Of a DNA stretch of 64,000 nucleotides, positions 1-64,000 are shown one piece after another. The notes beneath the pieces were generated by a model that was not told the origin of the DNA, made no database searches, and was given only the letters and a program-made list of their open reading frames with translations. Each line of letters opens with the position of its first letter. Positions within the stretch are counted from its first letter, which is position 1. The position numbers and the translations under genes are program-made. This stretch comes from Microlunatus phosphovorus NM-1 (GTDB lineage: Bacteria > Actinomycetota > Actinomycetes > Propionibacteriales > Propionibacteriaceae). The DNA is taken from positions 4,836,001 through 4,900,000 of the forward strand of contig NC_015635.1 of assembly GCF_000270245.1 (NCBI RefSeq), written 5' to 3'.

Positions 1-660
1 GGCTGCCATCCGATCCAGGAGGGGAGCACCCGCATCGTGTGCGGCGCCCAGGGCTACTTCCTGTGGGAACACCTGCTGGCCAGCCTGCAGCGCATCGGTC
101 TTGGTGTGCTGGGTGGCATCGCCGTAGGCGTGGTCATCGGCTTCGCGATGGCTCTGGTCCCACTGCTGGGTCGCTTGTTCGAGCCGTACCTGAACTTCCT
201 GCGCTCGCTGCCACCGCTGGGCTATATCGGCCTGCTGATCGTCTGGTTCGGGATCGGCGACACCTCGAAGATCTGGCTGCTCTTCCTGGCCGCTTTCCCG
301 CCCATCGCAATGGCGACCATCGACGGCGTCCGAGGCATTCGCACCGACCGCATCCTGGCCGCGCAGGCCCTGGGCGCGAACTCCGTGGGCGTGCTGCGCC
401 ACGTCGTCCTGCCGGCCAGCCTGCCGAGCATCCTGTCCGGCATCCGAATCGCGACCGGGTTCGCCTGGACGACCGTGGTCGCCGCCGAGCTCAACAACGG
501 CATCCCCGGCATCGGCGGTCTGGCGTACCTGTCGGGCACACAGCTGCAGACGCCGCTCACCATCGCCTGCATCATCATCATCGGTCTGGCGGCCATCGCC
601 CTCGACGCGGCGATCAAGCGCCTGGGCGGCCTCCTCGTTCCCTGGCAGGGCAAGGCATGA
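1..660 (+). CDS. Sulfonate/taurine-type ABC transporter permease (5' end outside window)
   Basis: Membrane-spanning subunit of a TauC/SsuC-family importer. The frame is open from base 1, so the gene is cut by the window edge; at least 219 residues are present. Several hydrophobic helices are visible, and the cytoplasmic EAA-type loop that contacts the ATPase is recognisable around the stretch AAQALGANSVGVLRHVVLP. It overlaps the next gene by ATGA and is followed by a solute-binding lipoprotein and an ATPase, so the three make a complete importer. The downstream SsuD-type monooxygenase argues for an organosulfonate substrate; nitrate or aromatic sulfonates cannot be excluded from sequence alone. 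Confidence 0.9.
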   Translation, partial: GCHPIQEGSTRIVCGAQGYFLWEHLLASLQRIGLGVLGGIAVGVVIGFAMALVPLLGRLFEPYLNFLRSLPPLGYIGLLIVWFGIGDTSKIWLLFLAAFPPIAMATIDGVRGIRTDRILAAQALGANSVGVLRHVVLPASLPSILSGIRIATGFAWTTVVAAELNNGIPGIGGLAYLSGTQLQTPLTIACIIIIGLAAIALDAAIKRLGGLLVPWQGKA

Positions 661-1775
661 CACGTTCGACGACACCCAAGGGACGCACCAGCACCATGAG
701 AATGTCAGCCACCGCCCTGATCCGACTGGTGGCCGCCGCCTCGGTCATCGCGATGGGCCTGGCCACCAGCGGCTGCACCACCGCTCGCGAGGCGGAAGCC
801 CGGGCCAACGCCGCGAACAACAGCGCGGTCACGTGCCCGGTCGAGGTCAACAGCACAGCCACCGGCGCCGTACGCATCGGCTGGCAGGCCATCCCGAGCG
901 CCAACCTGCTGGTCAAGGACAAAGGCTGGATCGAGGCCTGCCTGCCGAACGTGACCGTGACCTGGATCAAGTTCGACTCCGGCGCGGACGTCGTGCAAGG
1001 TTTCGGGTCCGGATCGGTCGACCTGTCGACCCTGGGCTCCAGCCCGGCGACCAAGGCACTCTCGGCCCCGCTGAACGTGGACATGCAGATCGTCTGGATC
1101 GACGACGTGATCGGCACCGCCGAGTCTCTCGTTGCCAAGGATCCCGGCATCAAGACGCTCACCGACCTGCGCGGACACACGATTGCGGTGCCGTTCGGCT
1201 CGACCTCGCACTTCAGTCTGCTGATGGCGCTGAAGGAGGCCGGCCTGACCCCGGGCACGGACGTGAAGCTGATCAATCTCAGTCCTGACAAGATGCTGGC
1301 CGCCTGGAACGGCTCCCAGGTGGACGCGGCCTGGGTCTGGGACCCAGTGCTCAGCGAGCTCGTCGCTCACGGCCACATCATCACCAGCAGCCAGGTCACC
1401 GCGAAGCAGGGCAACCCCACCTTCGACCTGCAAGGGGCGACTCGGACGTTCGTGCAGGCCAACCAGGGCTTCCTCGACACCTGGACGGCGATCCAGGACC
1501 ACGCGGTCGGCGAGCTGACCGGCGGCGACGCCAAGGCCGCCGCGCAATCGGTCTCGGTGCAGCTGGGCAGCACTCCCGAGGCCGTGCTCGCCCAGTTCCC
1601 GGGCTACACCTATCCCCGGGCCAAGCGACAGGCCGAACTCCTGGCCGACTTGCCCGAACAGCTGCTGGCCACCGGCAAGTTCCTGGCCACACAGGGCGAG
1701 GTGGACTCCGTGAGCGAGCTGTCGAAATACCAGGCAGGGATCTACTCGGCCTCCATCGAGAAAGCGGCGAAGTGA
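657..1775 (+). CDS. ABC transporter substrate-binding lipoprotein (TauA/SsuA-like)
   Basis: Extracytoplasmic substrate-binding protein of 372 residues. The N-terminus has basic residues, a hydrophobic segment and a lipobox ending LATSGC, so it should be a lipid-anchored lipoprotein. The body contains VRIGWQAIPSANLLVKDKGW and GSVDLSTLGSSPATKAL, matching the NMT1/TauA periplasmic-binding fold. The ATG at 657 overlaps the permease stop, suggesting translational coupling; in-frame ATGs at 696 and 702 are alternative starts that still keep the signal peptide. Its place between permease and ATPase supports sulfonate capture, which is an inference from context. Confidence 0.88.
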   Translation: MTRSTTPKGRTSTMRMSATALIRLVAAASVIAMGLATSGCTTAREAEARANAANNSAVTCPVEVNSTATGAVRIGWQAIPSANLLVKDKGWIEACLPNVTVTWIKFDSGADVVQGFGSGSVDLSTLGSSPATKALSAPLNVDMQIVWIDDVIGTAESLVAKDPGIKTLTDLRGHTIAVPFGSTSHFSLLMALKEAGLTPGTDVKLINLSPDKMLAAWNGSQVDAAWVWDPVLSELVAHGHIITSSQVTAKQGNPTFDLQGATRTFVQANQGFLDTWTAIQDHAVGELTGGDAKAAAQSVSVQLGSTPEAVLAQFPGYTYPRAKRQAELLADLPEQLLATGKFLATQGEVDSVSELSKYQAGIYSASIEKAAK

Positions 1776-1776
1776 G

Positions 1777-2601
1777 ATGACCAACACCTTGATCGACGAC
1801 GCGGGTCTCACCTCGGCCGGTGTGCCGAAGATTCGCTTCGACCGAGTCTCCAAGGTCTATGACACCGACAGCGGTCAACCCGTCATCGCGCTGTCGGAGA
1901 CCTCGATCGACATCGCGGAGGGCGAGTTCCTCTGCGTGGTCGGCCCTTCTGGCTGCGGCAAGTCGACCCTGATGCAGATGCTGGCGGGCTTCCATCACCC
2001 AACGTCCGGCCGTGTGCTGCTCGACGGGGTCGAGGTGCGACGTCCGGACGCGGAACGCGGCGTCGTGTTCCAGCAGGCCAATCTCTATCCGTGGCTGACC
2101 ACCCGCGGGAATGTGGAGCTCGGGCCCCGCATCCGCGGTGTCGGGAAGGCGGAGCGCCGCACCCGGGCCGAGCACTTCCTCTCCATGGTGGGTTTGGCCG
2201 CCTTCGCGGACCGCAAGCCGTACGAGTTGTCCGGAGGCATGCAGCAGCGGGCTCAGATCGCCCGGGTGCTCGCCAACGACCCCGAGGTCATCTTGATGGA
2301 TGAGCCCTTCGGGGCGTTGGACGCCCTCACCCGCGAGCGGATGCAGGTCGAGCTGCTCCAGATCTGGCGGGAGCGTCGCAAGACACTGGTCTTCATCACC
2401 CATGACGTGGACGAGGCCATCTTCCTCGGCACTCGGGTGCTGGTGATGAGCGCCCGACCGGGTCGGGTCCTGATGGACCTGCCGACCCGACTGCCCGTCG
2501 AGATTCCCAGTGCTGAGTTGCGTACGCATCCGACCTTCGTCGAGTTGCGCGACACCCTGACCGAAGCCATCTATCGGGCTCAGGACGGGGCCGCGCAGTA
2601 G
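1777..2601 (+). CDS. ABC transporter ATP-binding protein (TauB/SsuB-like)
   Basis: ATPase of the same importer, 274 residues. Walker A is GPSGCGKST near residue 55, the ABC signature is LSGGMQQR, Walker B is VILMDEP, the D-loop is GALDALTR and the H-loop histidine is in FITHDVDEAI. This is the usual set for nitrate/sulfonate/taurine importers, and the length is normal for TauB/SsuB. It begins one base after the lipoprotein stop, consistent with one operon. It is the last gene of the transport run: a hairpin and a tandem-repeat stretch follow, and the next genes are on the opposite strand. Confidence 0.93.
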   Translation: MTNTLIDDAGLTSAGVPKIRFDRVSKVYDTDSGQPVIALSETSIDIAEGEFLCVVGPSGCGKSTLMQMLAGFHHPTSGRVLLDGVEVRRPDAERGVVFQQANLYPWLTTRGNVELGPRIRGVGKAERRTRAEHFLSMVGLAAFADRKPYELSGGMQQRAQIARVLANDPEVILMDEPFGALDALTRERMQVELLQIWRERRKTLVFITHDVDEAIFLGTRVLVMSARPGRVLMDLPTRLPVEIPSAELRTHPTFVELRDTLTEAIYRAQDGAAQ

Positions 2602-2615
2602 CGTCTACCCTGGGC

Positions 2616-2632
2616 CCTGGAGAGTCTCCAGG
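2616..2632 (+). terminator. Hairpin after the ABC operon
   Basis: Perfect 8-bp arms (CCTGGAGA and TCTCCAGG) around a single G lie 15 bp after the ATPase stop. There is no U-tract, so it may act as a weak or factor-assisted terminator. The single-base loop means the central pairs would have to open in RNA. Confidence 0.4.
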
Positions 2633-2640
2633 CGCCCTCG

Positions 2641-2720
2641 AGTTCAGGCGTCCCCGAGTTCAGACGCCATCGAGTTCAGGCGTCCCCGAGTTCAGGCGCC
2701 CTCGCGTTCAGGCGCGGGGG
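2641..2720. repeat. Five tandem 16-bp repeats between convergent genes
   Basis: Five consecutive 16-base units follow the pattern AGTTCAGGCGTCCCCG (units at 2641, 2657, 2673, 2689 and 2705). Units 1 and 3 are identical; the others differ at the central and final bases, and the last is the most divergent. The array fills the gap between the convergent ATPase and monooxygenase genes. It has no unique spacers and so is not a CRISPR. It looks like a minisatellite. Confidence 0.85.
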
Positions 2721-2725
2721 GCGAG

Positions 2726-3835
2726 CTACGCCGCCGAGGTTGGGTTGGACCACAGACCCCGGCGCTCCAGCTCCGGGAGGACACCCTCACCGAACCAGTA
2801 GGACTCCTCCAGATGGGGGTATCCGGACAGGATGAACTCCGAGACACCCACCTCCCGGTAGGCCTCGATGAGATCCGCGATCTCGGCGTAGGAGCCGACC
2901 AGGGAGGTCCCGGCGCCACCACGGAGGAGTCCGACACCCGCCCACAGGTTGGGATAGATCTCGAGGCCATCCTTGGAGCCGCCGTGCAGATCGAGCATTC
3001 GGCGCTGGCCTTCCGATCCGCTGCGCCGCAGGCCCGCCTGCGTACGGGCGATGTCCTCGTCACTGATGTCGGCCACCAGACGGGCCGCTTCGGTCCAGGC
3101 GGCCGCGGAGGTCTCCCGAGCGATCGAGTGCAGCCGAACGCCGAAACGCAGCTCACGGCCATGCTCGGCGGCGGCCTGCCGGACGCGTTCGAGCTTCTCA
3201 CCGACCGCCGCCGGCGGCTCGCCCCAGGTCAGGTAGACGTCGGCATGCTTGGCCGCGACTGCGATTCCGGCAGCAGAGGAGCCGCCGAAGTAGATCTCCG
3301 GGATCTCTCGCGGCAGGTGCTGCAACGAGGAATCCTCCACGGACAGGTATCGGCCGGCGAAGTCGACCGTCTCGCCCGCCCACAAGGCCTTGACGATGGT
3401 GAGGAACTCGTCGCACCGGGCATAGCGCTCCTCTTTGCCGAGGAAGTCGCCGTACATGCGCTGATCGTGGTCCTCACCGCCGGTGACCACGTTGAGCGCG
3501 AGTCGGCCAGGTGCGAGGTTCACATACGTCGTCGCCATCTGCGCTGCGACGTAGGGCACCACGGCGTCGGGACGGAGAGCGACCAGGAACTTCAGCCGCT
3601 CCGAGACGGCGGTGAGCATCGCCGAGGTGACCCACGCGTCCTCGCACCAGAGCCCGGTCGGGATCAAAGCAGCCTCGAAGCCGACCTGCTCGGCAGAACG
3701 TGCGATCTGACCGAGATAGCGCACCGAGGCAGGTCGTGTGCCGGTGCCGCCAACGACGCCGTGGCCACCTCCCACGATGGATCGGCCGTCGCCGCCGTTG
3801 GTGGGGATGAACCAGTGGAACTTGAGAGCGGTCAC
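2726..3835 (-). CDS. ssuD: FMNH2-dependent alkanesulfonate monooxygenase, LLM-class flavin enzyme
   Basis: Bacterial-luciferase-like (TIM barrel) monooxygenase of 369 residues that releases sulfite from alkanesulfonates using reduced flavin and oxygen. The N-terminus KFHWFIPTNGGDGR resembles SsuD (about 380 residues in E. coli). APGRLALNVVTGGEDHDQRMYGDF and the C-terminal VGSYAEIADLIEAYREVGVSEFILSGYPHLEE are family hallmarks. The GTG at 3835 is chosen because GAGGA lies six bases upstream and homologues begin just before KFHWF; an upstream GTG at 3868 is possible. No flavin reductase gene is visible in the window, so FMNH2 must come from elsewhere. Confidence 0.9.
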   Translation of the reverse strand: MTALKFHWFIPTNGGDGRSIVGGGHGVVGGTGTRPASVRYLGQIARSAEQVGFEAALIPTGLWCEDAWVTSAMLTAVSERLKFLVALRPDAVVPYVAAQMATTYVNLAPGRLALNVVTGGEDHDQRMYGDFLGKEERYARCDEFLTIVKALWAGETVDFAGRYLSVEDSSLQHLPREIPEIYFGGSSAAGIAVAAKHADVYLTWGEPPAAVGEKLERVRQAAAEHGRELRFGVRLHSIARETSAAAWTEAARLVADISDEDIARTQAGLRRSGSEGQRRMLDLHGGSKDGLEIYPNLWAGVGLLRGGAGTSLVGSYAEIADLIEAYREVGVSEFILSGYPHLEESYWFGEGVLPELERRGLWSNPTSAA

Positions 3836-3891
3836 GCCAGATCCTCGATCGTTGTGGTTGTCGGCCACAAACCATACTAAACCACTAGGCG

Positions 3892-4590
3892 TTATGGGTA
3901 TTGCGGATGGGATGGCTGGGAAACGCCAGCCAAAGCAGCAACACCACGTACGTTCGTCTCGATCCCGAGCCGGAAGTAGAGCTCGGTGTCCGGCGGGGAG
4001 GTCAGGGGCACGACCGCCGCACCGACATTCGGAAAGACCGTGTCATCGAGCGAGGACAAGGCCGCCGCGACCCGCCGACACTCCGCCGGATCGCTTGCCG
4101 CAGCATCGGCCCGGCCGGGCCGATACTCCACCAGAACCGCCATCGACTGCACGGACTGCTGAGCAACCACCGCACCCAGCGACGGAGTGAGTCCGGCAAC
4201 CCGGAGGCAGTCGAGCATGATCTCCAAGGCTGCGAGGTAGTTGGGCAGCGGCACCAACCGCTCGATGACCAGGCGGTTCGCCCAGGGATGGGCCCGCAGC
4301 ATGGCGACCAGCGCAACCAGCGTCTGCCGATAGCGGTCGGCCCAGGCGTCTTTGACCTCGTCAACGAAGGCCGCCTCCGCCACGACGTGCTCGGCCATCG
4401 AGTCCAGCAGGTGGCTCTTGTCGGAGAAGTGCCAGTACAACGCCATCGGCGTCACGGACAGTTCGCTGGCCAGGCGGCGCATCGACACCGCCGCGAGTCC
4501 CTCCCGGTCGGCAATCTCGACCGCCAGCCCGACGACGGCACCCGCCGTCAGATCCGGCCGACGAGTTCGACCGGCTGACGACTTCTTCAC
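3892..4590 (-). CDS. TetR-family transcriptional regulator
   Basis: DNA-binding repressor of 232 residues. The N-terminal helix-turn-helix covers LAVEIADREGLAAVSMRRLASEL and continues VTPMALYWHFSDKSHLL, typical of TetR proteins with the TetR_C ligand-binding domain. The GTG at 4590 is preferred because a perfect operator-like palindrome lies just upstream; an ATG at 4623 would overlap both operators and the divergent gene. It is 56 bp upstream of ssuD on the same strand and divergent to the membrane gene at 4622. The two palindromes in the divergent gap point to that gene and itself as direct targets; control of ssuD is possible by read-through. Confidence 0.88.
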   Translation of the reverse strand: MKKSSAGRTRRPDLTAGAVVGLAVEIADREGLAAVSMRRLASELSVTPMALYWHFSDKSHLLDSMAEHVVAEAAFVDEVKDAWADRYRQTLVALVAMLRAHPWANRLVIERLVPLPNYLAALEIMLDCLRVAGLTPSLGAVVAQQSVQSMAVLVEYRPGRADAAASDPAECRRVAAALSSLDDTVFPNVGAAVVPLTSPPDTELYFRLGIETNVRGVAALAGVSQPSHPQYP

Positions 4591-4599
4591 GTCGCCGAC

Positions 4600-4612
4600 T
4601 ATACGTCGTATA
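4600..4612. promoter_or_regulatory. Probable TetR operator 1
   Basis: TATACGTCGTATA is a perfect 6+1+6 inverted repeat, 10 bp before the divergent start codon. It sits between the tetR GTG start and the membrane gene. Confidence 0.65.
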
Positions 4613-4621
4613 GTAATCGCC

Positions 4622-5326
4622 ATGTCTTATACACCGTATAGGCCTTCCTCTGCCTGGCTCGGACTGGCGGCTGACATCGGGCTGCCGCTCGCCGGCTACT
4701 ACACGCTGCACGCCATGGGAGCAGACGACTGGCTCGCCCTCCTCGTCGCAACCGCGGCGGCCGGAGCCAGGCTGATCGCAGTCGCGCTCTGGACTCGCCG
4801 GGTCTCCTGGTTCGCGGCGATCATGCTGGGCGTGTTCGGCGTCGGGCTTGCCCTGGCCTTCATCGGCGGCAGTCCTCGGTTCCTGCTGCTCAAGGACTCC
4901 TTCACCACCGCCGTGATCGGCGCGGTCTTCTTGTCCAGCCTGGCCGGCAGCAGACCGCTCACTCTCAGCGCCGCCCAGTCGTGGCGACCAGGTCTCGGTG
5001 AGGAACTGGAGCGGCTGTACCGGGAGGTGCCAGCCGGGCGTCGCGCTTTCCGCATCAGCACGCTCGGCTGGGGACTAGGGATGTTGGCCGAAGCGGTGCT
5101 GCGGATTCCCCTGATCTACCTGCTGCCGATCGAGGTCATGGTCGGTCTCTCCACGGCACTCATGATCGCGGCGATGATCCTGCTCACGCTCTGGAACGCG
5201 GCATACATCACCAGTGCGGCGAGACGGGAACCGGTCTTGGAGGTCCTGCTCCCCGGCTCGATGCGAGGTCGGGTCGGCCGTCAAGTGCGTCCCGATGCTC
5301 CGTACGCCGAGGCCTGCCCCAAGTGA
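4622..5326 (+). CDS. VC0807-family integral membrane protein
   Basis: Protein of 234 residues with about six hydrophobic segments and the N-terminus LAADIGLPLAGYYTLHAMGADDWLALLV, matching the uncharacterised VC0807 family that is often found next to TetR regulators. The ATG at 4622 lies inside the tetR operator region with no room for a ribosome-binding site, so translation is probably leaderless. Function is unknown; a TetR-controlled efflux or resistance accessory role is only an inference from gene pairing. Confidence 0.75.
   Translation: MSYTPYRPSSAWLGLAADIGLPLAGYYTLHAMGADDWLALLVATAAAGARLIAVALWTRRVSWFAAIMLGVFGVGLALAFIGGSPRFLLLKDSFTTAVIGAVFLSSLAGSRPLTLSAAQSWRPGLGEELERLYREVPAGRRAFRISTLGWGLGMLAEAVLRIPLIYLLPIEVMVGLSTALMIAAMILLTLWNAAYITSAARREPVLEVLLPGSMRGRVGRQVRPDAPYAEACPK
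4628..4640. promoter_or_regulatory. Probable TetR operator 2, inside the target coding start
   Basis: TATACACCGTATA repeats the operator-1 pattern with one arm mismatch. Its centre is 28 bp from that of operator 1. It overlaps codons 3-7 of the divergent gene, so binding would block the first transcribed bases if the mRNA is leaderless. Confidence 0.6.
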
Positions 5327-5589
5327 CGACGGCCCTTGCACGGTGGGGTGAGCGCCAGATCGCTGCGCAGTCCGAACCGTGCCGGCGGGCTGCGGACGGG
5401 TGTATTCTCGCCGTCACGGCGGCTCCTCAGCGCCGGACCTCCTGATCGGCCGTCCACGCCGGCCGACGATGCGGAGGCAAAGGGGATCGATGTCCTCGAG
5501 GAACGAGCGAGCAGTGCAGACCCTTCCCGTATCCGGCGGGCGTCGGTCGCGTGGAGTCCGAGGCCGAGCGCCGGGCGAAGGAAGCAGTC

Positions 5590-6786
5590 ATGACCACGCG
5601 CAAGCACCTCAAGTCTCTGGTTCGCGAACGCATGCGTAAGACCGGCGAGCCCTACACCGTGGCGCGTCGACACATCGCGGACGCGGATGCCCACATCTCC
5701 TGGAGCCTGCGCGGCGGCGTCCACGGCGATACCGCCGCGCTCGCCAACGTGCTGGCCAATCTCGGCGTCGTCGCGCCGCACACCGGCGAGCCGCTGACCG
5801 AGGCGATGGTGCTCGGTGTCGGCGGAGGCCTCGGCGCCGGCTACATCTTGTGGGAGTTCAACGCGCACCAGTTCCGTACGCGGGTGCTGACGCTCGGCTT
5901 CCGACGACTGTGGCAGTACCCGGACCGATGGGCACGAGAGACCACCAGCCGGCTCGGCCTGCACGCCGAAGTGCACGAGACCGGCAGCGCCCGAGCCGCA
6001 GCGGCGGCGCTCGATGCCCAACTCGAACGCGGACTGCCGGCGATCGCTTGGATCGACACCTACACCCTCGGGCACCGCGGGGAACCGGAGTGGCGCGACG
6101 GCTACGGCGGAGCGCCGCTGATCGTCTACGAGCGGGTCGGTGACTCCTACGCGATCGACGATCTCTCGACGACACGGGTCCTGGTGCCGGCCGAGCGCCT
6201 CGCCGCGGCTCGGGCGCGGGTGGGTTCCTATAAGCACCGGCTGATCACCATCGACCCCGAGCGGATCGACCTCGATCTGCGGCCGGCCGTCGAAGAAGGC
6301 CTGCGACTCCAGGTCGAGCATCTGAGCGAGCGGTCGGACTCATTCTCGTTGCCGGCTTGGCGCAAGTGGGGGCGGATGACGACCGACGTGCGGAACAAGA
6401 AGGGCTGGCCAACGGTGTTCGCCGACGGTCTGGGCACCGGCAGCCTGCGCGCGTCGATCTATGCCGAGGCAGCGCACGGAGCCCACCTGCGCGGCCTGTA
6501 CGCCGACTTCCTGGACGAAGCCGCCGAACTGCTGGATCGAGACTCGCTCACCGAGGTAGCCACCGCCTGGCGACAAGCGGCCGCCTGCTGGGACCAGATC
6601 ATCGACGCGGCACTGGCGCCCGGCGACGAACTGCGGGAGGCGATCGACCGCGAAGACGCAGCCCGCTGGGAGCTCCAGCTCGATCGCGACCAGACCGTCG
6701 GCAAGCTGCCGGAGGTCGGCGAGCCAGTCGCAGCGATGTACCAGGCCGAGACATACGCACTGGAACTGCTCGCCTCGGCCCAGTGA
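5590..6786 (+). CDS. BtrH N-terminal domain / DUF4872-like protein
   Basis: A 398-residue soluble protein. Residues 1-30 (KHLKSLVRERMRKTGEPYTVARRHI) form a short basic helical module that recurs in actinobacterial proteins. The middle part, with ANVLANLGVVAPHTGEPLTEAMVLGVGGGLGAGYI and later PAIAWIDTYTL and YGGAPLIVYERVGDSY, resembles the BtrH N-terminal/DUF4872 arrangement related to papain-like acyltransferases of aminoglycoside pathways. The start is taken at the ATG after GAAGGAAG. No biosynthetic partners lie nearby, so a transferase role is unproven; it stands alone between the VC0807 gene and the convergent DUF1697 gene. Confidence 0.65.
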   Translation: MTTRKHLKSLVRERMRKTGEPYTVARRHIADADAHISWSLRGGVHGDTAALANVLANLGVVAPHTGEPLTEAMVLGVGGGLGAGYILWEFNAHQFRTRVLTLGFRRLWQYPDRWARETTSRLGLHAEVHETGSARAAAAALDAQLERGLPAIAWIDTYTLGHRGEPEWRDGYGGAPLIVYERVGDSYAIDDLSTTRVLVPAERLAAARARVGSYKHRLITIDPERIDLDLRPAVEEGLRLQVEHLSERSDSFSLPAWRKWGRMTTDVRNKKGWPTVFADGLGTGSLRASIYAEAAHGAHLRGLYADFLDEAAELLDRDSLTEVATAWRQAAACWDQIIDAALAPGDELREAIDREDAARWELQLDRDQTVGKLPEVGEPVAAMYQAETYALELLASAQ

Positions 6787-6884
6787 ACTCGACCCAGTGA
6801 GGGTGAGCCTCCGACGGATGGCTGGACAGGATGCACCTCCGACGAGGAGGGGCAGCGCTTCAGCATCGTGGCGTTCGGTGCCTG

Positions 6885-7451
6885 TCAGCCGCCGGCCAGG
6901 TCCAAGAGCTTGAGCGCAGTGTTCCAGTTACGTGCGGTGCCGACAACGGGTGCGCCGGTCCGGCGACCAGCCTTCTCCAGCGCGGTCGGCAGGGCTGCGC
7001 GACCCATGCCCTTCGGTAGGTACAGGTAGAGGTCCCGCCCAGCCAACGTGCACGCCTCCGGGAGGAATGCCGGGAGGTCGAGGGCAGCGAAGGGCCCGGC
7101 GGGCGGTTCGTCGGCGAAGAAGACGACGTGCAGGTGCTTGCCGTCGGTGCCGGGGTACGGGTTGGCGTCGACGACAGCGGCGAGTTCGGCCCTGGTCCTC
7201 AGCACTACCGGCACGCCGTAGCCGGCGGCGGACGAGATCGCCGCGCTCAAGGTCGCGGCGAGGTTGCTCGGCGCGGGAGATGGCGGGGTCACGACCGCGT
7301 TGCCTGACTGGATGTACGTGACGACTTCGGTGCAGCCGGTCGCCTCCAGCACCGACCGCAGCGTGGACATGGCCAGCCGGTGACCGCCGACGTTGATGCC
7401 GCGCAGCAACACGATGGTCCGTGTGTCGCGCTCTGTCATCGTGGGCATCAT
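6885..7451 (-). CDS. DUF1697 family protein
   Basis: Protein of 188 residues with the family signature IVLLRGINVGGHRLAMSTLR followed by CTEVVTYIQSGNAVV, and a C-terminal ARNWNTALKLLDLA. These define DUF1697, a widespread bacterial family without an established biochemical role. The ATG at 7451 is supported by GGAG a few bases upstream; a second ATG follows directly. Upstream are two perfect inverted repeats (7475-7489 and 7493-7521), so expression is likely controlled by a DNA-binding protein not identified here. Confidence 0.85.
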   Translation of the reverse strand: MMPTMTERDTRTIVLLRGINVGGHRLAMSTLRSVLEATGCTEVVTYIQSGNAVVTPPSPAPSNLAATLSAAISSAAGYGVPVVLRTRAELAAVVDANPYPGTDGKHLHVVFFADEPPAGPFAALDLPAFLPEACTLAGRDLYLYLPKGMGRAALPTALEKAGRRTGAPVVGTARNWNTALKLLDLAGG

Positions 7452-7474
7452 CGGTCTCCGCTCTCGCACCTCGG

Positions 7475-7489
7475 GGAGAGATACTCTCC
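7475..7489. promoter_or_regulatory. Inverted repeat upstream of the DUF1697 gene
   Basis: GGAGAG-ATA-CTCTCC is a perfect 6-bp dyad, 24 bp upstream of the DUF1697 start. It is a candidate operator. Confidence 0.45.
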
Positions 7490-7492
7490 AAA

Positions 7493-7521
7493 GTACCTAC
7501 TTCCTATCGGGGAGTAGGTAC
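7493..7521. promoter_or_regulatory. Long inverted repeat upstream of the DUF1697 gene
   Basis: Arms GTACCTACTTCC and GGGAGTAGGTAC (one mismatch) flank TATCG. It follows the first dyad by three bases, so it may be a second operator or part of a promoter whose original divergent gene has been lost. Confidence 0.45.
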
Positions 7522-7540
7522 ATCCAGCGAACCCCAGGCT

Positions 7541-7696
7541 CAACTCCTGGTCGCCGCCGCCCTCCTCGGGCACGCAGGATGGGACATCCACCACTTTCGC
7601 GCCGACGGAGTCGTCACTCAGTCGCCGGCCCAGTTCTGCGCTGTGCTCGATATCCTCGTCGCAGTCTTCGTCGCAGTGCTGGCCGTTCGCTCATGA
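7541..7696 (+). pseudogene. C-terminal remnant of the membrane protein encoded at 10336-10938
   Basis: About 50 codons, ending at the stop near 7696, match the last 50 codons of the membrane-protein gene at 10336. Both carry LLVAAALLGHAGWDIHHFRAD, then VV and QS, then AQFCAVLD(I/V)LVAVFVAVLA. Similarity continues past the stop (TGATGTCGAGAGGC in both). The first three quarters of the gene are absent, and no start or ribosome-binding site precedes it, so it is a broken duplicate. Confidence 0.8.
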
Positions 7697-7760
7697 TGTC
7701 GAGAGGCTTCTCAACCGAGTGTTGTAGCGGACGTCTCGGATTGACGCCTGAGCCGACAGG

Positions 7761-7974
7761 TCATCGGCCCAGCAGCTTGGCCAGTCTGCCGCGCGAGACC
7801 GTGCTTGCCATCGGGCCGGCGTCCAAGATCTGTCGCAACAGCGACAGGTCCACGCCACGCCGCTCCCCATACGCGAAGGCTTCGGTTCCAGACCACGAGA
7901 TCCACCCCCGCGTCACACAGCCTGGTGGCCATCGGCTCACCCATGGTGCCGAGCCCGAGGAAGGCCGTCGTCAT
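7761..7974 (-). pseudogene. Remnant of a 3-hydroxyisobutyrate dehydrogenase-like gene with internal deletion
   Basis: The first 30 codons encode [20 protein letters not shown], the Rossmann-fold NAD(P)-binding start of the family. At about 7884 the sequence jumps into another frame that reads [20 protein letters not shown] and [21 protein letters not shown] before a stop at 7761. That second piece is typical of the family's C-terminal domain. Roughly 200 codons are missing between the two. The ATG overlaps the upstream CoA-transferase stop (ATGA), so the genes were once coupled. Confidence 0.75.
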
Positions 7975-9362
7975 GCCGCACCGCCGCGGTCGGCGACCTG
8001 GTCGCGCCAGCAGGGCTCATCGCTTCCCCACGGTGCTGCGAGCGCTGGGTATCGACCGGGGATGTCCGGGCCGACCAGCGGCGGCATGGCGCAGATCAGC
8101 GAACCCGCTGCCGTCGTACCGGCCTGCAGCGTCGGCTCGGCAACCGCGGCCGTCCGACCGCCGGTCGTGGTCAACAGCTCACGGGCGATCCCTGCCAGAG
8201 CCACCGCCAGACAGGTGGTGCCACCACGTTCGCGCTGCAGGCGCAGCGCTCGGCAGATGCCGGCCGTCAGGAGGTAGCCGGCAGAGTGGTCGAGCGCTTG
8301 CGCGGGCAGGGCGCCCGGCCGTACGCCGTCAGCGCTGACCCGCATCGCGATCCCGGTCACAGCCTGGACGATGCTGTCGAAACCGCGCCGACTCCCCCAG
8401 GGTCCACGGCGTCCCCAGGCGCTGACCGACCCGACCACGATGCCGGGCTGCCGTTCGGAGAGCGCTTCGGGCGAGAGCCCGAGTCGATCCAGTGCCCCGG
8501 GGCGATAGCCGGTGACCACGACATCGGCGTCGTCGAGCAGTTCCTCGAAGGCCCGGTGGTCGCTCGCCACACGCAGATCCAGCACGGTCGACCGCTTTCC
8601 GGCGCCCGTGTCGAGGTGGATCCAGTCAGTCTCGGGGAGATGCGGTGAGTCGATGCGCAGAACGTCGGCGCCGAGCAACGCGAGGTTGCGGGTGGCTATC
8701 GGCCCGGCGAGGACACGGGTCAGGTCCAGGATCCGTACGCCGGACAATGGCCGTTCGCTCGTGGGCGCCCAGGGCCGAGGGGCGGCGCCATCGGTCACGA
8801 GCCATTCGACGAGGGGAAGCCGACTGGTCGCCTGCCCGTGCGGATGTTGGGCCCAGTCAGCACTGGTGCGGACCGCCCCTGCAATCGCACCGCTGGCTGC
8901 CGCCTCGTCCTCCAAGTCGATAGCCGACCACCGGGCAATCGCTGCGGCGATCTGGTCCTTCGAGGAATCGGACGCGATGCCGAGAAGGTGGGCAAGGCGC
9001 TCGGCATGGTGCGGATAGTTCCCGTGCGTACGGACCCAGCCGTCGGCTACCTGCCAGAACCCGGAGTACGGCGCCCACACCTCCGGTATTTCGCCGTTGA
9101 GCTGGAAATGGCGTTCGCTCTGCGATGCGGTGGTGACGCGTGCGCCATCGACTCTGACCGGGCCGAGGGCGGGTAGGAGTCCGCGGGCGACCTGGATCTC
9201 CGCCGCGGCGAGCGTGGCGAGCCCCACGCAATCCCCCAGGATCCCTGCGACGTCGAGGGTCGAGGAGAGCGCGATCGGCGGGCTCGGTGGGCGCACCAGG
9301 TCCAATGTCTCCGGATCGCCTTCGAGGTCGGCCCATGCCCGAGTACCGATCGTGGTCTTCAC
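7971..9362 (-). CDS. Family III (CaiB/BaiF) CoA-transferase
   Basis: A 463-residue enzyme predicted to move CoA between acyl carboxylates. The characteristic [20 protein letters not shown] and [12 protein letters not shown] motif lies near residue 205 rather than at the N-terminus. The first 200 residues, containing WRAD-like elements such as [21 protein letters not shown], form the other lobe, an arrangement seen in the longer actinobacterial members. [14 protein letters not shown] and [18 protein letters not shown] are present, the latter carrying an aspartate in the region where family III enzymes have the catalytic residue. It was coupled to a now deleted dehydrogenase gene; the substrate is unknown. 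Confidence 0.85.
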
Positions 9363-9532
9363 AGTCTGTCCCGAAGGACGGGGTCAGACGCACGTGGTGC
9401 TGTCGTTCGAGCTTCGGTCGCGATCATCGAGCCCCCACGGTTGAGATGGTCAGTGTTGACATTGGACGACATCAACCGGCCTCACGTCGCGGTCCAATCG
9501 GCAACAAGTGGACGGCGGCGCGGGTTCGCAGC

Positions 9533-10156
9533 TCATCGAGAATTCGCCACGGAAAGGGCAGCGAGGACTGTGTCACCGACCAGGCCCGGGGCGTCCTCAG
9601 CGGTGATCTCGCCACGGTGAACCGCCGCAGAAGCGCCATGCAGGATGGCCTGGACAACACTGAGCTGCCAGTCGATCGGGACGTCGTCGCGGAACTCGCC
9701 GGCCTCCCTGCCACGCGACAGCAACGCACGTACGCGGGCGGCAGGCTCGTCGTGCGCGCGGCGCAGCTGCTCCGGCGACAACGCCTGGGAAGCGGCGATG
9801 ACCAGAGCACCGAAGCGATGGGTCAGCCGCCAGGACGCTTCCAGCAGCCGACCGAGTGCCTCGCGCGGATCTCCGGCAAGATCGACTTCGCCGAGCTCCT
9901 GCTCACTGTGAGCGATTGCCCGCTCCGCAACCTCGCGCAGCAGCGTGGCCCGCGAGTCGAAGTGGCCATAGAGAGTGATGCGCCCGACTCCCGCCTCCTT
10001 GGCGATCTCGTTCAGACTGGCGTCGGGATCGGCCGCGAGCAACCGCGTCGCAGCATCGACGATCGCCTCGATGTTGCGCAGCGCATCGGCACGCTTCGGA
10101 CGGGCAGCCGCGCCATCCTCGGCAAGCACTCTCGCCTCGGCGTGGGCGTCAGTCAT
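9533..10156 (-). CDS. TetR-family transcriptional regulator
   Basis: Repressor of 207 residues: helix-turn-helix at ASLNEIAKEAGVGRITLYGHF, then DSRATLLREVAERAI, followed by an all-helical ligand domain. The ATG at 10156 is chosen over one at 10189 because AGGAGG lies six bases upstream. It is divergent from the small membrane-protein gene at 10336, which is its most likely target. The gap of 179 bp holds both promoters. Confidence 0.88.
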   Translation of the reverse strand: MTDAHAEARVLAEDGAAARPKRADALRNIEAIVDAATRLLAADPDASLNEIAKEAGVGRITLYGHFDSRATLLREVAERAIAHSEQELGEVDLAGDPREALGRLLEASWRLTHRFGALVIAASQALSPEQLRRAHDEPAARVRALLSRGREAGEFRDDVPIDWQLSVVQAILHGASAAVHRGEITAEDAPGLVGDTVLAALSVANSR

Positions 10157-10335
10157 CAACTGCCTCCTAGAGCGAGCAATCAGGTTCACCTCGATCAGAC
10201 CGCCACGAAGGTGACTGTAGGTGACCCACGGTCCCTGGCAGGCAGAACTCTGTGGAAGCCACGACCCTAGTGAACTTGAACTGCTATGTACAGTTTATGT
10301 AACTCGTACCGAGATGTTCAAGAAGGAGATCCGAC

Positions 10336-10938
10336 ATGGACACCGGCGCCGTTCCGAAGAGCTTCCATCGCTCCACTGCAGCCACCGACTCGCACCGCCA
10401 TCGCGGCTCGACCTGGCATCGCAGTTGGCCCGCCGCACTCGGAGTGCTCGTCGCCGCGGGCACCGCCTATGGCCTCACCGACGCGCGTGCGGTCGCCCCG
10501 ATCGTCGCGGCCTCCGGCCTGGTCTATCTTGCGGCCGGAGCAAGCGGGCGGCGGGGCGCGGCGTGGATAGCCTTCGCCGTCACCTTCGCCCTGATCACGC
10601 TGCAGAAGTTTGTCGGACTGGATGCCCTGCCGTGGCTCCTCGCCCTGGCTGCCGCACTGCTGGTGGTCGGGATTGCCGGCCGCCGCAGCCGGCCCTGGTG
10701 GTCGTTCCCGCTGCAGGCAGCGGCGATGGTCGTCCTCGGCGCGATCGCCTTCGTGGCGCTGCAACTGAACCCGGCTGCGGGTGGCCTACTGGTCGCGGCC
10801 GCGCTGCTCGGGCACGCGGGTTGGGACATCCACCACTTTCGCGCCGACCGAGTCGTCGCTCAGTCGCTGGCCCAGTTCTGCGCCGTGCTCGATGTCCTCG
10901 TCGCGGTCTTCGTCGCAGTGCTCGCCCTTCACTCGTGA
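10336..10938 (+). CDS. Multi-pass membrane protein of unknown function
   Basis: A 200-residue protein with a basic, histidine-rich N-terminus and about six hydrophobic segments; the conserved-looking C-terminus contains LLGHAGWDIHHFRADRVVAQS. The start has a strong ribosome-binding site (AAGGAG, 8 bases upstream). It is divergent from a TetR gene, which probably represses it. A second, truncated copy of its C-terminal end lies at 7541. I do not recognise a function. Confidence 0.75.
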   Translation: MDTGAVPKSFHRSTAATDSHRHRGSTWHRSWPAALGVLVAAGTAYGLTDARAVAPIVAASGLVYLAAGASGRRGAAWIAFAVTFALITLQKFVGLDALPWLLALAAALLVVGIAGRRSRPWWSFPLQAAAMVVLGAIAFVALQLNPAAGGLLVAAALLGHAGWDIHHFRADRVVAQSLAQFCAVLDVLVAVFVAVLALHS

Positions 10939-10970
10939 TGTCGAGAGGCCCTCGCACGGTGATCCGCCGA

Positions 10971-11120
10971 GCGCTGTCCTGCGAGTCGTCCATCTTGTTC
11001 GCGGACGAGCCCACCGGAGCGTTGCACAGCAAGACGACGACCGAGGTGATGGATGCGTTGACCGACGTGCACCGTGACGGCACGACCGTCGACGTGGTGA
11101 CCCCCGACCCGGTCTGCGCC
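10971..11120 (+). pseudogene. Fragment of an ABC-transporter ATPase (MacB/LolD type)
   Basis: About 50 codons read SSILFADEPTGALHSKTTTE followed by VMDALTDVHRDGTTVDVVTPDP. This is the Walker B/D-loop/H-loop segment of a MacB-type ATPase. Walker A and the signature are absent. Two key positions have changed: the D-loop aspartate (ALDSKT to ALHSKT) and the H-loop histidine (VTHDP to VTPDP). There is no independent start signal. It is a non-functional remnant in frame with no complete gene. Confidence 0.75.
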
Positions 11121-11138
11121 GCGGGGCGGAGCCCGTCG

Positions 11139-11813
11139 TCAGCGGGTGCTCGCGGTCGCCGCCAGGCTGTACGGGACGGTGAAGACAGAAGCGAAGTCCT
11201 CGAGCAGCACCGGGTCGCCGTCGAGAGTCACGGCCCCTTCCGAGATCGCGGTCGCCGGCGTCAGCGTGCCGGCCAGCAGATCGCGCAACCCCGGTCCGGC
11301 GGTGATCACCAGGTCGGCATCGGGATGCTCGCCGGCGCCGACCTCGACCCCGTCGCTGCCGACGATCGCGTGCGCGACGGCGTCTGCGACCCTGACGGTG
11401 AAGGTCAGCCGCCGGTCGGTCCGCGCAACGCCTTCTGCGGCGACCCGCAGCGCCGACACCAGGGATGCATCGGTCACGATCTCGCCCTCCCGCGGCTCCC
11501 GCATCGCTGCCGCTCCCCAGCGTGACAGCGCATCGAGCGCGGGCTGCAACTCGGCACCACGATCGGTCACGACGTAGACGATCGAGCGATCCGCCCCGGT
11601 CCGAGCCTCACGCACGATCAAACCGTCCTGCTCCAGTTCCTTCAGGCGGGTGGACAACAGGTTGGACGGAATGCCCGGAAGCCCCGCCGCCAGGTCGGAA
11701 TACCGCCGCGGTCCGACGAGGAGGTCGCGCAGGATCAGCAGGGTCCATCGCTGCCCCAGCACCTCGGCGGCACGCGCCAGGCCGCAGAACTGTCCGTACT
11801 CGCGATTTCGCAT
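11139..11813 (-). CDS. HxlR-family regulator with SCP2-like C-terminal domain
   Basis: A 224-residue winged-helix regulator. Residues 1-100 form the HxlR domain (CGLARAAEVLGQRWTLLILR, then FSDL-like YSDLAAGLPGIPSNLLSTRL). The rest resembles a small sterol-carrier-like domain (LTFTVRVADAVAHAIVG to TPATAISEGAVTLDGDP), a known fusion in actinobacterial HxlR proteins that may bind hydrophobic ligands. It is divergent from an MFS exporter, which is the expected target. Confidence 0.88.
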   Translation of the reverse strand: MRNREYGQFCGLARAAEVLGQRWTLLILRDLLVGPRRYSDLAAGLPGIPSNLLSTRLKELEQDGLIVREARTGADRSIVYVVTDRGAELQPALDALSRWGAAAMREPREGEIVTDASLVSALRVAAEGVARTDRRLTFTVRVADAVAHAIVGSDGVEVGAGEHPDADLVITAGPGLRDLLAGTLTPATAISEGAVTLDGDPVLLEDFASVFTVPYSLAATASTR

Positions 11814-11921
11814 GAAGCGAGAATAGCACTTGACTTGCTTTGTTGATGCTTGCTTTACTAAATGAAGTTAGATGACGAGTCGGCATCCCCTGACTCGCCG
11901 AGTGGAGAAGGAGTCACGCTG

Positions 11922-11993
11922 ATGGAACTCATGGTCGACCACCGCCCCCGCCTGCTCGATGCACCGCTCCCACCCGGCCCCGGCAGCGCATGA
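11922..11993 (+). CDS. 23-codon leader ORF coupled to the MFS gene
   Basis: ATG at 11922 preceded by GGAGAAGGAG with good spacing; it reads MELMVDHRPRLLDAPLPPGP and ends at TGA 11991-11993. The stop overlaps the MFS start as ATGA. The MFS ATG itself has no clear ribosome-binding site, so ribosomes probably reach it by finishing this short ORF. It may also be the shrunken remnant of a larger gene, as others nearby are. Confidence 0.5.
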   Translation: MELMVDHRPRLLDAPLPPGPGSA

Positions 11994-13369
11994 CCTCGCC
12001 GCACAGCGACATGGACACGACGGCAACCACCGGCACCGAGGTGGCGGTTCGCGGGTATCGCACCTTCCTGGCGGTGCTCGTGAACACCGCCGCCGCGAAC
12101 GTGACGACGAGCTTCCTCTGGTTCGCGCTCACGTTCTGGGCGTACGCCGAGACCCGCAATGTGATCGTCGCCGGCGTGGTCGCCGCCGCCTACATGCTGT
12201 TCGTATCGCTGTTCAGCATGTTCTTCGGCACCTTGGTCGATCGGTTCCGCAAGAAGGCGGTCATGACGTGGGCAACCCTGATCGCGCTGATCGTCTTCAC
12301 CCTCGACGCCGGACTGTTCTTCGCGATCGGCGAGGCTCGGATCGTCGATCTCGGCCTCCCCTGGTTCTGGATCTTCGCCGTCGTGCTGCTGGCCGGCGCC
12401 GTGGTCGAGCAACTGCGCGCCATCGCCTTGTCGACCACGGTGACCCTGCTCGTTCCCGACGAGCGCCGCGCCAACGCGAACGGGCTGGTCGGCACGGTGC
12501 AGGGCGTCGGGATGATCGTCACCAGCGTCTTCAGCGGACTCTCGGTCGGATTCCTGGGCATGGGATGGACGCTGATCATCGGCATCGGCGCGCTCACGGC
12601 GACGCTGCTCCATCTCCTGTCGCTGCGCATCCCCGAGCAGCGGATCGTCTCCGCGGAGCAGACGACCTCCTGGGTGGATGTGCGCGGTGGCTGGCGAGCG
12701 GTGCAGGCCGTGCCCGGGCTGCTCGCCCTGGTGCTGTTCAGCACGCTGAACAACCTGTTCGGCGGCGTCGCCATGGCGGTGATGGATCCGTACGGCATCG
12801 AGATGTTCGGCGTGCAAGGCTGGGGCATCTGGTTCGCCGTGATGTCCACCGGGTTCATCGTCGGCGGCGCGATCGTCGCGGCCAGAGGGCTCGGCGCGAA
12901 CCCTATCCGCACCATGCTGCTGCTGGCCGCGGCGATCGGTGCCGCCGGCGCACTCAGCACGATCCGCGAGCACGGGTGGGTGTACATCGCCGGGGTGTGG
13001 TTGTTCATGGCACTGATCCCGGCCGTGGAGGCGGCCGAGCAGACCGTCATCCAGCGTGTGGTGCCCTATGAGAAGCAGGGGCGGGTGTTCGGATTCGCCA
13101 ACACGTTTGAAGCCGCCGCAGCGCCAGTCACCGCGCTGCTGATCGCACCACTCGCCGAGCTCTGGATCATCCCCGCGCTACGCACCGAGGAGGGGATGCG
13201 CCTCTGGGCACCCCTGCTCGGCGCCGGCCACAACCGCGGCATCGCCCTCATCCTGCTCGCCGCAGGCATCGCCTGCGTCCTCCTCGTCGTCGTGGCTCTG
13301 CTCACCCCTCAATACCGGATGCTGACTCGCCAGTACGCGAAGGCCGCCGACGCCGGTCCAGCACTTTGA
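11990..13369 (+). CDS. MFS transporter, probable drug/metabolite exporter
   Basis: A 459-residue protein with about twelve transmembrane segments. GTLVDRFRKKAVMTWATL matches the MFS motif A loop between helices 2 and 3, and VVEQLRAIALSTTVTLLVPDERRANANGLVGTVQG resembles the MFS_3 (enterobactin-exporter-like) group. Translation probably depends on the overlapping leader ORF. The divergent HxlR gene is the likely regulator. The 3' end overlaps the antisense end of a decayed VOC ORF. Confidence 0.87.
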   Translation: MTSPHSDMDTTATTGTEVAVRGYRTFLAVLVNTAAANVTTSFLWFALTFWAYAETRNVIVAGVVAAAYMLFVSLFSMFFGTLVDRFRKKAVMTWATLIALIVFTLDAGLFFAIGEARIVDLGLPWFWIFAVVLLAGAVVEQLRAIALSTTVTLLVPDERRANANGLVGTVQGVGMIVTSVFSGLSVGFLGMGWTLIIGIGALTATLLHLLSLRIPEQRIVSAEQTTSWVDVRGGWRAVQAVPGLLALVLFSTLNNLFGGVAMAVMDPYGIEMFGVQGWGIWFAVMSTGFIVGGAIVAARGLGANPIRTMLLLAAAIGAAGALSTIREHGWVYIAGVWLFMALIPAVEAAEQTVIQRVVPYEKQGRVFGFANTFEAAAAPVTALLIAPLAELWIIPALRTEEGMRLWAPLLGAGHNRGIALILLAAGIACVLLVVVALLTPQYRMLTRQYAKAADAGPAL

Positions 13370-13521
13370 TCCAGCCGAGAACATTCCCACAGAAGGCGTC
13401 TTCTGGTCGACGGGCTGTGTTCCAGGCCTGCCGGTCGCCCGAAGAGCGCCGCGTACCAGTCGAGCGCTGCGGAGAGATCGCGCACCGGAAGGCCCGCGAA
13501 GACCTGCGCCTCAGCGGTCAT
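13309..13521 (-). pseudogene. N-terminal stub of a glyoxalase/VOC-family gene
   Basis: The first 31 codons (FAGLPVRDLSAALDWYAALF and the following GRPA) are the first beta-alpha-beta element of a VOC protein. After that the reading frame loses family character and runs antisense into the end of the MFS gene. A complete VOC domain needs about 115 residues. The ATG overlaps the stop of the upstream marR (ATGA), so it was once part of that operon. Confidence 0.65.
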
Positions 13522-14030
13522 CGGAGTGTGTTCCCGTCGGATCGCCGCGGCGACCTGACAGGAGCGTTGGACCGGCCACGGGTGTCGCGATGGACGTCGC
13601 GGCTCAGTCCGCGCGATGCCGCGATCGCTTCCAGATAGTCGGCGAGCCGATCGATATCGCCCTCGTCGAGGCCCTCGGTGAAGGCAGCCTCGTGCGATTC
13701 GGCAATGGGACGCAATGCGGCCAAGAGCCGCTCACCTTGAGCGGTGAGATGGACCTCGTGGTTGCGACGGTCGGTCGTGCTGCGGCGGCGTTCGACGTTT
13801 CCTTGCCGCTCGAGGCGATCCAGGACCGCGACAACACGGCTGGGACCTACGCCGAGCTGCTCGCTTGCCGCCTTCTGACCGATGCCCGGATTGCGCCCGA
13901 TCAGCCGCAGCAGACCTGCCTCCGACGCCGTGATGCCCAGCGGGGCAAGAGCCCGCTCGAAGGCGGCGGACGCGTCGGAGCCGAGCTGGGCGAGCAGGAA
14001 GGCGATACGGCGAGGTCTACGAGAACTCAT
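13518..14030 (-). CDS. MarR-family transcriptional regulator
   Basis: A 170-residue winged-helix regulator with GITASEAGLLRLIGRNPGIG, recognition-helix region GVGPSRVVAVLDRLERQG and the wing residues RRSTTDRRNHEVHLTAQG. The ATG at 14030 matches the usual start of the family; 14042 is an upstream alternative. It is divergent from the membrane protein/SDR operon at 14105 and shares a 75-bp promoter gap with a candidate operator at 14057. Confidence 0.88.
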   Translation of the reverse strand: MSSRRPRRIAFLLAQLGSDASAAFERALAPLGITASEAGLLRLIGRNPGIGQKAASEQLGVGPSRVVAVLDRLERQGNVERRRSTTDRRNHEVHLTAQGERLLAALRPIAESHEAAFTEGLDEGDIDRLADYLEAIAASRGLSRDVHRDTRGRSNAPVRSPRRSDGNTLR

Positions 14031-14056
14031 ATCTGCCAGCATAACTCATATGCAGA

Positions 14057-14068
14057 ACTATTCATAGT
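14057..14068. promoter_or_regulatory. Candidate MarR operator
   Basis: ACTAT-TC-ATAGT is a perfect 5-bp dyad in an AT-rich gap, 26 bp from the marR start and 36 bp from the divergent gene. Further TATG-containing half sites occur next to it. Confidence 0.45.
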
Positions 14069-14104
14069 ATGTACGATTGGTTCTATGAACGAAAGGAGCT
14101 CCCG

Positions 14105-14803
14105 ATGAGCACCCATAGCAACGCACCGGCCCGCGCGGCCGGCGGCCCCGACCCCGGCATCCTGGGCCTTGTCTCCCTCGGCCTGCTGGTCGGGAGCCTG
14201 ATCTCGATGGCGGTGCTCTCCGGTGGAGGCACCATCACCTCCCCGTTCGGCGACACCGAGACCGTGGCCGGCTTCTTCGCCGACCACGGCTTTGCAGCCC
14301 GCTTCGCTTCGATGCTGCAGCTGGGCTCGTCCATCCCGCTCGGGATCTACGCCGCCACCGTCTACGCGCGGCAGCAGCGCCTCGGCATCCGCGTCCCCGG
14401 CCCGAACATCGGCCTCTTCGGCGGCACCACCGCCGCGATCCTGCTCGCCGTCTCCGCGATCATCACCTGGACCCAGAGCCAGCCGATCGTCAGCGCGAAC
14501 CCCGAGCTGACCCACACGTTCGCCTACCTGAGCTTTGCCGCCGGCGGATTCGCGCACGTCCTCGGCCTCGGACTCCTCGTCGCCGGCATCGCCGTCCCTG
14601 CCCTGCTGTTGCGGCTCGTCCCAGTCTGGTTCGCCTGGGTCGGCCTGGTCGTCGCGATCCTTGCCGAGCTCAGCTTCTTGACGATGGTGATCGAGCCGCT
14701 GCAGTTCCTCATCCCGATCGGCCGATTCGGGTCGCTGATCTGGCTCGTCGCCGCCGGCTTCCTGCTTCCCAAGACCCGTCACACGCAAGGAGAACGAGCA
14801 TGA
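14105..14803 (+). CDS. Membrane protein, DUF4386-like
   Basis: A 232-residue protein with about six membrane segments: GILGLVSLGLLVGSLISMAV, the stretch around MLQLGSSIPLGIYAATVYA, and a C-terminal FGSLIWLVAAGFLLPKTR. The arrangement resembles DUF4386 proteins; function unknown. The start has AGGAG seven bases upstream. It overlaps the following SDR gene by ATGA, so the two are co-translated and probably controlled by the divergent MarR. Confidence 0.75.
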   Translation: MSTHSNAPARAAGGPDPGILGLVSLGLLVGSLISMAVLSGGGTITSPFGDTETVAGFFADHGFAARFASMLQLGSSIPLGIYAATVYARQQRLGIRVPGPNIGLFGGTTAAILLAVSAIITWTQSQPIVSANPELTHTFAYLSFAAGGFAHVLGLGLLVAGIAVPALLLRLVPVWFAWVGLVVAILAELSFLTMVIEPLQFLIPIGRFGSLIWLVAAGFLLPKTRHTQGERA

Positions 14804-15249
14804 ACGACGCCCTGAACGGACGCACCGCGCTGATCATCGGCACCAATGGCGGCACCCTCATCGCGATGCAGCATGAGCTCGCCGTCCTGCCCGACAGCGG
14901 CAGCATCGTGAACGTCGTCTCCACCGCCGGCCTGGCTGGAGCGCCCGGGATGGGTGTCTACGTCGCGGCCAAGCACGGCATCGTGGGCCTGACCCGCACC
15001 GCGGCGCTCGATTACGCCGGCCGCGGCATCCGCGTCAACGCCGTGGCGCCGGGGCCTATCGACTCCGGCGGCATCACCACCCAACCCGAGCAGATCAAGC
15101 AGCAGATCGGCTCCTACACCCCGCTCGCCCGTCTGGGCAGACCCGAAGAAGTGGCTGAGGCGGTCGCCTGGCTGGCATCTCCGTCCGCGTCGTACACCAC
15201 CGGCACTGTCCTCACCGTCGACGGCGGCAAGGGCGCCCGCGGCGCCTGA
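14800..15249 (+). pseudogene. Short-chain dehydrogenase/reductase with about 100 residues deleted in frame
   Basis: The product would be 149 residues; SDR enzymes are about 250. The N-terminus (NGRTALIIGTNGG) begins the Rossmann fold, but the glycine motif is cut and the sequence jumps to IAMQHELAVLPDSGSIVNVV. The active-site region YVAAK with its preceding serine and the C-terminal GTVLTVDGGKG are intact. Without the cofactor-binding helix and strands 2-3 it should not bind NAD(P)H. The junction lies in repeated GGCACC motifs, consistent with slippage. The frame is still open, so a protein may be made. Confidence 0.75.
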
Positions 15250-15293
15250 CCCCAACGCACCGCGTCGGAATGTCTTCTGCCGGGGCGGTCTGC

Positions 15294-15794
15294 TCAGGTC
15301 CCCACTCGCTCGGCTTCGTATGCCTCTTCGTATGCCTCGCGCAGTTCGTCGAAGGCTGACGCCGTTCCTTCCGGCCGAGGGATGCCACGATGTTGCTCGC
15401 GCAGCTCATCCATGAAGCGATCCCAGAACTCGGGCCCGCCGCGCTCGAGCAGTTCCGCGCGTACGGACAGCTCGCGACTCACCGGCAGATGACGCCGACC
15501 CCACGCGCCGAGATGCGCGAGCACCGGGACGAGTTGGATCGCCGGCTCGGCGAGGCTGTACAGCACCTTCTGCTTGTGGCTCGGGTCGGGCTCGCGCGTG
15601 ATCATCCCCAACTCGACGAGACGCTGCAGTCGGTTGGCCAGAACGTTCGATGCGATGCCCTCGTCGGAGTTGGCCAGCAGCACGTTGAAGTGCCGGCGAT
15701 TGCCGAACATCATGTCGCGGATCACGACCAGCGACCACTTGTCACCGAACACCTCGAGGGACAGGTTGATCGGACACCCAGACCGATGCTCCAT
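15294..15794 (-). CDS. HxlR-family transcriptional regulator
   Basis: A 166-residue winged-helix protein: CPINLSLEVFGDKWSLVVIR, then MMFGNRRHFNVLLANSDEGI and NVLANRLQRLVELGMI. The cysteine in RSGCPIN is at the place used for redox sensing in some HxlR members. The ATG at 15794 follows CAGGGGGTG. The C-terminus carries an acidic helical tail with the repeated motif REAYEEAYEAE. It is divergent from the dihydrofolate-reductase-fold gene, its likely target. Confidence 0.88.
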   Translation of the reverse strand: MEHRSGCPINLSLEVFGDKWSLVVIRDMMFGNRRHFNVLLANSDEGIASNVLANRLQRLVELGMITREPDPSHKQKVLYSLAEPAIQLVPVLAHLGAWGRRHLPVSRELSVRAELLERGGPEFWDRFMDELREQHRGIPRPEGTASAFDELREAYEEAYEAERVGT

Positions 15795-15939
15795 GCCACC
15801 CCCTGCCAGACCACTTGCACAGTACAACTAGATCGCATACCCTGACAACCAGTTGCAGATCACCACTGGTAAATGGTCTTGTTCACGAGACACATCGCTG
15901 CAGCAGGTGGTCGCCTCGACGCCAGAGGAAGGGATTCCA

Positions 15940-16545
15940 ATGAGTGAGCGGGTGTTGCAGGACGCAGAACGGCCCCATGGGCGGCGCGGAAGAGTGCTGT
16001 GGAGCTTCATGATGTCGCTGGACGGTTTCGTCGCCGGGCGACACCACAGCATGGACTGGATGCGGACAGGCGGATACCGGGCGGAGCCAGGCGTCATCGA
16101 GGGCTATGTCGAACGCACGGGCGCGATCATCGCTGGGCGGGACGGCTGGGACTCACCGGTCGGGCACAGCCCGTGGGGAGGTGCGTGGCAGGGGCCGATC
16201 TTCGTCCTCACCCACCATCCCGAAGACGCAGAACCTGTCGAGAACGTGACCTTTCTACATCGCGACCCAGCCGAGGTCGTTCAGCTGGCGCTCGACGCTG
16301 CGGGAGGCAAGGACATCATGGTGTTCTCCCCGAACATCGGCGCTCAGCTTCTCGACCTCGGCTTGATCGACGAGATCGATCTGCACATCGCACCCGTCCT
16401 GGTCGGGGACGGCATACGGCTGTACAGCAAACCCGATGGTGCTCCGATTCGCCTCAGTCCGTTGGCGGACGGCGACACAACCTCCACGGTTCGGGTTCGC
16501 TATCGACCCGTTTCCTCACCTGCGGCGCCGCCGGCAGAAGCGTAG
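15940..16545 (+). CDS. Dihydrofolate reductase-fold (RibD C-terminal) protein
   Basis: A 201-residue protein of the RibD_C family of NADPH-dependent reductases (SLDGFVAGRHHSMDWMR, then AIIAGRDGWD, and near the end LGLIDEIDLHIAPVLVGDGI). The ATG at 15940 follows GAGGAAGGGA. Actinobacterial members of this type are commonly annotated dihydrofolate reductase family and their substrates are mostly unknown. It sits divergent to an HxlR regulator, with CCAGT and ACTGG half-sites at 15849-15869 in the gap that could be its operator. Confidence 0.82.
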   Translation: MSERVLQDAERPHGRRGRVLWSFMMSLDGFVAGRHHSMDWMRTGGYRAEPGVIEGYVERTGAIIAGRDGWDSPVGHSPWGGAWQGPIFVLTHHPEDAEPVENVTFLHRDPAEVVQLALDAAGGKDIMVFSPNIGAQLLDLGLIDEIDLHIAPVLVGDGIRLYSKPDGAPIRLSPLADGDTTSTVRVRYRPVSSPAAPPAEA

Positions 16546-16714
16546 GTGACGCGATCACGCAGGTGCAGGCCGCGGATGACACAGCTCACCTCCCTGGCAG
16601 GTACCTGTTCGTCTTAGCCCGTCACGCGCGCATTAGGCGGTGCCGATAGACACGAGAACAAGGCGCAGCCTCGCTTGGCGGCTCGTGCTCGGTCATGCAG
16701 ACAACGTCTGCCGC

Positions 16715-17155
16715 TCAACGAAGCCCAAGTCGGCTCTTGTGCTCGGCGGCTGCGTCCGCGACGAGGTAGGCGAAGGTGGTGCGACGGGTCGCCTCGCGCA
16801 TCCCACTCATGGTCTGCCACGTCGTCGGTGGGATCAGTGTCGTCGTGTTCGTCCCAGACTTGGAAGACGCCTCCGATGGATTCAAGGAGGTCTTCGATCA
16901 GGTGCGGCGGCGACGGATGCGGCGTGCCGGTCGAACCTGTCCAGGCCGGTCTTGTCGAACAGGTTCTCCTGGAGCGGTGTGGAGGATGCGGCCGAGCTCG
17001 CGGGCTGCGGCCTGGGTGCGGAACCGCTCCGGTGGCAGGTACCCGTCCTCGGGGAGGTTCGGCTCCCAGCGGGTGTGGAGCAGCTGCGCAGGATCGAGAT
17101 CTTTGTTGGCCGCACCGTCATCGACCAGTGAGTGACGGTCGACACGATCCGTCAT
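16715..17155 (-). pseudogene. Degraded coding remnants, probably from a mobile element
   Basis: No intact gene fits 16546-17186. On the minus strand, coding-like pieces appear in different frames. One begins at 17155 and reads AQLLHTRWEPNLPEDGYLPP with ERFRTQAAARELGRIL. A second contains LIEDLLESIGGVFQVWDEHD. A third is a 31-codon ORF, 16810-16715, reading MREATRRTTFAYLVADAAAE. The frames do not join, so this looks like a decayed multi-gene stretch. The families are not recognised. Confidence 0.4.
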
Positions 17156-17204
17156 CAGCTATGCTTACGTGTATACGATTTGTGTCATGAGGGAGGTGGC
17201 GGCG

Positions 17205-17762
17205 ATGTCGACGTTGAGGCCGGGTACGGCCGAGGAGGCGGGTCTCTCGCGCAGCGGACTGTACCGTGCGGCACGTGAGGGGCGGTTGGAGCGGATCGCG
17301 CGGGGGATCTACCTGCCTGCGGATGCGCCGGCGGCGGACTGGGACTGGATCGAGGCGGCGACTCGTCGCTCGGACGCGACGATCTGCTTGGCGTCGGCGC
17401 TCGCGCACCATGAGCTGACTGATGCGATCCCCACCGCGTTGGATGTCGCGATTCCGCGCGGGTCGCGCACGCCGGTGAGCACGGGGGCGATCGCGTGGCA
17501 TCAGTTCGATCGGGCCACGTTCGACATCGGCCGAGAGGAGATCCCGATTCCGGGCACGGATCAGACCATCGGGATCCACTCGCCCGAGCGGTCGATCGCC
17601 GATGCGTTCCGGCTGCGTGGCGAGGTCGGGTACGAGTTAGCACGGGAATCGTTGAAGGAGTGGCTGCGCCGCGGCGGTAAGCCTGCTCGGCTGATGGAGA
17701 TCGCCTCTCAGCTTCCTCGGGCGAAGTCCCCGGCCCTTCAGGCATTGGAGGCGCTGGCGTGA
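17205..17762 (+). CDS. abiEi: AbiEi-type antitoxin of a type IV toxin-antitoxin system
   Basis: A 185-residue protein. The N-terminal winged helix (LRPGTAEEAGLSRSGLYRAA, then GRLERIARGIYLPADA) is the AbiEi DNA-binding domain. The C-terminal part, with LASALAHHELTDAIPTALDVAIPRG and IGIHSPERSIADAFRLR, is the conserved AbiEi antitoxin domain. The ATG at 17205 has GGGAGG nine bases upstream; ATGs at 17187 and 17169 are alternatives. It ends by overlapping the toxin start (GTGA). AbiEi proteins autorepress their operon through DNA repeats and counteract AbiEii. The AbiE family is known from phage abortive infection. Confidence 0.87.
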   Translation: MSTLRPGTAEEAGLSRSGLYRAAREGRLERIARGIYLPADAPAADWDWIEAATRRSDATICLASALAHHELTDAIPTALDVAIPRGSRTPVSTGAIAWHQFDRATFDIGREEIPIPGTDQTIGIHSPERSIADAFRLRGEVGYELARESLKEWLRRGGKPARLMEIASQLPRAKSPALQALEALA

Positions 17763-18622
17763 GCGTGGGCGATGAGGTGTTCCGCCGCCTCCAGTCCGCG
17801 GCACGCGCCGCGGGCGCGAAGGCTGGGACGGGTGCGCCGACGCAGGAGTATCTGATCCGGCACACGCTGGAGTCGTTCCTGGATCGTCTCACTCGCACCA
17901 CCCATGCCGAGGACTTCGTGCTCAAGGGCGGGATCCTGCTGGCCGCCTACGGCGTGCGCCGGCCGACGAAGGACGCAGACGCGAACGCCGTCGGAGCGGA
18001 CGTCACAGCCGATCACCTCATCGCAGTGGTTCACGACATCGCCGCCGTCGAGACCGATGATGGCGTGGTGTTCGATCTCGACTCGATCAGCATGCAGGAG
18101 ATCCGCGAGCACGCCGACTACCCCGGATTCCGGGTTCGAGCCGGGGTCTCGATCGGGCCCTGGAAAGGCACCGCTGCGTGGGATGTCTCCACCGGAGATC
18201 CGATCGTGCCCGCTCCCCGCCAGGTACGCATCGACCGCGTCTTGGGCGACCCGATCGTGCTGCTCGGCTACGCGCCCGAGACCACGATCGCCGAGAAGGG
18301 CGTCACCATCCTGGAGCGGGGAATCACCAGCACGAGGTGGCGCGACTACGTCGACATCGTCCAACTCGCCCGGCAAGGCATCGACACCGACGAGCTGCTT
18401 CGCTCCGCACAAGCCGTGGCCCGCTACCGCGGCGTCACCCTCCGACCCATCGCACCGCACGTGGTCGGCTATGGGCAGGTCGGTCAGGCCAAGTGGGCCG
18501 CCTGGCGTCGCAAGGAGCGACTGGAGGCAGTCTGCGAAGCAGACCTCGACGAGCAAATGGCGCTGGTGGCCTCCTGCCTGGATCCCGTGTTCAACCACGG
18601 TGACACCTTGCCTCGCACGTAG
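17759..18622 (+). CDS. abiEii: AbiEii-type nucleotidyltransferase toxin
   Basis: A 287-residue nucleotidyltransferase. FVLKGGILLAAYGVRRPTKD followed by AD carries the GG and D-x-D residues of the polymerase-beta-like active site. AEKGVTILERGITSTRWRDY with VDI matches the downstream conserved E-K and R-x-x-D motif of AbiEii. GTG start at 17759 overlaps the antitoxin stop. Family members transfer nucleotides to RNA targets and are held in check by AbiEi; the substrate of this one is not known. Active-site residues look intact. Confidence 0.87.
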   Translation: MSVGDEVFRRLQSAARAAGAKAGTGAPTQEYLIRHTLESFLDRLTRTTHAEDFVLKGGILLAAYGVRRPTKDADANAVGADVTADHLIAVVHDIAAVETDDGVVFDLDSISMQEIREHADYPGFRVRAGVSIGPWKGTAAWDVSTGDPIVPAPRQVRIDRVLGDPIVLLGYAPETTIAEKGVTILERGITSTRWRDYVDIVQLARQGIDTDELLRSAQAVARYRGVTLRPIAPHVVGYGQVGQAKWAAWRRKERLEAVCEADLDEQMALVASCLDPVFNHGDTLPRT

Positions 18623-18652
18623 CGCGCGTCCGCGTCCCGAAGCGTTGGAGGC

Positions 18653-19372
18653 ATGACTGCTACAACCACAGAGAGTCCGTTGTCTCCGCCTTCGGGCTGT
18701 GTCCTATGTCCGCGTCTCGACCCTCGATCAAGCCCGGTGGGGTTCAGAGCCGGAGGGGTTGTCGATCCCGGCGCAGCGGGAGGCGAATCGACGGCGGCCG
18801 CTCGGGCAGGTCGCTACAGCGGCCGGAACTGCAGCGGATGCTGGAGTACATCCAGGACCGCCCGGTGGACTTCGTGATCGTGCACAAGATCGACCGCCTC
18901 GCCCGCAACCGGGCCGACGATTCGGCGATCATGAAGACGATCCTGGGAGCGGGCGCGTACCTGGTCTCTACAACTGAGGGGACCAGCACGACACCGAGCG
19001 GGAGGCCGCTGCATGGGATCATGGCGTCCATCGCGGAGACCTACTCCCAGAATCTCGCCACTGAGGTAATGAGGGGATTGCGGCAGAAGGCCATCCCGGG
19101 AGGAACGCCGGGGCGGGCACCGCTCGGCCATCTCAACGAGCGTCGCTTCGACGACGGCCGTGAAGTCCGCACATCACGATCGACCGGAACGAGCCGAGTA
19201 CATCATCTGGGCCTTCCGCGCCTACGCCACCGGCAAGTGGAGCGTCACCCGCCTGGCCGCCGAACTGGAAGCCCGGGGGGCCATCTTCTCCGGGATCTTC
19301 CTCGGCCCAGAACCCGGCCAGATCCGCGCCGAGCTCAACGAGCCCTTCGCCAGCATCACCCAGCCTGGATGA
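18653..19372 (+). pseudogene. Large serine recombinase, disrupted by frameshifts and a deletion
   Basis: Three frames carry consecutive pieces of one resolvase-type recombinase. First is SYVRVSTLDQA plus GLSIPAQREANRR, with the catalytic-serine region; its ATG at 18653 is itself in another frame. Second, after a gap of about 20 expected residues, is SLQRPELQRMLEYIQDRP, FVIVHKIDRLARNR and MASIAETYSQNLATEVMRGL. Third is AEYIIWAFRAYATGKWSVTR. The C-terminal zinc-ribbon/coiled-coil domain is missing. It can no longer act and marks an old integrative element next to the AbiE genes. Confidence 0.85.
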
Positions 19373-19500
19373 GACCCCGGCAACCCAAGTCGCCGTAGTA
19401 GAACCGCCCCGGGCATAGAAGAAAGGAGAACCTACTCAAACACGGCTGATGCCAGCAAAAGCTCTGGTCAGCCCAGGTTTGCTCGCGCGTCCGGAGACGA

Positions 19501-19527
19501 CTGAGGCCGCCTCTCGGGCGGCCTCAG
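19501..19527. terminator. Strong hairpin between recombinase remnant and tRNA-Ala
   Basis: Perfect 11-bp arms CTGAGGCCGCC and GGCGGCCTCAG flank TCTCG. There is no T-run on either side. The position after the minus-strand tRNA gene suggests a terminator. Confidence 0.5.
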
Positions 19528-19561
19528 CAAAGCGTCGGATGCACTTTTGACAGCAACTGGG

Positions 19562-19634
19562 TGGAGCTAAGGGGATTCGAACCCCTGACCTTCTCGTTGC
19601 GAACGAGACGCGCTACCAACTGCGCCATAGCCCC
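19562..19634 (-). tRNA. tRNA-Ala (anticodon CGC)
   Basis: 73-nt cloverleaf without encoded CCA. Acceptor arms GGGGCTA and TAGCTCC pair, the D-arm has GCGCAGTTGGTAGCGC, the anticodon stem TCTCG/CGAGA encloses loop TTCGCAA, and the T-loop GGTTCGAATCC is present. Anticodon CGC reads GCG (Ala). Confidence 0.96.
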
Positions 19635-19700
19635 TCTGCTGATCCCAGCGGGCTTCCTAACAAGGACTCCCAGGCGGATCAGCACGCAGACTTTACCACC

Positions 19701-20504
19701 CTAGGCGGATGCTGCACGCCGTTCGTCCGCGGCGGACTCCTCGGCCAACTCTCCCGCAGTCGGCGGAGCTGCTGCTGGGCGGGCATCGGCGATGACCGGG
19801 TGCTGTACGGCGGCGGCAAAGGTCGCGGCCGGCCCGGACAGGTCGATGGTGCGGACGGTCCGCGGCGCCAACGGCTTGGACACGTAGGTCGGAACGGTGA
19901 TCGGCACCGGGTCCCAGAGCGCCCCAGCAACAGGCTTCGCTTCGCTCTCGGCGGGTGCTTCCTCGACTGCCTTGTCAGCAGCCTTGGTGTCCTTCTTGAT
20001 CTTGGCCCGATTGATGAAGACGGTGACCTCGTCACCGCCGCGCATGATGTCGGTGTACCGGGCATCAAGGCTGCGGCGCATCGCGATCACGCTGAAACGG
20101 GACACCGCAAAGAACAGGGCCAGCAGGCCGCCAGGGATTGCCGTCGTCCACCACGGGAGCACCTGAGCGCCGGCCAGACCGACCACCAGGCTCAACGCCG
20201 CCAGCAACCCCAGCAGCACCCGACGCCGCCGCAGCGCCGCCACCGTATCCAGTCGCCGCAGGTCAGCGACCGCGGCCCGCCGGGTCAGTGGAGTGGACAC
20301 CTCGTAGGTCCCGATCTCGGACAGGTCCTGGTCCAGCAGCGGAGCCGTGCCGTGCTGGACAACCCGCATCGACTGGGCAAAACGCTCGGCTGGATCATCG
20401 GCGTCAACGACCGCCTCGTCGTCACGCTTCCGGACGAAATGGGGCACGAGATAGGCCAGCCACGCGATCGCAATCGCTCCGAAGATCACACCCGTCGTCC
20501 CCAC
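19701..20504 (-). CDS. GlpR/SepX-like divisome membrane protein
   Basis: A 267-residue protein: an N-terminal membrane helix (IFGAIAIAWLAYLVPHFVRK), a linker with RFAQSMRVVQHG, two further hydrophobic segments near the middle, then a conserved MRRSLDARYTDIM region and a long Ala/Pro-rich tail. This matches the actinobacterial SepX (Streptomyces) / GlpR (Corynebacterium, Rv0996) family, the membrane receptor for the gephyrin-like Glp protein that binds FtsZ. GTG at 20504 is my start; GTG at 20489, with GGGGAC before it, is equally possible. The moeA/glp gene and rimJ lie nearby, as in Mycobacterium. Confidence 0.78.
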   Translation of the reverse strand: MGTTGVIFGAIAIAWLAYLVPHFVRKRDDEAVVDADDPAERFAQSMRVVQHGTAPLLDQDLSEIGTYEVSTPLTRRAAVADLRRLDTVAALRRRRVLLGLLAALSLVVGLAGAQVLPWWTTAIPGGLLALFFAVSRFSVIAMRRSLDARYTDIMRGGDEVTVFINRAKIKKDTKAADKAVEEAPAESEAKPVAGALWDPVPITVPTYVSKPLAPRTVRTIDLSGPAATFAAAVQHPVIADARPAAAPPTAGELAEESAADERRAASA

Positions 20505-20662
20505 AAACCAGACCGTATGGGCCCGGTGTCCTCTGCCCCACCAAGCGCTGCGGTGTGTCGCCGAATCGACACTAGAAAAGGCCTCCACAGCACGGATTCC
20601 GCCCGATCCAGCGTCATCGAGCGGTCGCGCAACCGCACCACACACACCCGTACAGTGAAAGC

Positions 20663-21079
20663 GTGCCAATGCCGAAAGACGCGCCCACCCAGCTCGACCT
20701 CAGTGATCTTGGTCCGTACGCCAATGCCCTCGGCCTCACGGTGACCGCCGCTAGTTCCGATGAGGTGCAGGCGACCTGGCAAGTCACCGAGGCCCTTCTG
20801 CAGCCGTACGGGCTGCTGCACGGCGGCGCTCACTGCGCTGTCGTCGAGACCCTGGCCAGTGTCGCCGCCTCCATCTGGCTCGGCCCTGAAGGCCGGGTGG
20901 TCGGCACCACCAACAGCACCGACTTCTATCGGGCCACCGGCACCGGCGAGCGACTCACCTCGACTGCCCGACCGCTGCACCGCGGGCGTGCCCGGCAGGT
21001 TTGGCGCGTCGAGACCTACGACGACTCACATCGGCTGGTCGCCGCCGGCCAGGTGGCCCTGCAGAACCTCCGCGCCTGA
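20663..21079 (+). CDS. PaaI-type hotdog-fold thioesterase
   Basis: A 138-residue hotdog enzyme with the catalytic LLHGGAHCAVVETLASVAAS motif, expected to hydrolyse aryl- or acyl-CoA thioesters. Length is normal for PaaI/YdiI proteins. The GTG at 20663 lies seven bases after a TACAGT box, so the mRNA may be leaderless. It is inserted on the plus strand between glpR and rimJ. Confidence 0.87.
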   Translation: MPMPKDAPTQLDLSDLGPYANALGLTVTAASSDEVQATWQVTEALLQPYGLLHGGAHCAVVETLASVAASIWLGPEGRVVGTTNSTDFYRATGTGERLTSTARPLHRGRARQVWRVETYDDSHRLVAAGQVALQNLRA

Positions 21080-21101
21080 GTTCGGCGGGCCTAGCGGAGG
21101 C

Positions 21102-21797
21102 CTAGCGGCCCTCACCCGGTACTGGCGGCCGCAGGTGGAGCCAGCGCTGCAACAGACCGCCAGGCACCTCCTCGGCGTTCAGCGCAAACACCAGGTGGTC
21201 GCGCCAGTCGCCGTCGATGTGCAGATAGCGAGGCCGCAGGCCCTCCGGCCGGAACCCGAGCTTGGCCACCACCCGCAGGCTCTTGGTGTTCTCCGGACGG
21301 ATCGCGATCTCGATCCGATGCAGCCGCAGCACGTCGAAGCAGTAGTCAGTGGCCAGCGCGACCGCGGTCGGCACGATCCCCCGCCCTGCCACCCGCTGGT
21401 CGACCCAGTAGCCGATCTGCCCCCAGGCGGCCGACCCGCCCACAATGCCGCTCACGGTGAGTTGCCCGACCAACTGCGGCCGGCGACGCGGATCATCCGG
21501 CAACAGGAAGATCAGCCACGGCAGTAGCCGGCCCTCCTTGGCCTGCCGGCCGAGCGTGCGAATCAGTGCCGGATAGGTAGCCGGACCTGGTCGTGCACCC
21601 GCGGGCAACGTCGCCTCCCAGGGGCGCAGCCAGCCGGCATTGACCTCCCGGACCCGCTCCCACTCACCCTGATGACGGGTCTTCATCGGAGCCAGCTCGA
21701 GCTGGCCGTATTGCAATGTCACCGGCCATCGGTGCCCGTAGCCGCCCCGGCCGATGACCTGGTACGACTCCCGCCCCGTCAGCCCGGCCATGGTCAA
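21102..21797 (-). CDS. rimJ: GNAT-family N-acetyltransferase, RimJ-type
   Basis: A 231-residue acetyltransferase: WLIFLLPDDPRRRPQLVGQL, GSAAWGQIGYWVDQRVAGRG and IEIAIRPENTKSLRVVAKLG are the RimJ/RimL core with its acetyl-CoA loop. The ATG overlaps the stop of mogA, so it is the last gene of the molybdenum-cofactor run. The same neighbour relation (moeA1-rimJ-Rv0996) is found in M. tuberculosis. The substrate, a protein N-terminus or small molecule, is not determined. Confidence 0.85.
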   Translation of the reverse strand: MTMAGLTGRESYQVIGRGGYGHRWPVTLQYGQLELAPMKTRHQGEWERVREVNAGWLRPWEATLPAGARPGPATYPALIRTLGRQAKEGRLLPWLIFLLPDDPRRRPQLVGQLTVSGIVGGSAAWGQIGYWVDQRVAGRGIVPTAVALATDYCFDVLRLHRIEIAIRPENTKSLRVVAKLGFRPEGLRPRYLHIDGDWRDHLVFALNAEEVPGGLLQRWLHLRPPVPGEGR

Positions 21798-22357
21798 TGA
21801 CCCGGTCGCCGGTGATCGCCGCCGCGCAACTGCGCGACCGCATGGGGCAGCAAAGGACCCAGCAAGGTCATGCCGTCCGCGGCCCCGCCCAGCGACCCGG
21901 GCAGGTTCACGATCAAGGTCCGGCCGGCAAGTCCGGCCACCCCTCGGCTGAGCACAGCCGTCGGCACCCCGCTCTCCACCCCATGTCGCGCCAGCTCGGC
22001 CGGCAGCTGCGGAATCTCCTTCTCCAGCAAGGGTTTGGTCTGCTCCGGGGTGGCATCCGAGGGAGCCAATCCGGTACCGCCGGTGGTGATGATCACGTCA
22101 TAGCCATGATCAACACCGTCCCGCAGCGCCCAACCGACCGCTTTGCCATCGGGCACGATCTGAGGCCCGTCGACCAGGAAGCCGATCTCCGTCAGCGCGG
22201 TCACGATCAGTGGGCCGGACTCGTCGGCATAGACCCCGGCATGGGCCCGGGTGGACACCGTGATCACCAGGGCGGTGCCGACCTGGCCGTGCGCAGCTGC
22301 ACCGTGGTCATGCGGCGAACCAGCCAGTTCATGCCCAGGATCAGCCGAGTCGTTCAT
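21794..22357 (-). CDS. mogA: MogA/MoaB-type molybdopterin adenylyltransferase
   Basis: A 187-residue protein with [19 protein letters not shown]-type residues ([20 protein letters not shown]), the MPT-binding motif, and [13 protein letters not shown] near the C-terminus. It activates molybdopterin by adenylylation ahead of MoeA. A His/Gly-rich 25-residue N-terminal extension precedes the fold. It overlaps moaC upstream and rimJ downstream by ATGA. Confidence 0.9.
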
Positions 22358-22848
22358 CCCACAAGATCCGTCCGGGTCCAGTCACCACTGCGACCTCCCG
22401 ACTTCGCGATCACCCGGATGTCGGTGATCACCGCGAGCTTGTCGATCGCCTTGATCATGTCGATCATGGTCAGCGCGGCCACCGAGACGGCGGTGAGCGC
22501 CTCCATCTCCACCCCCGTACGGTCGGCGGTCTTCACCGTCGCGGTGATCTCCACCCCGTCGTCGACAATCTCGATGCTGACATCGGCCCCGCTGAGCGAC
22601 AGCGGGTGGCACAACGGGATCAGCTCCGGCGTACGCTTCGCGCCCTGCAGTCCGGCAATGCGAGCGACGGCCAGGGCATCTCCCTTGGGTACGGTTCGGT
22701 CGCGCAGCGCGGCGACACAGGTCGCCGACAGCAGTACGCGACCAGCCGCGGTCGCAGTCCGGGCGGTCACCTGTTTTCCCGACACGTCGACCATCCGAGC
22801 CTCGCCGGCCTCGTTGAGGTGAGTCAGCCCGGCCGGGGACTCGCTCAC
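22354..22848 (-). CDS. moaC: Cyclic pyranopterin monophosphate synthase
   Basis: A 164-residue MoaC, which with MoaA makes cyclic pyranopterin monophosphate. [35 protein letters not shown] and [20 protein letters not shown], with [10 protein letters not shown] near the end, are all family hallmarks including the active-site lysine region. GTG at 22848 overlaps the moeA stop (GTGA). No moaA, moaE or moaD lies in the window, so the pathway is completed elsewhere. Confidence 0.93.
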
Positions 22849-24164
22849 AGGCCCTCGTCCAGCAGCCACACCTCGACCTGGTCACCGGCCGCCACCAGAT
22901 CGGTGTCCTCCGGCAGCACCACCAGGGCATTGGCTCGGGCGAGGTCGCCGATCAGATGCGAGCCATACCCGCCGGCCAGCGATACCAGCCGGTTGCCGTC
23001 ATCGTCGTGGGTGACGATGCCGCGGGCCAGCCGCCGGCGCGAGGTGGTCGAGCTCATCGCATGGGTCGCCCTGGCCTTGGCGGCCGGACGCACGTACGGA
23101 GTGACGCCCATCAGCTTCCGGATCACCGGCCGCGCGAACGCCTCGAACGAGACGAATGCACTCACCGGATTGCCCGGCAGCATGATCATCGGGATCCGGT
23201 CGTGCCCGATCAGCCCGAAGCCCTGCGGCTTGCCGGGCTGCATCGCGACCTGGACGAACTCGGTGGCACCCAGCTCCGGCATCGCCGCCTTGACCACGTC
23301 ATAGTCGCCCTGGCTCACTCCCCCGCTCGTGAGCACGAGATCGGCCCGGACCAGCTGATCGATGATCAGGTCCCGGACCTCCTGAGGATCATCGCTGACC
23401 ATGCCGACGCGGAACACCTGGGCACCCGCCGCCCGGGCGGCCGCCGCAAGCAGATAGGAGTTGGAGTCGAAGATCTGGAACTCGCTGGGCAGGGGCTGCC
23501 CCGGCTGGACCAGCTCGGAACCGGTCGCGACCACCACCACCCGCGGCCGGGGCCGGACCAGCACCTTGTCCTTGCCGATCGCCGCCAGCAGACCGATGGC
23601 CCGCGGCCGGAGCTGGTCGCCCGGCCGGAACACCCGATGGCCGGCCGCCACGTCCTCGCCGGTACGCCGGATGTGCCGGCCGACCTCGCTGGACTCGTAG
23701 ACCTCGACGTCGGTCGCCCCCCGGTCGGTGCCCTCATAGGCCACGATCGCATCGGCTCCGCGCGGGATCGGCGCCCCGGTCATGATCTTCATCGCGGTAC
23801 CGGGCGAGAGCCGGTGCGGTGCCGGACGACCGGCCGGCACCTCGCCGACGACGGGCAGCAGTACGGGATTCTCGACCGAGGCGGACGCGACGTCCTGGGC
23901 GCGGACCGCGTACCCGTCCATCGCGGAATTGTCGAAGCCGGGCAGGCTGACCGGTGAGATGACCTCCTCGCAGATGGCGAGGTCGACGGCGTCGAGCAAC
24001 TGCTGCCCGAACGCCGGCAGCTCGTTCACACAAGACAGCAGATAGTCGCGATGGTCCTCCAAGGACCGCAGCCCGTCCTCGCGGACCGGCGGCGGGGGCG
24101 GCAACGGCTCCCAGGCAGGACGCGCCGGCGCATCCTCAGACTTCTTGCGGGAGAACAAAGGCAT
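22845..24164 (-). CDS. moeA: MoeA/gephyrin-like protein (Glp)
   Basis: A 439-residue MoeA-family protein. [67 protein letters not shown] and [16 protein letters not shown] are the canonical domains for inserting molybdate into adenylylated molybdopterin. A 45-residue N-terminal extension ([20 protein letters not shown]) precedes the fold. In Corynebacterium the Glp member of this family binds FtsZ and GlpR. With a GlpR-like gene in the same locus, a double role is possible but not shown. First gene of the overlapping moeA-moaC-mogA-rimJ run. Confidence 0.9.
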
Positions 24165-24214
24165 ATTGCCACCCTAAGCCGGACCGCGGCGGTGTTGGGT
24201 ATCGCCACGATCTG

Positions 24215-24466
24215 ATGACTGGCGTCGGTCGCGCGTCCGATGCCGGCGTCCAACGCGAACCTCCGGGGCAACCGGGAAGGCGTCCGCCTCAGGGTGTCGA
24301 GATCGTGCTCGAGGTCGATGACATCGCGGGGCAGCGGGCCCAGGTCGCCGAGGCCGGGTGGCCGATCAAGGAGGACCTCACCGCTCGCCCATGGGGACTC
24401 TGTGACTTCCGCATCCTCGATCCCAGTGGCTATTACCTGCGAATCACTGATCAGAACGCGGGATAG
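24215..24466 (+). pseudogene. C-terminal half of a glyoxalase/VOC-family protein
   Basis: Codons for VEIVLEVDDIAGQRAQVAEA and FRILDPSGYYLRITDQ form the second VOC module. The preceding family-like piece (ASNANLRGNREGVRL, near 24243) is in a different frame, and the first module is absent. It overlaps the 3' end of the convergent merR. Probably a truncated, frameshifted gene; translation of the 83-codon frame cannot be excluded. Confidence 0.55.
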
Positions 24467-25212
24467 CCCTTGGCCCGAGTCAGCTCACCGACCAGCTCGT
24501 AGAGTCGCTGCCAGGCCGGGGAGATCTCGTTCATCTCGTTCAGCAGCCGGGCCGTGACCTCGTCGGTGCCCGTCCATTTCTCGGCTTCCTGGCACGCCAC
24601 CTCGACCGGATAGAGGCGTTCGAGAACGGTCATGCTCAGCTCGGCGAGCTCCGGCAGTCGTGGATCGTCGCGGTCCCAGTCGATCGCTGCGTCCATGGTC
24701 AGCATCATCCGCCGGTAGTCATCATCATCGAGACAGGCCTTCCGCAGGACCAACGACGCTTCGAGGGAGTCGGGGTAGGCGGCCGACAGCAAGATCCAGC
24801 TGTCCCGCTCGATGGCCACGGTCCGCTCGCTGACGCCGAGCTTGCGTTCGATGTCGAGGATGTCGGCGACCTCGTCGCTGATGCAGAGCCGTTCCGCGGA
24901 GGGCAGCTCGGCCAGGTCTTCCCGGCGCTGCCGCAGCTCGGCGATCTGCGCATCCAGCTCACTGTCGATCTCGGCGATCGCGGTGGCGAAGTCGGCCGGG
25001 TCGGCCTCCAACAGACTCGGAATCCGGGCCAGCGGCACCCCGGCCTTGGCCAAGGTGCTGATTCGCTTGAGCATGATCACGTCACTCGCCCGGTAGCGGC
25101 GGTAGCCCGACTGGTCCCGCTCCGGCTCGGGCAGCAGTCCCAGCTGGTGATAGTGCCGGACGGTACGCACGCTGACGCCGACATAGGCGGCCAGCTGGCT
25201 AATCGTCAGCAT
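24451..25212 (-). CDS. MerR-family transcriptional regulator
   Basis: A 253-residue protein with an N-terminal MerR helix-turn-helix (TISQLAAYVGVSVRTVRHYH, then LGLLPEPERDQSGYRRY), a helical linker and a long C-terminal helical domain. There is no metal-binding Cys cluster, which points to an organic effector. ATG at 25212 follows GGAAG with nine-base spacing; 25218 is an alternative. The first 14 bases overlap the end of the MFS gene, so the pair is transcribed as exporter-regulator. Confidence 0.87.
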   Translation of the reverse strand: MLTISQLAAYVGVSVRTVRHYHQLGLLPEPERDQSGYRRYRASDVIMLKRISTLAKAGVPLARIPSLLEADPADFATAIAEIDSELDAQIAELRQRREDLAELPSAERLCISDEVADILDIERKLGVSERTVAIERDSWILLSAAYPDSLEASLVLRKACLDDDDYRRMMLTMDAAIDWDRDDPRLPELAELSMTVLERLYPVEVACQEAEKWTGTDEVTARLLNEMNEISPAWQRLYELVGELTRAKGYPAF

Positions 25213-26437
25213 GGGCATCACTTCCGGCGAAGGCACGCATGCCCTTGCTCAGGAACGCGTACGCCATCACGACGATCCAGGCTGCCAGCAGTCCGAGGGC
25301 CGCCATCTCCAGCGTGGTCACCTTGAGAGCAATGGCGATGGCGCCCAGACCGATTGGTGCCGCGATCAGGGCGAGCGCGTTGAACAGGCCCAGGACACGG
25401 CCGCGTACCGACTCGGCGACCTGCTCGGTGAAGAACACGATGAACACCGGCGAGAGCAGACCACTGCCCACCCCGACCAGCGCCGAGCCGACGGCGACCG
25501 GCCACACTCCGTACAGGGTGGTGAATCCGACCATCCCGATGGTCTGCAGCAGCAGTCCGCCGATCCAGACGATCTTGCGCGAGCGCTTGGACAGAGCCGC
25601 GTACGCGATCGCACCGATCATCGAGCCCACCGCGAAGGCTGACATGGTGGCGCCGAACCAGGTCGGCGCGTTCAGCCGGGCGAAGTGTGCGGGCAGCAGC
25701 ACGCCGAGGAGCGGGGCGACCACGATCGCGCTGCCGAAGCCGATCACCAGCATCGCCCGCAGCGCGGCACTGGCGCGGATAGTGGCGATCCCACCGATCT
25801 CCCGGGCGTCGTGAGCTGGGATCTCGGGCGCGGTGAGCGGCAGGATGAGCATGCAGATTCCGGCGGCGAACGAGCAGCCCGCGGTGACCCAGACGACCTG
25901 GATGGGGTCGAGCACAGCGAGCAGCACACCCGCCAGCGCCGGGCCGGCGAGGAAGGCCAGGCTGAAGACCGCCTGGCGGAGCGAGGCGATCTTGTCCAGG
26001 CTGATTCCGCTGGTCCGGCTGACGCGGCCCATCAAGGTCTCGCGGGCGGTCATGCCGGGCACGTCGAACAGGGCGCCCAGCACCCCAAGAGCCACGAACC
26101 AGCCGATGTCGAGGCCGAACAGCCGGTCGACGATCGCGAGACCGGCGACCGAGATCGCGCTGCCGAAGTCCGACAGCACGCTCATCCGCCGCTGCCCCAC
26201 CTTGTCGATCAGCCATCCCCCGACCAGCGCGGCCGCGATGGCAGGCACGGCTGACACGGCGGCGACCAGACCGGTGATCGCCGGGTCCCCGGTGCGGCTG
26301 AGCACCAGCCAGGGCAGCACGATGCTGATAGCGGAGTTGCCGAACAGGGAGAATGCCTCCGCGGCAACGAACAAGGGCAGCGAGGCTTTGGAGGTACGGG
26401 GCGTCGTCGGGGCCGGGCCGGTGGTCGGTTCGGTCAT
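25199..26437 (-). CDS. MFS exporter
   Basis: A 412-residue transporter with about twelve membrane helices. SIVLPWLVLSRTGDPAITGL and GGWLIDKVGQRRMSVLSDFG (motif A) identify an MFS_3/MFS_1 drug-efflux type. The start at 26437 is the first ATG just before the hydrophobic domain. It is followed in an overlap by a MerR regulator, which suggests ligand-induced efflux. Confidence 0.87.
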   Translation of the reverse strand: MTEPTTGPAPTTPRTSKASLPLFVAAEAFSLFGNSAISIVLPWLVLSRTGDPAITGLVAAVSAVPAIAAALVGGWLIDKVGQRRMSVLSDFGSAISVAGLAIVDRLFGLDIGWFVALGVLGALFDVPGMTARETLMGRVSRTSGISLDKIASLRQAVFSLAFLAGPALAGVLLAVLDPIQVVWVTAGCSFAAGICMLILPLTAPEIPAHDAREIGGIATIRASAALRAMLVIGFGSAIVVAPLLGVLLPAHFARLNAPTWFGATMSAFAVGSMIGAIAYAALSKRSRKIVWIGGLLLQTIGMVGFTTLYGVWPVAVGSALVGVGSGLLSPVFIVFFTEQVAESVRGRVLGLFNALALIAAPIGLGAIAIALKVTTLEMAALGLLAAWIVVMAYAFLSKGMRAFAGSDAHADD

Positions 26438-26507
26438 GGACCCATGGTGACGGGTTGACGCTACGTCAGGGTCAAGGAACTCAGGCCGCGCGGAGTCGGC
26501 TGACTTT

Positions 26508-26551
26508 AAGCTGCGTGATCGCCACCGACATCGGTGACGATCACGCAGCTT
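26508..26551. repeat. 44-bp near-perfect palindrome in the divergent promoter gap
   Basis: Arms of 21 bp (AAGCTGCGTGATCGCCACCG and its complement) pair with a single mismatch around a two-base centre. It lies 71 bp upstream of the MFS start and 30 bp before the cyclo-ligase start. There is no T-run. It could be an operator, a transcript-end hairpin or a REP-like element. Confidence 0.7.
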
Positions 26552-26580
26552 GTGCTGGTTGACGGCACTACCCTGCTCAG

Positions 26581-27192
26581 GTGACACCGTCGGCAGACGC
26601 AGCGGCCATTGCTGCAACCAAGGTCATGCTTCGCCAGGTGGTCCGGCAACGGCGAGCAGCCCGCGAGCCAGGCCAGCGAGAGGTCGACGATCGGCAGCGA
26701 TTCGCCTTGTTGCGCAGACTGCTCGCAGCCAAGAGACCTCGTCGACTGGCCGCCCATCTCTCTGCCGGCACCGAGCCGGATTCGCGACAGGTGGTCGAAT
26801 GGGTCAGCGGCCTCGGCGTCGAGGTGTTGCTGCCGGTGCTCACCGACGGTGCCGGTGCCTGGCTGGCCGATCCGGCATGGGCCGCGTATCAAGGCGCTGA
26901 CCGGCTGCGCGAGGGTCGTTCGAAGATTCTCGAGCCGACGAGCCCCGTCCTGCCTGCGGACGTCCTCGCCTCGGTTGACCTGATGATCGTCCCGGGTCTG
27001 GCCGCGGACCGGCGAGGAAACCGACTGGGTCGTGGCGGCGGCTGGTACGACCGCGCCCGGGCTGGACGTATGGCGCTGGAGACCTGGCTGCTGCTCAATG
27101 ACGACGAAGTGTTGGACGAGGTGCCCGTCGACGCCTGGGATCTGCCGGTGAATGGGCTGGTCACGCCGAGCGAGGTCGTCGCCACCAGCTGA
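26581..27192 (+). CDS. 5-formyltetrahydrofolate cyclo-ligase
   Basis: A 203-residue enzyme of the 5-FCL family that converts 5-formyl-THF to 5,10-methenyl-THF with ATP. The C-terminal RLGRGGGWYDRARA is the ATP/folate loop, and the N-terminal basic segment LRQVVRQRRAAREP is typical. GTG at 26581 comes six bases after TACCCT, so it is probably leaderless. In M. tuberculosis the homologue Rv0992c adjoins galU and Rv0991c; here those genes lie about 30 kb downstream. Confidence 0.9.
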   Translation: MTPSADAAAIAATKVMLRQVVRQRRAAREPGQREVDDRQRFALLRRLLAAKRPRRLAAHLSAGTEPDSRQVVEWVSGLGVEVLLPVLTDGAGAWLADPAWAAYQGADRLREGRSKILEPTSPVLPADVLASVDLMIVPGLAADRRGNRLGRGGGWYDRARAGRMALETWLLLNDDEVLDEVPVDAWDLPVNGLVTPSEVVATS

Positions 27193-27256
27193 CAGTTCGA
27201 TCAGCCGCCAAAGGACATCAGGACCGTCTGGATCTGAGCGGGCTGGAAACGGATCC

Positions 27257-27297
27257 GGCCCATGACGCTCAAGTCCCCTTCTCGAGCGCCATGGGCC
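27257..27297. terminator. Hairpin in the 27193-27495 non-coding gap
   Basis: Arms GGCCCATGACGCTC and GAGCGCCATGGGCC (one mismatch) around a 13-base loop, with a further GAAACGG/CCGTTTC pairing outside. It lies between the convergent cyclo-ligase and acylphosphatase genes, so it may terminate both. I see no convincing gene in the rest of this 303-bp gap. Confidence 0.5.
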
Positions 27298-27495
27298 GTT
27301 TCAGCTCCGGTCGATGTGCGCACTATCCCCCGATGTTGACGCCTACCGTCCGGGTCCGTGTAACCCCCGTGAGAAAAGATTGACACTTCAACCGCAGGGG
27401 CGACTCCATTCTGTACCCGCCGTGGCTCAGGAGATCCTCAAGGTTTGCGATGAGGCTCAAGAAATCTGCGGTGTAGTTCCTTGGCCGCAGTGCGG

Positions 27496-27768
27496 CTAGA
27501 CGATCTGGAAGCCCGTCTCGCCGATCGGCCGCTCTTCGATCACCTCAACTCGGTCCACCCAGGCGTGCGCCGGACCACGGCCACACCAGCCGATCATCGC
27601 CTCCACGGCATACCTGGTGCCCTCGAAGACTGCCTCTACCGAACCGTCCTCGCGATTGGTCACCCAACCCGCCACGGACAAGCGGTTGGCCTCTCGCCGG
27701 CACGAGTCGCGGTAGAAGACGCCCTGGACCCGTCCTGTCACCCGCACTCGCCGTCTGATGATCACCAT
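27496..27768 (-). CDS. acyP: Acylphosphatase
   Basis: A 90-residue acylphosphatase. The active-site GRVQGVFYRDSCRREA contains the phosphate-binding loop and catalytic arginine, and GWVTNREDGSVEAVFEG has the catalytic asparagine. It hydrolyses carboxyl-phosphate bonds. ATG 27768 overlaps the last seven bases of the upstream membrane-protein gene. Confidence 0.94.
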   Translation of the reverse strand: MVIIRRRVRVTGRVQGVFYRDSCRREANRLSVAGWVTNREDGSVEAVFEGTRYAVEAMIGWCGRGPAHAWVDRVEVIEERPIGETGFQIV

Positions 27769-28313
27769 TCTTCGACATACCAATACCAGGGACCGCGAAG
27801 CTGACCGTAGGTGATCGAGCTGACGGTTGGCGGATCGGAGGGCGGCCCCTCGGGCAGGTAGGCGAAGCCGACGCCATTCAGGAATCCGCCGTCGCGCTCA
27901 GTGAAGTAGGTATCTGTGCCGACCGTGCGGCAATTGCCGATGCGATAGGTGCCGATCCATGCCGGGCAGAGTTCCGCATGGTCGCCTGCGGCGACCCGCT
28001 CGGCGACGACACGATCGAAAGCCGGACGTGCGAGCGCGAAGCGAGCCAGCAGCGGAAGCTCTATCCGGGAGGCGAACGCAGCGCCCGCGACCATGACCAG
28101 CACCAACCCGGTCGTCAAGGCGACCAACGCAAAACGGCGCTTGACCAACTCGCGGACGAGGAGCACCAGCCAGAGCACTCCCGTGATCAGTAGAAGCCCG
28201 GCCGCAACCAGTCCAGCTACCAGCCCACCCGACGGATAACTGCCCGCCCACAGGATCACCGCCGCCGTCAGCCAGCCGCCGACCACGACTGCGATCGCCA
28301 ATCGCGGATGCAT
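27762..28313 (-). CDS. Membrane protein of unknown function
   Basis: A 183-residue protein: three or four hydrophobic segments (AIAVVVGGWLTAAVILWAGS; GLVAAGLLLITGVLWLVLLV; LVLVMVAGAAFA), then a 90-residue extracytoplasmic tail with two cysteines (ELCPAW, GNCRTV) that could form a disulfide. Family not recognised. It overlaps acyP. The first 60 bases have a diverged copy at about 48110-48190. Confidence 0.65.
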   Translation of the reverse strand: MHPRLAIAVVVGGWLTAAVILWAGSYPSGGLVAGLVAAGLLLITGVLWLVLLVRELVKRRFALVALTTGLVLVMVAGAAFASRIELPLLARFALARPAFDRVVAERVAAGDHAELCPAWIGTYRIGNCRTVGTDTYFTERDGGFLNGVGFAYLPEGPPSDPPTVSSITYGQLRGPWYWYVEEW

Positions 28314-28348
28314 TCCACCAGTGTCTCGAATTCGAGGTCATCCCGGGG

Positions 28349-29995
28349 TCAGGCTGCCGTGGCTCGATGGACGAGGTAGCGGCTGTAGCCGTACTCGGTC
28401 AAGAATGCGGGGAACTCCGCACGCAAGCAGCCGTACGCCACGATGTCGCGAGCCGCCTCGAGCGCCCACCGATCCCGGTCAGGGGTTTCGGCACGCAGTC
28501 GCCCAGCCTCCTCGGCCAACATGCCGGCCACCAGGTCGCGGGTGACCCTCTCATGGGAGACGGTGTAGGCACCGTGCCGGATCCACTGCCACAGTTGCAT
28601 TCGGGAGATCTCGACCGTGGCCGCGTCCTCCATCAGATGGTCGATGGCGACCGCTCCCCGGCCCAGCACCCAGGAACACAGGTAGGTCAGACTGACCCGC
28701 AGGTTGGTGCGAACCCCCGGCAGAGTCACCCCACCGGGCAGGCCCCGAAGATCAGCGAGATCGGCCGCAGAGACCAGGACATCGTCACGACGACGTGAGA
28801 TCTGGTGCGGTCGCTCGCCCAACTCGAGATCGAACACCGTCGTGCAGGTGTCCACCAGGCCGGGGTGCGCCACCCAAGAGCCATCGAATCCGTCGCGGGC
28901 TTCGCGGGTCTTGTCCGCACGGGTCTTCTCCAAGGCCCGTCGGGTGACCTCAGGGCTGGCGCTGCTCGGCACGAAGGCCGCCATCCCCCCGATCGCGTGG
29001 GCGCCGCGCTCATGGCAGGTGCGTACCAGCAGTTCGGCGTAGGACCGCATGAACGGCACCGTCATGGTGATCTTGTCCCGGTCGGGCAGCACCATCGTCG
29101 GGTCGCCGGCGAAGCTCTTGATCGCGGAGAAGATGTAGTCCCAGCGACCGGCGTTGAGCCCGGCGGAGTAGCTGCGCAGCTCGGACAAGATCTCGGTCAT
29201 CTCGAACACCGCCGGGAACGTCTCGATCAAGCAGGTGGCACGGACGGTGCCTGGCGGGATGCCGAGGGTCCGTTCGGACCAGGCGAACACGTCGTGCCAC
29301 AGCCGTGCCTCCAGATGCGATTCCAGCTTGGGCAGATAGAAGTAGGGCCCCCGTCCGCTGGCGATCAAGGTCAACGCGTTGTGGTAGAAGTGCAGCCCGA
29401 AGTCGACGAAGGCGCCACCGATCGGCTGGCCGTCCATCCGCAGATGTTCCTCGCTGAGATGCCAGCCGCGCGGCCGGACCATGATCGTCGCGACCTGCTC
29501 CTTCAGCTCGTGGCGTCGGCCCGAGTCGTCGGTGAAGTCGATCTGGCGCCGGACCGCGTCGTAGAGGTTGAGCTGCCCGTCGATCAGGTTGAACCAGGTC
29601 GGCGACGTGGCGTCCTCGAAGTCGGCCATCCAGACCTTGGCGCCGGAGTTCAGGGCGCCGATGGTCATCTTCCGCGTCGGTGGTCCGGTGATCTCGCAGC
29701 GCCGATCCTCCAGTCCGGGAGCCGGCGGAGCCACCTGCCAGGACGGATCGGCTCGCAGCTCGGCGGTCTCCGGCAGGAAGTCGAAGGAGTTGTCGCCCGC
29801 CTGTCGACGCCGTCTCCGGTCCAGCAGCTCGGCTCGGCGGCTGCCGAACTGATGATGCAGCCCGGCGATGAAGTCGACGGCACCTGGGGTCAGGATCTCG
29901 CCGAAACGCGGCTGGTGCGCGCCCAGCACGGTGAGCCGTGCGGCCGGTGGCCGGTTCGGCACTGTCCTCGTCGGCGGTTCGCTGGTGATGGTCAT
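28349..29995 (-). CDS. aceB: Malate synthase A
   Basis: A 548-residue enzyme condensing glyoxylate with acetyl-CoA to malate, second step of the glyoxylate bypass. Visible motifs are KVWMADFEDATSPTWFNLID, GPYFYLPKLESHLEARLWHD, AIGGMAAFVPSS and DGSWVAHPGLV. The length is that of the A isoform. It lies 57 bp after aceA on the same strand and is probably co-transcribed with it under RamB. Confidence 0.96.
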   Translation of the reverse strand: MTITSEPPTRTVPNRPPAARLTVLGAHQPRFGEILTPGAVDFIAGLHHQFGSRRAELLDRRRRRQAGDNSFDFLPETAELRADPSWQVAPPAPGLEDRRCEITGPPTRKMTIGALNSGAKVWMADFEDATSPTWFNLIDGQLNLYDAVRRQIDFTDDSGRRHELKEQVATIMVRPRGWHLSEEHLRMDGQPIGGAFVDFGLHFYHNALTLIASGRGPYFYLPKLESHLEARLWHDVFAWSERTLGIPPGTVRATCLIETFPAVFEMTEILSELRSYSAGLNAGRWDYIFSAIKSFAGDPTMVLPDRDKITMTVPFMRSYAELLVRTCHERGAHAIGGMAAFVPSSASPEVTRRALEKTRADKTREARDGFDGSWVAHPGLVDTCTTVFDLELGERPHQISRRRDDVLVSAADLADLRGLPGGVTLPGVRTNLRVSLTYLCSWVLGRGAVAIDHLMEDAATVEISRMQLWQWIRHGAYTVSHERVTRDLVAGMLAEEAGRLRAETPDRDRWALEAARDIVAYGCLRAEFPAFLTEYGYSRYLVHRATAA

Positions 29996-30052
29996 GAGTC
30001 AGTTCTCCTGTGTCTGTTCGGGGTGATCGCGTCCGGGCTGACCACGTACGGA

Positions 30053-31405
<1,353 letters not shown>

Positions 31406-31579
31406 GGTCTGCTCCTTTGCGTACTGCTGGACTTGAGTCAGTGGGTGCTCGGGATCGAGCGATGACACGACTCTGGCGGCTGAGCAGGTGGGAGCGGGCG
31501 GAGCTGGCATATCAAATCTGGCCAAACTTGACGAGAATGAGGACTTGAATGAAACCAGTCGATCAGGTGGAATCACGAC

Positions 31580-33100
31580 ATGCCGATGTCTAGCCAGCAA
31601 CATGTGTCAAGTTCTTCACTTCTTGATACGTCGTCGGTACGCCTGGTCGCACCGCGCGGCGAGCCCGTACGGGAGCATGCCGGGCCGGATCCGTTGCTGA
31701 TCGGCAAACGCATCCGGCACCGCCGCAAGGCGCTGCACCTGACCTTGGACGCCGTGGCGGCGCAGGTCGGACTGTCGGCATCGGCGGTGTCGCTGATCGA
31801 GACGGGCAAGCGCGAGGCGAAGGTCTCCACCGTGGTGGCGCTGGCGAGTGCGCTGCGCTGTGAGGTTTCCGATCTGTTGAGCGATGCAGCGCCCAGTCGC
31901 CGGGCCGAGCTGGAGTTGCGGTTGGAGCGGGCCCAGCGCTCGGCCGCGTTCTCGGGGCTCGGGGTGCCGCCGGTGCGGACCGGCCCTCGGCTGCCACTGG
32001 ATGCCTTGGAGTCGCTGGTCGCGCTGCATGAGCGAATCGACCAACTGGCGGCCGAGCGAGACGCGACACCGGAGTATGCGCGGCGAGCCAACGCCGAGCT
32101 GCGGGCGAAGATGCGCGCATCGGACAACTACTTTCCGGCCATCGAGAACCTCGCCGACGAGCTACTGCTGGCGAGCGAGCACGACGGCGGGCCACTGACC
32201 AAGCACCGGGTGAGCGCGATCGCCGAGCATCTGGGATTCACGTTGCACGCGGTGCCGGACCTGCCGGCGTCGACCAGGTCGGTGACCGATCTGGTGAACC
32301 GATGCATCTATCTGCCGACCGGGGATGCCGGAGCCCAACGGACGATGGCGCTGGCCGCGCTCGGGCACATCGTGCTCGAGCACGAGCCGCCGCGAGACTA
32401 CGCGGAATTCCTGGCACAACGGGTGGAGGTCAACTACTTCGCCGCAGCGGTGCTCGTACCGCAGCGTTGGGCGGTCGGATTCCTCGCCGACGCCAAGCGG
32501 GACAAGGACATCGCCATCGAAGACCTCCGGGATCGCTATCTGGTGTCCTATGAGATGGCGGCACACCGGTTCACCAACCTGGCGACGATCCACCTGCAGA
32601 TCCCGGTGCACTTCATGAAGATCAACTCCAGTGGCGTGATCTACAAGGCGTACGCCAACGACGGAGTGGACTTCCCCACCGACTCCTCCGGTGCCGTGGA
32701 GGGCCAGAAGGTGTGCCGCTATTGGACCGCCCGAGAGGTGTTCAGCACCGCGGACTGGTCACAGCCTTACCAGCAGTACACCGACACTCCGGCCGGCACC
32801 TTCTGGTGCACGGCGGTCGCCGAGCGCGGTGAGCACGAGTCGTATTCGGTGTCGGTCGGCACTCCGTACCAGCACGTCAAATGGTTCCGCGGCCGCGAGA
32901 CCACCCATCGTTCAAGGTCTCGTTGCCCCGACCCGAGCTGCTGTCAGCTTCCACCACGGGAACTCGCCGCGAAGTGGGCCGACGCCTCCTGGCCCAGTGC
33001 GCGAGTGCACTCCGCACTGCTCGCCAGCCTGCCCGCCGGAGCCTTCCCCGGCGTCGACCAGACCGAAGTGCTGCAGTTCTTGGAGCGCCAGCAAGGGTGA
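31580..33100 (+). CDS. ramB: RamB-type XRE regulator with short-chain fatty acid regulator domain
   Basis: A 506-residue regulator. Helix-turn-helix at residues 40-100 ([20 protein letters not shown], then [19 protein letters not shown]), a central IrrE/ImmA-like region ([20 protein letters not shown], without a full metalloprotease HExxH), and a C-terminal DUF2083-type domain ending in [16 protein letters not shown]. In Corynebacterium RamB represses aceA and aceB; here it is divergent from them. ATG 31580 or 31586 is the start. The region is the last host-like gene before the low-GC island. Confidence 0.92.
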
Positions 33101-33207
33101 TCTGGGTCAACCAAGACCTACTTGACTTCGGGTTATTCGGAATGATGCGACATGCCACATTCTCACATCGGACCGCAACATTACTCAATCAGCATGCAAT
33201 TAAGGTC

Positions 33208-34770
33208 CTAGTGCCAAGTTATGCGGGGACCGTCGATCTCCAGAACGGGGGCGAGCTTCTGATCCGATCGCACGTGGTCCCAGTTCGCCCAAGGATTCTT
33301 CCTGTCGAGGAGTCGCCCATCGCTGTTATCAAATTGATCGGCAACCATTCCCAAATCTATCGCGAAAACATCGAATTTTCCTCGGGGCCCAATCCCCCGC
33401 TCGATTAGGTGGACTATCCGCTGGTCGAGTAGATCCAAGAGCTCTGGCTCCTCGTGGCTGTGATCACGATCAATCATGAATCTTCGCTGCCCAGACTCAG
33501 CGAAGTCCCTGAGTAAGCCGCTCAGAGACCGCGTGCGAGGACTTAACCTCGCTTGAGCTTCCTTCTCCTGAATGAAGTACTGGCGTGACGCCGAGGCAAT
33601 ATCAGCCAATGTTATACCTTCGGCCGGCCTGCATCGCTGCGCGGCAATGCTGCATATTGCGAGTAGATCACGCGGTATTCCCGCCGCAAAGTAGATTGCC
33701 TCGCTGAAGGCCGGGAAGTCAGTGTGGAAAGAAGTCTCGTACTGAAAGTATTCTGCCACCCAATCCCCCGAATATTTCTCAGTGTAGTAGGCGCGCACGT
33801 GTTGCTTTATGAGATGCTCGTAGAATTCGGTCGAAGGAGTTCGAGACGTCAGTCCATCCGTGAGGTATGAGTCGAGATCGAGGCCCGCGGAAATATCGGA
33901 TCCGAGCTCGACTCCGATATATCCATTCACCCCGGGAGCGAAGAATCTCGACCGACGCTCAACAGCCGCCAATTTGAGTATCATTCCGCGGCACGGCAAG
34001 AAGCAGCGCCTGAAGAAGTCAGCGACGATCGGCTGTATATCCAGTGGCATCGCGCTCCACTCGTCTATCAGAATCCAGAGTCGCCCAGTAGGTAGTGCTG
34101 ACACCACCGACTGCAAGGACCGCGCGATACCGGTGAAGTTGAGCACGGGCCTCTCTGTCCCCGTTGCTTGCCTTGATAACTTCTCACCCGCTTGGAGTTC
34201 ATCACCCAGTTTCGCTGCAGCTTGAAGGCCTTTCTCGCTCACCGTGAACGCGAACTCGGAAGTTGCGGTGTGCGCCCGAGAGACTTCGTTTGCAACGGTC
34301 ACGGAGCCGTCCGTGGTGATTTCGGTCGCCGCCGCGGCAAGCTTGTCCATTCCATTAACCAACGCTGTAATCTCCTCACCCTTATCGAGCAGATCCAAGC
34401 TGATGGCATAAAGGGCAGTATGCACCTCGCTGATGATATCTACAATCACGTGCAATGCGGCCAGCCCTCGGCCGGCCTCCGCGGAAAGGTAGTATCCACC
34501 TGCCGACCCGGTTAGCCGCAAGTCGATGTAGATTGCTGGCTGATCATCGCCCAGTAGTTCCTGCTTGAGATGATTGAGCGCGTGCGTTTTGCCAGTCCCG
34601 CGACGGCCGAAGAGAATCTGATGTTCTTCGTTGCGCAGGCGCGGCGCAAGTCCAGCTAAATGCACGAACGTGCTTCTTAACGACTCCTCGTCGCTGCGCT
34701 CGGCGCGCTTGGAAAGATGGGGCAGCGCAGAAATCCAGAGGCCCCTATCTGTCGGAAATCGCTTGGGCAA
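33208..34770 (-). CDS. ORC/CDC6-like P-loop ATPase
   Basis: A 520-residue ATPase. Walker A is ILFGRRGTGKTHALNHL near residue 55, Walker B is LWILIDEWSA near residue 235, followed by a sensor-like region and a helical/winged C-terminal part (LADIASASRQYFIQEKEAQA). The arrangement fits the ORC-CDC6/STAND-like ATPases common in defence islands; no effector domain is seen. The start is TTG at 34770, supported by AAAGGAG five bases upstream. GC is clearly lower than in neighbouring host genes. The ISAs1 insertion lies 76 bp upstream and may affect its promoter. Confidence 0.72.
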   Translation of the reverse strand: MPKRFPTDRGLWISALPHLSKRAERSDEESLRSTFVHLAGLAPRLRNEEHQILFGRRGTGKTHALNHLKQELLGDDQPAIYIDLRLTGSAGGYYLSAEAGRGLAALHVIVDIISEVHTALYAISLDLLDKGEEITALVNGMDKLAAAATEITTDGSVTVANEVSRAHTATSEFAFTVSEKGLQAAAKLGDELQAGEKLSRQATGTERPVLNFTGIARSLQSVVSALPTGRLWILIDEWSAMPLDIQPIVADFFRRCFLPCRGMILKLAAVERRSRFFAPGVNGYIGVELGSDISAGLDLDSYLTDGLTSRTPSTEFYEHLIKQHVRAYYTEKYSGDWVAEYFQYETSFHTDFPAFSEAIYFAAGIPRDLLAICSIAAQRCRPAEGITLADIASASRQYFIQEKEAQARLSPRTRSLSGLLRDFAESGQRRFMIDRDHSHEEPELLDLLDQRIVHLIERGIGPRGKFDVFAIDLGMVADQFDNSDGRLLDRKNPWANWDHVRSDQKLAPVLEIDGPRITWH

Positions 34771-34836
34771 CGGTTCTCCTTTAGTGTTTGCCGTCTGATT
34801 CTGTCAGTGCTCCCGTCAACTTACAGCAGAGGCGGC

Positions 34837-34846
34837 GATGCATGGT
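34837..34846. repeat. Left target-site duplication of the ISAs1-family element
   Basis: GATGCATGGT directly precedes the left inverted repeat. The identical 10 bp follow the right inverted repeat at 36194-36203. Confidence 0.9.
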
Positions 34847-36193
34847 CAGGGCTTGTTCAAAGTCGTGGTTGCGGCGTGGTGTCGGGTTGACACGCCATGG
34901 GTGAGGTATAAGCCGGGCGGGCACGGTGGATACCGGGATCGTGGTGGGTGCTTGACGTCCACTGCCGATCGATCGGAGTCCTGCCGTGCCCGCACCCGTA
35001 TCTTCTCTCATCCCGGCCGCTGATGCGCTGCGCGCCCATCAGGTCGAACCCGGTCACGGTGTTCCGGTCGAGGTGTGGGAGGTGTTGTCGATCATCACCG
35101 ATCCGCGGGGCCGGCGGGGCCGCCGGTATGAGCTGGCCACCGTGCTGGTGGTCGCGTTGGCCGCGGTGGTCGGCGGATCACGGAGTCTGGCTTCGATCGC
35201 CGGATGGGCAGCGGATCTGCCCACCTGGCATTGGCCACGGTTGGGGATCACCCGGCGGCCGCCGAGCCTGTCGACGATCCGCCGGGTGCTGTTGCGGGTC
35301 GACCCGGAGGTGGTGGACGCGGTCCTGCACGCCTGGCTGGCCACGCTGACACCGGTCTCGTCGCGGTGGCGGGCGGTCGCGGTGGATGGCAAGACCTGCC
35401 GCGGCGCCCGCGGTGTGGATGGGTCGAGGGTGCATCTGTTCTCGATCGTCGACCATGCCACCGGGGTGCCGTTGGGGCAGGTCAACGCCGGCGGGAAAGA
35501 TCATGAGATCGCCGCGTTCGCGGCGGTGTTGGACCGGATCAACCTCAACGGCGTCATCGTCACCGCCGATGCTCTCCACACGCAACGTGGCCATGCCCAC
35601 TATCTGCACCGGCACGGCGGCCGGTACGTCTTCGTGGTGAAACGGAACCAGCCCACCTTGTACGACCAGCTCGCCGGGCTCCCGTGGAGCAAGGTGCCGG
35701 TCGCTCATCGTGTGGTGGAGAAAGGGCATGGGCGACGGGAGTCCCGTACCCTGCAGCTGACCGGTGTCCGGGCCGGGATCGGGTTCCCGCACGCCCGGCT
35801 CGCCGGCCGGATCGTGCGGAACCGGACCGAGACCGCCACCGGCGAGACCACGCAGGAGATCGTCTATGTGGTCACCAGTCTCGGCTGGTCAGACATCGCC
35901 CCGGCCGACCTCGCGACCTTGGTCCGTGGTCATTGGAGCATCGAGAACAAGGTGCATTGGGTGCGTGATCTCACCTTCGACGAGGACCACTCCACCGTGC
36001 GCACCGGCACCCTGCCCCAGCTGATGGCAACCCTGCGCAACACTGCGATCGGACTCCTCCGACTCCGCGGGAAACACACCAACATCGCCGCCGCGACCCG
36101 CAGCCTCGGTCGCCAAACCGGCCAACTGCTCGACCTGATCGATCACGCCCAGGTCACACCAGTCACAACAGAATCAACTTTGAATTGACCCTG
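34847..36193. mobile_element. ISAs1-family insertion sequence, complete
   Basis: 1347-bp element bounded by imperfect 17-bp inverted repeats: left CAGGGCTTGTTCAAAGT (34847-34863) and right ACTTTGAATTGACCCTG (36177-36193), 13 of 17 matching. It is flanked by perfect 10-bp direct repeats, as expected for ISAs1. It holds one intact transposase gene on the plus strand. The perfect duplication and intact gene point to a recent insertion. Confidence 0.9.
34986..36188 (+). CDS. ISAs1-family transposase
   Basis: A 400-residue DDE transposase. N-terminal DUF4338-like H_repeat region ([20 protein letters not shown]), first catalytic Asp in [11 protein letters not shown], second in [15 protein letters not shown], Glu in [19 protein letters not shown]. 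Complete and in a single frame with a GTG start. The stop lies inside the right inverted repeat. Confidence 0.95.
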
Positions 36194-36203
36194 GATGCAT
36201 GGT
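36194..36203. repeat. Right target-site duplication of the ISAs1-family element
   Basis: GATGCATGGT, identical to the copy at 34837-34846. Confidence 0.9.
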
Positions 36204-36760
36204 CGTTGTTCGCCAGGTCTTACGGACGCCGGACTGCGTCGTGGTGGTGCAAGGGATCGTTGGCCCCGCGGTTGGTCGCAGGCGGCGAGGTTGGTGGGCG
36301 AGAGAGTTGACGTACAGACCGGAAGGCTCGCAGGCCTGAGGCGGCACCGTTGCAGACATCCCGGGGTCCCCGCGAGATGGACAGCCGGCGACGAGGTCTA
36401 CGGCGCCGACCCGGCGTTGCGGACTGTAGCCCGTCGGTACGGTCTCGGCATACGCCGACGCTCGGCGACATCGACATGCGCAAACTCCGCCACGACCAGA
36501 ACCGCACCCACCAGACCTACGGGAAGTAGCAGCTCAGGTGGCCTCGGCAACCAGCCCGGGCCCCCCGACGTCGATCACCGGCAGTACCAACAGCGCCGAG
36601 CAGCAGTACCAGGCGCTGGACTACAGGTACCACCCAGCGCTACGCGTCAGCAGCATCGCCTGGCTGACCCGTGGGAACCGACGGCTGCGTTACCGCGGGG
36701 TGGAGAAGAACAACGCCTGGCTGCATCACCGATTGGTTGGCCGGGCAGTGTCCTAGAGAC
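36204..36760 (+). pseudogene. Remnants of two older transposases
   Basis: Around 36340-36460 one frame reads GVPARWTAGDEVYGADPALR, a typical piece of IS701-family transposases. Around 36595-36756 another frame reads RLRYRGVEKNNAWLHHRLVG, typical of the C-terminus of actinobacterial IS5/IS1182-type transposases. Neither has a complete gene. They fill the gap between the ISAs1 element and the NTPase gene. Confidence 0.65.
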
Positions 36761-36763
36761 ACA

Positions 36764-39700
36764 TCACTTGTGCTTCTTGTTGACCTTAATCAGAGCCTCG
36801 CGCTCGTCGTAGGAGTTGACGATACCCTCCCGCTTGAGCCGTTCAAGAAGCGCCCGGTCGGCGGCCGTGTTCGGAATCTTTGGCTTTTCGTATCCGACCG
36901 CGGTCAACTTCGCATAGGCGTCGCCGAGCGCGGACAAGATTGTGAACAGCTGATCACGGCCCATCACGCCGAGGTGCGGCTCAATGAGCAGGACGATCTG
37001 CTGCGCCGGAACGCCGCCCTGCGCCAGCTTCTGTACGACATCAGGCAGGAGCCGACTCCCATGTTGCGTGGCGAACCTCGCCAACTCGTTCAGGCCACGG
37101 CGGTCGGCCACCTCTGCATACGCCGCGGCCTGCTCGACAACCGCGTGCTTGACTGCCGCGTCGATCTCGTCGTCCACAAGCAGCGCGGCAAGGTCTGGCC
37201 GCACCAGTTCCGGCGTCATATAGCCGGCGAACGTTGTCGACGCCCGGATGAACGCCTTCCGTGTTGGCCAGTCCGTTGCCGCGAGATGTTCGTACGACTC
37301 CGCGTTGTCTGCAATGAGGTTGTGCTTCAACAGCAGCGCGAAGAGTTCTCCCGTCTCGGCCGCAATGGCACCAACATCGAGAAGGCTCGCCGGGTCGAGA
37401 CTTGCGACCAGGTCCGCACGCAGCACGGGCGACGGGAGCATATCCTGAGCCGCCAGAATCGCCACGGCCAGGGTGACCTTCGACTCCTCGTCAGCACCGC
37501 TGGCTTCGGTGATTTTCCCGGCAGCCGTGAGCACATTGGCAAGCTGGAGATCGATCGACCCCTGGGCGGTGACGTAGCCGCTGACGTTGCCTAAAGTTGC
37601 CGGGAAGCGGCGATACTCGCCCAATGCCGGCCACGCCCTCTCCGACACAGCGGTGAGATCCTCGACACGGCACTCGGGAGCAGCGCGCTCGACAACGTCG
37701 CCGAGACGATCCAATCCATGCTCGAGCACATCTTCGATCACGGCAACGAAGTACTCGTCCGCGTCGACAGTTGTGGATGTGGCCCCTGTAGCATCCAGGT
37801 AGGTACTGACGTGCCTGAGCACATAGTCGTAGACCGTCTCATTCGCATCGCGGATGACGTCAAGGGCCACGCTCTCGGTGTTGCCGATGGCAAGCGCGAG
37901 GTTCTCCTGCGTGACCTCGTACAGGTTGCGCGACACGAACGACGACCGCACCTGTTGGCCGAGCGGCTCCAGGCGAGGCACAGTGACGCAGGCGTCCGCG
38001 AAGATCTCACCAATACGCTCCGCCTGGGCTGACTCGGTCTCGTTGAACGTCAGCGCCGCAAATTCGGCATAGTGCGTTGCCAAGTAGCCAGATACCGCAG
38101 CATCTGTTCGCTGCTTAGCCGACGGAAGGTGCGCCAGTGCGACATCGACCAACTGCAGCCGCGATGCATCATCCAGTTCAGCCTGGCTCACGAGGTACTG
38201 GAAAACACGAGAGGAGACGGTTGTGAATCGCTCAATGAACCGCTGACGCTGCTCACCGGCAGAGAGATACGCTTGGAGGAATCGGGTCTGACTTTCCCCG
38301 AGGGCCACGAAGGAACGGATCATGATGTCCGCCGCGTCGACGTCGGTTGCCAGGAGACGGTCGAGGACGGCGATGTTGTAGAGCGCCGGTTCCTTCAGCG
38401 CGCTCTTTCCTCGCTCGCGGACAACGGCGTCGACATCGTCTGGGTCAAGCCCGAAGTGCTCGTCCATCAGGTCTCGCTCAACGTGATGGATGATGAAGTT
38501 CATCGCCGCCGGGCTCACACGGTCGCCGTGGAACGTCGAGGTATACAGCGTGAAGTTCCGGTTGATGTACCCAGCTCTAACAAGCTGGTAGGCCAAACCG
38601 GGCTTGAGGAGCCACTCGGCAACTGACTCGAACGATCGAGCGGCTTCCTCGTAGGTGACTCGGAACTCCGGTCGTCTGACGAGGTCACCAAGGTCGGCGC
38701 TCCGCAGGAACGTGATGTCCTCTGTCTTCTCGGCGATCTGCTCGGTCAAGGCTTCACTATCCGCATCGCTCCAGCTCTCAGCATCGAGCGGATCGCCAAG
38801 TGCGCCGACGAGACTGTCACGAGTGAACGACAGCTGCTGACCGTAGTCGTTGCGCCACTGGAGCACTGGACTTCCATCGGGGGAGACGAAATCTGTCCAG
38901 AACTGCGCTCCCTTGAGATCATCCTCAGACTTCACAGCACCGGCTATCGAGTACGTCGCGTACTGTGTTCGGAAGCCCGCCGCCTGCACGGTCCTTTGCG
39001 CGTGCGCCAGCAATCGCCGACCCAGCTGGGTGCTGCGAGTAGCAGCTCCGTTGATTCGCACGAGCCGCCGACGCAACGCACGCCGTTCGCTCTCGATCCG
39101 CCTGATGTTCTCGGCAACCAACTCACGACTGACCTTGTAGATGACATCCAGCGTGCTAGTGCCGAGCCGGATCTTCTCGAAGTCGGTCAGGTGGGTGCTT
39201 TTATAGAGCATCATTGCAAAGAGTTCGGTCTGGCTCAGATCGAGCTGCTCGCCGTCGCCGGAGAAGATCCGATCGCGGAAGACGATGAACTCGTTGCGCA
39301 CGTTCTTGAGCAGCCGCATGTCGGGGACGTACTGCGCAGCCAGATCGAGCAGCTCTGGCTCGACCTTGTGCTCGATCTCGCCTAGTAGCTGTGCCGCGAG
39401 GTTGCGGGCACTTCGGTGCGTGATGAAAGGAACAACCGGGATGACGAGGTCGAAGAACTTTGTGCGGTTGGCGCGCACCGCCTCGGCCTGCGCGGGATCG
39501 TCCGTCGCGTCCGGCTCAACCTTGCGACCTTCCGCCTCAAGACCAATTCGGTCGAAAATGCTGTCCTTGATCGCGTAGATGAACCGGATCCGCTTCTCGA
39601 CCTGTGGCGAGGCGTTGAGCAGCGTGTTCAGCGCACGGAGTGTCTCGAAGATGTGGGAGTCGTTGAAACGGTCGATGTCCTCGAAGATGACGATGTCGCG

Positions 39701-40402
39701 GCCCGAAACATCGAAGAAGTAGACGATCTCGTCCAGGTACTGGTCGAAGTAGGACATCGCGCTATCGTCGAGCGTGACCGTCGCTGAGCCCGCAGACAAC
39801 TCTTTGATGCGGAGCCTCCCGTAGAACAGCGAGCGCACCACCAAGACGGCGCCCGCTGCCACACCCCAGACCATCAGGTGAGTCCAAGGGCCGATGTCGT
39901 TCGGCGCTGTGAACACCGAAGCGATCTGCGCCGTCCAACCGGTCAGCAGGAAGATGATCGCAGCGGCGAGCCCCAGCACAAGCGCGGTGCCGATCTCTCG
40001 TCGCCAGCCGAAGCGTTCGATGCGTCGGAACCGTGAGCTGGGTGTCTTGCTCGGGTCTTCGCGGTAAAGTAGTTGCTTGACGATCTCCTGCTGAATGCGG
40101 TTGGTCGGCGTCGTCGCTTGGATAGGCACCGAGTCATCGATCTTGGACGCCTCAATCGGCGCGAGCGTCGACAGCGAGAGTTCAACAACGCGGCCGTCCT
40201 GCCGCCTCGCGACTTCCCGAAGAATGCTGCTCTTACCGACGCCGTAGTTGCCGGAGAGCGCAATGTTTCGGATCTGCACGTCCGCCAAGGCAGCTTCTAT
40301 GGCCGCGACGTAGCCGCCATGCTCTGCCTCGAGATACTCGGGCGTCAGAGGAATGAGGTTCCAGGGGCTACTGACTTCCGGGCGCTGGGCACTACGACTC
40401 AT
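36764..40402 (-). CDS. KAP/YobI-like membrane P-loop NTPase coupled to the hsd operon
   Basis: A 1212-residue protein. Walker A is ALSGNYGVGKSSILREVARR near residue 50; Walker B is IVIFEDIDRFNDSHIF near residue 245. Two hydrophobic helices lie between them (ALVLGLAAAIIFLLTGWTAQ and LMVWGVAAGAVLVVRSLFYG), the layout of KAP/YobI-type NTPases, which places the ATPase at the membrane. The remaining 900 residues are helical and unassigned. ATG at 40402 overlaps the metallopeptidase stop by 11 bases, making this the last gene of an uninterrupted hsdM-S-R operon. KAP-type NTPases are often linked to phage defence; the role here is inferred. Confidence 0.75.
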   Translation of the reverse strand: MSRSAQRPEVSSPWNLIPLTPEYLEAEHGGYVAAIEAALADVQIRNIALSGNYGVGKSSILREVARRQDGRVVELSLSTLAPIEASKIDDSVPIQATTPTNRIQQEIVKQLLYREDPSKTPSSRFRRIERFGWRREIGTALVLGLAAAIIFLLTGWTAQIASVFTAPNDIGPWTHLMVWGVAAGAVLVVRSLFYGRLRIKELSAGSATVTLDDSAMSYFDQYLDEIVYFFDVSGRDIVIFEDIDRFNDSHIFETLRALNTLLNASPQVEKRIRFIYAIKDSIFDRIGLEAEGRKVEPDATDDPAQAEAVRANRTKFFDLVIPVVPFITHRSARNLAAQLLGEIEHKVEPELLDLAAQYVPDMRLLKNVRNEFIVFRDRIFSGDGEQLDLSQTELFAMMLYKSTHLTDFEKIRLGTSTLDVIYKVSRELVAENIRRIESERRALRRRLVRINGAATRSTQLGRRLLAHAQRTVQAAGFRTQYATYSIAGAVKSEDDLKGAQFWTDFVSPDGSPVLQWRNDYGQQLSFTRDSLVGALGDPLDAESWSDADSEALTEQIAEKTEDITFLRSADLGDLVRRPEFRVTYEEAARSFESVAEWLLKPGLAYQLVRAGYINRNFTLYTSTFHGDRVSPAAMNFIIHHVERDLMDEHFGLDPDDVDAVVRERGKSALKEPALYNIAVLDRLLATDVDAADIMIRSFVALGESQTRFLQAYLSAGEQRQRFIERFTTVSSRVFQYLVSQAELDDASRLQLVDVALAHLPSAKQRTDAAVSGYLATHYAEFAALTFNETESAQAERIGEIFADACVTVPRLEPLGQQVRSSFVSRNLYEVTQENLALAIGNTESVALDVIRDANETVYDYVLRHVSTYLDATGATSTTVDADEYFVAVIEDVLEHGLDRLGDVVERAAPECRVEDLTAVSERAWPALGEYRRFPATLGNVSGYVTAQGSIDLQLANVLTAAGKITEASGADEESKVTLAVAILAAQDMLPSPVLRADLVASLDPASLLDVGAIAAETGELFALLLKHNLIADNAESYEHLAATDWPTRKAFIRASTTFAGYMTPELVRPDLAALLVDDEIDAAVKHAVVEQAAAYAEVADRRGLNELARFATQHGSRLLPDVVQKLAQGGVPAQQIVLLIEPHLGVMGRDQLFTILSALGDAYAKLTAVGYEKPKIPNTAADRALLERLKREGIVNSYDEREALIKVNKKHK

Positions 40403-41132
40403 GCCGTGCCCCCGCGTCCCACTCCTCGCTCGACAGTGGCGCATCGTTCAGCTCGTCCCGACGCGCCCGCCAGTCGGGCATGTGCAGATTCATGAGTTCG
40501 ATGAAACGTGCGTTGTGGGTGCGCTCGATGAAGTGGATCAGTTCGTGAACCACGATGTACTCGAGACAGCGTGGGTTCTTCTTCGCCAGTTCGGGGTTGA
40601 GCCAGATGGAGCGCGACTCAAGGTGGCAGGTGCCCCACTTGGTCTTCATGTGGCGCACGACGACCTTGGCGGCTTCTTCACCGATGATCGGCTGCCACTT
40701 GGCCAGCAGCGCCGGGACAGCGGCCTTGAGCTCTTTGCGGTACCAGTGATCGAGTGCCGCTCGGCGCTGGTCCTCGTCGTAGTCCGCGGGAGTTGTCAGC
40801 CAAAGGGTCTTTCCGGCAACGCTGACTCTCGATCTTCCATGCCGTGAGACGTCCAGACGCAGGCGCTGGCCCCACACGTAGTGAGTCTCGCCCGAGAGCA
40901 TGCGACGTTCGGTCTGGCGCTCGGCGTTCTGCAGTTGCTCGCGTTGCTTCTTGATCCACGGCAGACGCTGCACGACGGCCAAGCGGATCGCGTCCTCGTC
41001 GACGCGGTGCGGCGCCGCAACCCGCACACGTCCGACCGGCGGGTACACGGAGATGTGCAGGTTCTTGATGTCCTTATAGATGACATCGATCCTGAGCCCG
41101 GCGACGGTGAGGTAGGCATTAGCGGTACTCAT
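40392..41132 (-). CDS. YgjP/M48-type metallopeptidase associated with type I R-M
   Basis: A 246-residue protein with the zinc site HELIHFIERTHNARF (HExxH plus downstream His-N) near residue 195, preceded by KTKWGTCHLESRSIWLNPEL, the YgjP/DUF45 hallmark. It has no signal peptide, so it is cytoplasmic. Such genes often sit beside hsdR, with an unknown role. It overlaps the end of hsdR by 14 bases and the start of the NTPase gene by 11, so it is made in step with both. Confidence 0.85.
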   Translation of the reverse strand: MSTANAYLTVAGLRIDVIYKDIKNLHISVYPPVGRVRVAAPHRVDEDAIRLAVVQRLPWIKKQREQLQNAERQTERRMLSGETHYVWGQRLRLDVSRHGRSRVSVAGKTLWLTTPADYDEDQRRAALDHWYRKELKAAVPALLAKWQPIIGEEAAKVVVRHMKTKWGTCHLESRSIWLNPELAKKNPRCLEYIVVHELIHFIERTHNARFIELMNLHMPDWRARRDELNDAPLSSEEWDAGARHES

Positions 41133-44100
41133 CCCGTGCCTTCACCAATTCAAACAGTTCATCGAAGCGGTCAAACCCGTCAGGGAGTACGCGGCGAAGC
41201 TCGCGGGCGAGGGCGCGCTCCTTCATCCGGTTGCCGACCCAGCCGTGCTCTCTCTGGCGCGTCACGGTGCAGTCGACCACGGTGGCTAGATTGGGATCAG
41301 CGAAGTGGAAGTCCACTAGTGCGCGCTGCGCGCCGTTCCTGGCCCACTCGGGATAGACCGTGTCGGACTCCTTCTTGCCGACCTTGGTTGCGAGTTCGAT
41401 GAGCCGTTGCAGGTACGCCTTGTAGTCTAGGGCGTCCTGACGGCGCTGTTCGATGAGCGCATCAAGCAACTCGGACATCCGGTCGTAGTAGCGCGGGTTC
41501 AGCGCACGCTCGTCGACGATCGTCTTGCGGACGTTGTTGACGATCGTCTCCGCTGCTGCTTCGGGGTCCTTGCGAATGTTCGTCGGCAGAGCACTAATCG
41601 CATCATCGCCGCGCTCGACGATCAGGTCGACGAGCCCTTTGTCGAAGGTGGCCACCACCTCGGACGGGTCGGCCTGGATGTAGGTGTCGAGCAGCGCGCG
41701 CATGCCTGCCTCGAACTGCTTCACGTCGATGTTCTCGCCAGCACCAAGCTCGACCTCATCACGGACGGCGACAAAGTGCGCCACCTCGTTCTTAATCGCC
41801 GCAGCCTCGGCGGGCGTGTACCCGGCAGCATCCATGTCGTTGGCGAGCGCCGCGTACGCGCGAACCAAGCCCGAAACGCTCTTATAGAGTTCGACACGCT
41901 TGACCTCGTTGGCCTTAATCTGAGCGGCGTCTCCCTGCACCGATGCCACGAAGTAGTGCTGGTACTCCAGCGTCCCCTTCGGCGGTGCAACGGGCTCGAC
42001 CAGGGCGCGGATCTTCTCCAACGCCTCGTCGAGATCCTGACGGCCCTGGTCGACGCGGTCCTCGAGTAACCCCTCGACGTCCTTCTCCTCGTAGCCGTCA
42101 AGAGCACCCGAGGTGTAGTCGGTGATCGCGGACTCCAGCGAGTTGAATAGGTCGCGGTAGTCGATGATGTAGCCGTAGGTCTTGTCGTCGCCATCCAGGC
42201 GGTTGACCCGGCAGATGGCCTGGAACAGGCCGTGGTCGCGCATCTTCTTGTCGATGTAGAGGTAAGTGGCACTTGGAGCATCGAACCCGGTCAGCAGCTT
42301 GTCGACCACGATGAGCAGCCGCATCTGGCCAGGCTCCTCGATGAATCGGCGCTTGACTTCCTTCTCGAACTCTTCGATCCGCCCGACAGCCAGGTCGGCA
42401 GGCACACCGAAGAAGCCGGCCAGCATCTGCCGATATATGTCGTACTGGCGCAGCTTCTCGGTCGCGCCCTCACCCGAGTCCTCCTTGGAGATGTCGCTCG
42501 GGTTCGGCACGTAGCTCGTGACGATGGCGACCTTGCCCTTGAAGCCGGCGTTGACGAACATCTCGTAGAATTTGCACGCCTGGTAAATGCTCTCGCCCAC
42601 GAGCATCGCGTTGCCGCGGCCGCTCACCAAGCGGGGTTGGGTCTCCATGTCCAGCAGGATGTCCTGGACGATTTGCTTGGCTCGGGGCTCGGCGGACACG
42701 ACCTTCTGCATCGTGCCCCACTTCTTCTTGAGGCGAGCCTTGCTGAGGTCGGTGAGGCCTTTGGTCTTGGCCTCGAACCACTTGTCGACCTTCTCCGGAC
42801 TGGTCAGGTCCTGCTCAATGTTGCGCGCCTCATAGCGCAGGTCGAGCACGACGGCGTCCTCGACCGCCTCGTCGAACTTGTAGGTGTGGATGAACGATCC
42901 GAAGGTCTCGATACTGGTCGCCTTGTCGGCTTTGAGCAGCGGCGTACCCGTGAAGCCGATGAACATCGCTCCGGGCAACAGTTCCTTCATCGCCCGGTGC
43001 ATCTTGCCCGACTGTGTGCGGTGCGCCTCATCGACGAAGACGAACAGGTTGCCCTTCGGCGTGAACCCGACAGGCACCCGCGAGTGCAGTTCGGCGATGA
43101 AGTCCTCACTGTCCCGGTCAACGTCGCGGTCGTCGTTGCCACCGCGGAATTTATGGACGAGGGAGGTGATCAGCCATGGGTCGTGCTTGTTGATCTGCGT
43201 CAGCAGGTCCGCGCCAGAAGTCGTGCGGTAGATGCTCTCGTTGACCCCGCCGAAGACCTTCTCGATCTGTTCGTCGAGCTCGGTGCGGTCGGTGATGATC
43301 AAAACGCGCGACTTCGGCTGGTGCTCACGGATCCACTTTGCAAGCCACACCATCGTCAGGCTCTTGCCCGACCCCTGGGTGTGCCAGATGATGCCGCCCT
43401 CACGCTTCGCAATGCGCTCCTGAGCTGCCTTCACGCCGAAGAACTGGTTGTGGCGGGCAGTCTTCTTCACGCCAGCGTCGAACACGATGAAGTCGTGGAT
43501 CAACTCGAGGAGGCGATCCTTCGAGCACATCTGCAGGATCGCCCTGTCCAGTGGCTCAACTACGTCGGCACCGACCGTGCTGTGCTCGGGCTCCTTCCAG
43601 GCGAGCCAGTACTTCTCCGGTGTCTCGATCACGCCGTAGCGCAACCCCTCGACGTCGTTGCCCGCGAACACGATCTGGACGGTAGAAAAGAATGGCCGGA
43701 TGAAGTCCGTCCGCTGATTGCCGATGTTCTGACGGATGCCCTCAGTGACGCTCACCTTCGAGCGCTTGAACTCAACGACACCCAGCGCCAGGCCGTTGAC
43801 GTACAGCACGACGTCGGGACGCTTGTTGTGCGCGCCAGCGATCGCGACCTCTTCAGCCACGACGAAGTGGTTCGCTTCGGGGTTGTCCCAGTCGATAAGC
43901 CAGACCGTCTCGAACTGGTTGCCCACGACGCGCTTGACCTTCACGCCATAGCGAAGCAGATCGTAGACTTCGCGATTAGCCTCGTACAGCGTGCGGGCTC
44001 CACCGACCGACGCAGCCTTGGAGAGTTCGTTGATGGTCTTGCCGACGATCTCCTCGTCGTAGCCGCGCGCCAGAAGGTTGTCCCGAAGGTAGGCGACCTC

Positions 44101-44220
44101 GATGTTCGAGTTCGTTGCGCGGTCTTCCCAGCTGCCGCCGTACTCGTAGCCGAGGCGCTCGTGGAAGAACTTGACGACGCGATCCTGCGTCCTACGTTCG
44201 ACCTGTCCGACCGTGCTCAT
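41119..44220 (-). CDS. hsdR: Type I restriction endonuclease subunit R
   Basis: A 1033-residue motor/nuclease. N-terminal PD-(D/E)xK nuclease (RPDVVLYVNGLALGVVEFKR), superfamily 2 helicase motif I (HTQGSGKSLTMVWLA), motif II (FVFVDEAHRTQSG), motif III (MFIGFTGTPLL), motif VI region (QAICRVNRLDG). All catalytic residues appear intact. ATG overlaps the hsdS stop (ATGA). Confidence 0.96.
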   Translation of the reverse strand: MSTVGQVERRTQDRVVKFFHERLGYEYGGSWEDRATNSNIEVAYLRDNLLARGYDEEIVGKTINELSKAASVGGARTLYEANREVYDLLRYGVKVKRVVGNQFETVWLIDWDNPEANHFVVAEEVAIAGAHNKRPDVVLYVNGLALGVVEFKRSKVSVTEGIRQNIGNQRTDFIRPFFSTVQIVFAGNDVEGLRYGVIETPEKYWLAWKEPEHSTVGADVVEPLDRAILQMCSKDRLLELIHDFIVFDAGVKKTARHNQFFGVKAAQERIAKREGGIIWHTQGSGKSLTMVWLAKWIREHQPKSRVLIITDRTELDEQIEKVFGGVNESIYRTTSGADLLTQINKHDPWLITSLVHKFRGGNDDRDVDRDSEDFIAELHSRVPVGFTPKGNLFVFVDEAHRTQSGKMHRAMKELLPGAMFIGFTGTPLLKADKATSIETFGSFIHTYKFDEAVEDAVVLDLRYEARNIEQDLTSPEKVDKWFEAKTKGLTDLSKARLKKKWGTMQKVVSAEPRAKQIVQDILLDMETQPRLVSGRGNAMLVGESIYQACKFYEMFVNAGFKGKVAIVTSYVPNPSDISKEDSGEGATEKLRQYDIYRQMLAGFFGVPADLAVGRIEEFEKEVKRRFIEEPGQMRLLIVVDKLLTGFDAPSATYLYIDKKMRDHGLFQAICRVNRLDGDDKTYGYIIDYRDLFNSLESAITDYTSGALDGYEEKDVEGLLEDRVDQGRQDLDEALEKIRALVEPVAPPKGTLEYQHYFVASVQGDAAQIKANEVKRVELYKSVSGLVRAYAALANDMDAAGYTPAEAAAIKNEVAHFVAVRDEVELGAGENIDVKQFEAGMRALLDTYIQADPSEVVATFDKGLVDLIVERGDDAISALPTNIRKDPEAAAETIVNNVRKTIVDERALNPRYYDRMSELLDALIEQRRQDALDYKAYLQRLIELATKVGKKESDTVYPEWARNGAQRALVDFHFADPNLATVVDCTVTRQREHGWVGNRMKERALARELRRVLPDGFDRFDELFELVKARDEYR

Positions 44221-45434
44221 GCTGCGTCCTCCTTGACGGCCAACCGGGTGCGCCCGCTGAGCAGCTCGTGCATCATGCCCTGCTTGATAGCGCGGGTGGC
44301 GTCGAGGCGGCGTTGAAGGGCAGCGATCTCGTCGTCGGCATCGATCAGGACCTGTGCGATTGCATGTTGCTCAGGAAGTTCTGGAACTGTGACTTCGAGC
44401 CCTGCAAGGACTCGCCAGTTGATGTGCACCACAGCGTCTCCTTGACCACCGCGCGCTTTCTGATTCGCCAACTCGGGGGTATTGAGGAGTGTCGCCAAGT
44501 AGACGGGGTCGTACTCGGTGCCGCGCAGAACTATGATGTCGCCGCCCGCAACCGCTGGAGTGTCCCCAATGTAGGCAACGTTCATGCCGATCTCGGCTTT
44601 CGTCTCGCCCGATCCCGCAAAGAGGATGTCTCCCGACCGAAGCGGAAGAGCCATCGCTGCCACCGACCCGCTAACGAACGACACTGTTGAAATGGTGTAG
44701 TCCTCGAATGTGGTGTAAATCTCGCCGTATCGGATACACGGCACCCCGGCCTGCCGCACCTCGTCGCGCTTGATTCCGCCGCCCCGCAGGAAGGTACCAA
44801 ACGTCGACAGGCTACGTGTTGACCATTCATCGGTGAAGCCGCGGAGGCGCGTGCGGCCAGTCAGCAACTCCTGCATCACGCCTTGCTTGATGGCTCGCTT
44901 CTTCACTATCGCATTTTCAAGCGAAACGATGAGGTCATCCAAATCCCAGAGTACCGACGCGACGCGGGCCTGCTCCTCAACACTGGAGGGGATCCGAACC
45001 GTAAGTCCGCGGACGATGTCGGAATTGACGTTCATCTGAGACCCGGACTGTCCTGCTTCACGAAGGCGAGGCTCGGATGCCTTCAGTAGGTACAACATGA
45101 ATCTCTTGTTTGCTTTGAGATTCTCAAGCGAGACGAAGCCGTCATGGATGCAAGCGGGGACTCCGGTAATCACGGGAATACCGACAGTCGCAGCAATGCT
45201 CATGATGAGAGTTCCAGGCTTCAGGTATCTACTACGCGCAACACCATCAGCAGATAACGCTTGCGTTGTCGCGAGTAGAGTGCGGCCGTTCGAGCGGTTG
45301 ACATCTGCTATGCGAACCCATCTCACATCACCGCTGCTGTCGAACCAGCGAGGCGAAGCGATGGGTCGCGGCGATGCACCGCGCGACACGTGCGCGAGGG
45401 CACCAATTGTTGTGGTCGTCCATGTTGATGTCAT
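44217..45434 (-). CDS. hsdS: Type I restriction-modification specificity subunit S
   Basis: A 405-residue specificity subunit with two target-recognition domains. Each half ends in a conserved helix: VKKRAIKQGVMQELLTGRTR near residue 195 and RAIKQGMMHELLSGRTRL at the C-terminus. This internal duplication is the usual HsdS architecture for a bipartite target. The ATG overlaps the hsdM stop. The recognition sequence cannot be read from the protein. Confidence 0.95.
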   Translation of the reverse strand: MTSTWTTTTIGALAHVSRGASPRPIASPRWFDSSGDVRWVRIADVNRSNGRTLLATTQALSADGVARSRYLKPGTLIMSIAATVGIPVITGVPACIHDGFVSLENLKANKRFMLYLLKASEPRLREAGQSGSQMNVNSDIVRGLTVRIPSSVEEQARVASVLWDLDDLIVSLENAIVKKRAIKQGVMQELLTGRTRLRGFTDEWSTRSLSTFGTFLRGGGIKRDEVRQAGVPCIRYGEIYTTFEDYTISTVSFVSGSVAAMALPLRSGDILFAGSGETKAEIGMNVAYIGDTPAVAGGDIIVLRGTEYDPVYLATLLNTPELANQKARGGQGDAVVHINWRVLAGLEVTVPELPEQHAIAQVLIDADDEIAALQRRLDATRAIKQGMMHELLSGRTRLAVKEDAA

Positions 45435-47887
45435 CTCGCCTCAACCCCCATAGCGGCCAGATGAGCCGTGACCTTCACGCTCAGCGCCTCAACCTCCGCG
45501 TCGAGGTCGCCCACGGTCTGCTCGTAGCGAGCGCCGAGCACATTCAGGCGCTGCACGAGCTTCTGGATCAGCGCGGCGCGCTCGGCCTGGACTCCGGCGA
45601 CGACGCGGGCACCCCACTTGTCGTCGATGACGAGCCTCTGGATGTCGGCGGTAGTGAGCTGCGCATACCGCTTGAGCGTCAGCTGGTCGAGCTTGAGACG
45701 GACTTCCTTGGCAGCCTTCTTCGCGGCGGTCTCTCGCTTGAACAGGCCGACGACATGGACAAGTGCCTTGATCTCGTCACCGTCGGCACCTTCGGCCCTC
45801 GCTGCTTTGAGTCGGTCAGCGACTGCCTTGTTGGTGACCTTGCCGTCGTCGTCGGTTGCGTCGAACAGCAGTCCTTCTTCGACGGCGTGCTCTTCGACGT
45901 ACTCCTCGATCGCCTGGCCAGCAGTCTCCACGCCTGCCTCCAGTGCATCGAGTTCCGCCTGTTCCTTGGCGAAGTAGCGGGCGACGATCAGTTCAGGCGA
46001 CACAAGATCCATGACCCAGCGCTGCGCCTTGACACCGGTGCCGAAAGTGATGTGTGCAGTTTCGTACTTTGGCTTCTTGTTCCTGTCGTATCCGAGGATG
46101 CGGGCGGCGCGTGGCTTCGCTGCACCGTCCCAGCCCTCGCCCATGATCAGGGCGACGTCATCGTGCATGACGTCGTTCCAGTAGCTCATCAGCTGTTCGT
46201 ACACGCCGTACTCGTCGATCAGCGGGCGCAAGCGGAAGGCATCGAGCAACGCGTCACCGAGCTCAGCGATGAGGTCAGCGGGACGTGTGGTGCGCGTAAT
46301 TCCTTGGAGGAGAGCCTCATGGATGTTCCACCAGTGTTTGACGATCCCGTTGCTGCTCGTCTTGAACGTCTGGTACTCGGCAGAACCTGTGATCGTCCTC
46401 TGGATATGGGACTTGTCGATGGCCAGCTCACTGTAGCCGTCACGCAACGGCCGAAATAGAGTCGAACGCAAGCTGGGGAAGGCGTCCCAGTAGGCCTGGA
46501 GGGCGTCGAGGTCGCGGTTCGGGATGCCGCCGTTGAGGTGGGCGTGCAGATCCTGGATGTCCTCGGGCTCGGAACCGTCGATGTAGCGAGGAATGTTGAG
46601 GTTGTAGTCGTTCCTCAGGTCGGCGATCTCGGCGAGCGGCACCATCCGCGAGTAGCGCTCAATCTCCTTCTGATTCGCGAAGGCATCAATGATCTGGTGC
46701 ATGTCACGCGGGCGAAGACGATTCTTGTTTCCGTCCTTGGCGAAGCCCTTGCTGGCATCGATCATGAAGATGCCGGTCCTAGCCTGCGCGTTCTCCTTGT
46801 CGAGCACGATGATGCAGGCCGGGATGCCGGTGCCGTAGAACAGGTTCGCCGGCAGGCCGATGATCCCCTTGATGTAGCCGCGCCCAATGAGTTCCTTGCG
46901 GATGGTCGCCTCAGAGTTGCCACGGAAGAGCACGCCGTGCGGCAGGATGACGGCCCCCTTGCCAGTGCTCTTGAGGCTCTTGAGCATGTGGAGCAGGAAG
47001 GCGTAGTCGCCGTTCTTCTCCGGCGGGCGACCGTAGCCGTCGAACCGGCCGTACTCGTTCTCCAGGCCGTTGTTCCAAGACTTCACGCTGAACGGAGGGT
47101 TGGCGACGAGGTAGTCGAAGGTCTGCAGCACGCTGCCCCTGAGGAACTGCGGGCTCGTAATCGTGTCGCCCTGACGGATCTCCGCCGTTCCGCTCCCGTG
47201 GAGGTGCATGTTCATCACAGCGAGGGCACGGGTGGCGTTGTCCCTTTCCTGGCCGTAGATCGTCAGCCCGTTCGGTGCCGCGTCGGCAACCTTGAGCAGC
47301 AAGGAGCCAGACCCGCAGGTCGGGTCGTAGACGGTTGCCGACTTCGGGGTGTCCGGTTTGATGCCGATGAGCGCAGCCATCACGCGCGATACCTCGGCCG
47401 GCGTGTAGAACTGACCCTTGCTCTTGCCCGACTCGCTGGCGAAGTGACGCATCAGGTACTCGTAAGCATCACCCAGCAAGTCGTCGCCCTCAGCACGGGA
47501 GCCGGTGAAGTCGAGATCCTGGAAAATGCCGATCAGCTTCGTCAGTCGGTCGACGAGCTCCTTACCCTTACCGAGTTTGTCGGGGTCATCGAAGTCGGCG
47601 TTGTTTATGACGCCCTGCAAGTCGTTGGCGTCAGCCAGCTTGCGGATGGCGACGTTGACCTGCTCACCGAGGTCGGGCTTGCCCTTCAGCGCGACCAGGT
47701 CATTGAACGAGCCGCCCTCGGGCACCTCAACGTCGGCGTATGGATCTGCTTTGGCCTTGTCCGAGACGTACTTCACGAACAGCAGCGTCAGGACATAGTC
47801 CTTGTACTGGCTTGCATCCATGCCGCCACGGAGCTCGTCCGCTCCCGCCCACAGCGAGCTGTACAGGTCTGACTTCTTCAGCGCCAC
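45431..47887 (-). CDS. hsdM: Type I DNA methyltransferase subunit M, long form
   Basis: An 818-residue N6-adenine methyltransferase. SAM-binding motif I is YDPTCGSGSLLLKVAD, catalytic motif IV is YLVANPPFSVKSWNN, and the N-terminal HsdM_N helical domain is present. About 300 extra C-terminal residues beyond the usual 500 carry coiled, charged helices (for example AKKAAKEVRLKLDQLTLKRY). GTG start at 47887 with AAGGAG about 11 bases upstream. First gene of the five-gene operon, so its promoter should lie in 47888-47950. Confidence 0.95.
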   Translation of the reverse strand: MALKKSDLYSSLWAGADELRGGMDASQYKDYVLTLLFVKYVSDKAKADPYADVEVPEGGSFNDLVALKGKPDLGEQVNVAIRKLADANDLQGVINNADFDDPDKLGKGKELVDRLTKLIGIFQDLDFTGSRAEGDDLLGDAYEYLMRHFASESGKSKGQFYTPAEVSRVMAALIGIKPDTPKSATVYDPTCGSGSLLLKVADAAPNGLTIYGQERDNATRALAVMNMHLHGSGTAEIRQGDTITSPQFLRGSVLQTFDYLVANPPFSVKSWNNGLENEYGRFDGYGRPPEKNGDYAFLLHMLKSLKSTGKGAVILPHGVLFRGNSEATIRKELIGRGYIKGIIGLPANLFYGTGIPACIIVLDKENAQARTGIFMIDASKGFAKDGNKNRLRPRDMHQIIDAFANQKEIERYSRMVPLAEIADLRNDYNLNIPRYIDGSEPEDIQDLHAHLNGGIPNRDLDALQAYWDAFPSLRSTLFRPLRDGYSELAIDKSHIQRTITGSAEYQTFKTSSNGIVKHWWNIHEALLQGITRTTRPADLIAELGDALLDAFRLRPLIDEYGVYEQLMSYWNDVMHDDVALIMGEGWDGAAKPRAARILGYDRNKKPKYETAHITFGTGVKAQRWVMDLVSPELIVARYFAKEQAELDALEAGVETAGQAIEEYVEEHAVEEGLLFDATDDDGKVTNKAVADRLKAARAEGADGDEIKALVHVVGLFKRETAAKKAAKEVRLKLDQLTLKRYAQLTTADIQRLVIDDKWGARVVAGVQAERAALIQKLVQRLNVLGARYEQTVGDLDAEVEALSVKVTAHLAAMGVEAR

Positions 47888-47948
47888 AGAGTGCTACTCC
47901 TTTGCGCCCGGGGCGCCGTCAAACTTTCGTGATCCTTCGCAATTCAGA

Positions 47949-48191
47949 CTATCGGCGAAGCGTGTGCGAACCGGCCTCCCGCGCCCAGACGCCCCCGACG
48001 AGTCCGAGCCGGGCGGGTTGGCAAGAATTGACACCTGCCTGGATGATGACTTGGCCAGATGACTCATCCTCCTCATGCTCGCGCGCCCAGAGCGATGCCG
48101 GTCTGCCGGCCCACAGAATCGCTACCGCCGACAGCCAACTGCTGATCACGACCGCGATCACCCACGGGTAGCGCACATCGCCAGTGTCCAT
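47949..48191 (-). CDS. Small protein, partial paralogue of the 27762-28313 product
   Basis: An 80-codon ORF whose N-terminus (WVIAVVISSWLSAVAILWAG) parallels the first helix of the protein at 28313 (LAIAVVVGGWLTAAVILWAG). After that the sequence diverges and lacks the other membrane segments. DNA similarity between the two starts is visible over about 60 bases. Probably a truncated duplicate; whether it is expressed is unclear. Confidence 0.4.
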   Translation of the reverse strand: MDTGDVRYPWVIAVVISSWLSAVAILWAGRPASLWAREHEEDESSGQVIIQAGVNSCQPARLGLVGGVWAREAGSHTLRR

Positions 48192-48313
48192 GCTCGAAGG
48201 CTCAGCCACCCGGATCCGCCCACGTATCCACTCCCCCACCCACGACTCTTGTAGGTAAGCCCAGACCTACGCCACGATGCGTCGAGTCAGGATTGTCGAG
48301 CTCGGGAGGGCCG

Positions 48314-51300
48314 ATGAGCGGGAGCCAGCAGGAGGTGGTGCCGCAGCATCTACGCGCCCGGCGCTATCTGTGGGGACTTGCCATCGCGCTCGCGGTGGCA
48401 TGCACCGTTGCGGTCGGCGAGATCAATGCCCAGTCCGGTCGGATCGTCGACGAACAGGGGCGGGCCTGGCCGTTGTCGGTGCTGGTCGGGCCAGGATGGA
48501 TCGAGCGGGGCGCGGGCTGGCCCGAGGTGCTCACCAGTCTGATCAATGACCCGCTCTATCGAGCCCTGCTCAGCTGGTTCCTCGTCATCAATGTGGTCTT
48601 CATCGTCTGCTATGCCGCCGTGCTCGCCGGACTGGTGGCCGCCCTGTTCCGGACCGGACAGGCGCGGATCGCGATCTGGGCGTTGGTGGCGATCCTGGTC
48701 CTCGCCGATCTCGTCGAGAACCTCTGCATCCTGGTGCTGATGATCACCAGGTCGCCGTCCGGACCGGTGGGACTGCTGTGGTGGTGCACCACAGCCAAGT
48801 GGGTTCTTCTCGTCCTGGTCGCGGCGATCCTGCTCCTTCGCTTCGTCGTTCCCCAGTCCAAACAGGAAGGCGCCGACGGCGGCGGCGTCAACAGTCCGAA
48901 AGCGGTTGTCGTCCGGAGTCTGCGAGCGCTGATGCATCATCGCTTCTCCGTCGCGATGATCATTCCGCTGGCCGTGCTCACCATGCTGTCGGGCAGCGCG
49001 ATCCTCGAGCAGCTCCCCGACGTCCAGCGCCAGTGGGTGTCCAACGGACTCCAGGGCTGGCTGCAAGCCGGCTGCGCCGTCATCGCGCTGCTCGGGGTCG
49101 GCTTCCTGCTCGAGGCACTCGGCCGGTTCCGTACGGGTTGGGCGGTGCGCCACCAGATCAACCCGGCGAACCCGGGCTCCAGAACAGCGCCCACATCCAC
49201 GACCCAGAAACCCGAGAACCCAGGGAAGCCCGAGAACTCCAGGGTGCCCAAGAAGCCCTGGGTCAGACCCCTGATCCGCCGCCTCCTCGAGGATCTCTTG
49301 CTGATCCTCCGCCTGCTCGTCGAGCTGGTCACCAACCCCCGGCGGCTGGCTGCTCGGCTGCATCATCTGGCCGGCAAAGGAGACGCGCTGCTCAGCCTGT
49401 GGTTGCTCGGTATCGCGATCCCGGTCGTCGCCGCGCTGATCGCCCGAGTCTTCATGCCCCCGGCCAACCTGCTGAGCACCCGACTGCTGGTGTTCTGCGC
49501 CGTACCGCTCGTGGTCGTGATGGTCTCCTGGGTCCTGCGCCGAGCCTGGCAGATCCGCGAAGACTGGTACATCCCCGATCGCCCGCCCGAGTTCACCGCG
49601 CAGGAAGTCAGTCTGATCAGATTCATCGGGCGGGCATTGGCGCTCACCGCTGTCACGGTCGGTGGGATCGGCCTGATCCGCTCCTTCCTGTCGGTGGTCG
49701 CCCTCGGACCCGAGGTCACCGGCGTCGGGCTCGGGTTGTCGGTCCTCTTCCTGGCCATCGGCATCGTGGCGGTCGTGCTGCCGTGGGTGATCAGCTGGGC
49801 CTTCGTCGCCGGAGAAGTGCCGGATCCGATGGCTTCGATGGGGAGCACAGCGCCGGCCCGGCTGGCCCGGCGGTGGGCACTGCTCGGCGGCGTGCTGGCG
49901 CTGTTCCTGGCCATCTCCGTGTTCCCGGGGCAAGCCGCGTACGCCGGTGTCTCCGCGGTCACCATCACCTCGCTCACCCTGCTGATCGGCATCGCCGCCT
50001 CGGCCGGCCTGCTGATCCAGGAGCGCCCCACCGCCGAGATCTTCCGGCTCCTCGGCTTGCGGCGTACGCCGTTGGTCAGCGTCCTGGTCCTCGCCATCGT
50101 GCTCGCCGGTCTGACCGTCGGCGGCAGCACCATCCACCAAGTGGTCGACACTCCCGCTCAGGACTCGCCGCGGCGGCCACCGGTCGGCGACATGGTCCAG
50201 ACCTGGCTGAAGCAATCCGGCGGCTGCGAGGTCGACGTGAACGGCCAGCGCGCCCGGCCGATGATCATGGTGGCCGCCGAGGGCGGCGGGATCCGGGCCG
50301 CCTACTGGACCGTGAAGGGCCTGGCCGCCCTGGACAGCGGGACCGGGGGCTGCGGCGCCCACTCCGTGCTCTTCTCCGGCGGCGCCAGCGGTGGCTCCAC
50401 CGGTCTGACGGTCGCCCGCTTCTCCGGTACGCCAAGCGATCCCGGCACCGGGCGGGCCGTCGAAGCCGTCAAGGCCATGGCCGAGCCGGACACCCTCGCC
50501 CAGGCAGTGATCGGCACCTTTGTCCGCGATCCCCTCTACGCTGCGACCGGCGTCCCACTGGGCAGCTCCGGGGTCGCACCGGCCGGCACCTGGGCCGATC
50601 GCGCCCGGCTGATCGAGCTCGGCTGGGATCGATCCGCCGTCGGCCAACCATGGGGAACCCAACCCTTCCTGAGCGCCGATTCGACGCTCTCCCCTGCCAC
50701 CGGTCCACTGGTGATCAACTCCAGCAGCGTCGCCAGCCAGTGCCGGGTGTGGGTGAGCCAGCTCGACCTGGAGCAGCCGGCGGCCTCCGACGGTGAGCAG
50801 CAGTGCGACCACCAGGTCAGCCCGGGCGCCCGGACGGTCGACCTGTTCGCTGCGTACGGCCCGGCCGGCGGCACCGGCGACCACTGCCTGGGCACCATCA
50901 CCGCCTCCACGGCGGCGCTGCTGACCGCGCGCTTCCCCTACGTCACTCCGGGCGGCGTCGTCGGCGGCTGTGACGTCGACGAGTCCCAGAACGGCTTCTG
51001 GCCGCGTACCCAGCTGATCGACGGCGGCTACATCGAGAACACCGGACTGGCCACCGTCACCGACTTGTCCGCCCAGTGGCTCGCCCAGGTGCGCGGCCAC
51101 AACGAGGACGTCGTCGCAGGCCGGTCGAACGAGCCGCTGATCATCCCGTTCGTCGTCTTCTTGACCAACGAGCAGGCCACCGCCGGCCGGCTCACCGAGC
51201 CCCCGGCACTGCAGAGCGAGTTGCTGTTGCCGGCGGTCGGTTATCTCCGCGGCTCGGCGACGCTGACCCGCACAGATGCCCTGCTGCAGCGGGTGTCGAC

Positions 51301-51583
51301 CACGGTGCGTACCCGTTCGATCTGCCCGCCGTCACAAAAGGACCAAGTCGACTGTGACGCCATCCTGGCCGCGTTCCCGCGCCGCGTGATCGTGGTCGAC
51401 CGGACCGCCCAGCCCGAGGTCACCGCCCCGCTCGGCTGGGTGCTGTCCAAGGCCAGCATGACCGGCCTGGACCGGGCGATGGAGCACCAGGTGCAGACCA
51501 CCTGCACCAATGGAGCGACCGACCCGTCCTGCCTGCGTGGCTACGGCACCCTGGGTGACCTGCTCGGCTACCTACGACGCTGA
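48314..51583 (+). CDS. Membrane-anchored patatin-like phospholipase
   Basis: A 1089-residue protein. The first 620 residues contain about fourteen hydrophobic segments in clusters. The C-terminal 460 residues carry patatin features: oxyanion loop AEGGGIRAAYWT, nucleophile elbow FSGGASGGSTG, and the catalytic Asp in LIDGGYIENTGL. The catalytic domain follows the last helix and has several paired cysteines, suggesting it faces outside. ATG 48314 follows GGGAGGG. An inverted repeat GTAGGT/ACCTAC (48251-48270) lies upstream. Lipid acyl hydrolase activity is predicted; the role of the large membrane part is unknown. Confidence 0.78.
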   Translation: MSGSQQEVVPQHLRARRYLWGLAIALAVACTVAVGEINAQSGRIVDEQGRAWPLSVLVGPGWIERGAGWPEVLTSLINDPLYRALLSWFLVINVVFIVCYAAVLAGLVAALFRTGQARIAIWALVAILVLADLVENLCILVLMITRSPSGPVGLLWWCTTAKWVLLVLVAAILLLRFVVPQSKQEGADGGGVNSPKAVVVRSLRALMHHRFSVAMIIPLAVLTMLSGSAILEQLPDVQRQWVSNGLQGWLQAGCAVIALLGVGFLLEALGRFRTGWAVRHQINPANPGSRTAPTSTTQKPENPGKPENSRVPKKPWVRPLIRRLLEDLLLILRLLVELVTNPRRLAARLHHLAGKGDALLSLWLLGIAIPVVAALIARVFMPPANLLSTRLLVFCAVPLVVVMVSWVLRRAWQIREDWYIPDRPPEFTAQEVSLIRFIGRALALTAVTVGGIGLIRSFLSVVALGPEVTGVGLGLSVLFLAIGIVAVVLPWVISWAFVAGEVPDPMASMGSTAPARLARRWALLGGVLALFLAISVFPGQAAYAGVSAVTITSLTLLIGIAASAGLLIQERPTAEIFRLLGLRRTPLVSVLVLAIVLAGLTVGGSTIHQVVDTPAQDSPRRPPVGDMVQTWLKQSGGCEVDVNGQRARPMIMVAAEGGGIRAAYWTVKGLAALDSGTGGCGAHSVLFSGGASGGSTGLTVARFSGTPSDPGTGRAVEAVKAMAEPDTLAQAVIGTFVRDPLYAATGVPLGSSGVAPAGTWADRARLIELGWDRSAVGQPWGTQPFLSADSTLSPATGPLVINSSSVASQCRVWVSQLDLEQPAASDGEQQCDHQVSPGARTVDLFAAYGPAGGTGDHCLGTITASTAALLTARFPYVTPGGVVGGCDVDESQNGFWPRTQLIDGGYIENTGLATVTDLSAQWLAQVRGHNEDVVAGRSNEPLIIPFVVFLTNEQATAGRLTEPPALQSELLLPAVGYLRGSATLTRTDALLQRVSTTVRTRSICPPSQKDQVDCDAILAAFPRRVIVVDRTAQPEVTAPLGWVLSKASMTGLDRAMEHQVQTTCTNGATDPSCLRGYGTLGDLLGYLRR

Positions 51584-51689
51584 CCGCGGGATCTTCAGGA
51601 GCAAGACCCACGTCAGCTGTCGAGTGTCCCGCATTGCCGGGACCGCCCTCAGACCCAACCGCCCATGCTCGTGGGGGCAGAACTCCGGC

Positions 51690-52094
51690 TCAGCCGGACA
51701 CGGCAATGGCGACCAGGGCGACGGCCGGCAACACCGACGACGCGAGGGTGCCCTTGATGCTGCCACCACGGGGACGCCAGAAGCCGAGCAGGTCGGCGAC
51801 GCCCATCGCCAACGACGCGAGCAGCATGTAGCTGCAGCCGACGATCACGACGACGGTCCCGGTCGCCAGGTCGCCGTAGTTGACGAACCAGAGCCCGGTC
51901 AAGGTGATCAGACCAGCCAGCGCATTGCGGGCGCCGATGCAGAACGACCACAGCCGTACGTGCTCGAGTCCATTCGGCTCGATGCCGAGGAACCGCTGCA
52001 CCCAGGGCCGCTCGATCAGGAACGCCTCCAGCGGGAACACGGCGATCAGGAGCAACGCCGAGAGACCGGCGCTGAGCTGGGCGACGGCATTCAT
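51690..52094 (-). CDS. DUF1304 family membrane protein
   Basis: A 134-residue protein with four hydrophobic segments and the family pattern FPLEAFLIERPWVQRFLGIE and ARNALAGLITLTGLWF. Function unknown; the family often appears beside regulators and efflux genes. ATG overlaps the methyltransferase stop (ATGA), so it is co-expressed with it. Confidence 0.85.
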   Translation of the reverse strand: MNAVAQLSAGLSALLLIAVFPLEAFLIERPWVQRFLGIEPNGLEHVRLWSFCIGARNALAGLITLTGLWFVNYGDLATGTVVVIVGCSYMLLASLAMGVADLLGFWRPRGGSIKGTLASSVLPAVALVAIAVSG

Positions 52095-53182
52095 GGCTGC
52101 CTGCCCGGGACGGCTTCGATGAGCGAGATGGTCGAGATGGTGGGGATGATCCGGGTCAGCCGGAACCCGGCCCGGTCGAGCAGCGCATCGAACTGCCGGG
52201 CGGTACGTTCCCGGCCGCCGACGAAGACCATCATGTCCAGATCGAGCAGCTTCGCGAAATGCGGCGCGTTGCCCGGCGAGATCACGCTTTCCAGCAGCAA
52301 CAAGGTCTGGTCGTTGGACAGCTGGCGGCAGAGGTTGGACAAGATCGCCACCGCCTGCTCGTCGTCGAAGTCGTGGATGACCCGCCGCATCACGTACAGA
52401 TCGCCGTCGCTCGGCACGGCCTCGAAGAACGACCCGCCCTCGACTCGGCAGCGCTCACCGACCCCCGCCTGTCGCAGGTGTTCCTCGGCCTGGTCGACCA
52501 TTCCGGGCAGCTCGAACAGGACGCCCTTCGCGGCAGGCGCCGCGTCGAGGATCAGCGCCAGCAGCTCACCGTGCCCGCCACCGATGTCCACGATCGTCGA
52601 GAACCCCGTGAAGTCGTACGCCGCTTGCACGGTCGGCCAGTCCAGCGCAGACAGCCGAGTCATGGCGTTGTTGAAGGAGGCCGCGAACTCGGGATCGTCG
52701 TCGAGGTACTCCCACAGGGGCTTCCCGAACAGCAGCTCGGCGCCAGGCGTGCCTGTCTCCACGGTGTCGGCCAGACGACCCCATGGTCCCTGGTAGCGCG
52801 GATCGCCGAGCATCAAGACGACGGGCAGCATCGAGTTGGACACACCTGAGCGAAGGGCGCTGGCCAGCAGGGTCAGCCCAAAACGGCCTTCCGAGTCCTC
52901 GACGAACACCCCGTACGTCGCGCACGCCCGGAGCAGCCGATAGGTGGCGTCGGGATCCGAGCCGACCTCGGCGGCGATATCGGTCGCGGATCGCGGTCCG
53001 CCGGCCAGCACATCGGCGATCCGAAGCCTGGCCGCGGCATAGATCGCCTGCGTCGCCATGAAGCCCGATGTCAGTTCCAGGAGTCCGATCTCGGGCGGGA
53101 CCATCCGCTGGACCAGGCTCTGCAGCCTGGTTCGCACTCCGTTGGCGACCTGGATGACACGCGTCGGAGGAACCCTGGTCAT
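52091..53182 (-). CDS. SAM-dependent O-methyltransferase
   Basis: A 363-residue enzyme of the plant-type/polyketide O-methyltransferase family. An N-terminal dimerisation winged helix (ATQAIYAAARLRIADVLAGG, then DPDATYRLLRACATYGVF) is followed by the Rossmann fold with TIVDIGGGHGELLALIL and the catalytic His region RRVIHDFDDEQAVAIL. ATG 53182 has GGAGGTGGG upstream. It is divergent from a MarR gene over two operators and probably modifies a phenolic or quinone compound sensed by it. Confidence 0.88.
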   Translation of the reverse strand: MTRVPPTRVIQVANGVRTRLQSLVQRMVPPEIGLLELTSGFMATQAIYAAARLRIADVLAGGPRSATDIAAEVGSDPDATYRLLRACATYGVFVEDSEGRFGLTLLASALRSGVSNSMLPVVLMLGDPRYQGPWGRLADTVETGTPGAELLFGKPLWEYLDDDPEFAASFNNAMTRLSALDWPTVQAAYDFTGFSTIVDIGGGHGELLALILDAAPAAKGVLFELPGMVDQAEEHLRQAGVGERCRVEGGSFFEAVPSDGDLYVMRRVIHDFDDEQAVAILSNLCRQLSNDQTLLLLESVISPGNAPHFAKLLDLDMMVFVGGRERTARQFDALLDRAGFRLTRIIPTISTISLIEAVPGRQP

Positions 53183-53200
53183 CACCCACCTCCTTGTATC

Positions 53201-53215
53201 GTCAGCATTACTGAC
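53201..53215. promoter_or_regulatory. MarR operator 1
   Basis: GTCAG-CATTA-CTGAC, perfect 5-bp arms, 19 bp upstream of the methyltransferase start. Confidence 0.65.
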
Positions 53216-53228
53216 TACCTTCATGATG

Positions 53229-53243
53229 GTCAGCAAAGCTGAC
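53229..53243. promoter_or_regulatory. MarR operator 2
   Basis: GTCAGC-AAA-GCTGAC, perfect 6-bp arms, centre 28 bp from operator 1 and 11 bp before the marR GTG. Confidence 0.68.
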
Positions 53244-53254
53244 TATTGTCAAGG

Positions 53255-53686
53255 GTGGGTGTGACTGTGGATCTCGCGACGCTGATGCTCATCGCCTACC
53301 GCGCCATGGACGACCAGGTGATGCACGCGATGCATCAAGCCGGCTTCAAGGTGACCATTGCCCAAGGCCGGCTCGCGCAGCGGATCGCGCCGAATGGATC
53401 CCGGCTGACCGACCTGGCTGAACAGGCCCAGGTCACCAAGCAGACAGCGAGCCTCCTGGTGGACGCTCTGGAGCGGGAGGGCATGGTGGAACGGGTACCC
53501 GATCCGGCCGACGGACGGGCCCGGCTCATTCGGTTCACCGAGCGAGGGCAGATCGCCTCGGCGCACGCCATGGAGACGGTGATGCGGGTGGAGCGCACCT
53601 GGATCGAGCACCTCGGGCCGGAGTTGGCCGGGTCGCTCCGCGAGGCGCTCACCAAGCTCCGCGAGATCACCGACCCGTACCAGTGA
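53255..53686 (+). CDS. MarR-family transcriptional regulator
   Basis: A 143-residue winged-helix protein: GSRLTDLAEQAQVTKQTASL, then LVDALEREGMVERVPDPADG with RARLIRFTERG. GTG 53255 is my start because an upstream TTG at 53246 abuts operator 2; a GTG at 53261 is also possible. The two palindromes in the gap imply autoregulation and control of the methyltransferase operon. Confidence 0.87.
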   Translation: MGVTVDLATLMLIAYRAMDDQVMHAMHQAGFKVTIAQGRLAQRIAPNGSRLTDLAEQAQVTKQTASLLVDALEREGMVERVPDPADGRARLIRFTERGQIASAHAMETVMRVERTWIEHLGPELAGSLREALTKLREITDPYQ

Positions 53687-53692
53687 GCGAGT

Positions 53693-56263
53693 TCAGCCGG
53701 TCGGGACCAGGTCCAGCCGGTGTTTGGCTTGGCTCTCGACGCTCGTCCGGGAGGTGGCGAAGGGCAGGGTCTCCCCGTTGACCCACAGCGGCGCCTGGTC
53801 GTCGTAGTTCGGGTGGTAGGCATGCCCGGAGTTGCCGCTCTGGTTGATCCATTGGGACTTGTCCAGATCCGACAGGTCGACCACCATCCGCATCGTCGGC
53901 CCGGAGTCGACCCGATAGCCCTGGGTGTCGTCGAAGGACATGGCGTTCACGACCTCCGGCCCGCCGCCCACCGGCCAGTCGCCGCGGTTGAACAGTTTCT
54001 CGATCGGGCGGATCCCGCTGGACCCGAGGGTCTGGTGGCGCAGCGTGACCCGGTGCAGCTTGCCCCACTCCCAGCCGGTGGTCTCCCGCGAGATCAGTGA
54101 CGTCAGCTCCTTGCGGGCATCGGTCATCGCGGCCCGCAGGATGTCGTCCCGCCGCTCCCGGACATCGGGGGTCCGCGTGTCGTCCCACCACGCATTGTCC
54201 GGGTCGTCCAACAGGTTCGTCAGCACCGCGTACCACCGGCCCCCGCCGCCCGGCCACAGCTCCTCGGGCATCTGGTCGCGGAACGTCCGCTCCAAGATGT
54301 TGTGCACCACCACGAAGAAGTACGCCGCCGCGGCCGAGTCCTTCGAGGCCGAATAGTCCCAGCCCACCAGCGTCTGCTGTCCCTCGGCGACCCAGCTGGC
54401 CGGTGTCGTCGGCGAGTCGGCCACCGACAGCTTCAACAGCCGCGGCACCAGCACATCGGCGAACCGCACCACGTCCTCGTTCTGCAGCGCGAGGTTCTGC
54501 GCCACGCTGATTCGAGGGTTGGCGCGCAAGGCGTCGACGATGGTCTGGCTCCGCCAGCCGTAGGAGTAGGTCGAGCCGAGCTTCCGGGGGTAGCGCTCCT
54601 GGCCGATGATCTGGTTGTTGGCCGTGACGATGTAGCCGTCGGCCGGGTTCTCGGCCCAGGGCAACTCGGCGAACGGGATCAGGCCCTTCCAGTCGTACGC
54701 GGGATCCCAGCCCGGCGCCACCGTGTCGCCGTCACCCCGGCCGCGCTCGGGAATCGCCCCCGGCAGCTGATAGCCGATAGTGCCGTGGATGTCGGCATAG
54801 ACGAGGTTCTGCGACGGCGCACCGAGCAGCTTCGCCGCCGCCCGGAACTGAGCGAAGTCGCCGGCGACATTGATCCGCAGCAGCGCGTCCATGGTCCGGC
54901 TCGGCTGCAGGCCGGTCCAGGCGAGGGAGACCGCGTACGCCTCCCGGTCCTTGCCGGCCGCGCCGGCGCCGACCCGGCGCAACTGCTCCCAGGCGTCCGA
55001 CAGCAGCGGCCCGTGCTTGGACGAGCGCACCGTGATGGTGCGCGGCGTCGCCTCGCCGGAGACCTTGATCTCCTCGGTCCGGGTCGCCAGCGGCTCGTAC
55101 TTGTCGCCGACCCGGACGGACTCGCCCCGCACCTGCTCGAGGTAGAGATCCTGCACGTCGACGTTGCTGGTGGTCAGCCCCCAGGCGATCGTCGCGTTGT
55201 GGCCGATCACCACGCCGGGCATCCCCGCGAAGCTGTAGCCGCTGACCTCGAACGGACAGGCTTTGGAGACGGTCCGGCAGTGCAGACCGGTCTGCATGAA
55301 GGTCGAGGGAATCGAGGTCGCCAGGTGCGGGTCGTTGGCCAGCAGGGGTTTCCCGGTGTCGGTCCGATCCCCCGCCACCGCCCAGGAGTTCGAGCCCGTC
55401 GCTCCGTCGACGCTACGGTCGGCGATCATCGTCGGCAGTTGGCGCAGTGTCTTGGCGACATCCCGCAATGCATCGGTGTAGGCACTCGTCTGGGCCTTGG
55501 CCAGTCCCTCCGGCAGCACCCGACGGTTCCCCGGCGGCGCCGCCGGGTCGAAAGCGCCGTCCCGGACGGCACCGGAGGTGACGATCGGCGTGAACCCCTT
55601 GAGCGGATAGTCCGGCCACAGCTCGGCCGTCTGCTTCGCACCGACCGTGGCCAGCATCAACGACGTCTCGATCTCGCGGTCCAGGTTGGCACCGAGGTCC
55701 CAGGCCATCGCCTTCAGCCAGGCCAGCGAGTCGACCGCGGTCCACGGCTCCGGTGTGTAGTCGAGGCCCTGGAAGCCGAGCAGGCTGTACTCCAGCGAGA
55801 TGTTGGCCGCGCGATGCGACTGCAGATAGGCGTTCACCCCGTCGGCGTACGCGTCCAGATAGCGTCGGGTGCTCGCCGACAGCAGTGGCAGCTCGGCGGT
55901 AGCGACCCGGCGCCAGCCGAGAGTACGGATGAAGGTGTCGGTCTCGACCTGCGAGGCGCCGAACAGCTCGGACAGCCGACCGGCGGTGATGTGCCGCCGG
56001 ACGTCCATCTCGAAGAAGCGATCCTGGGCCTGCACATAGCCCTGCGCCTCGAACAGGTCCTCGGCGTTGTCGGCGTAGATGTTGGCGACACCCCACTGGT
56101 CGCGGATGACCTGGACCGGGGTCGTCAGGCCCGGCAGACTGATCTCGCCGTCGACCTGCGGGAAGGGCCGCCGGACGGTGGCCACCGAGAGGCCGGCCAG
56201 CCCGACCAGGGCCAACACGACCACGAACGCGGCGAACAGCAGCCAGCGGGGTTTTCGCAGCAC
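53693..56263 (-). CDS. Penicillin acylase family (Ntn hydrolase) protein
   Basis: An 856-residue precursor. N-terminal membrane anchor or signal (WLLFAAFVVVLALVGLAGLS), alpha domain with QVIRDQWGVANIYADNAEDL, and a spacer ending at DGATGSNSWAVAG near residue 290, where the Ser of GSNSW is the autocatalytically exposed nucleophile. Further conserved parts are LLANDPHLATSIPSTFMQ and GYIVTANNQI. Such enzymes cleave amides such as acyl-homoserine lactones or beta-lactam side chains; the substrate here is unknown. It should act outside the membrane. Confidence 0.9.
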   Translation of the reverse strand: MLRKPRWLLFAAFVVVLALVGLAGLSVATVRRPFPQVDGEISLPGLTTPVQVIRDQWGVANIYADNAEDLFEAQGYVQAQDRFFEMDVRRHITAGRLSELFGASQVETDTFIRTLGWRRVATAELPLLSASTRRYLDAYADGVNAYLQSHRAANISLEYSLLGFQGLDYTPEPWTAVDSLAWLKAMAWDLGANLDREIETSLMLATVGAKQTAELWPDYPLKGFTPIVTSGAVRDGAFDPAAPPGNRRVLPEGLAKAQTSAYTDALRDVAKTLRQLPTMIADRSVDGATGSNSWAVAGDRTDTGKPLLANDPHLATSIPSTFMQTGLHCRTVSKACPFEVSGYSFAGMPGVVIGHNATIAWGLTTSNVDVQDLYLEQVRGESVRVGDKYEPLATRTEEIKVSGEATPRTITVRSSKHGPLLSDAWEQLRRVGAGAAGKDREAYAVSLAWTGLQPSRTMDALLRINVAGDFAQFRAAAKLLGAPSQNLVYADIHGTIGYQLPGAIPERGRGDGDTVAPGWDPAYDWKGLIPFAELPWAENPADGYIVTANNQIIGQERYPRKLGSTYSYGWRSQTIVDALRANPRISVAQNLALQNEDVVRFADVLVPRLLKLSVADSPTTPASWVAEGQQTLVGWDYSASKDSAAAAYFFVVVHNILERTFRDQMPEELWPGGGGRWYAVLTNLLDDPDNAWWDDTRTPDVRERRDDILRAAMTDARKELTSLISRETTGWEWGKLHRVTLRHQTLGSSGIRPIEKLFNRGDWPVGGGPEVVNAMSFDDTQGYRVDSGPTMRMVVDLSDLDKSQWINQSGNSGHAYHPNYDDQAPLWVNGETLPFATSRTSVESQAKHRLDLVPTG

Positions 56264-56396
56264 GCGCCAGATGATAGGCGCTGATACCCCGATGGGCAGC
56301 GTTCCACGCTCTCACCCGCCCATTCGACTCTTCCCACCGCCCACCCACGTCGCAACCGGTCGCAAATTGGTACGACTCGTGCGTTATGGCCACTGG

Positions 56397-56423
56397 TTAG
56401 CAATCGGTATGCTTGAGTGCTAA
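56397..56423. promoter_or_regulatory. CIRCE element (HrcA operator)
   Basis: TTAGCAATC-N9-GAGTGCTAA matches the CIRCE consensus TTAGCACTC-N9-GAGTGCTAA with one mismatch and the exact nine-base spacer. It lies 78 bp upstream of the FmdB/Ruc-like start and overlaps a TATGCT -10-like box. This predicts heat-shock repression by HrcA. Confidence 0.85.
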
Positions 56424-56500
56424 GTGAGCGAGTCAGGCCGACATCGGGTCAGGCCAAACGGGTTCAGCCCAAACAGGTCAACGCAGAAGGGGAGATCGCG

Positions 56501-56860
56501 ATGCCCACCTATCAGTACCGGTGCAGCGACTGCGGCAACGAGCTCGAGGCGGTGCAGAAGTTCACCGATGCCGCGCTGACCGATTGCCCCACCTGTGACG
56601 GCTCGCTGCGGAAGGTGTTCAACGCCGTCGGCGTGGTGTTCAAGGGCAGCGGTTTCTATCGCACCGACAGCCGGGCCGACCAGAAGAAGAAGTCCGGCAG
56701 CGGAGCCTCGAAGTCCGACAGCTCGAAGTCCGACTCCGGGGAGAAGAAGACCTCGACGACCGAGAAGAAGTCGGAGGGCTCGGGCAGCAGACAGCCGGTG
56801 GCCGCGGGCAGTTCGTCGGGTTCCGGCAGCTCTGGTGAGAGCTCGTCCACAGCCGCCTGA
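56501..56860 (+). CDS. ruc: FmdB-type zinc-ribbon protein, Ruc-like redox chaperone
   Basis: A 119-residue protein. The N-terminal zinc ribbon has CxxC pairs at residues 8/11 and 29/32 (YQYRCSDCGNELEAVQKF, DCPTCDG). The last 65 residues are Lys/Ser/Gly-rich and surely disordered. The M. tuberculosis homologue Rv0991c, also CIRCE/HrcA-controlled and with an unstructured tail, is known as the redox-regulated chaperone Ruc. ATG 56501 has AAGGGGAG upstream. Neighbours (SAF protein, mscL) agree with that locus. Confidence 0.87.
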   Translation: MPTYQYRCSDCGNELEAVQKFTDAALTDCPTCDGSLRKVFNAVGVVFKGSGFYRTDSRADQKKKSGSGASKSDSSKSDSGEKKTSTTEKKSEGSGSRQPVAAGSSSGSGSSGESSSTAA

Positions 56861-56923
56861 CCCCTTTCCGAGGGCCTGTGGATAACCGCGGTCGATTTTC
56901 CGCGACGTCCTTAGGTTCTCGGC

Positions 56924-57577
56924 ATGACACCACGTACCAGTCCTCCAGCCCGTCTCGATCGTCCCCTGACCGCGCGTAGCTGGGTCGTCGGATTCCGCCG
57001 CGCCCTCCGGCGTCACCGCCGCAAGCTCGCGATTCTCGCCACCCTGGCCGCTGTGCTCACCGGACTCACGGCGCTCGCCCCACCCCGGCCGGACACCGTC
57101 TCGGTGGTGACCGCGGCCCGGCCGCTCGACGGCGGGCACACCGTGACCCCCGATGATCTGACCCGGACTGCCCTGCCACCGGATGCGGTGCCTGTCGGCG
57201 CCTGGAGCGATCCGGCGGAGGTGATCGGCCGTACGCTCGCCGGCCCGCTTCCGGCCCGGCAGGTGCTGACCCCGACCTCGTTGCTGCGCGAACGGGCCAG
57301 CAGGACGAGCAGCGTGGTCGCCCCGCTGCCGCTGGCCGATCCACGCGTCGCTCAGCTCGTCGAAGCCGGGGACCAGCTCGACGTGCTGGCGGCCGACTCC
57401 CAATCCGGCAAGACCAAGGTGGTCGCCACCGCCGTACGGGTGGTCACCGGCGGGATCGGCGGGGACAGTGACGCGACCGGATCCGAGGGCCTGGTGCTGG
57501 TCGAGGTCAGCCCCGCGACGGCGACCGCGCTGGCGGCAGCGGCGGCCACCAGCGCGCTCAGTGTGGTTTGGCGGTAA
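56924..57577 (+). CDS. SAF-domain (CpaB/RcpC-like) protein
   Basis: A 217-residue protein with one membrane helix (LAILATLAAVLTGLTALAPP) and an extracytoplasmic SAF domain (VTAARPLDGGHTVTPDDLTR to IGRTLAGPLPARQVLTPTSL). The fold is shared with CpaB/RcpC of Flp pili and FlgA, but no pilus genes are nearby. In Actinobacteria this gene sits beside mscL. The ATG has only a TTAGGT box 13 bases upstream and no ribosome-binding site, so it is probably leaderless. Confidence 0.85.
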   Translation: MTPRTSPPARLDRPLTARSWVVGFRRALRRHRRKLAILATLAAVLTGLTALAPPRPDTVSVVTAARPLDGGHTVTPDDLTRTALPPDAVPVGAWSDPAEVIGRTLAGPLPARQVLTPTSLLRERASRTSSVVAPLPLADPRVAQLVEAGDQLDVLAADSQSGKTKVVATAVRVVTGGIGGDSDATGSEGLVLVEVSPATATALAAAAATSALSVVWR

Positions 57578-57687
57578 CCATCACGTGACAGACCCTCGCA
57601 CGCAACGGATCCTTGTTAGTGTCGACTTACCAAGCTGCCGCACTCATCCGGACTGCGACAAAGATCAAAGTTAGGCACCTCATTCCT

Positions 57688-58080
57688 ATGGCCAACAAAA
57701 CTCTCGAGGGTCTGAAGGACTTCCTCCTCCGCGGGAATCTGATCGAACTGGCCGTCGCCGTGATCATGGGCACCACCTTCGGGGCCGTGGTCACCGCGTT
57801 CACCGATCTGCTCCTCGACATCATCGGCAAATTCTTCGGTACGCCGAACTTCTCCCAGGTCGCCGTGGGCGGCGTCAACCTGGGCGCCTTCCTGTCGGCC
57901 CTGTTCACCTTCCTGCTGACCGGCATCGTCATCTACTTCTTCGTGATCACACCGTTCAACCGGCTCTCGGACCTCACCAAGAAGAAGGACGAGGCGCCCG
58001 CACCTCCCGTCGCGACGAGCGAGGATCTGCTCGCCGAGATCCGCGACCTGCTGAAGGCTCAGGCCGACAAGCAGTCCTAG
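57688..58080 (+). CDS. mscL: Large-conductance mechanosensitive channel
   Basis: A 130-residue MscL. DFLLRGNLIELAVAVIMGTT with FGAVVTAFT is the N-terminal helix and pore-lining TM1, FLLTGIVIYFFVITPFNRLS is TM2, and the C-terminal helix DLLAEIRDLLKAQADKQ forms the cytoplasmic bundle. It releases solutes on osmotic downshift. ATG 57688 gives the family's standard N-terminus. Confidence 0.97.
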   Translation: MANKTLEGLKDFLLRGNLIELAVAVIMGTTFGAVVTAFTDLLLDIIGKFFGTPNFSQVAVGGVNLGAFLSALFTFLLTGIVIYFFVITPFNRLSDLTKKKDEAPAPPVATSEDLLAEIRDLLKAQADKQS

Positions 58081-58095
58081 GAGGGCAGTGTTGAA

Positions 58096-58118
58096 CGGCG
58101 GCTTGAGTTCAGCCGCCG
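58096..58118. terminator. Hairpin after mscL
   Basis: Perfect 8-bp arms CGGCGGCT/AGCCGCCG with loop TGAGTTC, 15 bp past the mscL stop. It overlaps the end of the convergent gene. No U-tract. Confidence 0.55.
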
Positions 58119-58468
58119 TGATGGGGCGGGCGGTCGGCCATCAGCCGTCGCTCGTCCGCCGTCAACGCCCGGTCAGTCACCACTGGCCGGGCGTTCGTCG
58201 TCAGCGGACCCAGTGCGCCGACCAGGGCCCGCCAGGCCGCCGCGTACTGGGCCGCTCCGAGCCCGGTACGCAGGTCCGGCGGCACCTCGTACGGCCACCG
58301 TCCCGCGCCCCGCGCAGCGAGGACCTGAGGACGGACCGCCGGCACCCCGCCGAGGTCATCGAGCAACCGGGCGATCTGCGGCACCCCCGGCTCAGCCAGC
58401 TCTCGGATCGGCGGCCCCAGCAGCGCGTACGCCAGCGCCGCGTGCCAGCGCGGTAGCTCGGTGCTCAC
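58109..58468 (-). CDS. Hypothetical protein
   Basis: A 119-codon ORF with GTG start at 58468, 13 bp after the UGPase stop on the same strand. The sequence (ALAYALLGPPIRELAEPGVP, LDDLGGVPAVRPQVLAARGA) is soluble and alpha-helical, with no recognised family. Codon position bias is actinobacterial and the spacing suggests an operon with UGPase. Confidence 0.55.
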   Translation of the reverse strand: MSTELPRWHAALAYALLGPPIRELAEPGVPQIARLLDDLGGVPAVRPQVLAARGAGRWPYEVPPDLRTGLGAAQYAAAWRALVGALGPLTTNARPVVTDRALTADERRLMADRPPHHGG

Positions 58469-58481
58469 CAGGAGATGCCGA

Positions 58482-59861
58482 TCAGGAGAGGACTGTGCCG
58501 GATCCGACCGTGGCCCGCTCTCCGGGGTCGGCCAGCGTCACCGCGCCGGTGACCACCACGGCGTCCTCGAAGACCCAGTCACCCCGCACCGTCAGGCTGG
58601 TGGCCTGCTTGAGCGAGGGTGCCCCTGCCGGGAAACGCTCAGCGAACTTGCCGATCGTCTTGTAGTACTTGCTGTCCAGGTCCACCAAGGGGGCCGGGTC
58701 GGCGACCCTGCTGAGCAGGCCGTCGGCACCCACCTCGTACACGTCCGACTGCAGCAGCAGCAGATCGTTGGTGGTCTTGACCGGCAGGAACCGCTCCCGC
58801 CCGACACCGATCGCGGTCGCACCCTCGAAGACCTCGATCGCCGCACCCATCGCCGACTCGATCTGGATCACCGGGGTCGAGGACGAGTCGGCCGGATCGA
58901 CGGTCTTGGCGTTCTTGATCAGCGGCAGCCCGAGGACGCCGTTGCGCTCGGCGAGCGTCTTGGCGAGCAGCTCCAGGTCGAACCACAGGTTGTTGGTGTG
59001 GAAGTACGGGTGCCGGAACTCGTCGGTGAAGTAGTGCATCTCCTCCGCCGACGTCTGCGCGGTGTCACGCAGGATGAGTTGTTGGTCGGCCTTGCGGATC
59101 GCCAGGTGCCCACCCTTGCGGTCGGCAGCGGTGCGCCGGCAGATCTCGGCCGCGTACGGTGCTCCGCTGGCCGCGAACCACCCGGCGATCCGTGCGTTCG
59201 GCGCGGCGCCGAGGTTGTCGGAGTTCGAGACCGAGGCATAGCGATAGCCGGCCGCGACCAGCCGCTCCAGCACCCCGGAGGCGAGCAGCGCGGTGTAGAG
59301 ATCGCCGTGGCCAGGTGGGCACCACTCCAACGTCGGGTCGGCCGGCCACTCGACCGGGGTCAGGTCGTCGGCCCGCAGCTTCGGCTCGGAGTTCTGCAGG
59401 AAGTCCAGCCCGAGACCGTCGACCTCGAGATCGGGATAGCGGCTTAGGGCCGCCAGCGTGTCGTCCTGGGTCCGGAAGCTGTTCATGAAGATCAGCGGGA
59501 GCTTCGCGCCGTACGTCTGACGCGCGCTCACCACCTGCTCGACGATGATGTCGAGGAAGGACTTGCCGCCGCGAACCGGCAGCAGCGACTTCGCCTTGTC
59601 CATGCCCATCGAGGTGCCCAACCCGCCGTTGAGCTTGATGATGACCGTCTTGGCCAGGGCAGCTGCGGCATCCTCATCGCTGATCGCCACCGAGTCGAGC
59701 AGATCCGGATCGGTCAGCGGCTCGATCGAGTCCTCGGCGATGACGCCGGTGACGCCCTGCTCCAGCTGCCGGTAGTAGTGGCTGAACACGTCGATGGCCT
59801 GTGAGGCCACCCCGGCAGCGATCATCTTCTGTTGCGCGAGCGCGAGCCCTTGGTCACTCAT
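58482..59861 (-). CDS. UTP-glucose-1-phosphate uridylyltransferase, UDPGP family
   Basis: A 459-residue enzyme making UDP-glucose. The nucleotide-binding KTVIIKLNGGLGTSMGMDKA and KSLLPVR with FLDIIVEQV are the UDPGP/UGP2-type signature found in eukaryotes and some Actinobacteria, unlike the short bacterial GalU. Also seen are LEWCPPGHGDLYTALLASG and EFRHPYFHTNNLWFDLELL. ATG 59861 follows AGGAT; a GTG at 59909 overlapping the upstream stop is the alternative and would couple the two genes. Confidence 0.93.
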   Translation of the reverse strand: MSDQGLALAQQKMIAAGVASQAIDVFSHYYRQLEQGVTGVIAEDSIEPLTDPDLLDSVAISDEDAAAALAKTVIIKLNGGLGTSMGMDKAKSLLPVRGGKSFLDIIVEQVVSARQTYGAKLPLIFMNSFRTQDDTLAALSRYPDLEVDGLGLDFLQNSEPKLRADDLTPVEWPADPTLEWCPPGHGDLYTALLASGVLERLVAAGYRYASVSNSDNLGAAPNARIAGWFAASGAPYAAEICRRTAADRKGGHLAIRKADQQLILRDTAQTSAEEMHYFTDEFRHPYFHTNNLWFDLELLAKTLAERNGVLGLPLIKNAKTVDPADSSSTPVIQIESAMGAAIEVFEGATAIGVGRERFLPVKTTNDLLLLQSDVYEVGADGLLSRVADPAPLVDLDSKYYKTIGKFAERFPAGAPSLKQATSLTVRGDWVFEDAVVVTGAVTLADPGERATVGSGTVLS

Positions 59862-59905
59862 GGGCTCGATCCTAGGGAACTCCTGGGGAACGCTGTGGCC
59901 CCGGC

Positions 59906-60952
59906 TCACTTGGACTTCGGCTTGGGCGCCAGCGAGTTCATGAACTCCAGTGTGGCCTGCCGGATCTGATCCTGTGCTTCCTGCCGGGAGATCGTGGGAG
60001 CACCGTCGCCGGACTGCTGGCCGTAGTCGCCGAAGTAGGCGTGATAGCCACCCTCGATGACGACATAGCGAGTCGCCTCGGGCAGATTCGGCTTCCCCTC
60101 GGCGATATCACCGGGGCTGACCAGTCCATCCGCCGAACCGGAGATCGACGTGGTGATCAGGTCGTTGCGGACCAGTTCGTTGCCGGGCGCGGACGCATAG
60201 AGCAGCAACCCGATCACCGGATTGCTGTCGGCAAAGGCGGCGGCAACCGCGCCACCCGAGTCGTGGCCGCCCATCGCCCAATAGCGAATCTCGGAGTGGT
60301 TGTCGATCACCGTCTTCGCCGTCCCGTCATTGGGCAGCGCCACGCCGTAGGCCGGCTTCACGATCGCGACCAGATAGCCGGCCTCGGCGATCGGACGGAG
60401 GACGTTCGCGTACGCCCGTGGATCCACCCGCGGAGCGGGCACGAAGATCAGGCCGGCCTGCGGCTGAACGGTCTGCCCCTTGGCGTTCTTGGTGACCTTC
60501 TTCATCTCGTACCAGGCCAGGCGATCCGACACCTGGACGCCGTCTCCGGAGCGCATCGCAGCGATCGCGACCGGCGTGGCCGCGGCCGGACGCGCCCACG
60601 CCATGCCGACTGTAGCGATCACACAGATGACCAGTGCCGGCACACCGAGCGCGATCCTGACCCGGGCCCGTCGGCGCAGCTGCTCGGAGGTACGCCGGCG
60701 TGGCACGTCGGAGTCGTCGTCGACGTAGGCGTCGTAGCGGGCTCCGACGGTGAGCGAGCCGAACGCCCAGAAGAGCGCGATGATCCCGGTGAAACCGAGC
60801 ACGATGCAGGTCGCCAGCATCGCCGGCTGACCGTTGAGCAGCACCGACCAGCGGCTCCAGAGCAGCCAGACACTGACGCCGACCATCGCGATGCCGACCG
60901 GCAGCCAGCACAGCGAGAGTGCGATCCGACTGGTGGTTCCCGGCAGTGACAC
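59906..60952 (-). CDS. Alpha/beta-hydrolase-like membrane protein
   Basis: A 348-residue protein with three N-terminal membrane helices (LSLCWLPVGIAMVGVSVWLL; LATCIVLGFTGIIALFWAFG; ALVICVIATVGMAWA) and an extracytoplasmic alpha/beta-hydrolase domain. The elbow reads AMGGHDSGGAVAAAF where the family has GHSxGG, so Asp is at the nucleophile position with Ser next to it. The His region VVIEGGYHAYFGDYGQQ is typical of Abhydrolase_5. GTG 60952 follows TACACT by six bases (leaderless); TTG 60982 is an alternative. Confidence 0.75.
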   Translation of the reverse strand: MSLPGTTSRIALSLCWLPVGIAMVGVSVWLLWSRWSVLLNGQPAMLATCIVLGFTGIIALFWAFGSLTVGARYDAYVDDDSDVPRRRTSEQLRRRARVRIALGVPALVICVIATVGMAWARPAAATPVAIAAMRSGDGVQVSDRLAWYEMKKVTKNAKGQTVQPQAGLIFVPAPRVDPRAYANVLRPIAEAGYLVAIVKPAYGVALPNDGTAKTVIDNHSEIRYWAMGGHDSGGAVAAAFADSNPVIGLLLYASAPGNELVRNDLITTSISGSADGLVSPGDIAEGKPNLPEATRYVVIEGGYHAYFGDYGQQSGDGAPTISRQEAQDQIRQATLEFMNSLAPKPKSK

Positions 60953-61117
60953 CTGAGCAGTGTAGGTGCCGGGCAGAACCAAACTCGGATTCGGTTGGCT
61001 TGCCAGGCAACTCCGTGACAGATCCGCGGCTCAATCAAGAAGACGCGGCGTTTCGGGGCCCCAGCGGCCCTTGACCCCCATCTTTGTCATCGCTTCACCG
61101 ATTGTCCGCAATGCCGG

Positions 61118-61414
61118 TCACCGGATCCACATCCAGTATGCAGAGATCGCCGCCGGGATCAGCCCGAGCAGAAACGCGGGATGCCAGGGTTTGCGCCGGT
61201 TGAAGAGGAGGACGCCCACGGCGGCGGCAAGGCCCAAGATCAGTCCCATCGCCCAGAGACCGATCGCGTCACCCATGCTGGTCTGCGCGCGATGCGGCGC
61301 GTACGCCGCCAGCGCCACGGTCGGTGCTCCGAACACGACACACATGATCGAGGAGATGACCACCCGCTGGACGAGGTCGAGGCTCTTCTCCTCCGCTTCG
61401 GCGCTCCGATTCAT
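61118..61414 (-). CDS. Small membrane protein of unknown function
   Basis: A 98-residue protein with an acidic N-terminus (NRSAEAEEKSLDLVQR) and three hydrophobic segments, ending FLLGLIPAAISAYWMWIR. The ATG at 61414 follows GTGGAG. Longer in-frame starts would run toward the tRNA gene and lack protein character. Unrecognised family. Confidence 0.6.
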   Translation of the reverse strand: MNRSAEAEEKSLDLVQRVVISSIMCVVFGAPTVALAAYAPHRAQTSMGDAIGLWAMGLILGLAAAVGVLLFNRRKPWHPAFLLGLIPAAISAYWMWIR

Positions 61415-61663
61415 CTCCACGCCGCTAGGGTGCCAGCCCTCGGGCAACGGCCCCATCAGGCCCGAAGCGTGGACACCTGCGCCCGCCATACTGCATCGCG
61501 GGGGGTTGGGCGACGCGATTGCGGAACTGGTAGATGCCATGCACGGATTGCACATCCGCCACTCGATTGTGGAGTGCGGCCGAGCTCGCGCATCCAGTGG
61601 CGACTTCTGGATGCTTGGCGGGCCCCGTGGTCGGGGCGGTGCGTCTTGCGCCCCCAGCAGTCG

Positions 61664-61736
61664 CGCCCCCAGCAGGATTCGAACCTGCGACACAGGGTTT
61701 AGGAAACCCTTGCTCTATCCCCTGAGCTATGGGGGC
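61664..61736 (-). tRNA. tRNA-Arg (anticodon CCT)
   Basis: 73-nt cloverleaf. Acceptor GCCCCCA/TGGGGGC, D-arm AGCTCAGGGGATAGAGC, anticodon stem AGGGT/ACCCT with loop TTCCTAA, T-loop GGTTCGAATCC. Anticodon CCT reads AGG (Arg). CCA is not encoded. Confidence 0.96.
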
Positions 61737-61837
61737 CGGCCCGACCAGCCCACCAGGTACGAGGGACCTGAGCGCCGTCGGGACGGGCCAAGGTTACCGG
61801 TCTTTCGGTGCCGCGCTCGACAGCCTGACGGCCGGCG

Positions 61838-62473
61838 TCAGCGGCCGAGCATCTTGTTCATCTCGACGATCTCCGCCTGCTGACTGACCACGATTGTCTC
61901 CGCCAGCCTCTTGACGTCGGGATCCTGCCCGACACCCAGCACGTTGTTCGCCATGTCGATGGCGCCCTGGTGGTGCTCGACCATGCCCTCCAGGTACAGC
62001 TTCTGCCCGGTCGGCCCGTCGGCCTTCTGCAACTCCGCCAGCTGCTTCTTCGACAGCATCCCGTCCATGTGACCGGCATGGTCCATCGAGCCCATGTGCG
62101 AGTCGTCAATACCCCAGTCGGCCAGCCAGCCCTTCATCTGATCGATCTCGGGCTGTTGTGCGGCCTTGATCTGCTCGGCCAGCTTGCGTACGTCGGCGTC
62201 GACTCCCGACTTGGCCAGCAGCAGATCGCTCATCTCCACCGCCTGCTCGTGGTGCGGGATCATCATCACCACGAACATGATGTCCGCAGGGTTCTTGGCG
62301 ACCGAACCAGGGTTGCTCGCACCGGCACTCGGAACACCGGAGCTCGGCGCTGCGGGTCCTCCGCCACCGTCCCCCGTGTTGCCCGACTGGCCGCCGCTGC
62401 AGGCAGCCAATGCCAGCACCAGGGTCACACCACTGACAACGGCCACCAGGGCCCGCCGGAACTTCTTGTTCAT
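61838..62473 (-). CDS. DUF305 lipoprotein, probable copper-related
   Basis: A 211-residue lipoprotein (signal ALVAVVSGVTLVLALAACSG with lipobox Cys). The DUF305 domain has the two His-rich helices MMIPHHEQAVEMSDLLL and MVEHHQGAIDMANNVL plus a Met/His-rich middle (DDSHMGSMDHAGHMDGM), suited to Cu(I) binding. Cyanobacterial CopM is a characterised copper-binding member. A CsoR-like box lies 28 bp upstream of the start, supporting copper induction. Confidence 0.88.
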   Translation of the reverse strand: MNKKFRRALVAVVSGVTLVLALAACSGGQSGNTGDGGGGPAAPSSGVPSAGASNPGSVAKNPADIMFVVMMIPHHEQAVEMSDLLLAKSGVDADVRKLAEQIKAAQQPEIDQMKGWLADWGIDDSHMGSMDHAGHMDGMLSKKQLAELQKADGPTGQKLYLEGMVEHHQGAIDMANNVLGVGQDPDVKRLAETIVVSQQAEIVEMNKMLGR

Positions 62474-62500
62474 GCCGTCACGGTAGCAGTGAGGACACCC

Positions 62501-62517
62501 ATACCCGGCAGGGGTAT
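62501..62517. promoter_or_regulatory. CsoR-like copper operator
   Basis: ATACCC-GGCAG-GGGTAT, 6-bp perfect arms with the G/C-tract core typical of CsoR boxes, placed just upstream of the DUF305 gene. Confidence 0.6.
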
Positions 62518-62559
62518 AGGTCCCGAACGGCAGGGCCTACCGACCCGGGAGAACGACGA

Positions 62560-62937
62560 TCAGCTGTCGCCGTGCTGCGCCTGGAGCTCGGCGACCTTCT
62601 TGTGCACCTCGACCATGTCCAGACCCTTGACGGCGTCGATGACCTGCTTGAGAGCCGGTCCGGGCAGCGCGCCGGCCTGGTTGAAGACCAACACACCCTC
62701 GCGGAAGGCCATCAGCGTCGGAATGCCCTCGATACCGAGCTGCCCGGACAGGGCCTGGTTGGCGTCGGTGTCCAGCTTGGCGAAGGTGATGTCGCCGTAC
62801 TCCTCGGAGGTCTTCTCATAGATCGGGGCGAACCGCTTGCACGGACCACACCAGTCGGCCCAGAAGTCGACCAGCACGATGTCGTTCCCGCTGATCGTCT
62901 TCTCGAAGCTGTCGGCGTTGATGTCGATGGTGGCCAT
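62560..62937 (-). CDS. trxA: Thioredoxin
   Basis: A 125-residue thioredoxin with the active site VDFWADWCGPCKRFAPI and the cis-proline region IEGIPTLMAFREG. Cytoplasmic disulfide reductase. The 18-residue C-terminal tail (DMVEVHKKVAELQAQHGDS) is slightly longer than in E. coli TrxA. It stands alone, between the DUF305 gene and the methyltransferase. Confidence 0.95.
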   Translation of the reverse strand: MATIDINADSFEKTISGNDIVLVDFWADWCGPCKRFAPIYEKTSEEYGDITFAKLDTDANQALSGQLGIEGIPTLMAFREGVLVFNQAGALPGPALKQVIDAVKGLDMVEVHKKVAELQAQHGDS

Positions 62938-63026
62938 GGCTCTCGATTGCTCCTCGGAATGGTAAGTCAGCTCCCGGGATCACCGGGCACGACTGGACCA
63001 ACGCCGCACAGCAGTCGGACTATTCC

Positions 63027-63800
63027 CTACTTGATCGCGACCAGCCGGCGCATCGGGATGGTGACGTCCACCGACCCCTTGCGCTCCACTTTGTCCTCCA
63101 GCAGCTCGATCGCTGCCTCCACCCGCGACCAGCGGGTCTGCGGCAGATAGAGCGCCGACATCACCAGCTCGGCATCGGCCCGCGAGGTGACGGTGAAGTG
63201 GTATCGCTCTCGCTGATCCTCCACCCGGCGCATCCCGTACGCGTGCAGGGTCCTCTTGAATCCGGCCAGTTCCACCGGACCGGGAAACTGTGGCTTGGTA
63301 CGCAGCCTCGTGCTGACTCGCGCCAGCAGCCGTAGATCTCGCGGTGACACCGGACGCGCCGCCGGTGCGATCGCCGCCAGCACCCCGCCCGGCCGCAGCA
63401 CCCGGGTGATCTCGCCCATCAAAGCATCCAACGGAGTGATCACCACCAGCCCGATCGAGCTGGTGATCGCGTCGACCGACCCGTCCCGGAACGGCAGCCG
63501 CAAAGCATCGCCGCGCACCCACGGCCCGGGACCGCGTTCGACCGCCAGCTGCAGCTCGGCGTCTGAGATGTCGAGCCCGATGACCGTGCGGCCATCGCTG
63601 GCCAGCTCGCGCGACATCGGCCCCGACCCACAGGCGAGATCGAGGACAGTCCGGGCATGACCGCCGACGGCCCGCGCCAGCCAGCGGTACGGGGTGTGGT
63701 CCTCATCGATCGCGCGGGACAGCACCGCCTCCACCACGCCGGGCCGGTCGCGATGGAAGTCCGCCAGATACTGGCGCCAGCTCACCTCGTCGTCACTCAT
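63027..63800 (-). CDS. Class I SAM-dependent methyltransferase
   Basis: A 257-residue enzyme with SAM motif I VLDLACGSGPMSRELA, acidic motif II VIGLDISDAELQLA and post-motifs GSVDAITSSIGLVVITPLD and ITRVLRPGGVLAAIAP (Methyltransf_11 type). Substrate unknown. No obvious operon partner. Confidence 0.88.
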   Translation of the reverse strand: MSDDEVSWRQYLADFHRDRPGVVEAVLSRAIDEDHTPYRWLARAVGGHARTVLDLACGSGPMSRELASDGRTVIGLDISDAELQLAVERGPGPWVRGDALRLPFRDGSVDAITSSIGLVVITPLDALMGEITRVLRPGGVLAAIAPAARPVSPRDLRLLARVSTRLRTKPQFPGPVELAGFKRTLHAYGMRRVEDQRERYHFTVTSRADAELVMSALYLPQTRWSRVEAAIELLEDKVERKGSVDVTIPMRRLVAIK

Positions 63801-63833
63801 CGCGAGCCCAGCACCGCCCTCCTAGTGGTGTGT

Positions 63834-64000
63834 CTAGACCCGGCTGACGAACAGATGGGACGCTGCCTCACGATCGAGCTCACAGCCCGGCGCGCCCGCT
63901 GGGGTCAGTCGGACACCGAGCCCACCCGCCTCGGCCTCGACCTCGACGCCCGGCTGGATGCCCGCCTGACGCAGGGTTCCCATCAGCTCGACGTCCTTTT
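63834..64000 (-). CDS. C-terminus of a DtxR-like metal-dependent regulator (cut by window end)
   Basis: The last 54 codons, ending at 63834, read VELMGTLRQAGIQPGVEVEA, then GVRLTPAGAPGCELDREAAS and HLFVSRV. This is the FeoA/SH3-like C-terminal domain of DtxR/IdeR/MntR-type repressors. The DNA-binding part lies beyond the window, so the assignment rests on this domain only. Confidence 0.6.
   Translation of the reverse strand, partial: KDVELMGTLRQAGIQPGVEVEAEAGGLGVRLTPAGAPGCELDREAASHLFVSRV

Follow-up and report, generated by a model that had tools for sequence, protein, structure and literature searches.

Why does an operon for a type I restriction-modification (R-M) system in Microlunatus phosphovorus NM-1 end in a gene for a large membrane NTPase, and how is that NTPase related to the restriction enzyme encoded ahead of it? 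The operon lies in the window, the stretch of 64,000 nucleotides analysed here, to which positions refer unless another locus is named.

Anatomy of the operon and its surroundings

The operon comprises five genes on the minus strand (Table 1). hsdM, hsdS and hsdR were assigned to their families by Pfam, PADLOC and NCBIfam, ygjP by Pfam, and the last gene to the YobI-ATPase family by Pfam together with the PADLOC model for Tmn. HsdM matches the Pfam models N6_Mtase (6.9e-101) and HsdM_N as well as PADLOC MTase_I (1174 bits), and HsdR matches HSDR_N, SWI2_SNF2 and T1R_D3 in Pfam and TIGR00348 in NCBIfam (542 bits). HsdM, HsdS and HsdR all contain the domains expected of a type I R-M system, and their lengths agree with those of relatives. 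A HELIH motif can be read in the YgjP-type protein.

Table 1. Positions of the operon genes, of motifs and predicted helices in the NTPase, and of neighbouring genes in the window.
Feature	Position	Strand	Length or basis
hsdM, type I DNA methyltransferase subunit	45431..47887	-	818 aa, GTG start
hsdS, specificity subunit	44217..45434	-	405 aa; Methylase_S, two stretches (Pfam)
hsdR, restriction/translocase subunit	41119..44220	-	1033 aa
ygjP-type metallopeptidase	40392..41132	-	246 aa; Pfam YgjP-like PF01863, 9.9e-59
Tmn-like/YobI-type membrane NTPase	36764..40402	-	1212 aa; Pfam YobI-ATPase PF20693, 1.7e-114
Walker A GNYGVGKSS, NTPase residues 51-59	40226..40252	-	alignment of 9 sequences
Predicted transmembrane helix 1, residues ~134-155	39938..40003	-	hydropathy 2.32; model helix 121-142
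Predicted transmembrane helix 2, residues ~171-193	39824..39892	-	hydropathy 1.80; model helix 159-181
Walker B IVIFEDIDR, NTPase residues 237-245	39668..39694	-	alignment of 9 sequences
DDE transposase, downstream of operon	34986..36188	+	Pfam PF13808, PF01609
Second AAA ATPase gene, weak ORC-CDC6-like/Sll1717-like	33208..34770	-	same variable region

Consecutive genes overlap at every junction. Direct reading confirmed the arrangement described in the initial annotation, with four-base ATGA overlaps at hsdM/hsdS (45431-45434) and hsdS/hsdR (44217-44220), a 14-base overlap at hsdR/ygjP (41119-41132) and an 11-base overlap at ygjP/NTPase (40392-40402). An alternative upstream start for the NTPase at 40444 would give 1226 aa, but the alignment of relatives favours the start at 40402 (1212 aa). 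That the five genes would be made from one transcript is a fair inference from this layout. The coupling is not due to chance: the gene order recurs elsewhere and NTPases linked to restriction genes abut or overlap the gene that precedes them (see below).

The operon genes have a G+C content of 0.59-0.63, against 0.67-0.69 for the flanking genes, and the operon was probably acquired horizontally. Downstream lies a transposase gene. Beyond it, the second AAA ATPase gene has the lowest G+C among the genes measured (0.562) and is possibly another defence gene. The flanking ramB-like and acylase genes are separated by ~4.5 kb in the related genome G005 and by ~20.6 kb in the window, which marks the region as variable; the G005 interval gave no blastn match to the operon, and the gene for a 1096-aa protein lies on a different contig there. 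No clean empty site was read in the neighbours. In the window this 1096-aa protein is encoded at 48293-51583 (+); it looks rich in hydrophobic stretches by eye and has no Pfam match, and at E 1e-20 two of the genus's 19 other genomes contain relatives. Separately, the stretch at 36195-36760 (+), straight after the NTPase stop codon, looks by eye like a decayed transposase end, so that the operon may be bordered at its 3' edge by an insertion element.

The terminal NTPase and its kinship to Tmn

In an alignment of nine sequences, G51, G54, G56, K57, S58 and S59 of the Walker A motif and E241, D242, D244 and R245 of the Walker B motif are invariant. Hydropathy and a structural model both place the two predicted transmembrane helices between these motifs. 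When 87 entries were searched, both Walker motifs could be located in 61 (the other 26 were left unjudged), and 60 of these 61 have two hydrophobic peaks between the motifs; the exception, L015, has one. The AlphaFold2 model, built from 44 sequences, covers NTPase residues 13-1212, its residue numbers counting from NTPase residue 13, and has a mean pLDDT of 84.6 and a pTM of 0.56. In it, the NTPase domain includes the two helices, long helices span 405-463 (model numbering), and the C-terminal half is mostly helical.

A fold search with this model returned mostly HEAT-like solenoids, with one match at E <=0.001 (Blm10); matches to RdrA and Avs3 were weak. The resemblance to RdrA of the RADAR system (Foldseek, 8hr8, probability 0.99, E 3.5e-3, TM 0.17/0.23) is one of fold only and does not indicate membership, given the weak score, 10% identity and a rank among many HEAT-like solenoids. 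The family profile matched no PDB chain by sequence. Pfam detected YobI-ATPase and AAA models only, and hence no nuclease domain. A tblastn search of 50,697 phage records gave no match to the NTPase, leaving a phage origin without support.

The PADLOC model for Tmn matches the window NTPase (4.8e-50, 168 bits in total) in two stretches, the better of which spans model positions 28-324 of 1273, so that the match lies mainly in the N-terminal NTPase part; the model also hits all six relatives scanned, again mainly in that part. A plasmid-encoded protein (L123, from a gene named pcar) gives a full match to this model, at 1291 bits. Aligned with this plasmid Tmn by hhalign, the NTPase family is homologous with probability 100 (E 1e-50) at ~21% identity over 1118 columns, with agreement clearest in the N-terminal part and less sure in the C-terminal part. 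Homology along the whole length is thus supported by hhalign, while coverage of the PADLOC Tmn model is low, and we therefore call the window NTPase Tmn-like rather than Tmn. Together, the PADLOC and hhalign results bear out the earlier description of a membrane NTPase that is kin to a defence protein and coupled to a type I R-M system.

Tmn is a KAP-family NTPase with two transmembrane domains that acts against phages in Escherichia coli, where it protects against several of them; the 2025 report calls its mechanism unexplored (PMC11846954). According to the same report, mutation of the phage DNA-modification gene nmad5 prevents sensing by Tmn and lets phages escape, whereas deletion of nmad5 does not (PMC11846954). 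Synergy between Gabija and tmn is mentioned in another paper (PMC12735699). Like Tmn, the window protein is a P-loop KAP/YobI NTPase with two predicted transmembrane helices and a long C-terminal part, and its relatedness to Tmn makes an anti-phage action likely. In contrast to the clade of the window NTPase, a recurrent cargo of R-M operons, the plasmid Tmn L123 lies outside any R-M operon in the annotated stretch.

Restriction genes and the NTPase in other genomes

Relatives of the NTPase were collected in one scan of an 84,980-species collection, and the best 80 of 153 were analysed. By tblastn and HMM search, 11 of these 80 loci have type I genes adjoining the NTPase in the same orientation, and two have type III genes near it; 69 are without type I genes and 67 without either. 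Five of the 67 (L042, L054, L077, L086 and L109) have less than 3 kb of upstream sequence, and restriction systems unrelated to hsd or type III genes escape this count. The initial annotation had named an NTPase found mostly without hsd genes as the observation that would speak against its model of an R-M-licensed effector, and 69 of the best 80 of 153 is just such a majority. The co-occurrence it pointed to does exist, since the five-gene order of the window recurs in four of these 80 loci, but it is not obligatory. Two of the four, in Actinomyces (L037) and Gulosibacter (L066), have exactly this order; those in Leucobacter (L044) and Nesterenkonia (L048) have one additional gene between hsdS and hsdR. 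In all four, inspection by eye showed an ORF of 17-21 codons just upstream of hsdM, behind a ribosome-binding-like site and with its end no more than a few bases from the hsdM start; in three of them the last codons read R-V-V-(A/V)-stop. No such ORF was seen by eye upstream of hsdM in the window. These short ORFs could possibly encode a leader peptide.

The restriction genes of the other linked loci are diverse. Five loci (L031, L036, L039, L049 and L050) contain a second, far more distant type I core, whose HsdM and HsdR are 27-29% identical to those of the window; the NTPase follows hsdR immediately in L031, L036 and L039 and one gene further on in L049 and L050. In Methylobacillus (L045) the order is hsdM-hsdS-NTPase-Schlafen-hsdR, with HsdM and HsdR 46-49% identical to the second core. 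The Bifidobacterium locus (L076) has yet another type I core, with hsdR split over two ORFs. Type III mod and res precede the NTPase in Brevibacterium (L061), and the Microbacterium locus (L041) is also type III-linked, its contig including just the end of res. In L031, L036, L039 and L045 the gene to which the NTPase is coupled is hsdR or hsdS, with no YgjP. Linked operons also house other guests: Hypoth_Ymh in L031, Abi_C in L050, a BstXI-like enzyme in L036, Schlafen in L045, an Abi_C gene after the NTPase in L066, and an AAA_13 gene after the NTPase in L037, a relative of which occurs in L076. AAA_13 is the Pfam family that includes PrrC.

Unlinked copies include close relatives of the window NTPase, 67-71% identical in Pseudomonas and Salinicola and 58-61% identical on three plasmids without hsd genes. 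Among 628 plasmid records with an NTPase match, the nine with at least 80% coverage were inspected; annotation and tblastn found no hsd genes beside the NTPase on any of the nine. Several NTPase plasmids have other defence-type neighbours, and on one counted as unlinked (L019) a restriction endonuclease and a DUF1156 gene are annotated no more than ~10 kb away. No hsd match was found near four copies from sampled genomes (L022-L025). N6_Mtase matches occur in 18 of the 24 genomes behind 23 unlinked loci and L061, a genome-wide figure that is not assigned to the loci themselves.

The restriction genes, for their part, have a life without the NTPase. In a phylum sample of 396 Actinomycetota genomes, 12 besides that of the window carry a close hsdR. 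ygjP lies directly behind it in 11, the twelfth contig stopping within hsdR, and the NTPase was found in none of the 12 stretches present around these genes. On plasmids, 526 records match YgjP, and six of the 12 matches listed are overlapped by an annotated HsdR gene. Judged by gene content, hsdM-hsdS-hsdR-ygjP is a core that is independent of the NTPase. There is consequently no sign that the peptidase serves the NTPase, and the earlier suggestion that it activates a component of the system is left without support. Two candidate arrangements were rejected on these counts: YgjP as a dedicated partner of the NTPase, because it follows hsdR without the NTPase in 11 of 11 relatives with sequence behind hsdR, and the five genes as one obligatory system, because 67 of the best 80 of 153 NTPase loci are unlinked and the NTPase accompanies none of the 12 hsdR relatives.

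The position behind ygjP is occupied by other genes in some of these relatives; of such genes, seven, from five loci, were scanned for families. In the type I operon of L113, the slot behind ygjP is taken by a CBASS-like module (1339-2833, -) of two genes, for a SMODS synthetase and a SLATT_4 effector, and the ygjP stop codon is overlapped by an in-frame start of SMODS. An ABC-3C protein gene begins 298 bases past ygjP in L120, and a NucS-like protein is encoded behind ygjP in L119. No family was found for the L111 gene or for the two L115 genes; an ATGA overlap joins the first L115 gene to ygjP. From these comparisons, hsdM-hsdS-hsdR-ygjP emerges as a core whose 3' end offers a slot for cargo.

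Core and NTPase have also been reassorted, as best local identities reveal. L066 and L037 share HsdM and HsdR at 92% and YgjP at 89% but the NTPase at only 68%, whereas L066 and L031 share the NTPase at 94% but HsdM at 30% and HsdR at 28%. Likewise, HsdM and HsdR of L048 are 73% and 80% identical to those of L044, with NTPases at 47%, and 30% and 28% identical to those of L049, with NTPases at 72%. In the DNA of L036 and L066, the 1.5 kb upstream of hsdM is 90.4% identical and the NTPase gene 92.9%, yet HsdM and HsdR are 29% identical and the hsd genes have no blastn similarity. The similarity is lost close to the first gene's ribosome-binding site and restarts ~30 bases into the NTPase gene. 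We read this pair as a replacement of the restriction core within a constant frame.

Several loci retain pieces of restriction genes. The Curtobacterium locus L051 has lost the core except for 43 hsdR codons upstream of the NTPase; dN/dS for its NTPase is 0.12 against L050, compared with 0.127 for the linked pair L049/L050. Beside the NTPase, small ORFs resembling the C-terminal end of type III Res (L076:9565-9855 and L037:13707-13982) suggest passage through type III operons, and are likely relics of exchange with them. In L045, a 90-aa relic of the hsdR N-terminus (13767-14039) separates the NTPase from the Schlafen-domain gene, with the long hsdR further on; insertion of cargo accompanied by a duplication would leave such a pattern. 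A short, interrupted YobI-ATPase match was also seen in L027 (genome G256, ~9073-9504, -), upstream of a type I hsdM-S-R.

To follow linkage through the family, a careful tree was built from 86 NTPase domains, namely those of the window, 79 of the 80 loci and six plasmids; it leaves out L099 (a broken gene), the plasmids L018, L020 and L021, and L022-L028. Linked and unlinked states require nine changes on this tree, eight of them forced by starred branches, with gains and losses not separated. As few changes arose in 2 of 500 label shuffles, so the linked state is clustered, and the nine changes are therefore to be read as gains plus losses and not as nine captures. On a quick tree, all 14 linked rows fall within one half of 44 rows, with none among the other 42. 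In 13 of the 14, the preceding gene ends <=80 bases before the NTPase start or overlaps it, whereas none of the 29 judgeable unlinked copies in that half (of 30) has a same-strand ORF of >=100 aa ending there. The NTPase of the linked clade thus has either no abutting upstream gene or an R-M operon. Among the 42 NTPases of the other half, 14 have a same-strand ORF of >=100 aa, a putative gene, ending near the start, so other operon partners may exist there. Three distant NTPases outside the linked clade (L107, L109 and L110) have the downstream neighbours c12 and c37 in common, and L107 and L110 also share the upstream neighbour c11; these may have another operon partner.

A proposed defence NTPase behind restriction genes

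With moderate confidence, we propose that the locus is a horizontally acquired type I R-M operon in which the last gene, behind a constant hsdM-hsdS-hsdR-ygjP core, encodes an exchangeable, second-line, Tmn-like defence NTPase. This proposal draws on features that the sequence shows: the anatomy of the operon, its overlaps and its recurrence, linkage that has changed repeatedly, and NTPases reassorted with R-M cores that are very distant. We read the NTPase as an autonomous back-up defence, probably abortive, that is carried as cargo in the manner of PrrC or DarTG2. Counted in favour of autonomy are the unlinked Pseudomonas, Salinicola and plasmid copies and the NTPase of L051, kept beside no more than an hsdR relic. 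Interchange of cores and the existence of close stand-alone copies argue against the NTPase being a subunit or dedicated effector of one R-M enzyme.

Other readings fit parts of the same evidence. Coupling may be a matter of convenient expression only, since 67 of the best 80 of 153 loci have no type I or III genes nearby, and it is conceivable, though unlikely, that an ordinary mobile defence gene has landed behind R-M operons and become coupled for its expression, a neutral hitch-hiker without any functional link. The plasmid copies without hsd genes agree with this, as does the variety of defence-type genes filling slots of the same operons (Hypoth_Ymh, Abi_C, BstXI-like, AAA_13, Schlafen and SMODS-SLATT). 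Neutral carriage sits less well with the clade in which an abutting same-strand ORF precedes none of 29 judgeable unlinked copies and R-M genes precede 13 of 14 linked ones, with the fact that the abutted genes include very different type I cores as well as type III, and with the frame kept around a replaced core in L036 and L066. A guard of the PrrC kind, which its own R-M complex would keep inactive through physical contact until binding of a phage inhibitor to the complex set it free, also seems unlikely to us. In its type I locus prrC, too, is an additional gene, both PrrC and PARIS are established guards of R-M (PMC12707154), linkage to type I and type III genes is repeated, and an AAA_13 gene follows the NTPase in L037, with a relative in L076; but contact surfaces should co-evolve, and a 94% identical NTPase accompanies HsdM and HsdR at 30% and 28% identity in L066 and L031, just as HsdM and HsdR at 92% accompany an NTPase at 68% in L066 and L037. 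Close stand-alone NTPase copies likewise count against a guard. Very improbable is the model first put forward for this DNA, of an NTPase effector licensed by this particular R-M complex with the YgjP peptidase activating one component. It would account for the overlap of all five genes at each junction and for the same order in four of the best 80 of 153 loci, yet YgjP occurs without the NTPase in all 11 hsdR relatives with a stretch behind hsdR, L031, L036, L039 and L045 have an NTPase coupled to hsdR or hsdS but no YgjP, and R-M cores are interchangeable. Licensing by a specific complex is disfavoured in particular because NTPases 93-94% identical sit behind cores only 28-30% identical.

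On this proposal, the NTPase would be co-transcribed from the hsd promoter and translated by coupling, and would work autonomously instead of forming part of the R-M enzyme. The alpha-helical solenoid would sense a phage-made cue, and an ATP-driven rearrangement at the membrane would arrest or kill the cell, a second barrier to phages that have escaped restriction. KAP and STAND-like NTPases offer the analogy for sensing by a solenoid and for an NTPase acting at the membrane. We can only guess at the cue, which might be a trait of restriction-beating phages such as modified DNA or an anti-restriction factor, because a published nmad5 mutation lets phages escape sensing by Tmn.

That type I operons contain guards and cargo is already established. 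PMC12707154 describes PrrC and PARIS as R-M guardians and R-M systems as coupled to accessory genes believed to be toxins. PrrC, of the EcoprrI type IC locus, is like the window NTPase an additional defence gene in or behind a type I hsd locus, and acts when restriction is inhibited (PMC12707154); it is, however, an anticodon nuclease, whereas the window NTPase has no Pfam nuclease domain and has predicted transmembrane helices. The RptR-RMS-DarTG-M48 (RRDM) island of E. coli similarly combines type I hsdM-S-R with a downstream M48 metallopeptidase gene and a defence module (PMC12255303), the two peptidases being compared by description. Its cargo, DarTG2, lies between hsdS and hsdR, at a site termed a potential recombination hotspot for defence systems (PMC12255303), while that of the window is an NTPase after the peptidase. 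A literature search that covered few subscription papers found no description of a Tmn or YobI NTPase within hsd operons.

More speculative, and rather doubtful in our view, is the possibility that the Tmn-like NTPase and the operon leader form a stable platform into which restriction systems plug, with the NTPase as a generic monitor of failed restriction. Very different systems, type I of several kinds and type III, would have been swapped in, and the NTPase would answer to a trait common to phages that defeat R-M, whatever the enzyme. Were this so, the NTPase would be a universal and not an enzyme-specific restriction guard. Natural pairs are available in which the same NTPase accompanies a different R-M core, or the same core occurs with and without the NTPase. 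The repeated change of linkage and the constancy of the NTPase under core replacement point to a functional link between restriction and a membrane NTPase.
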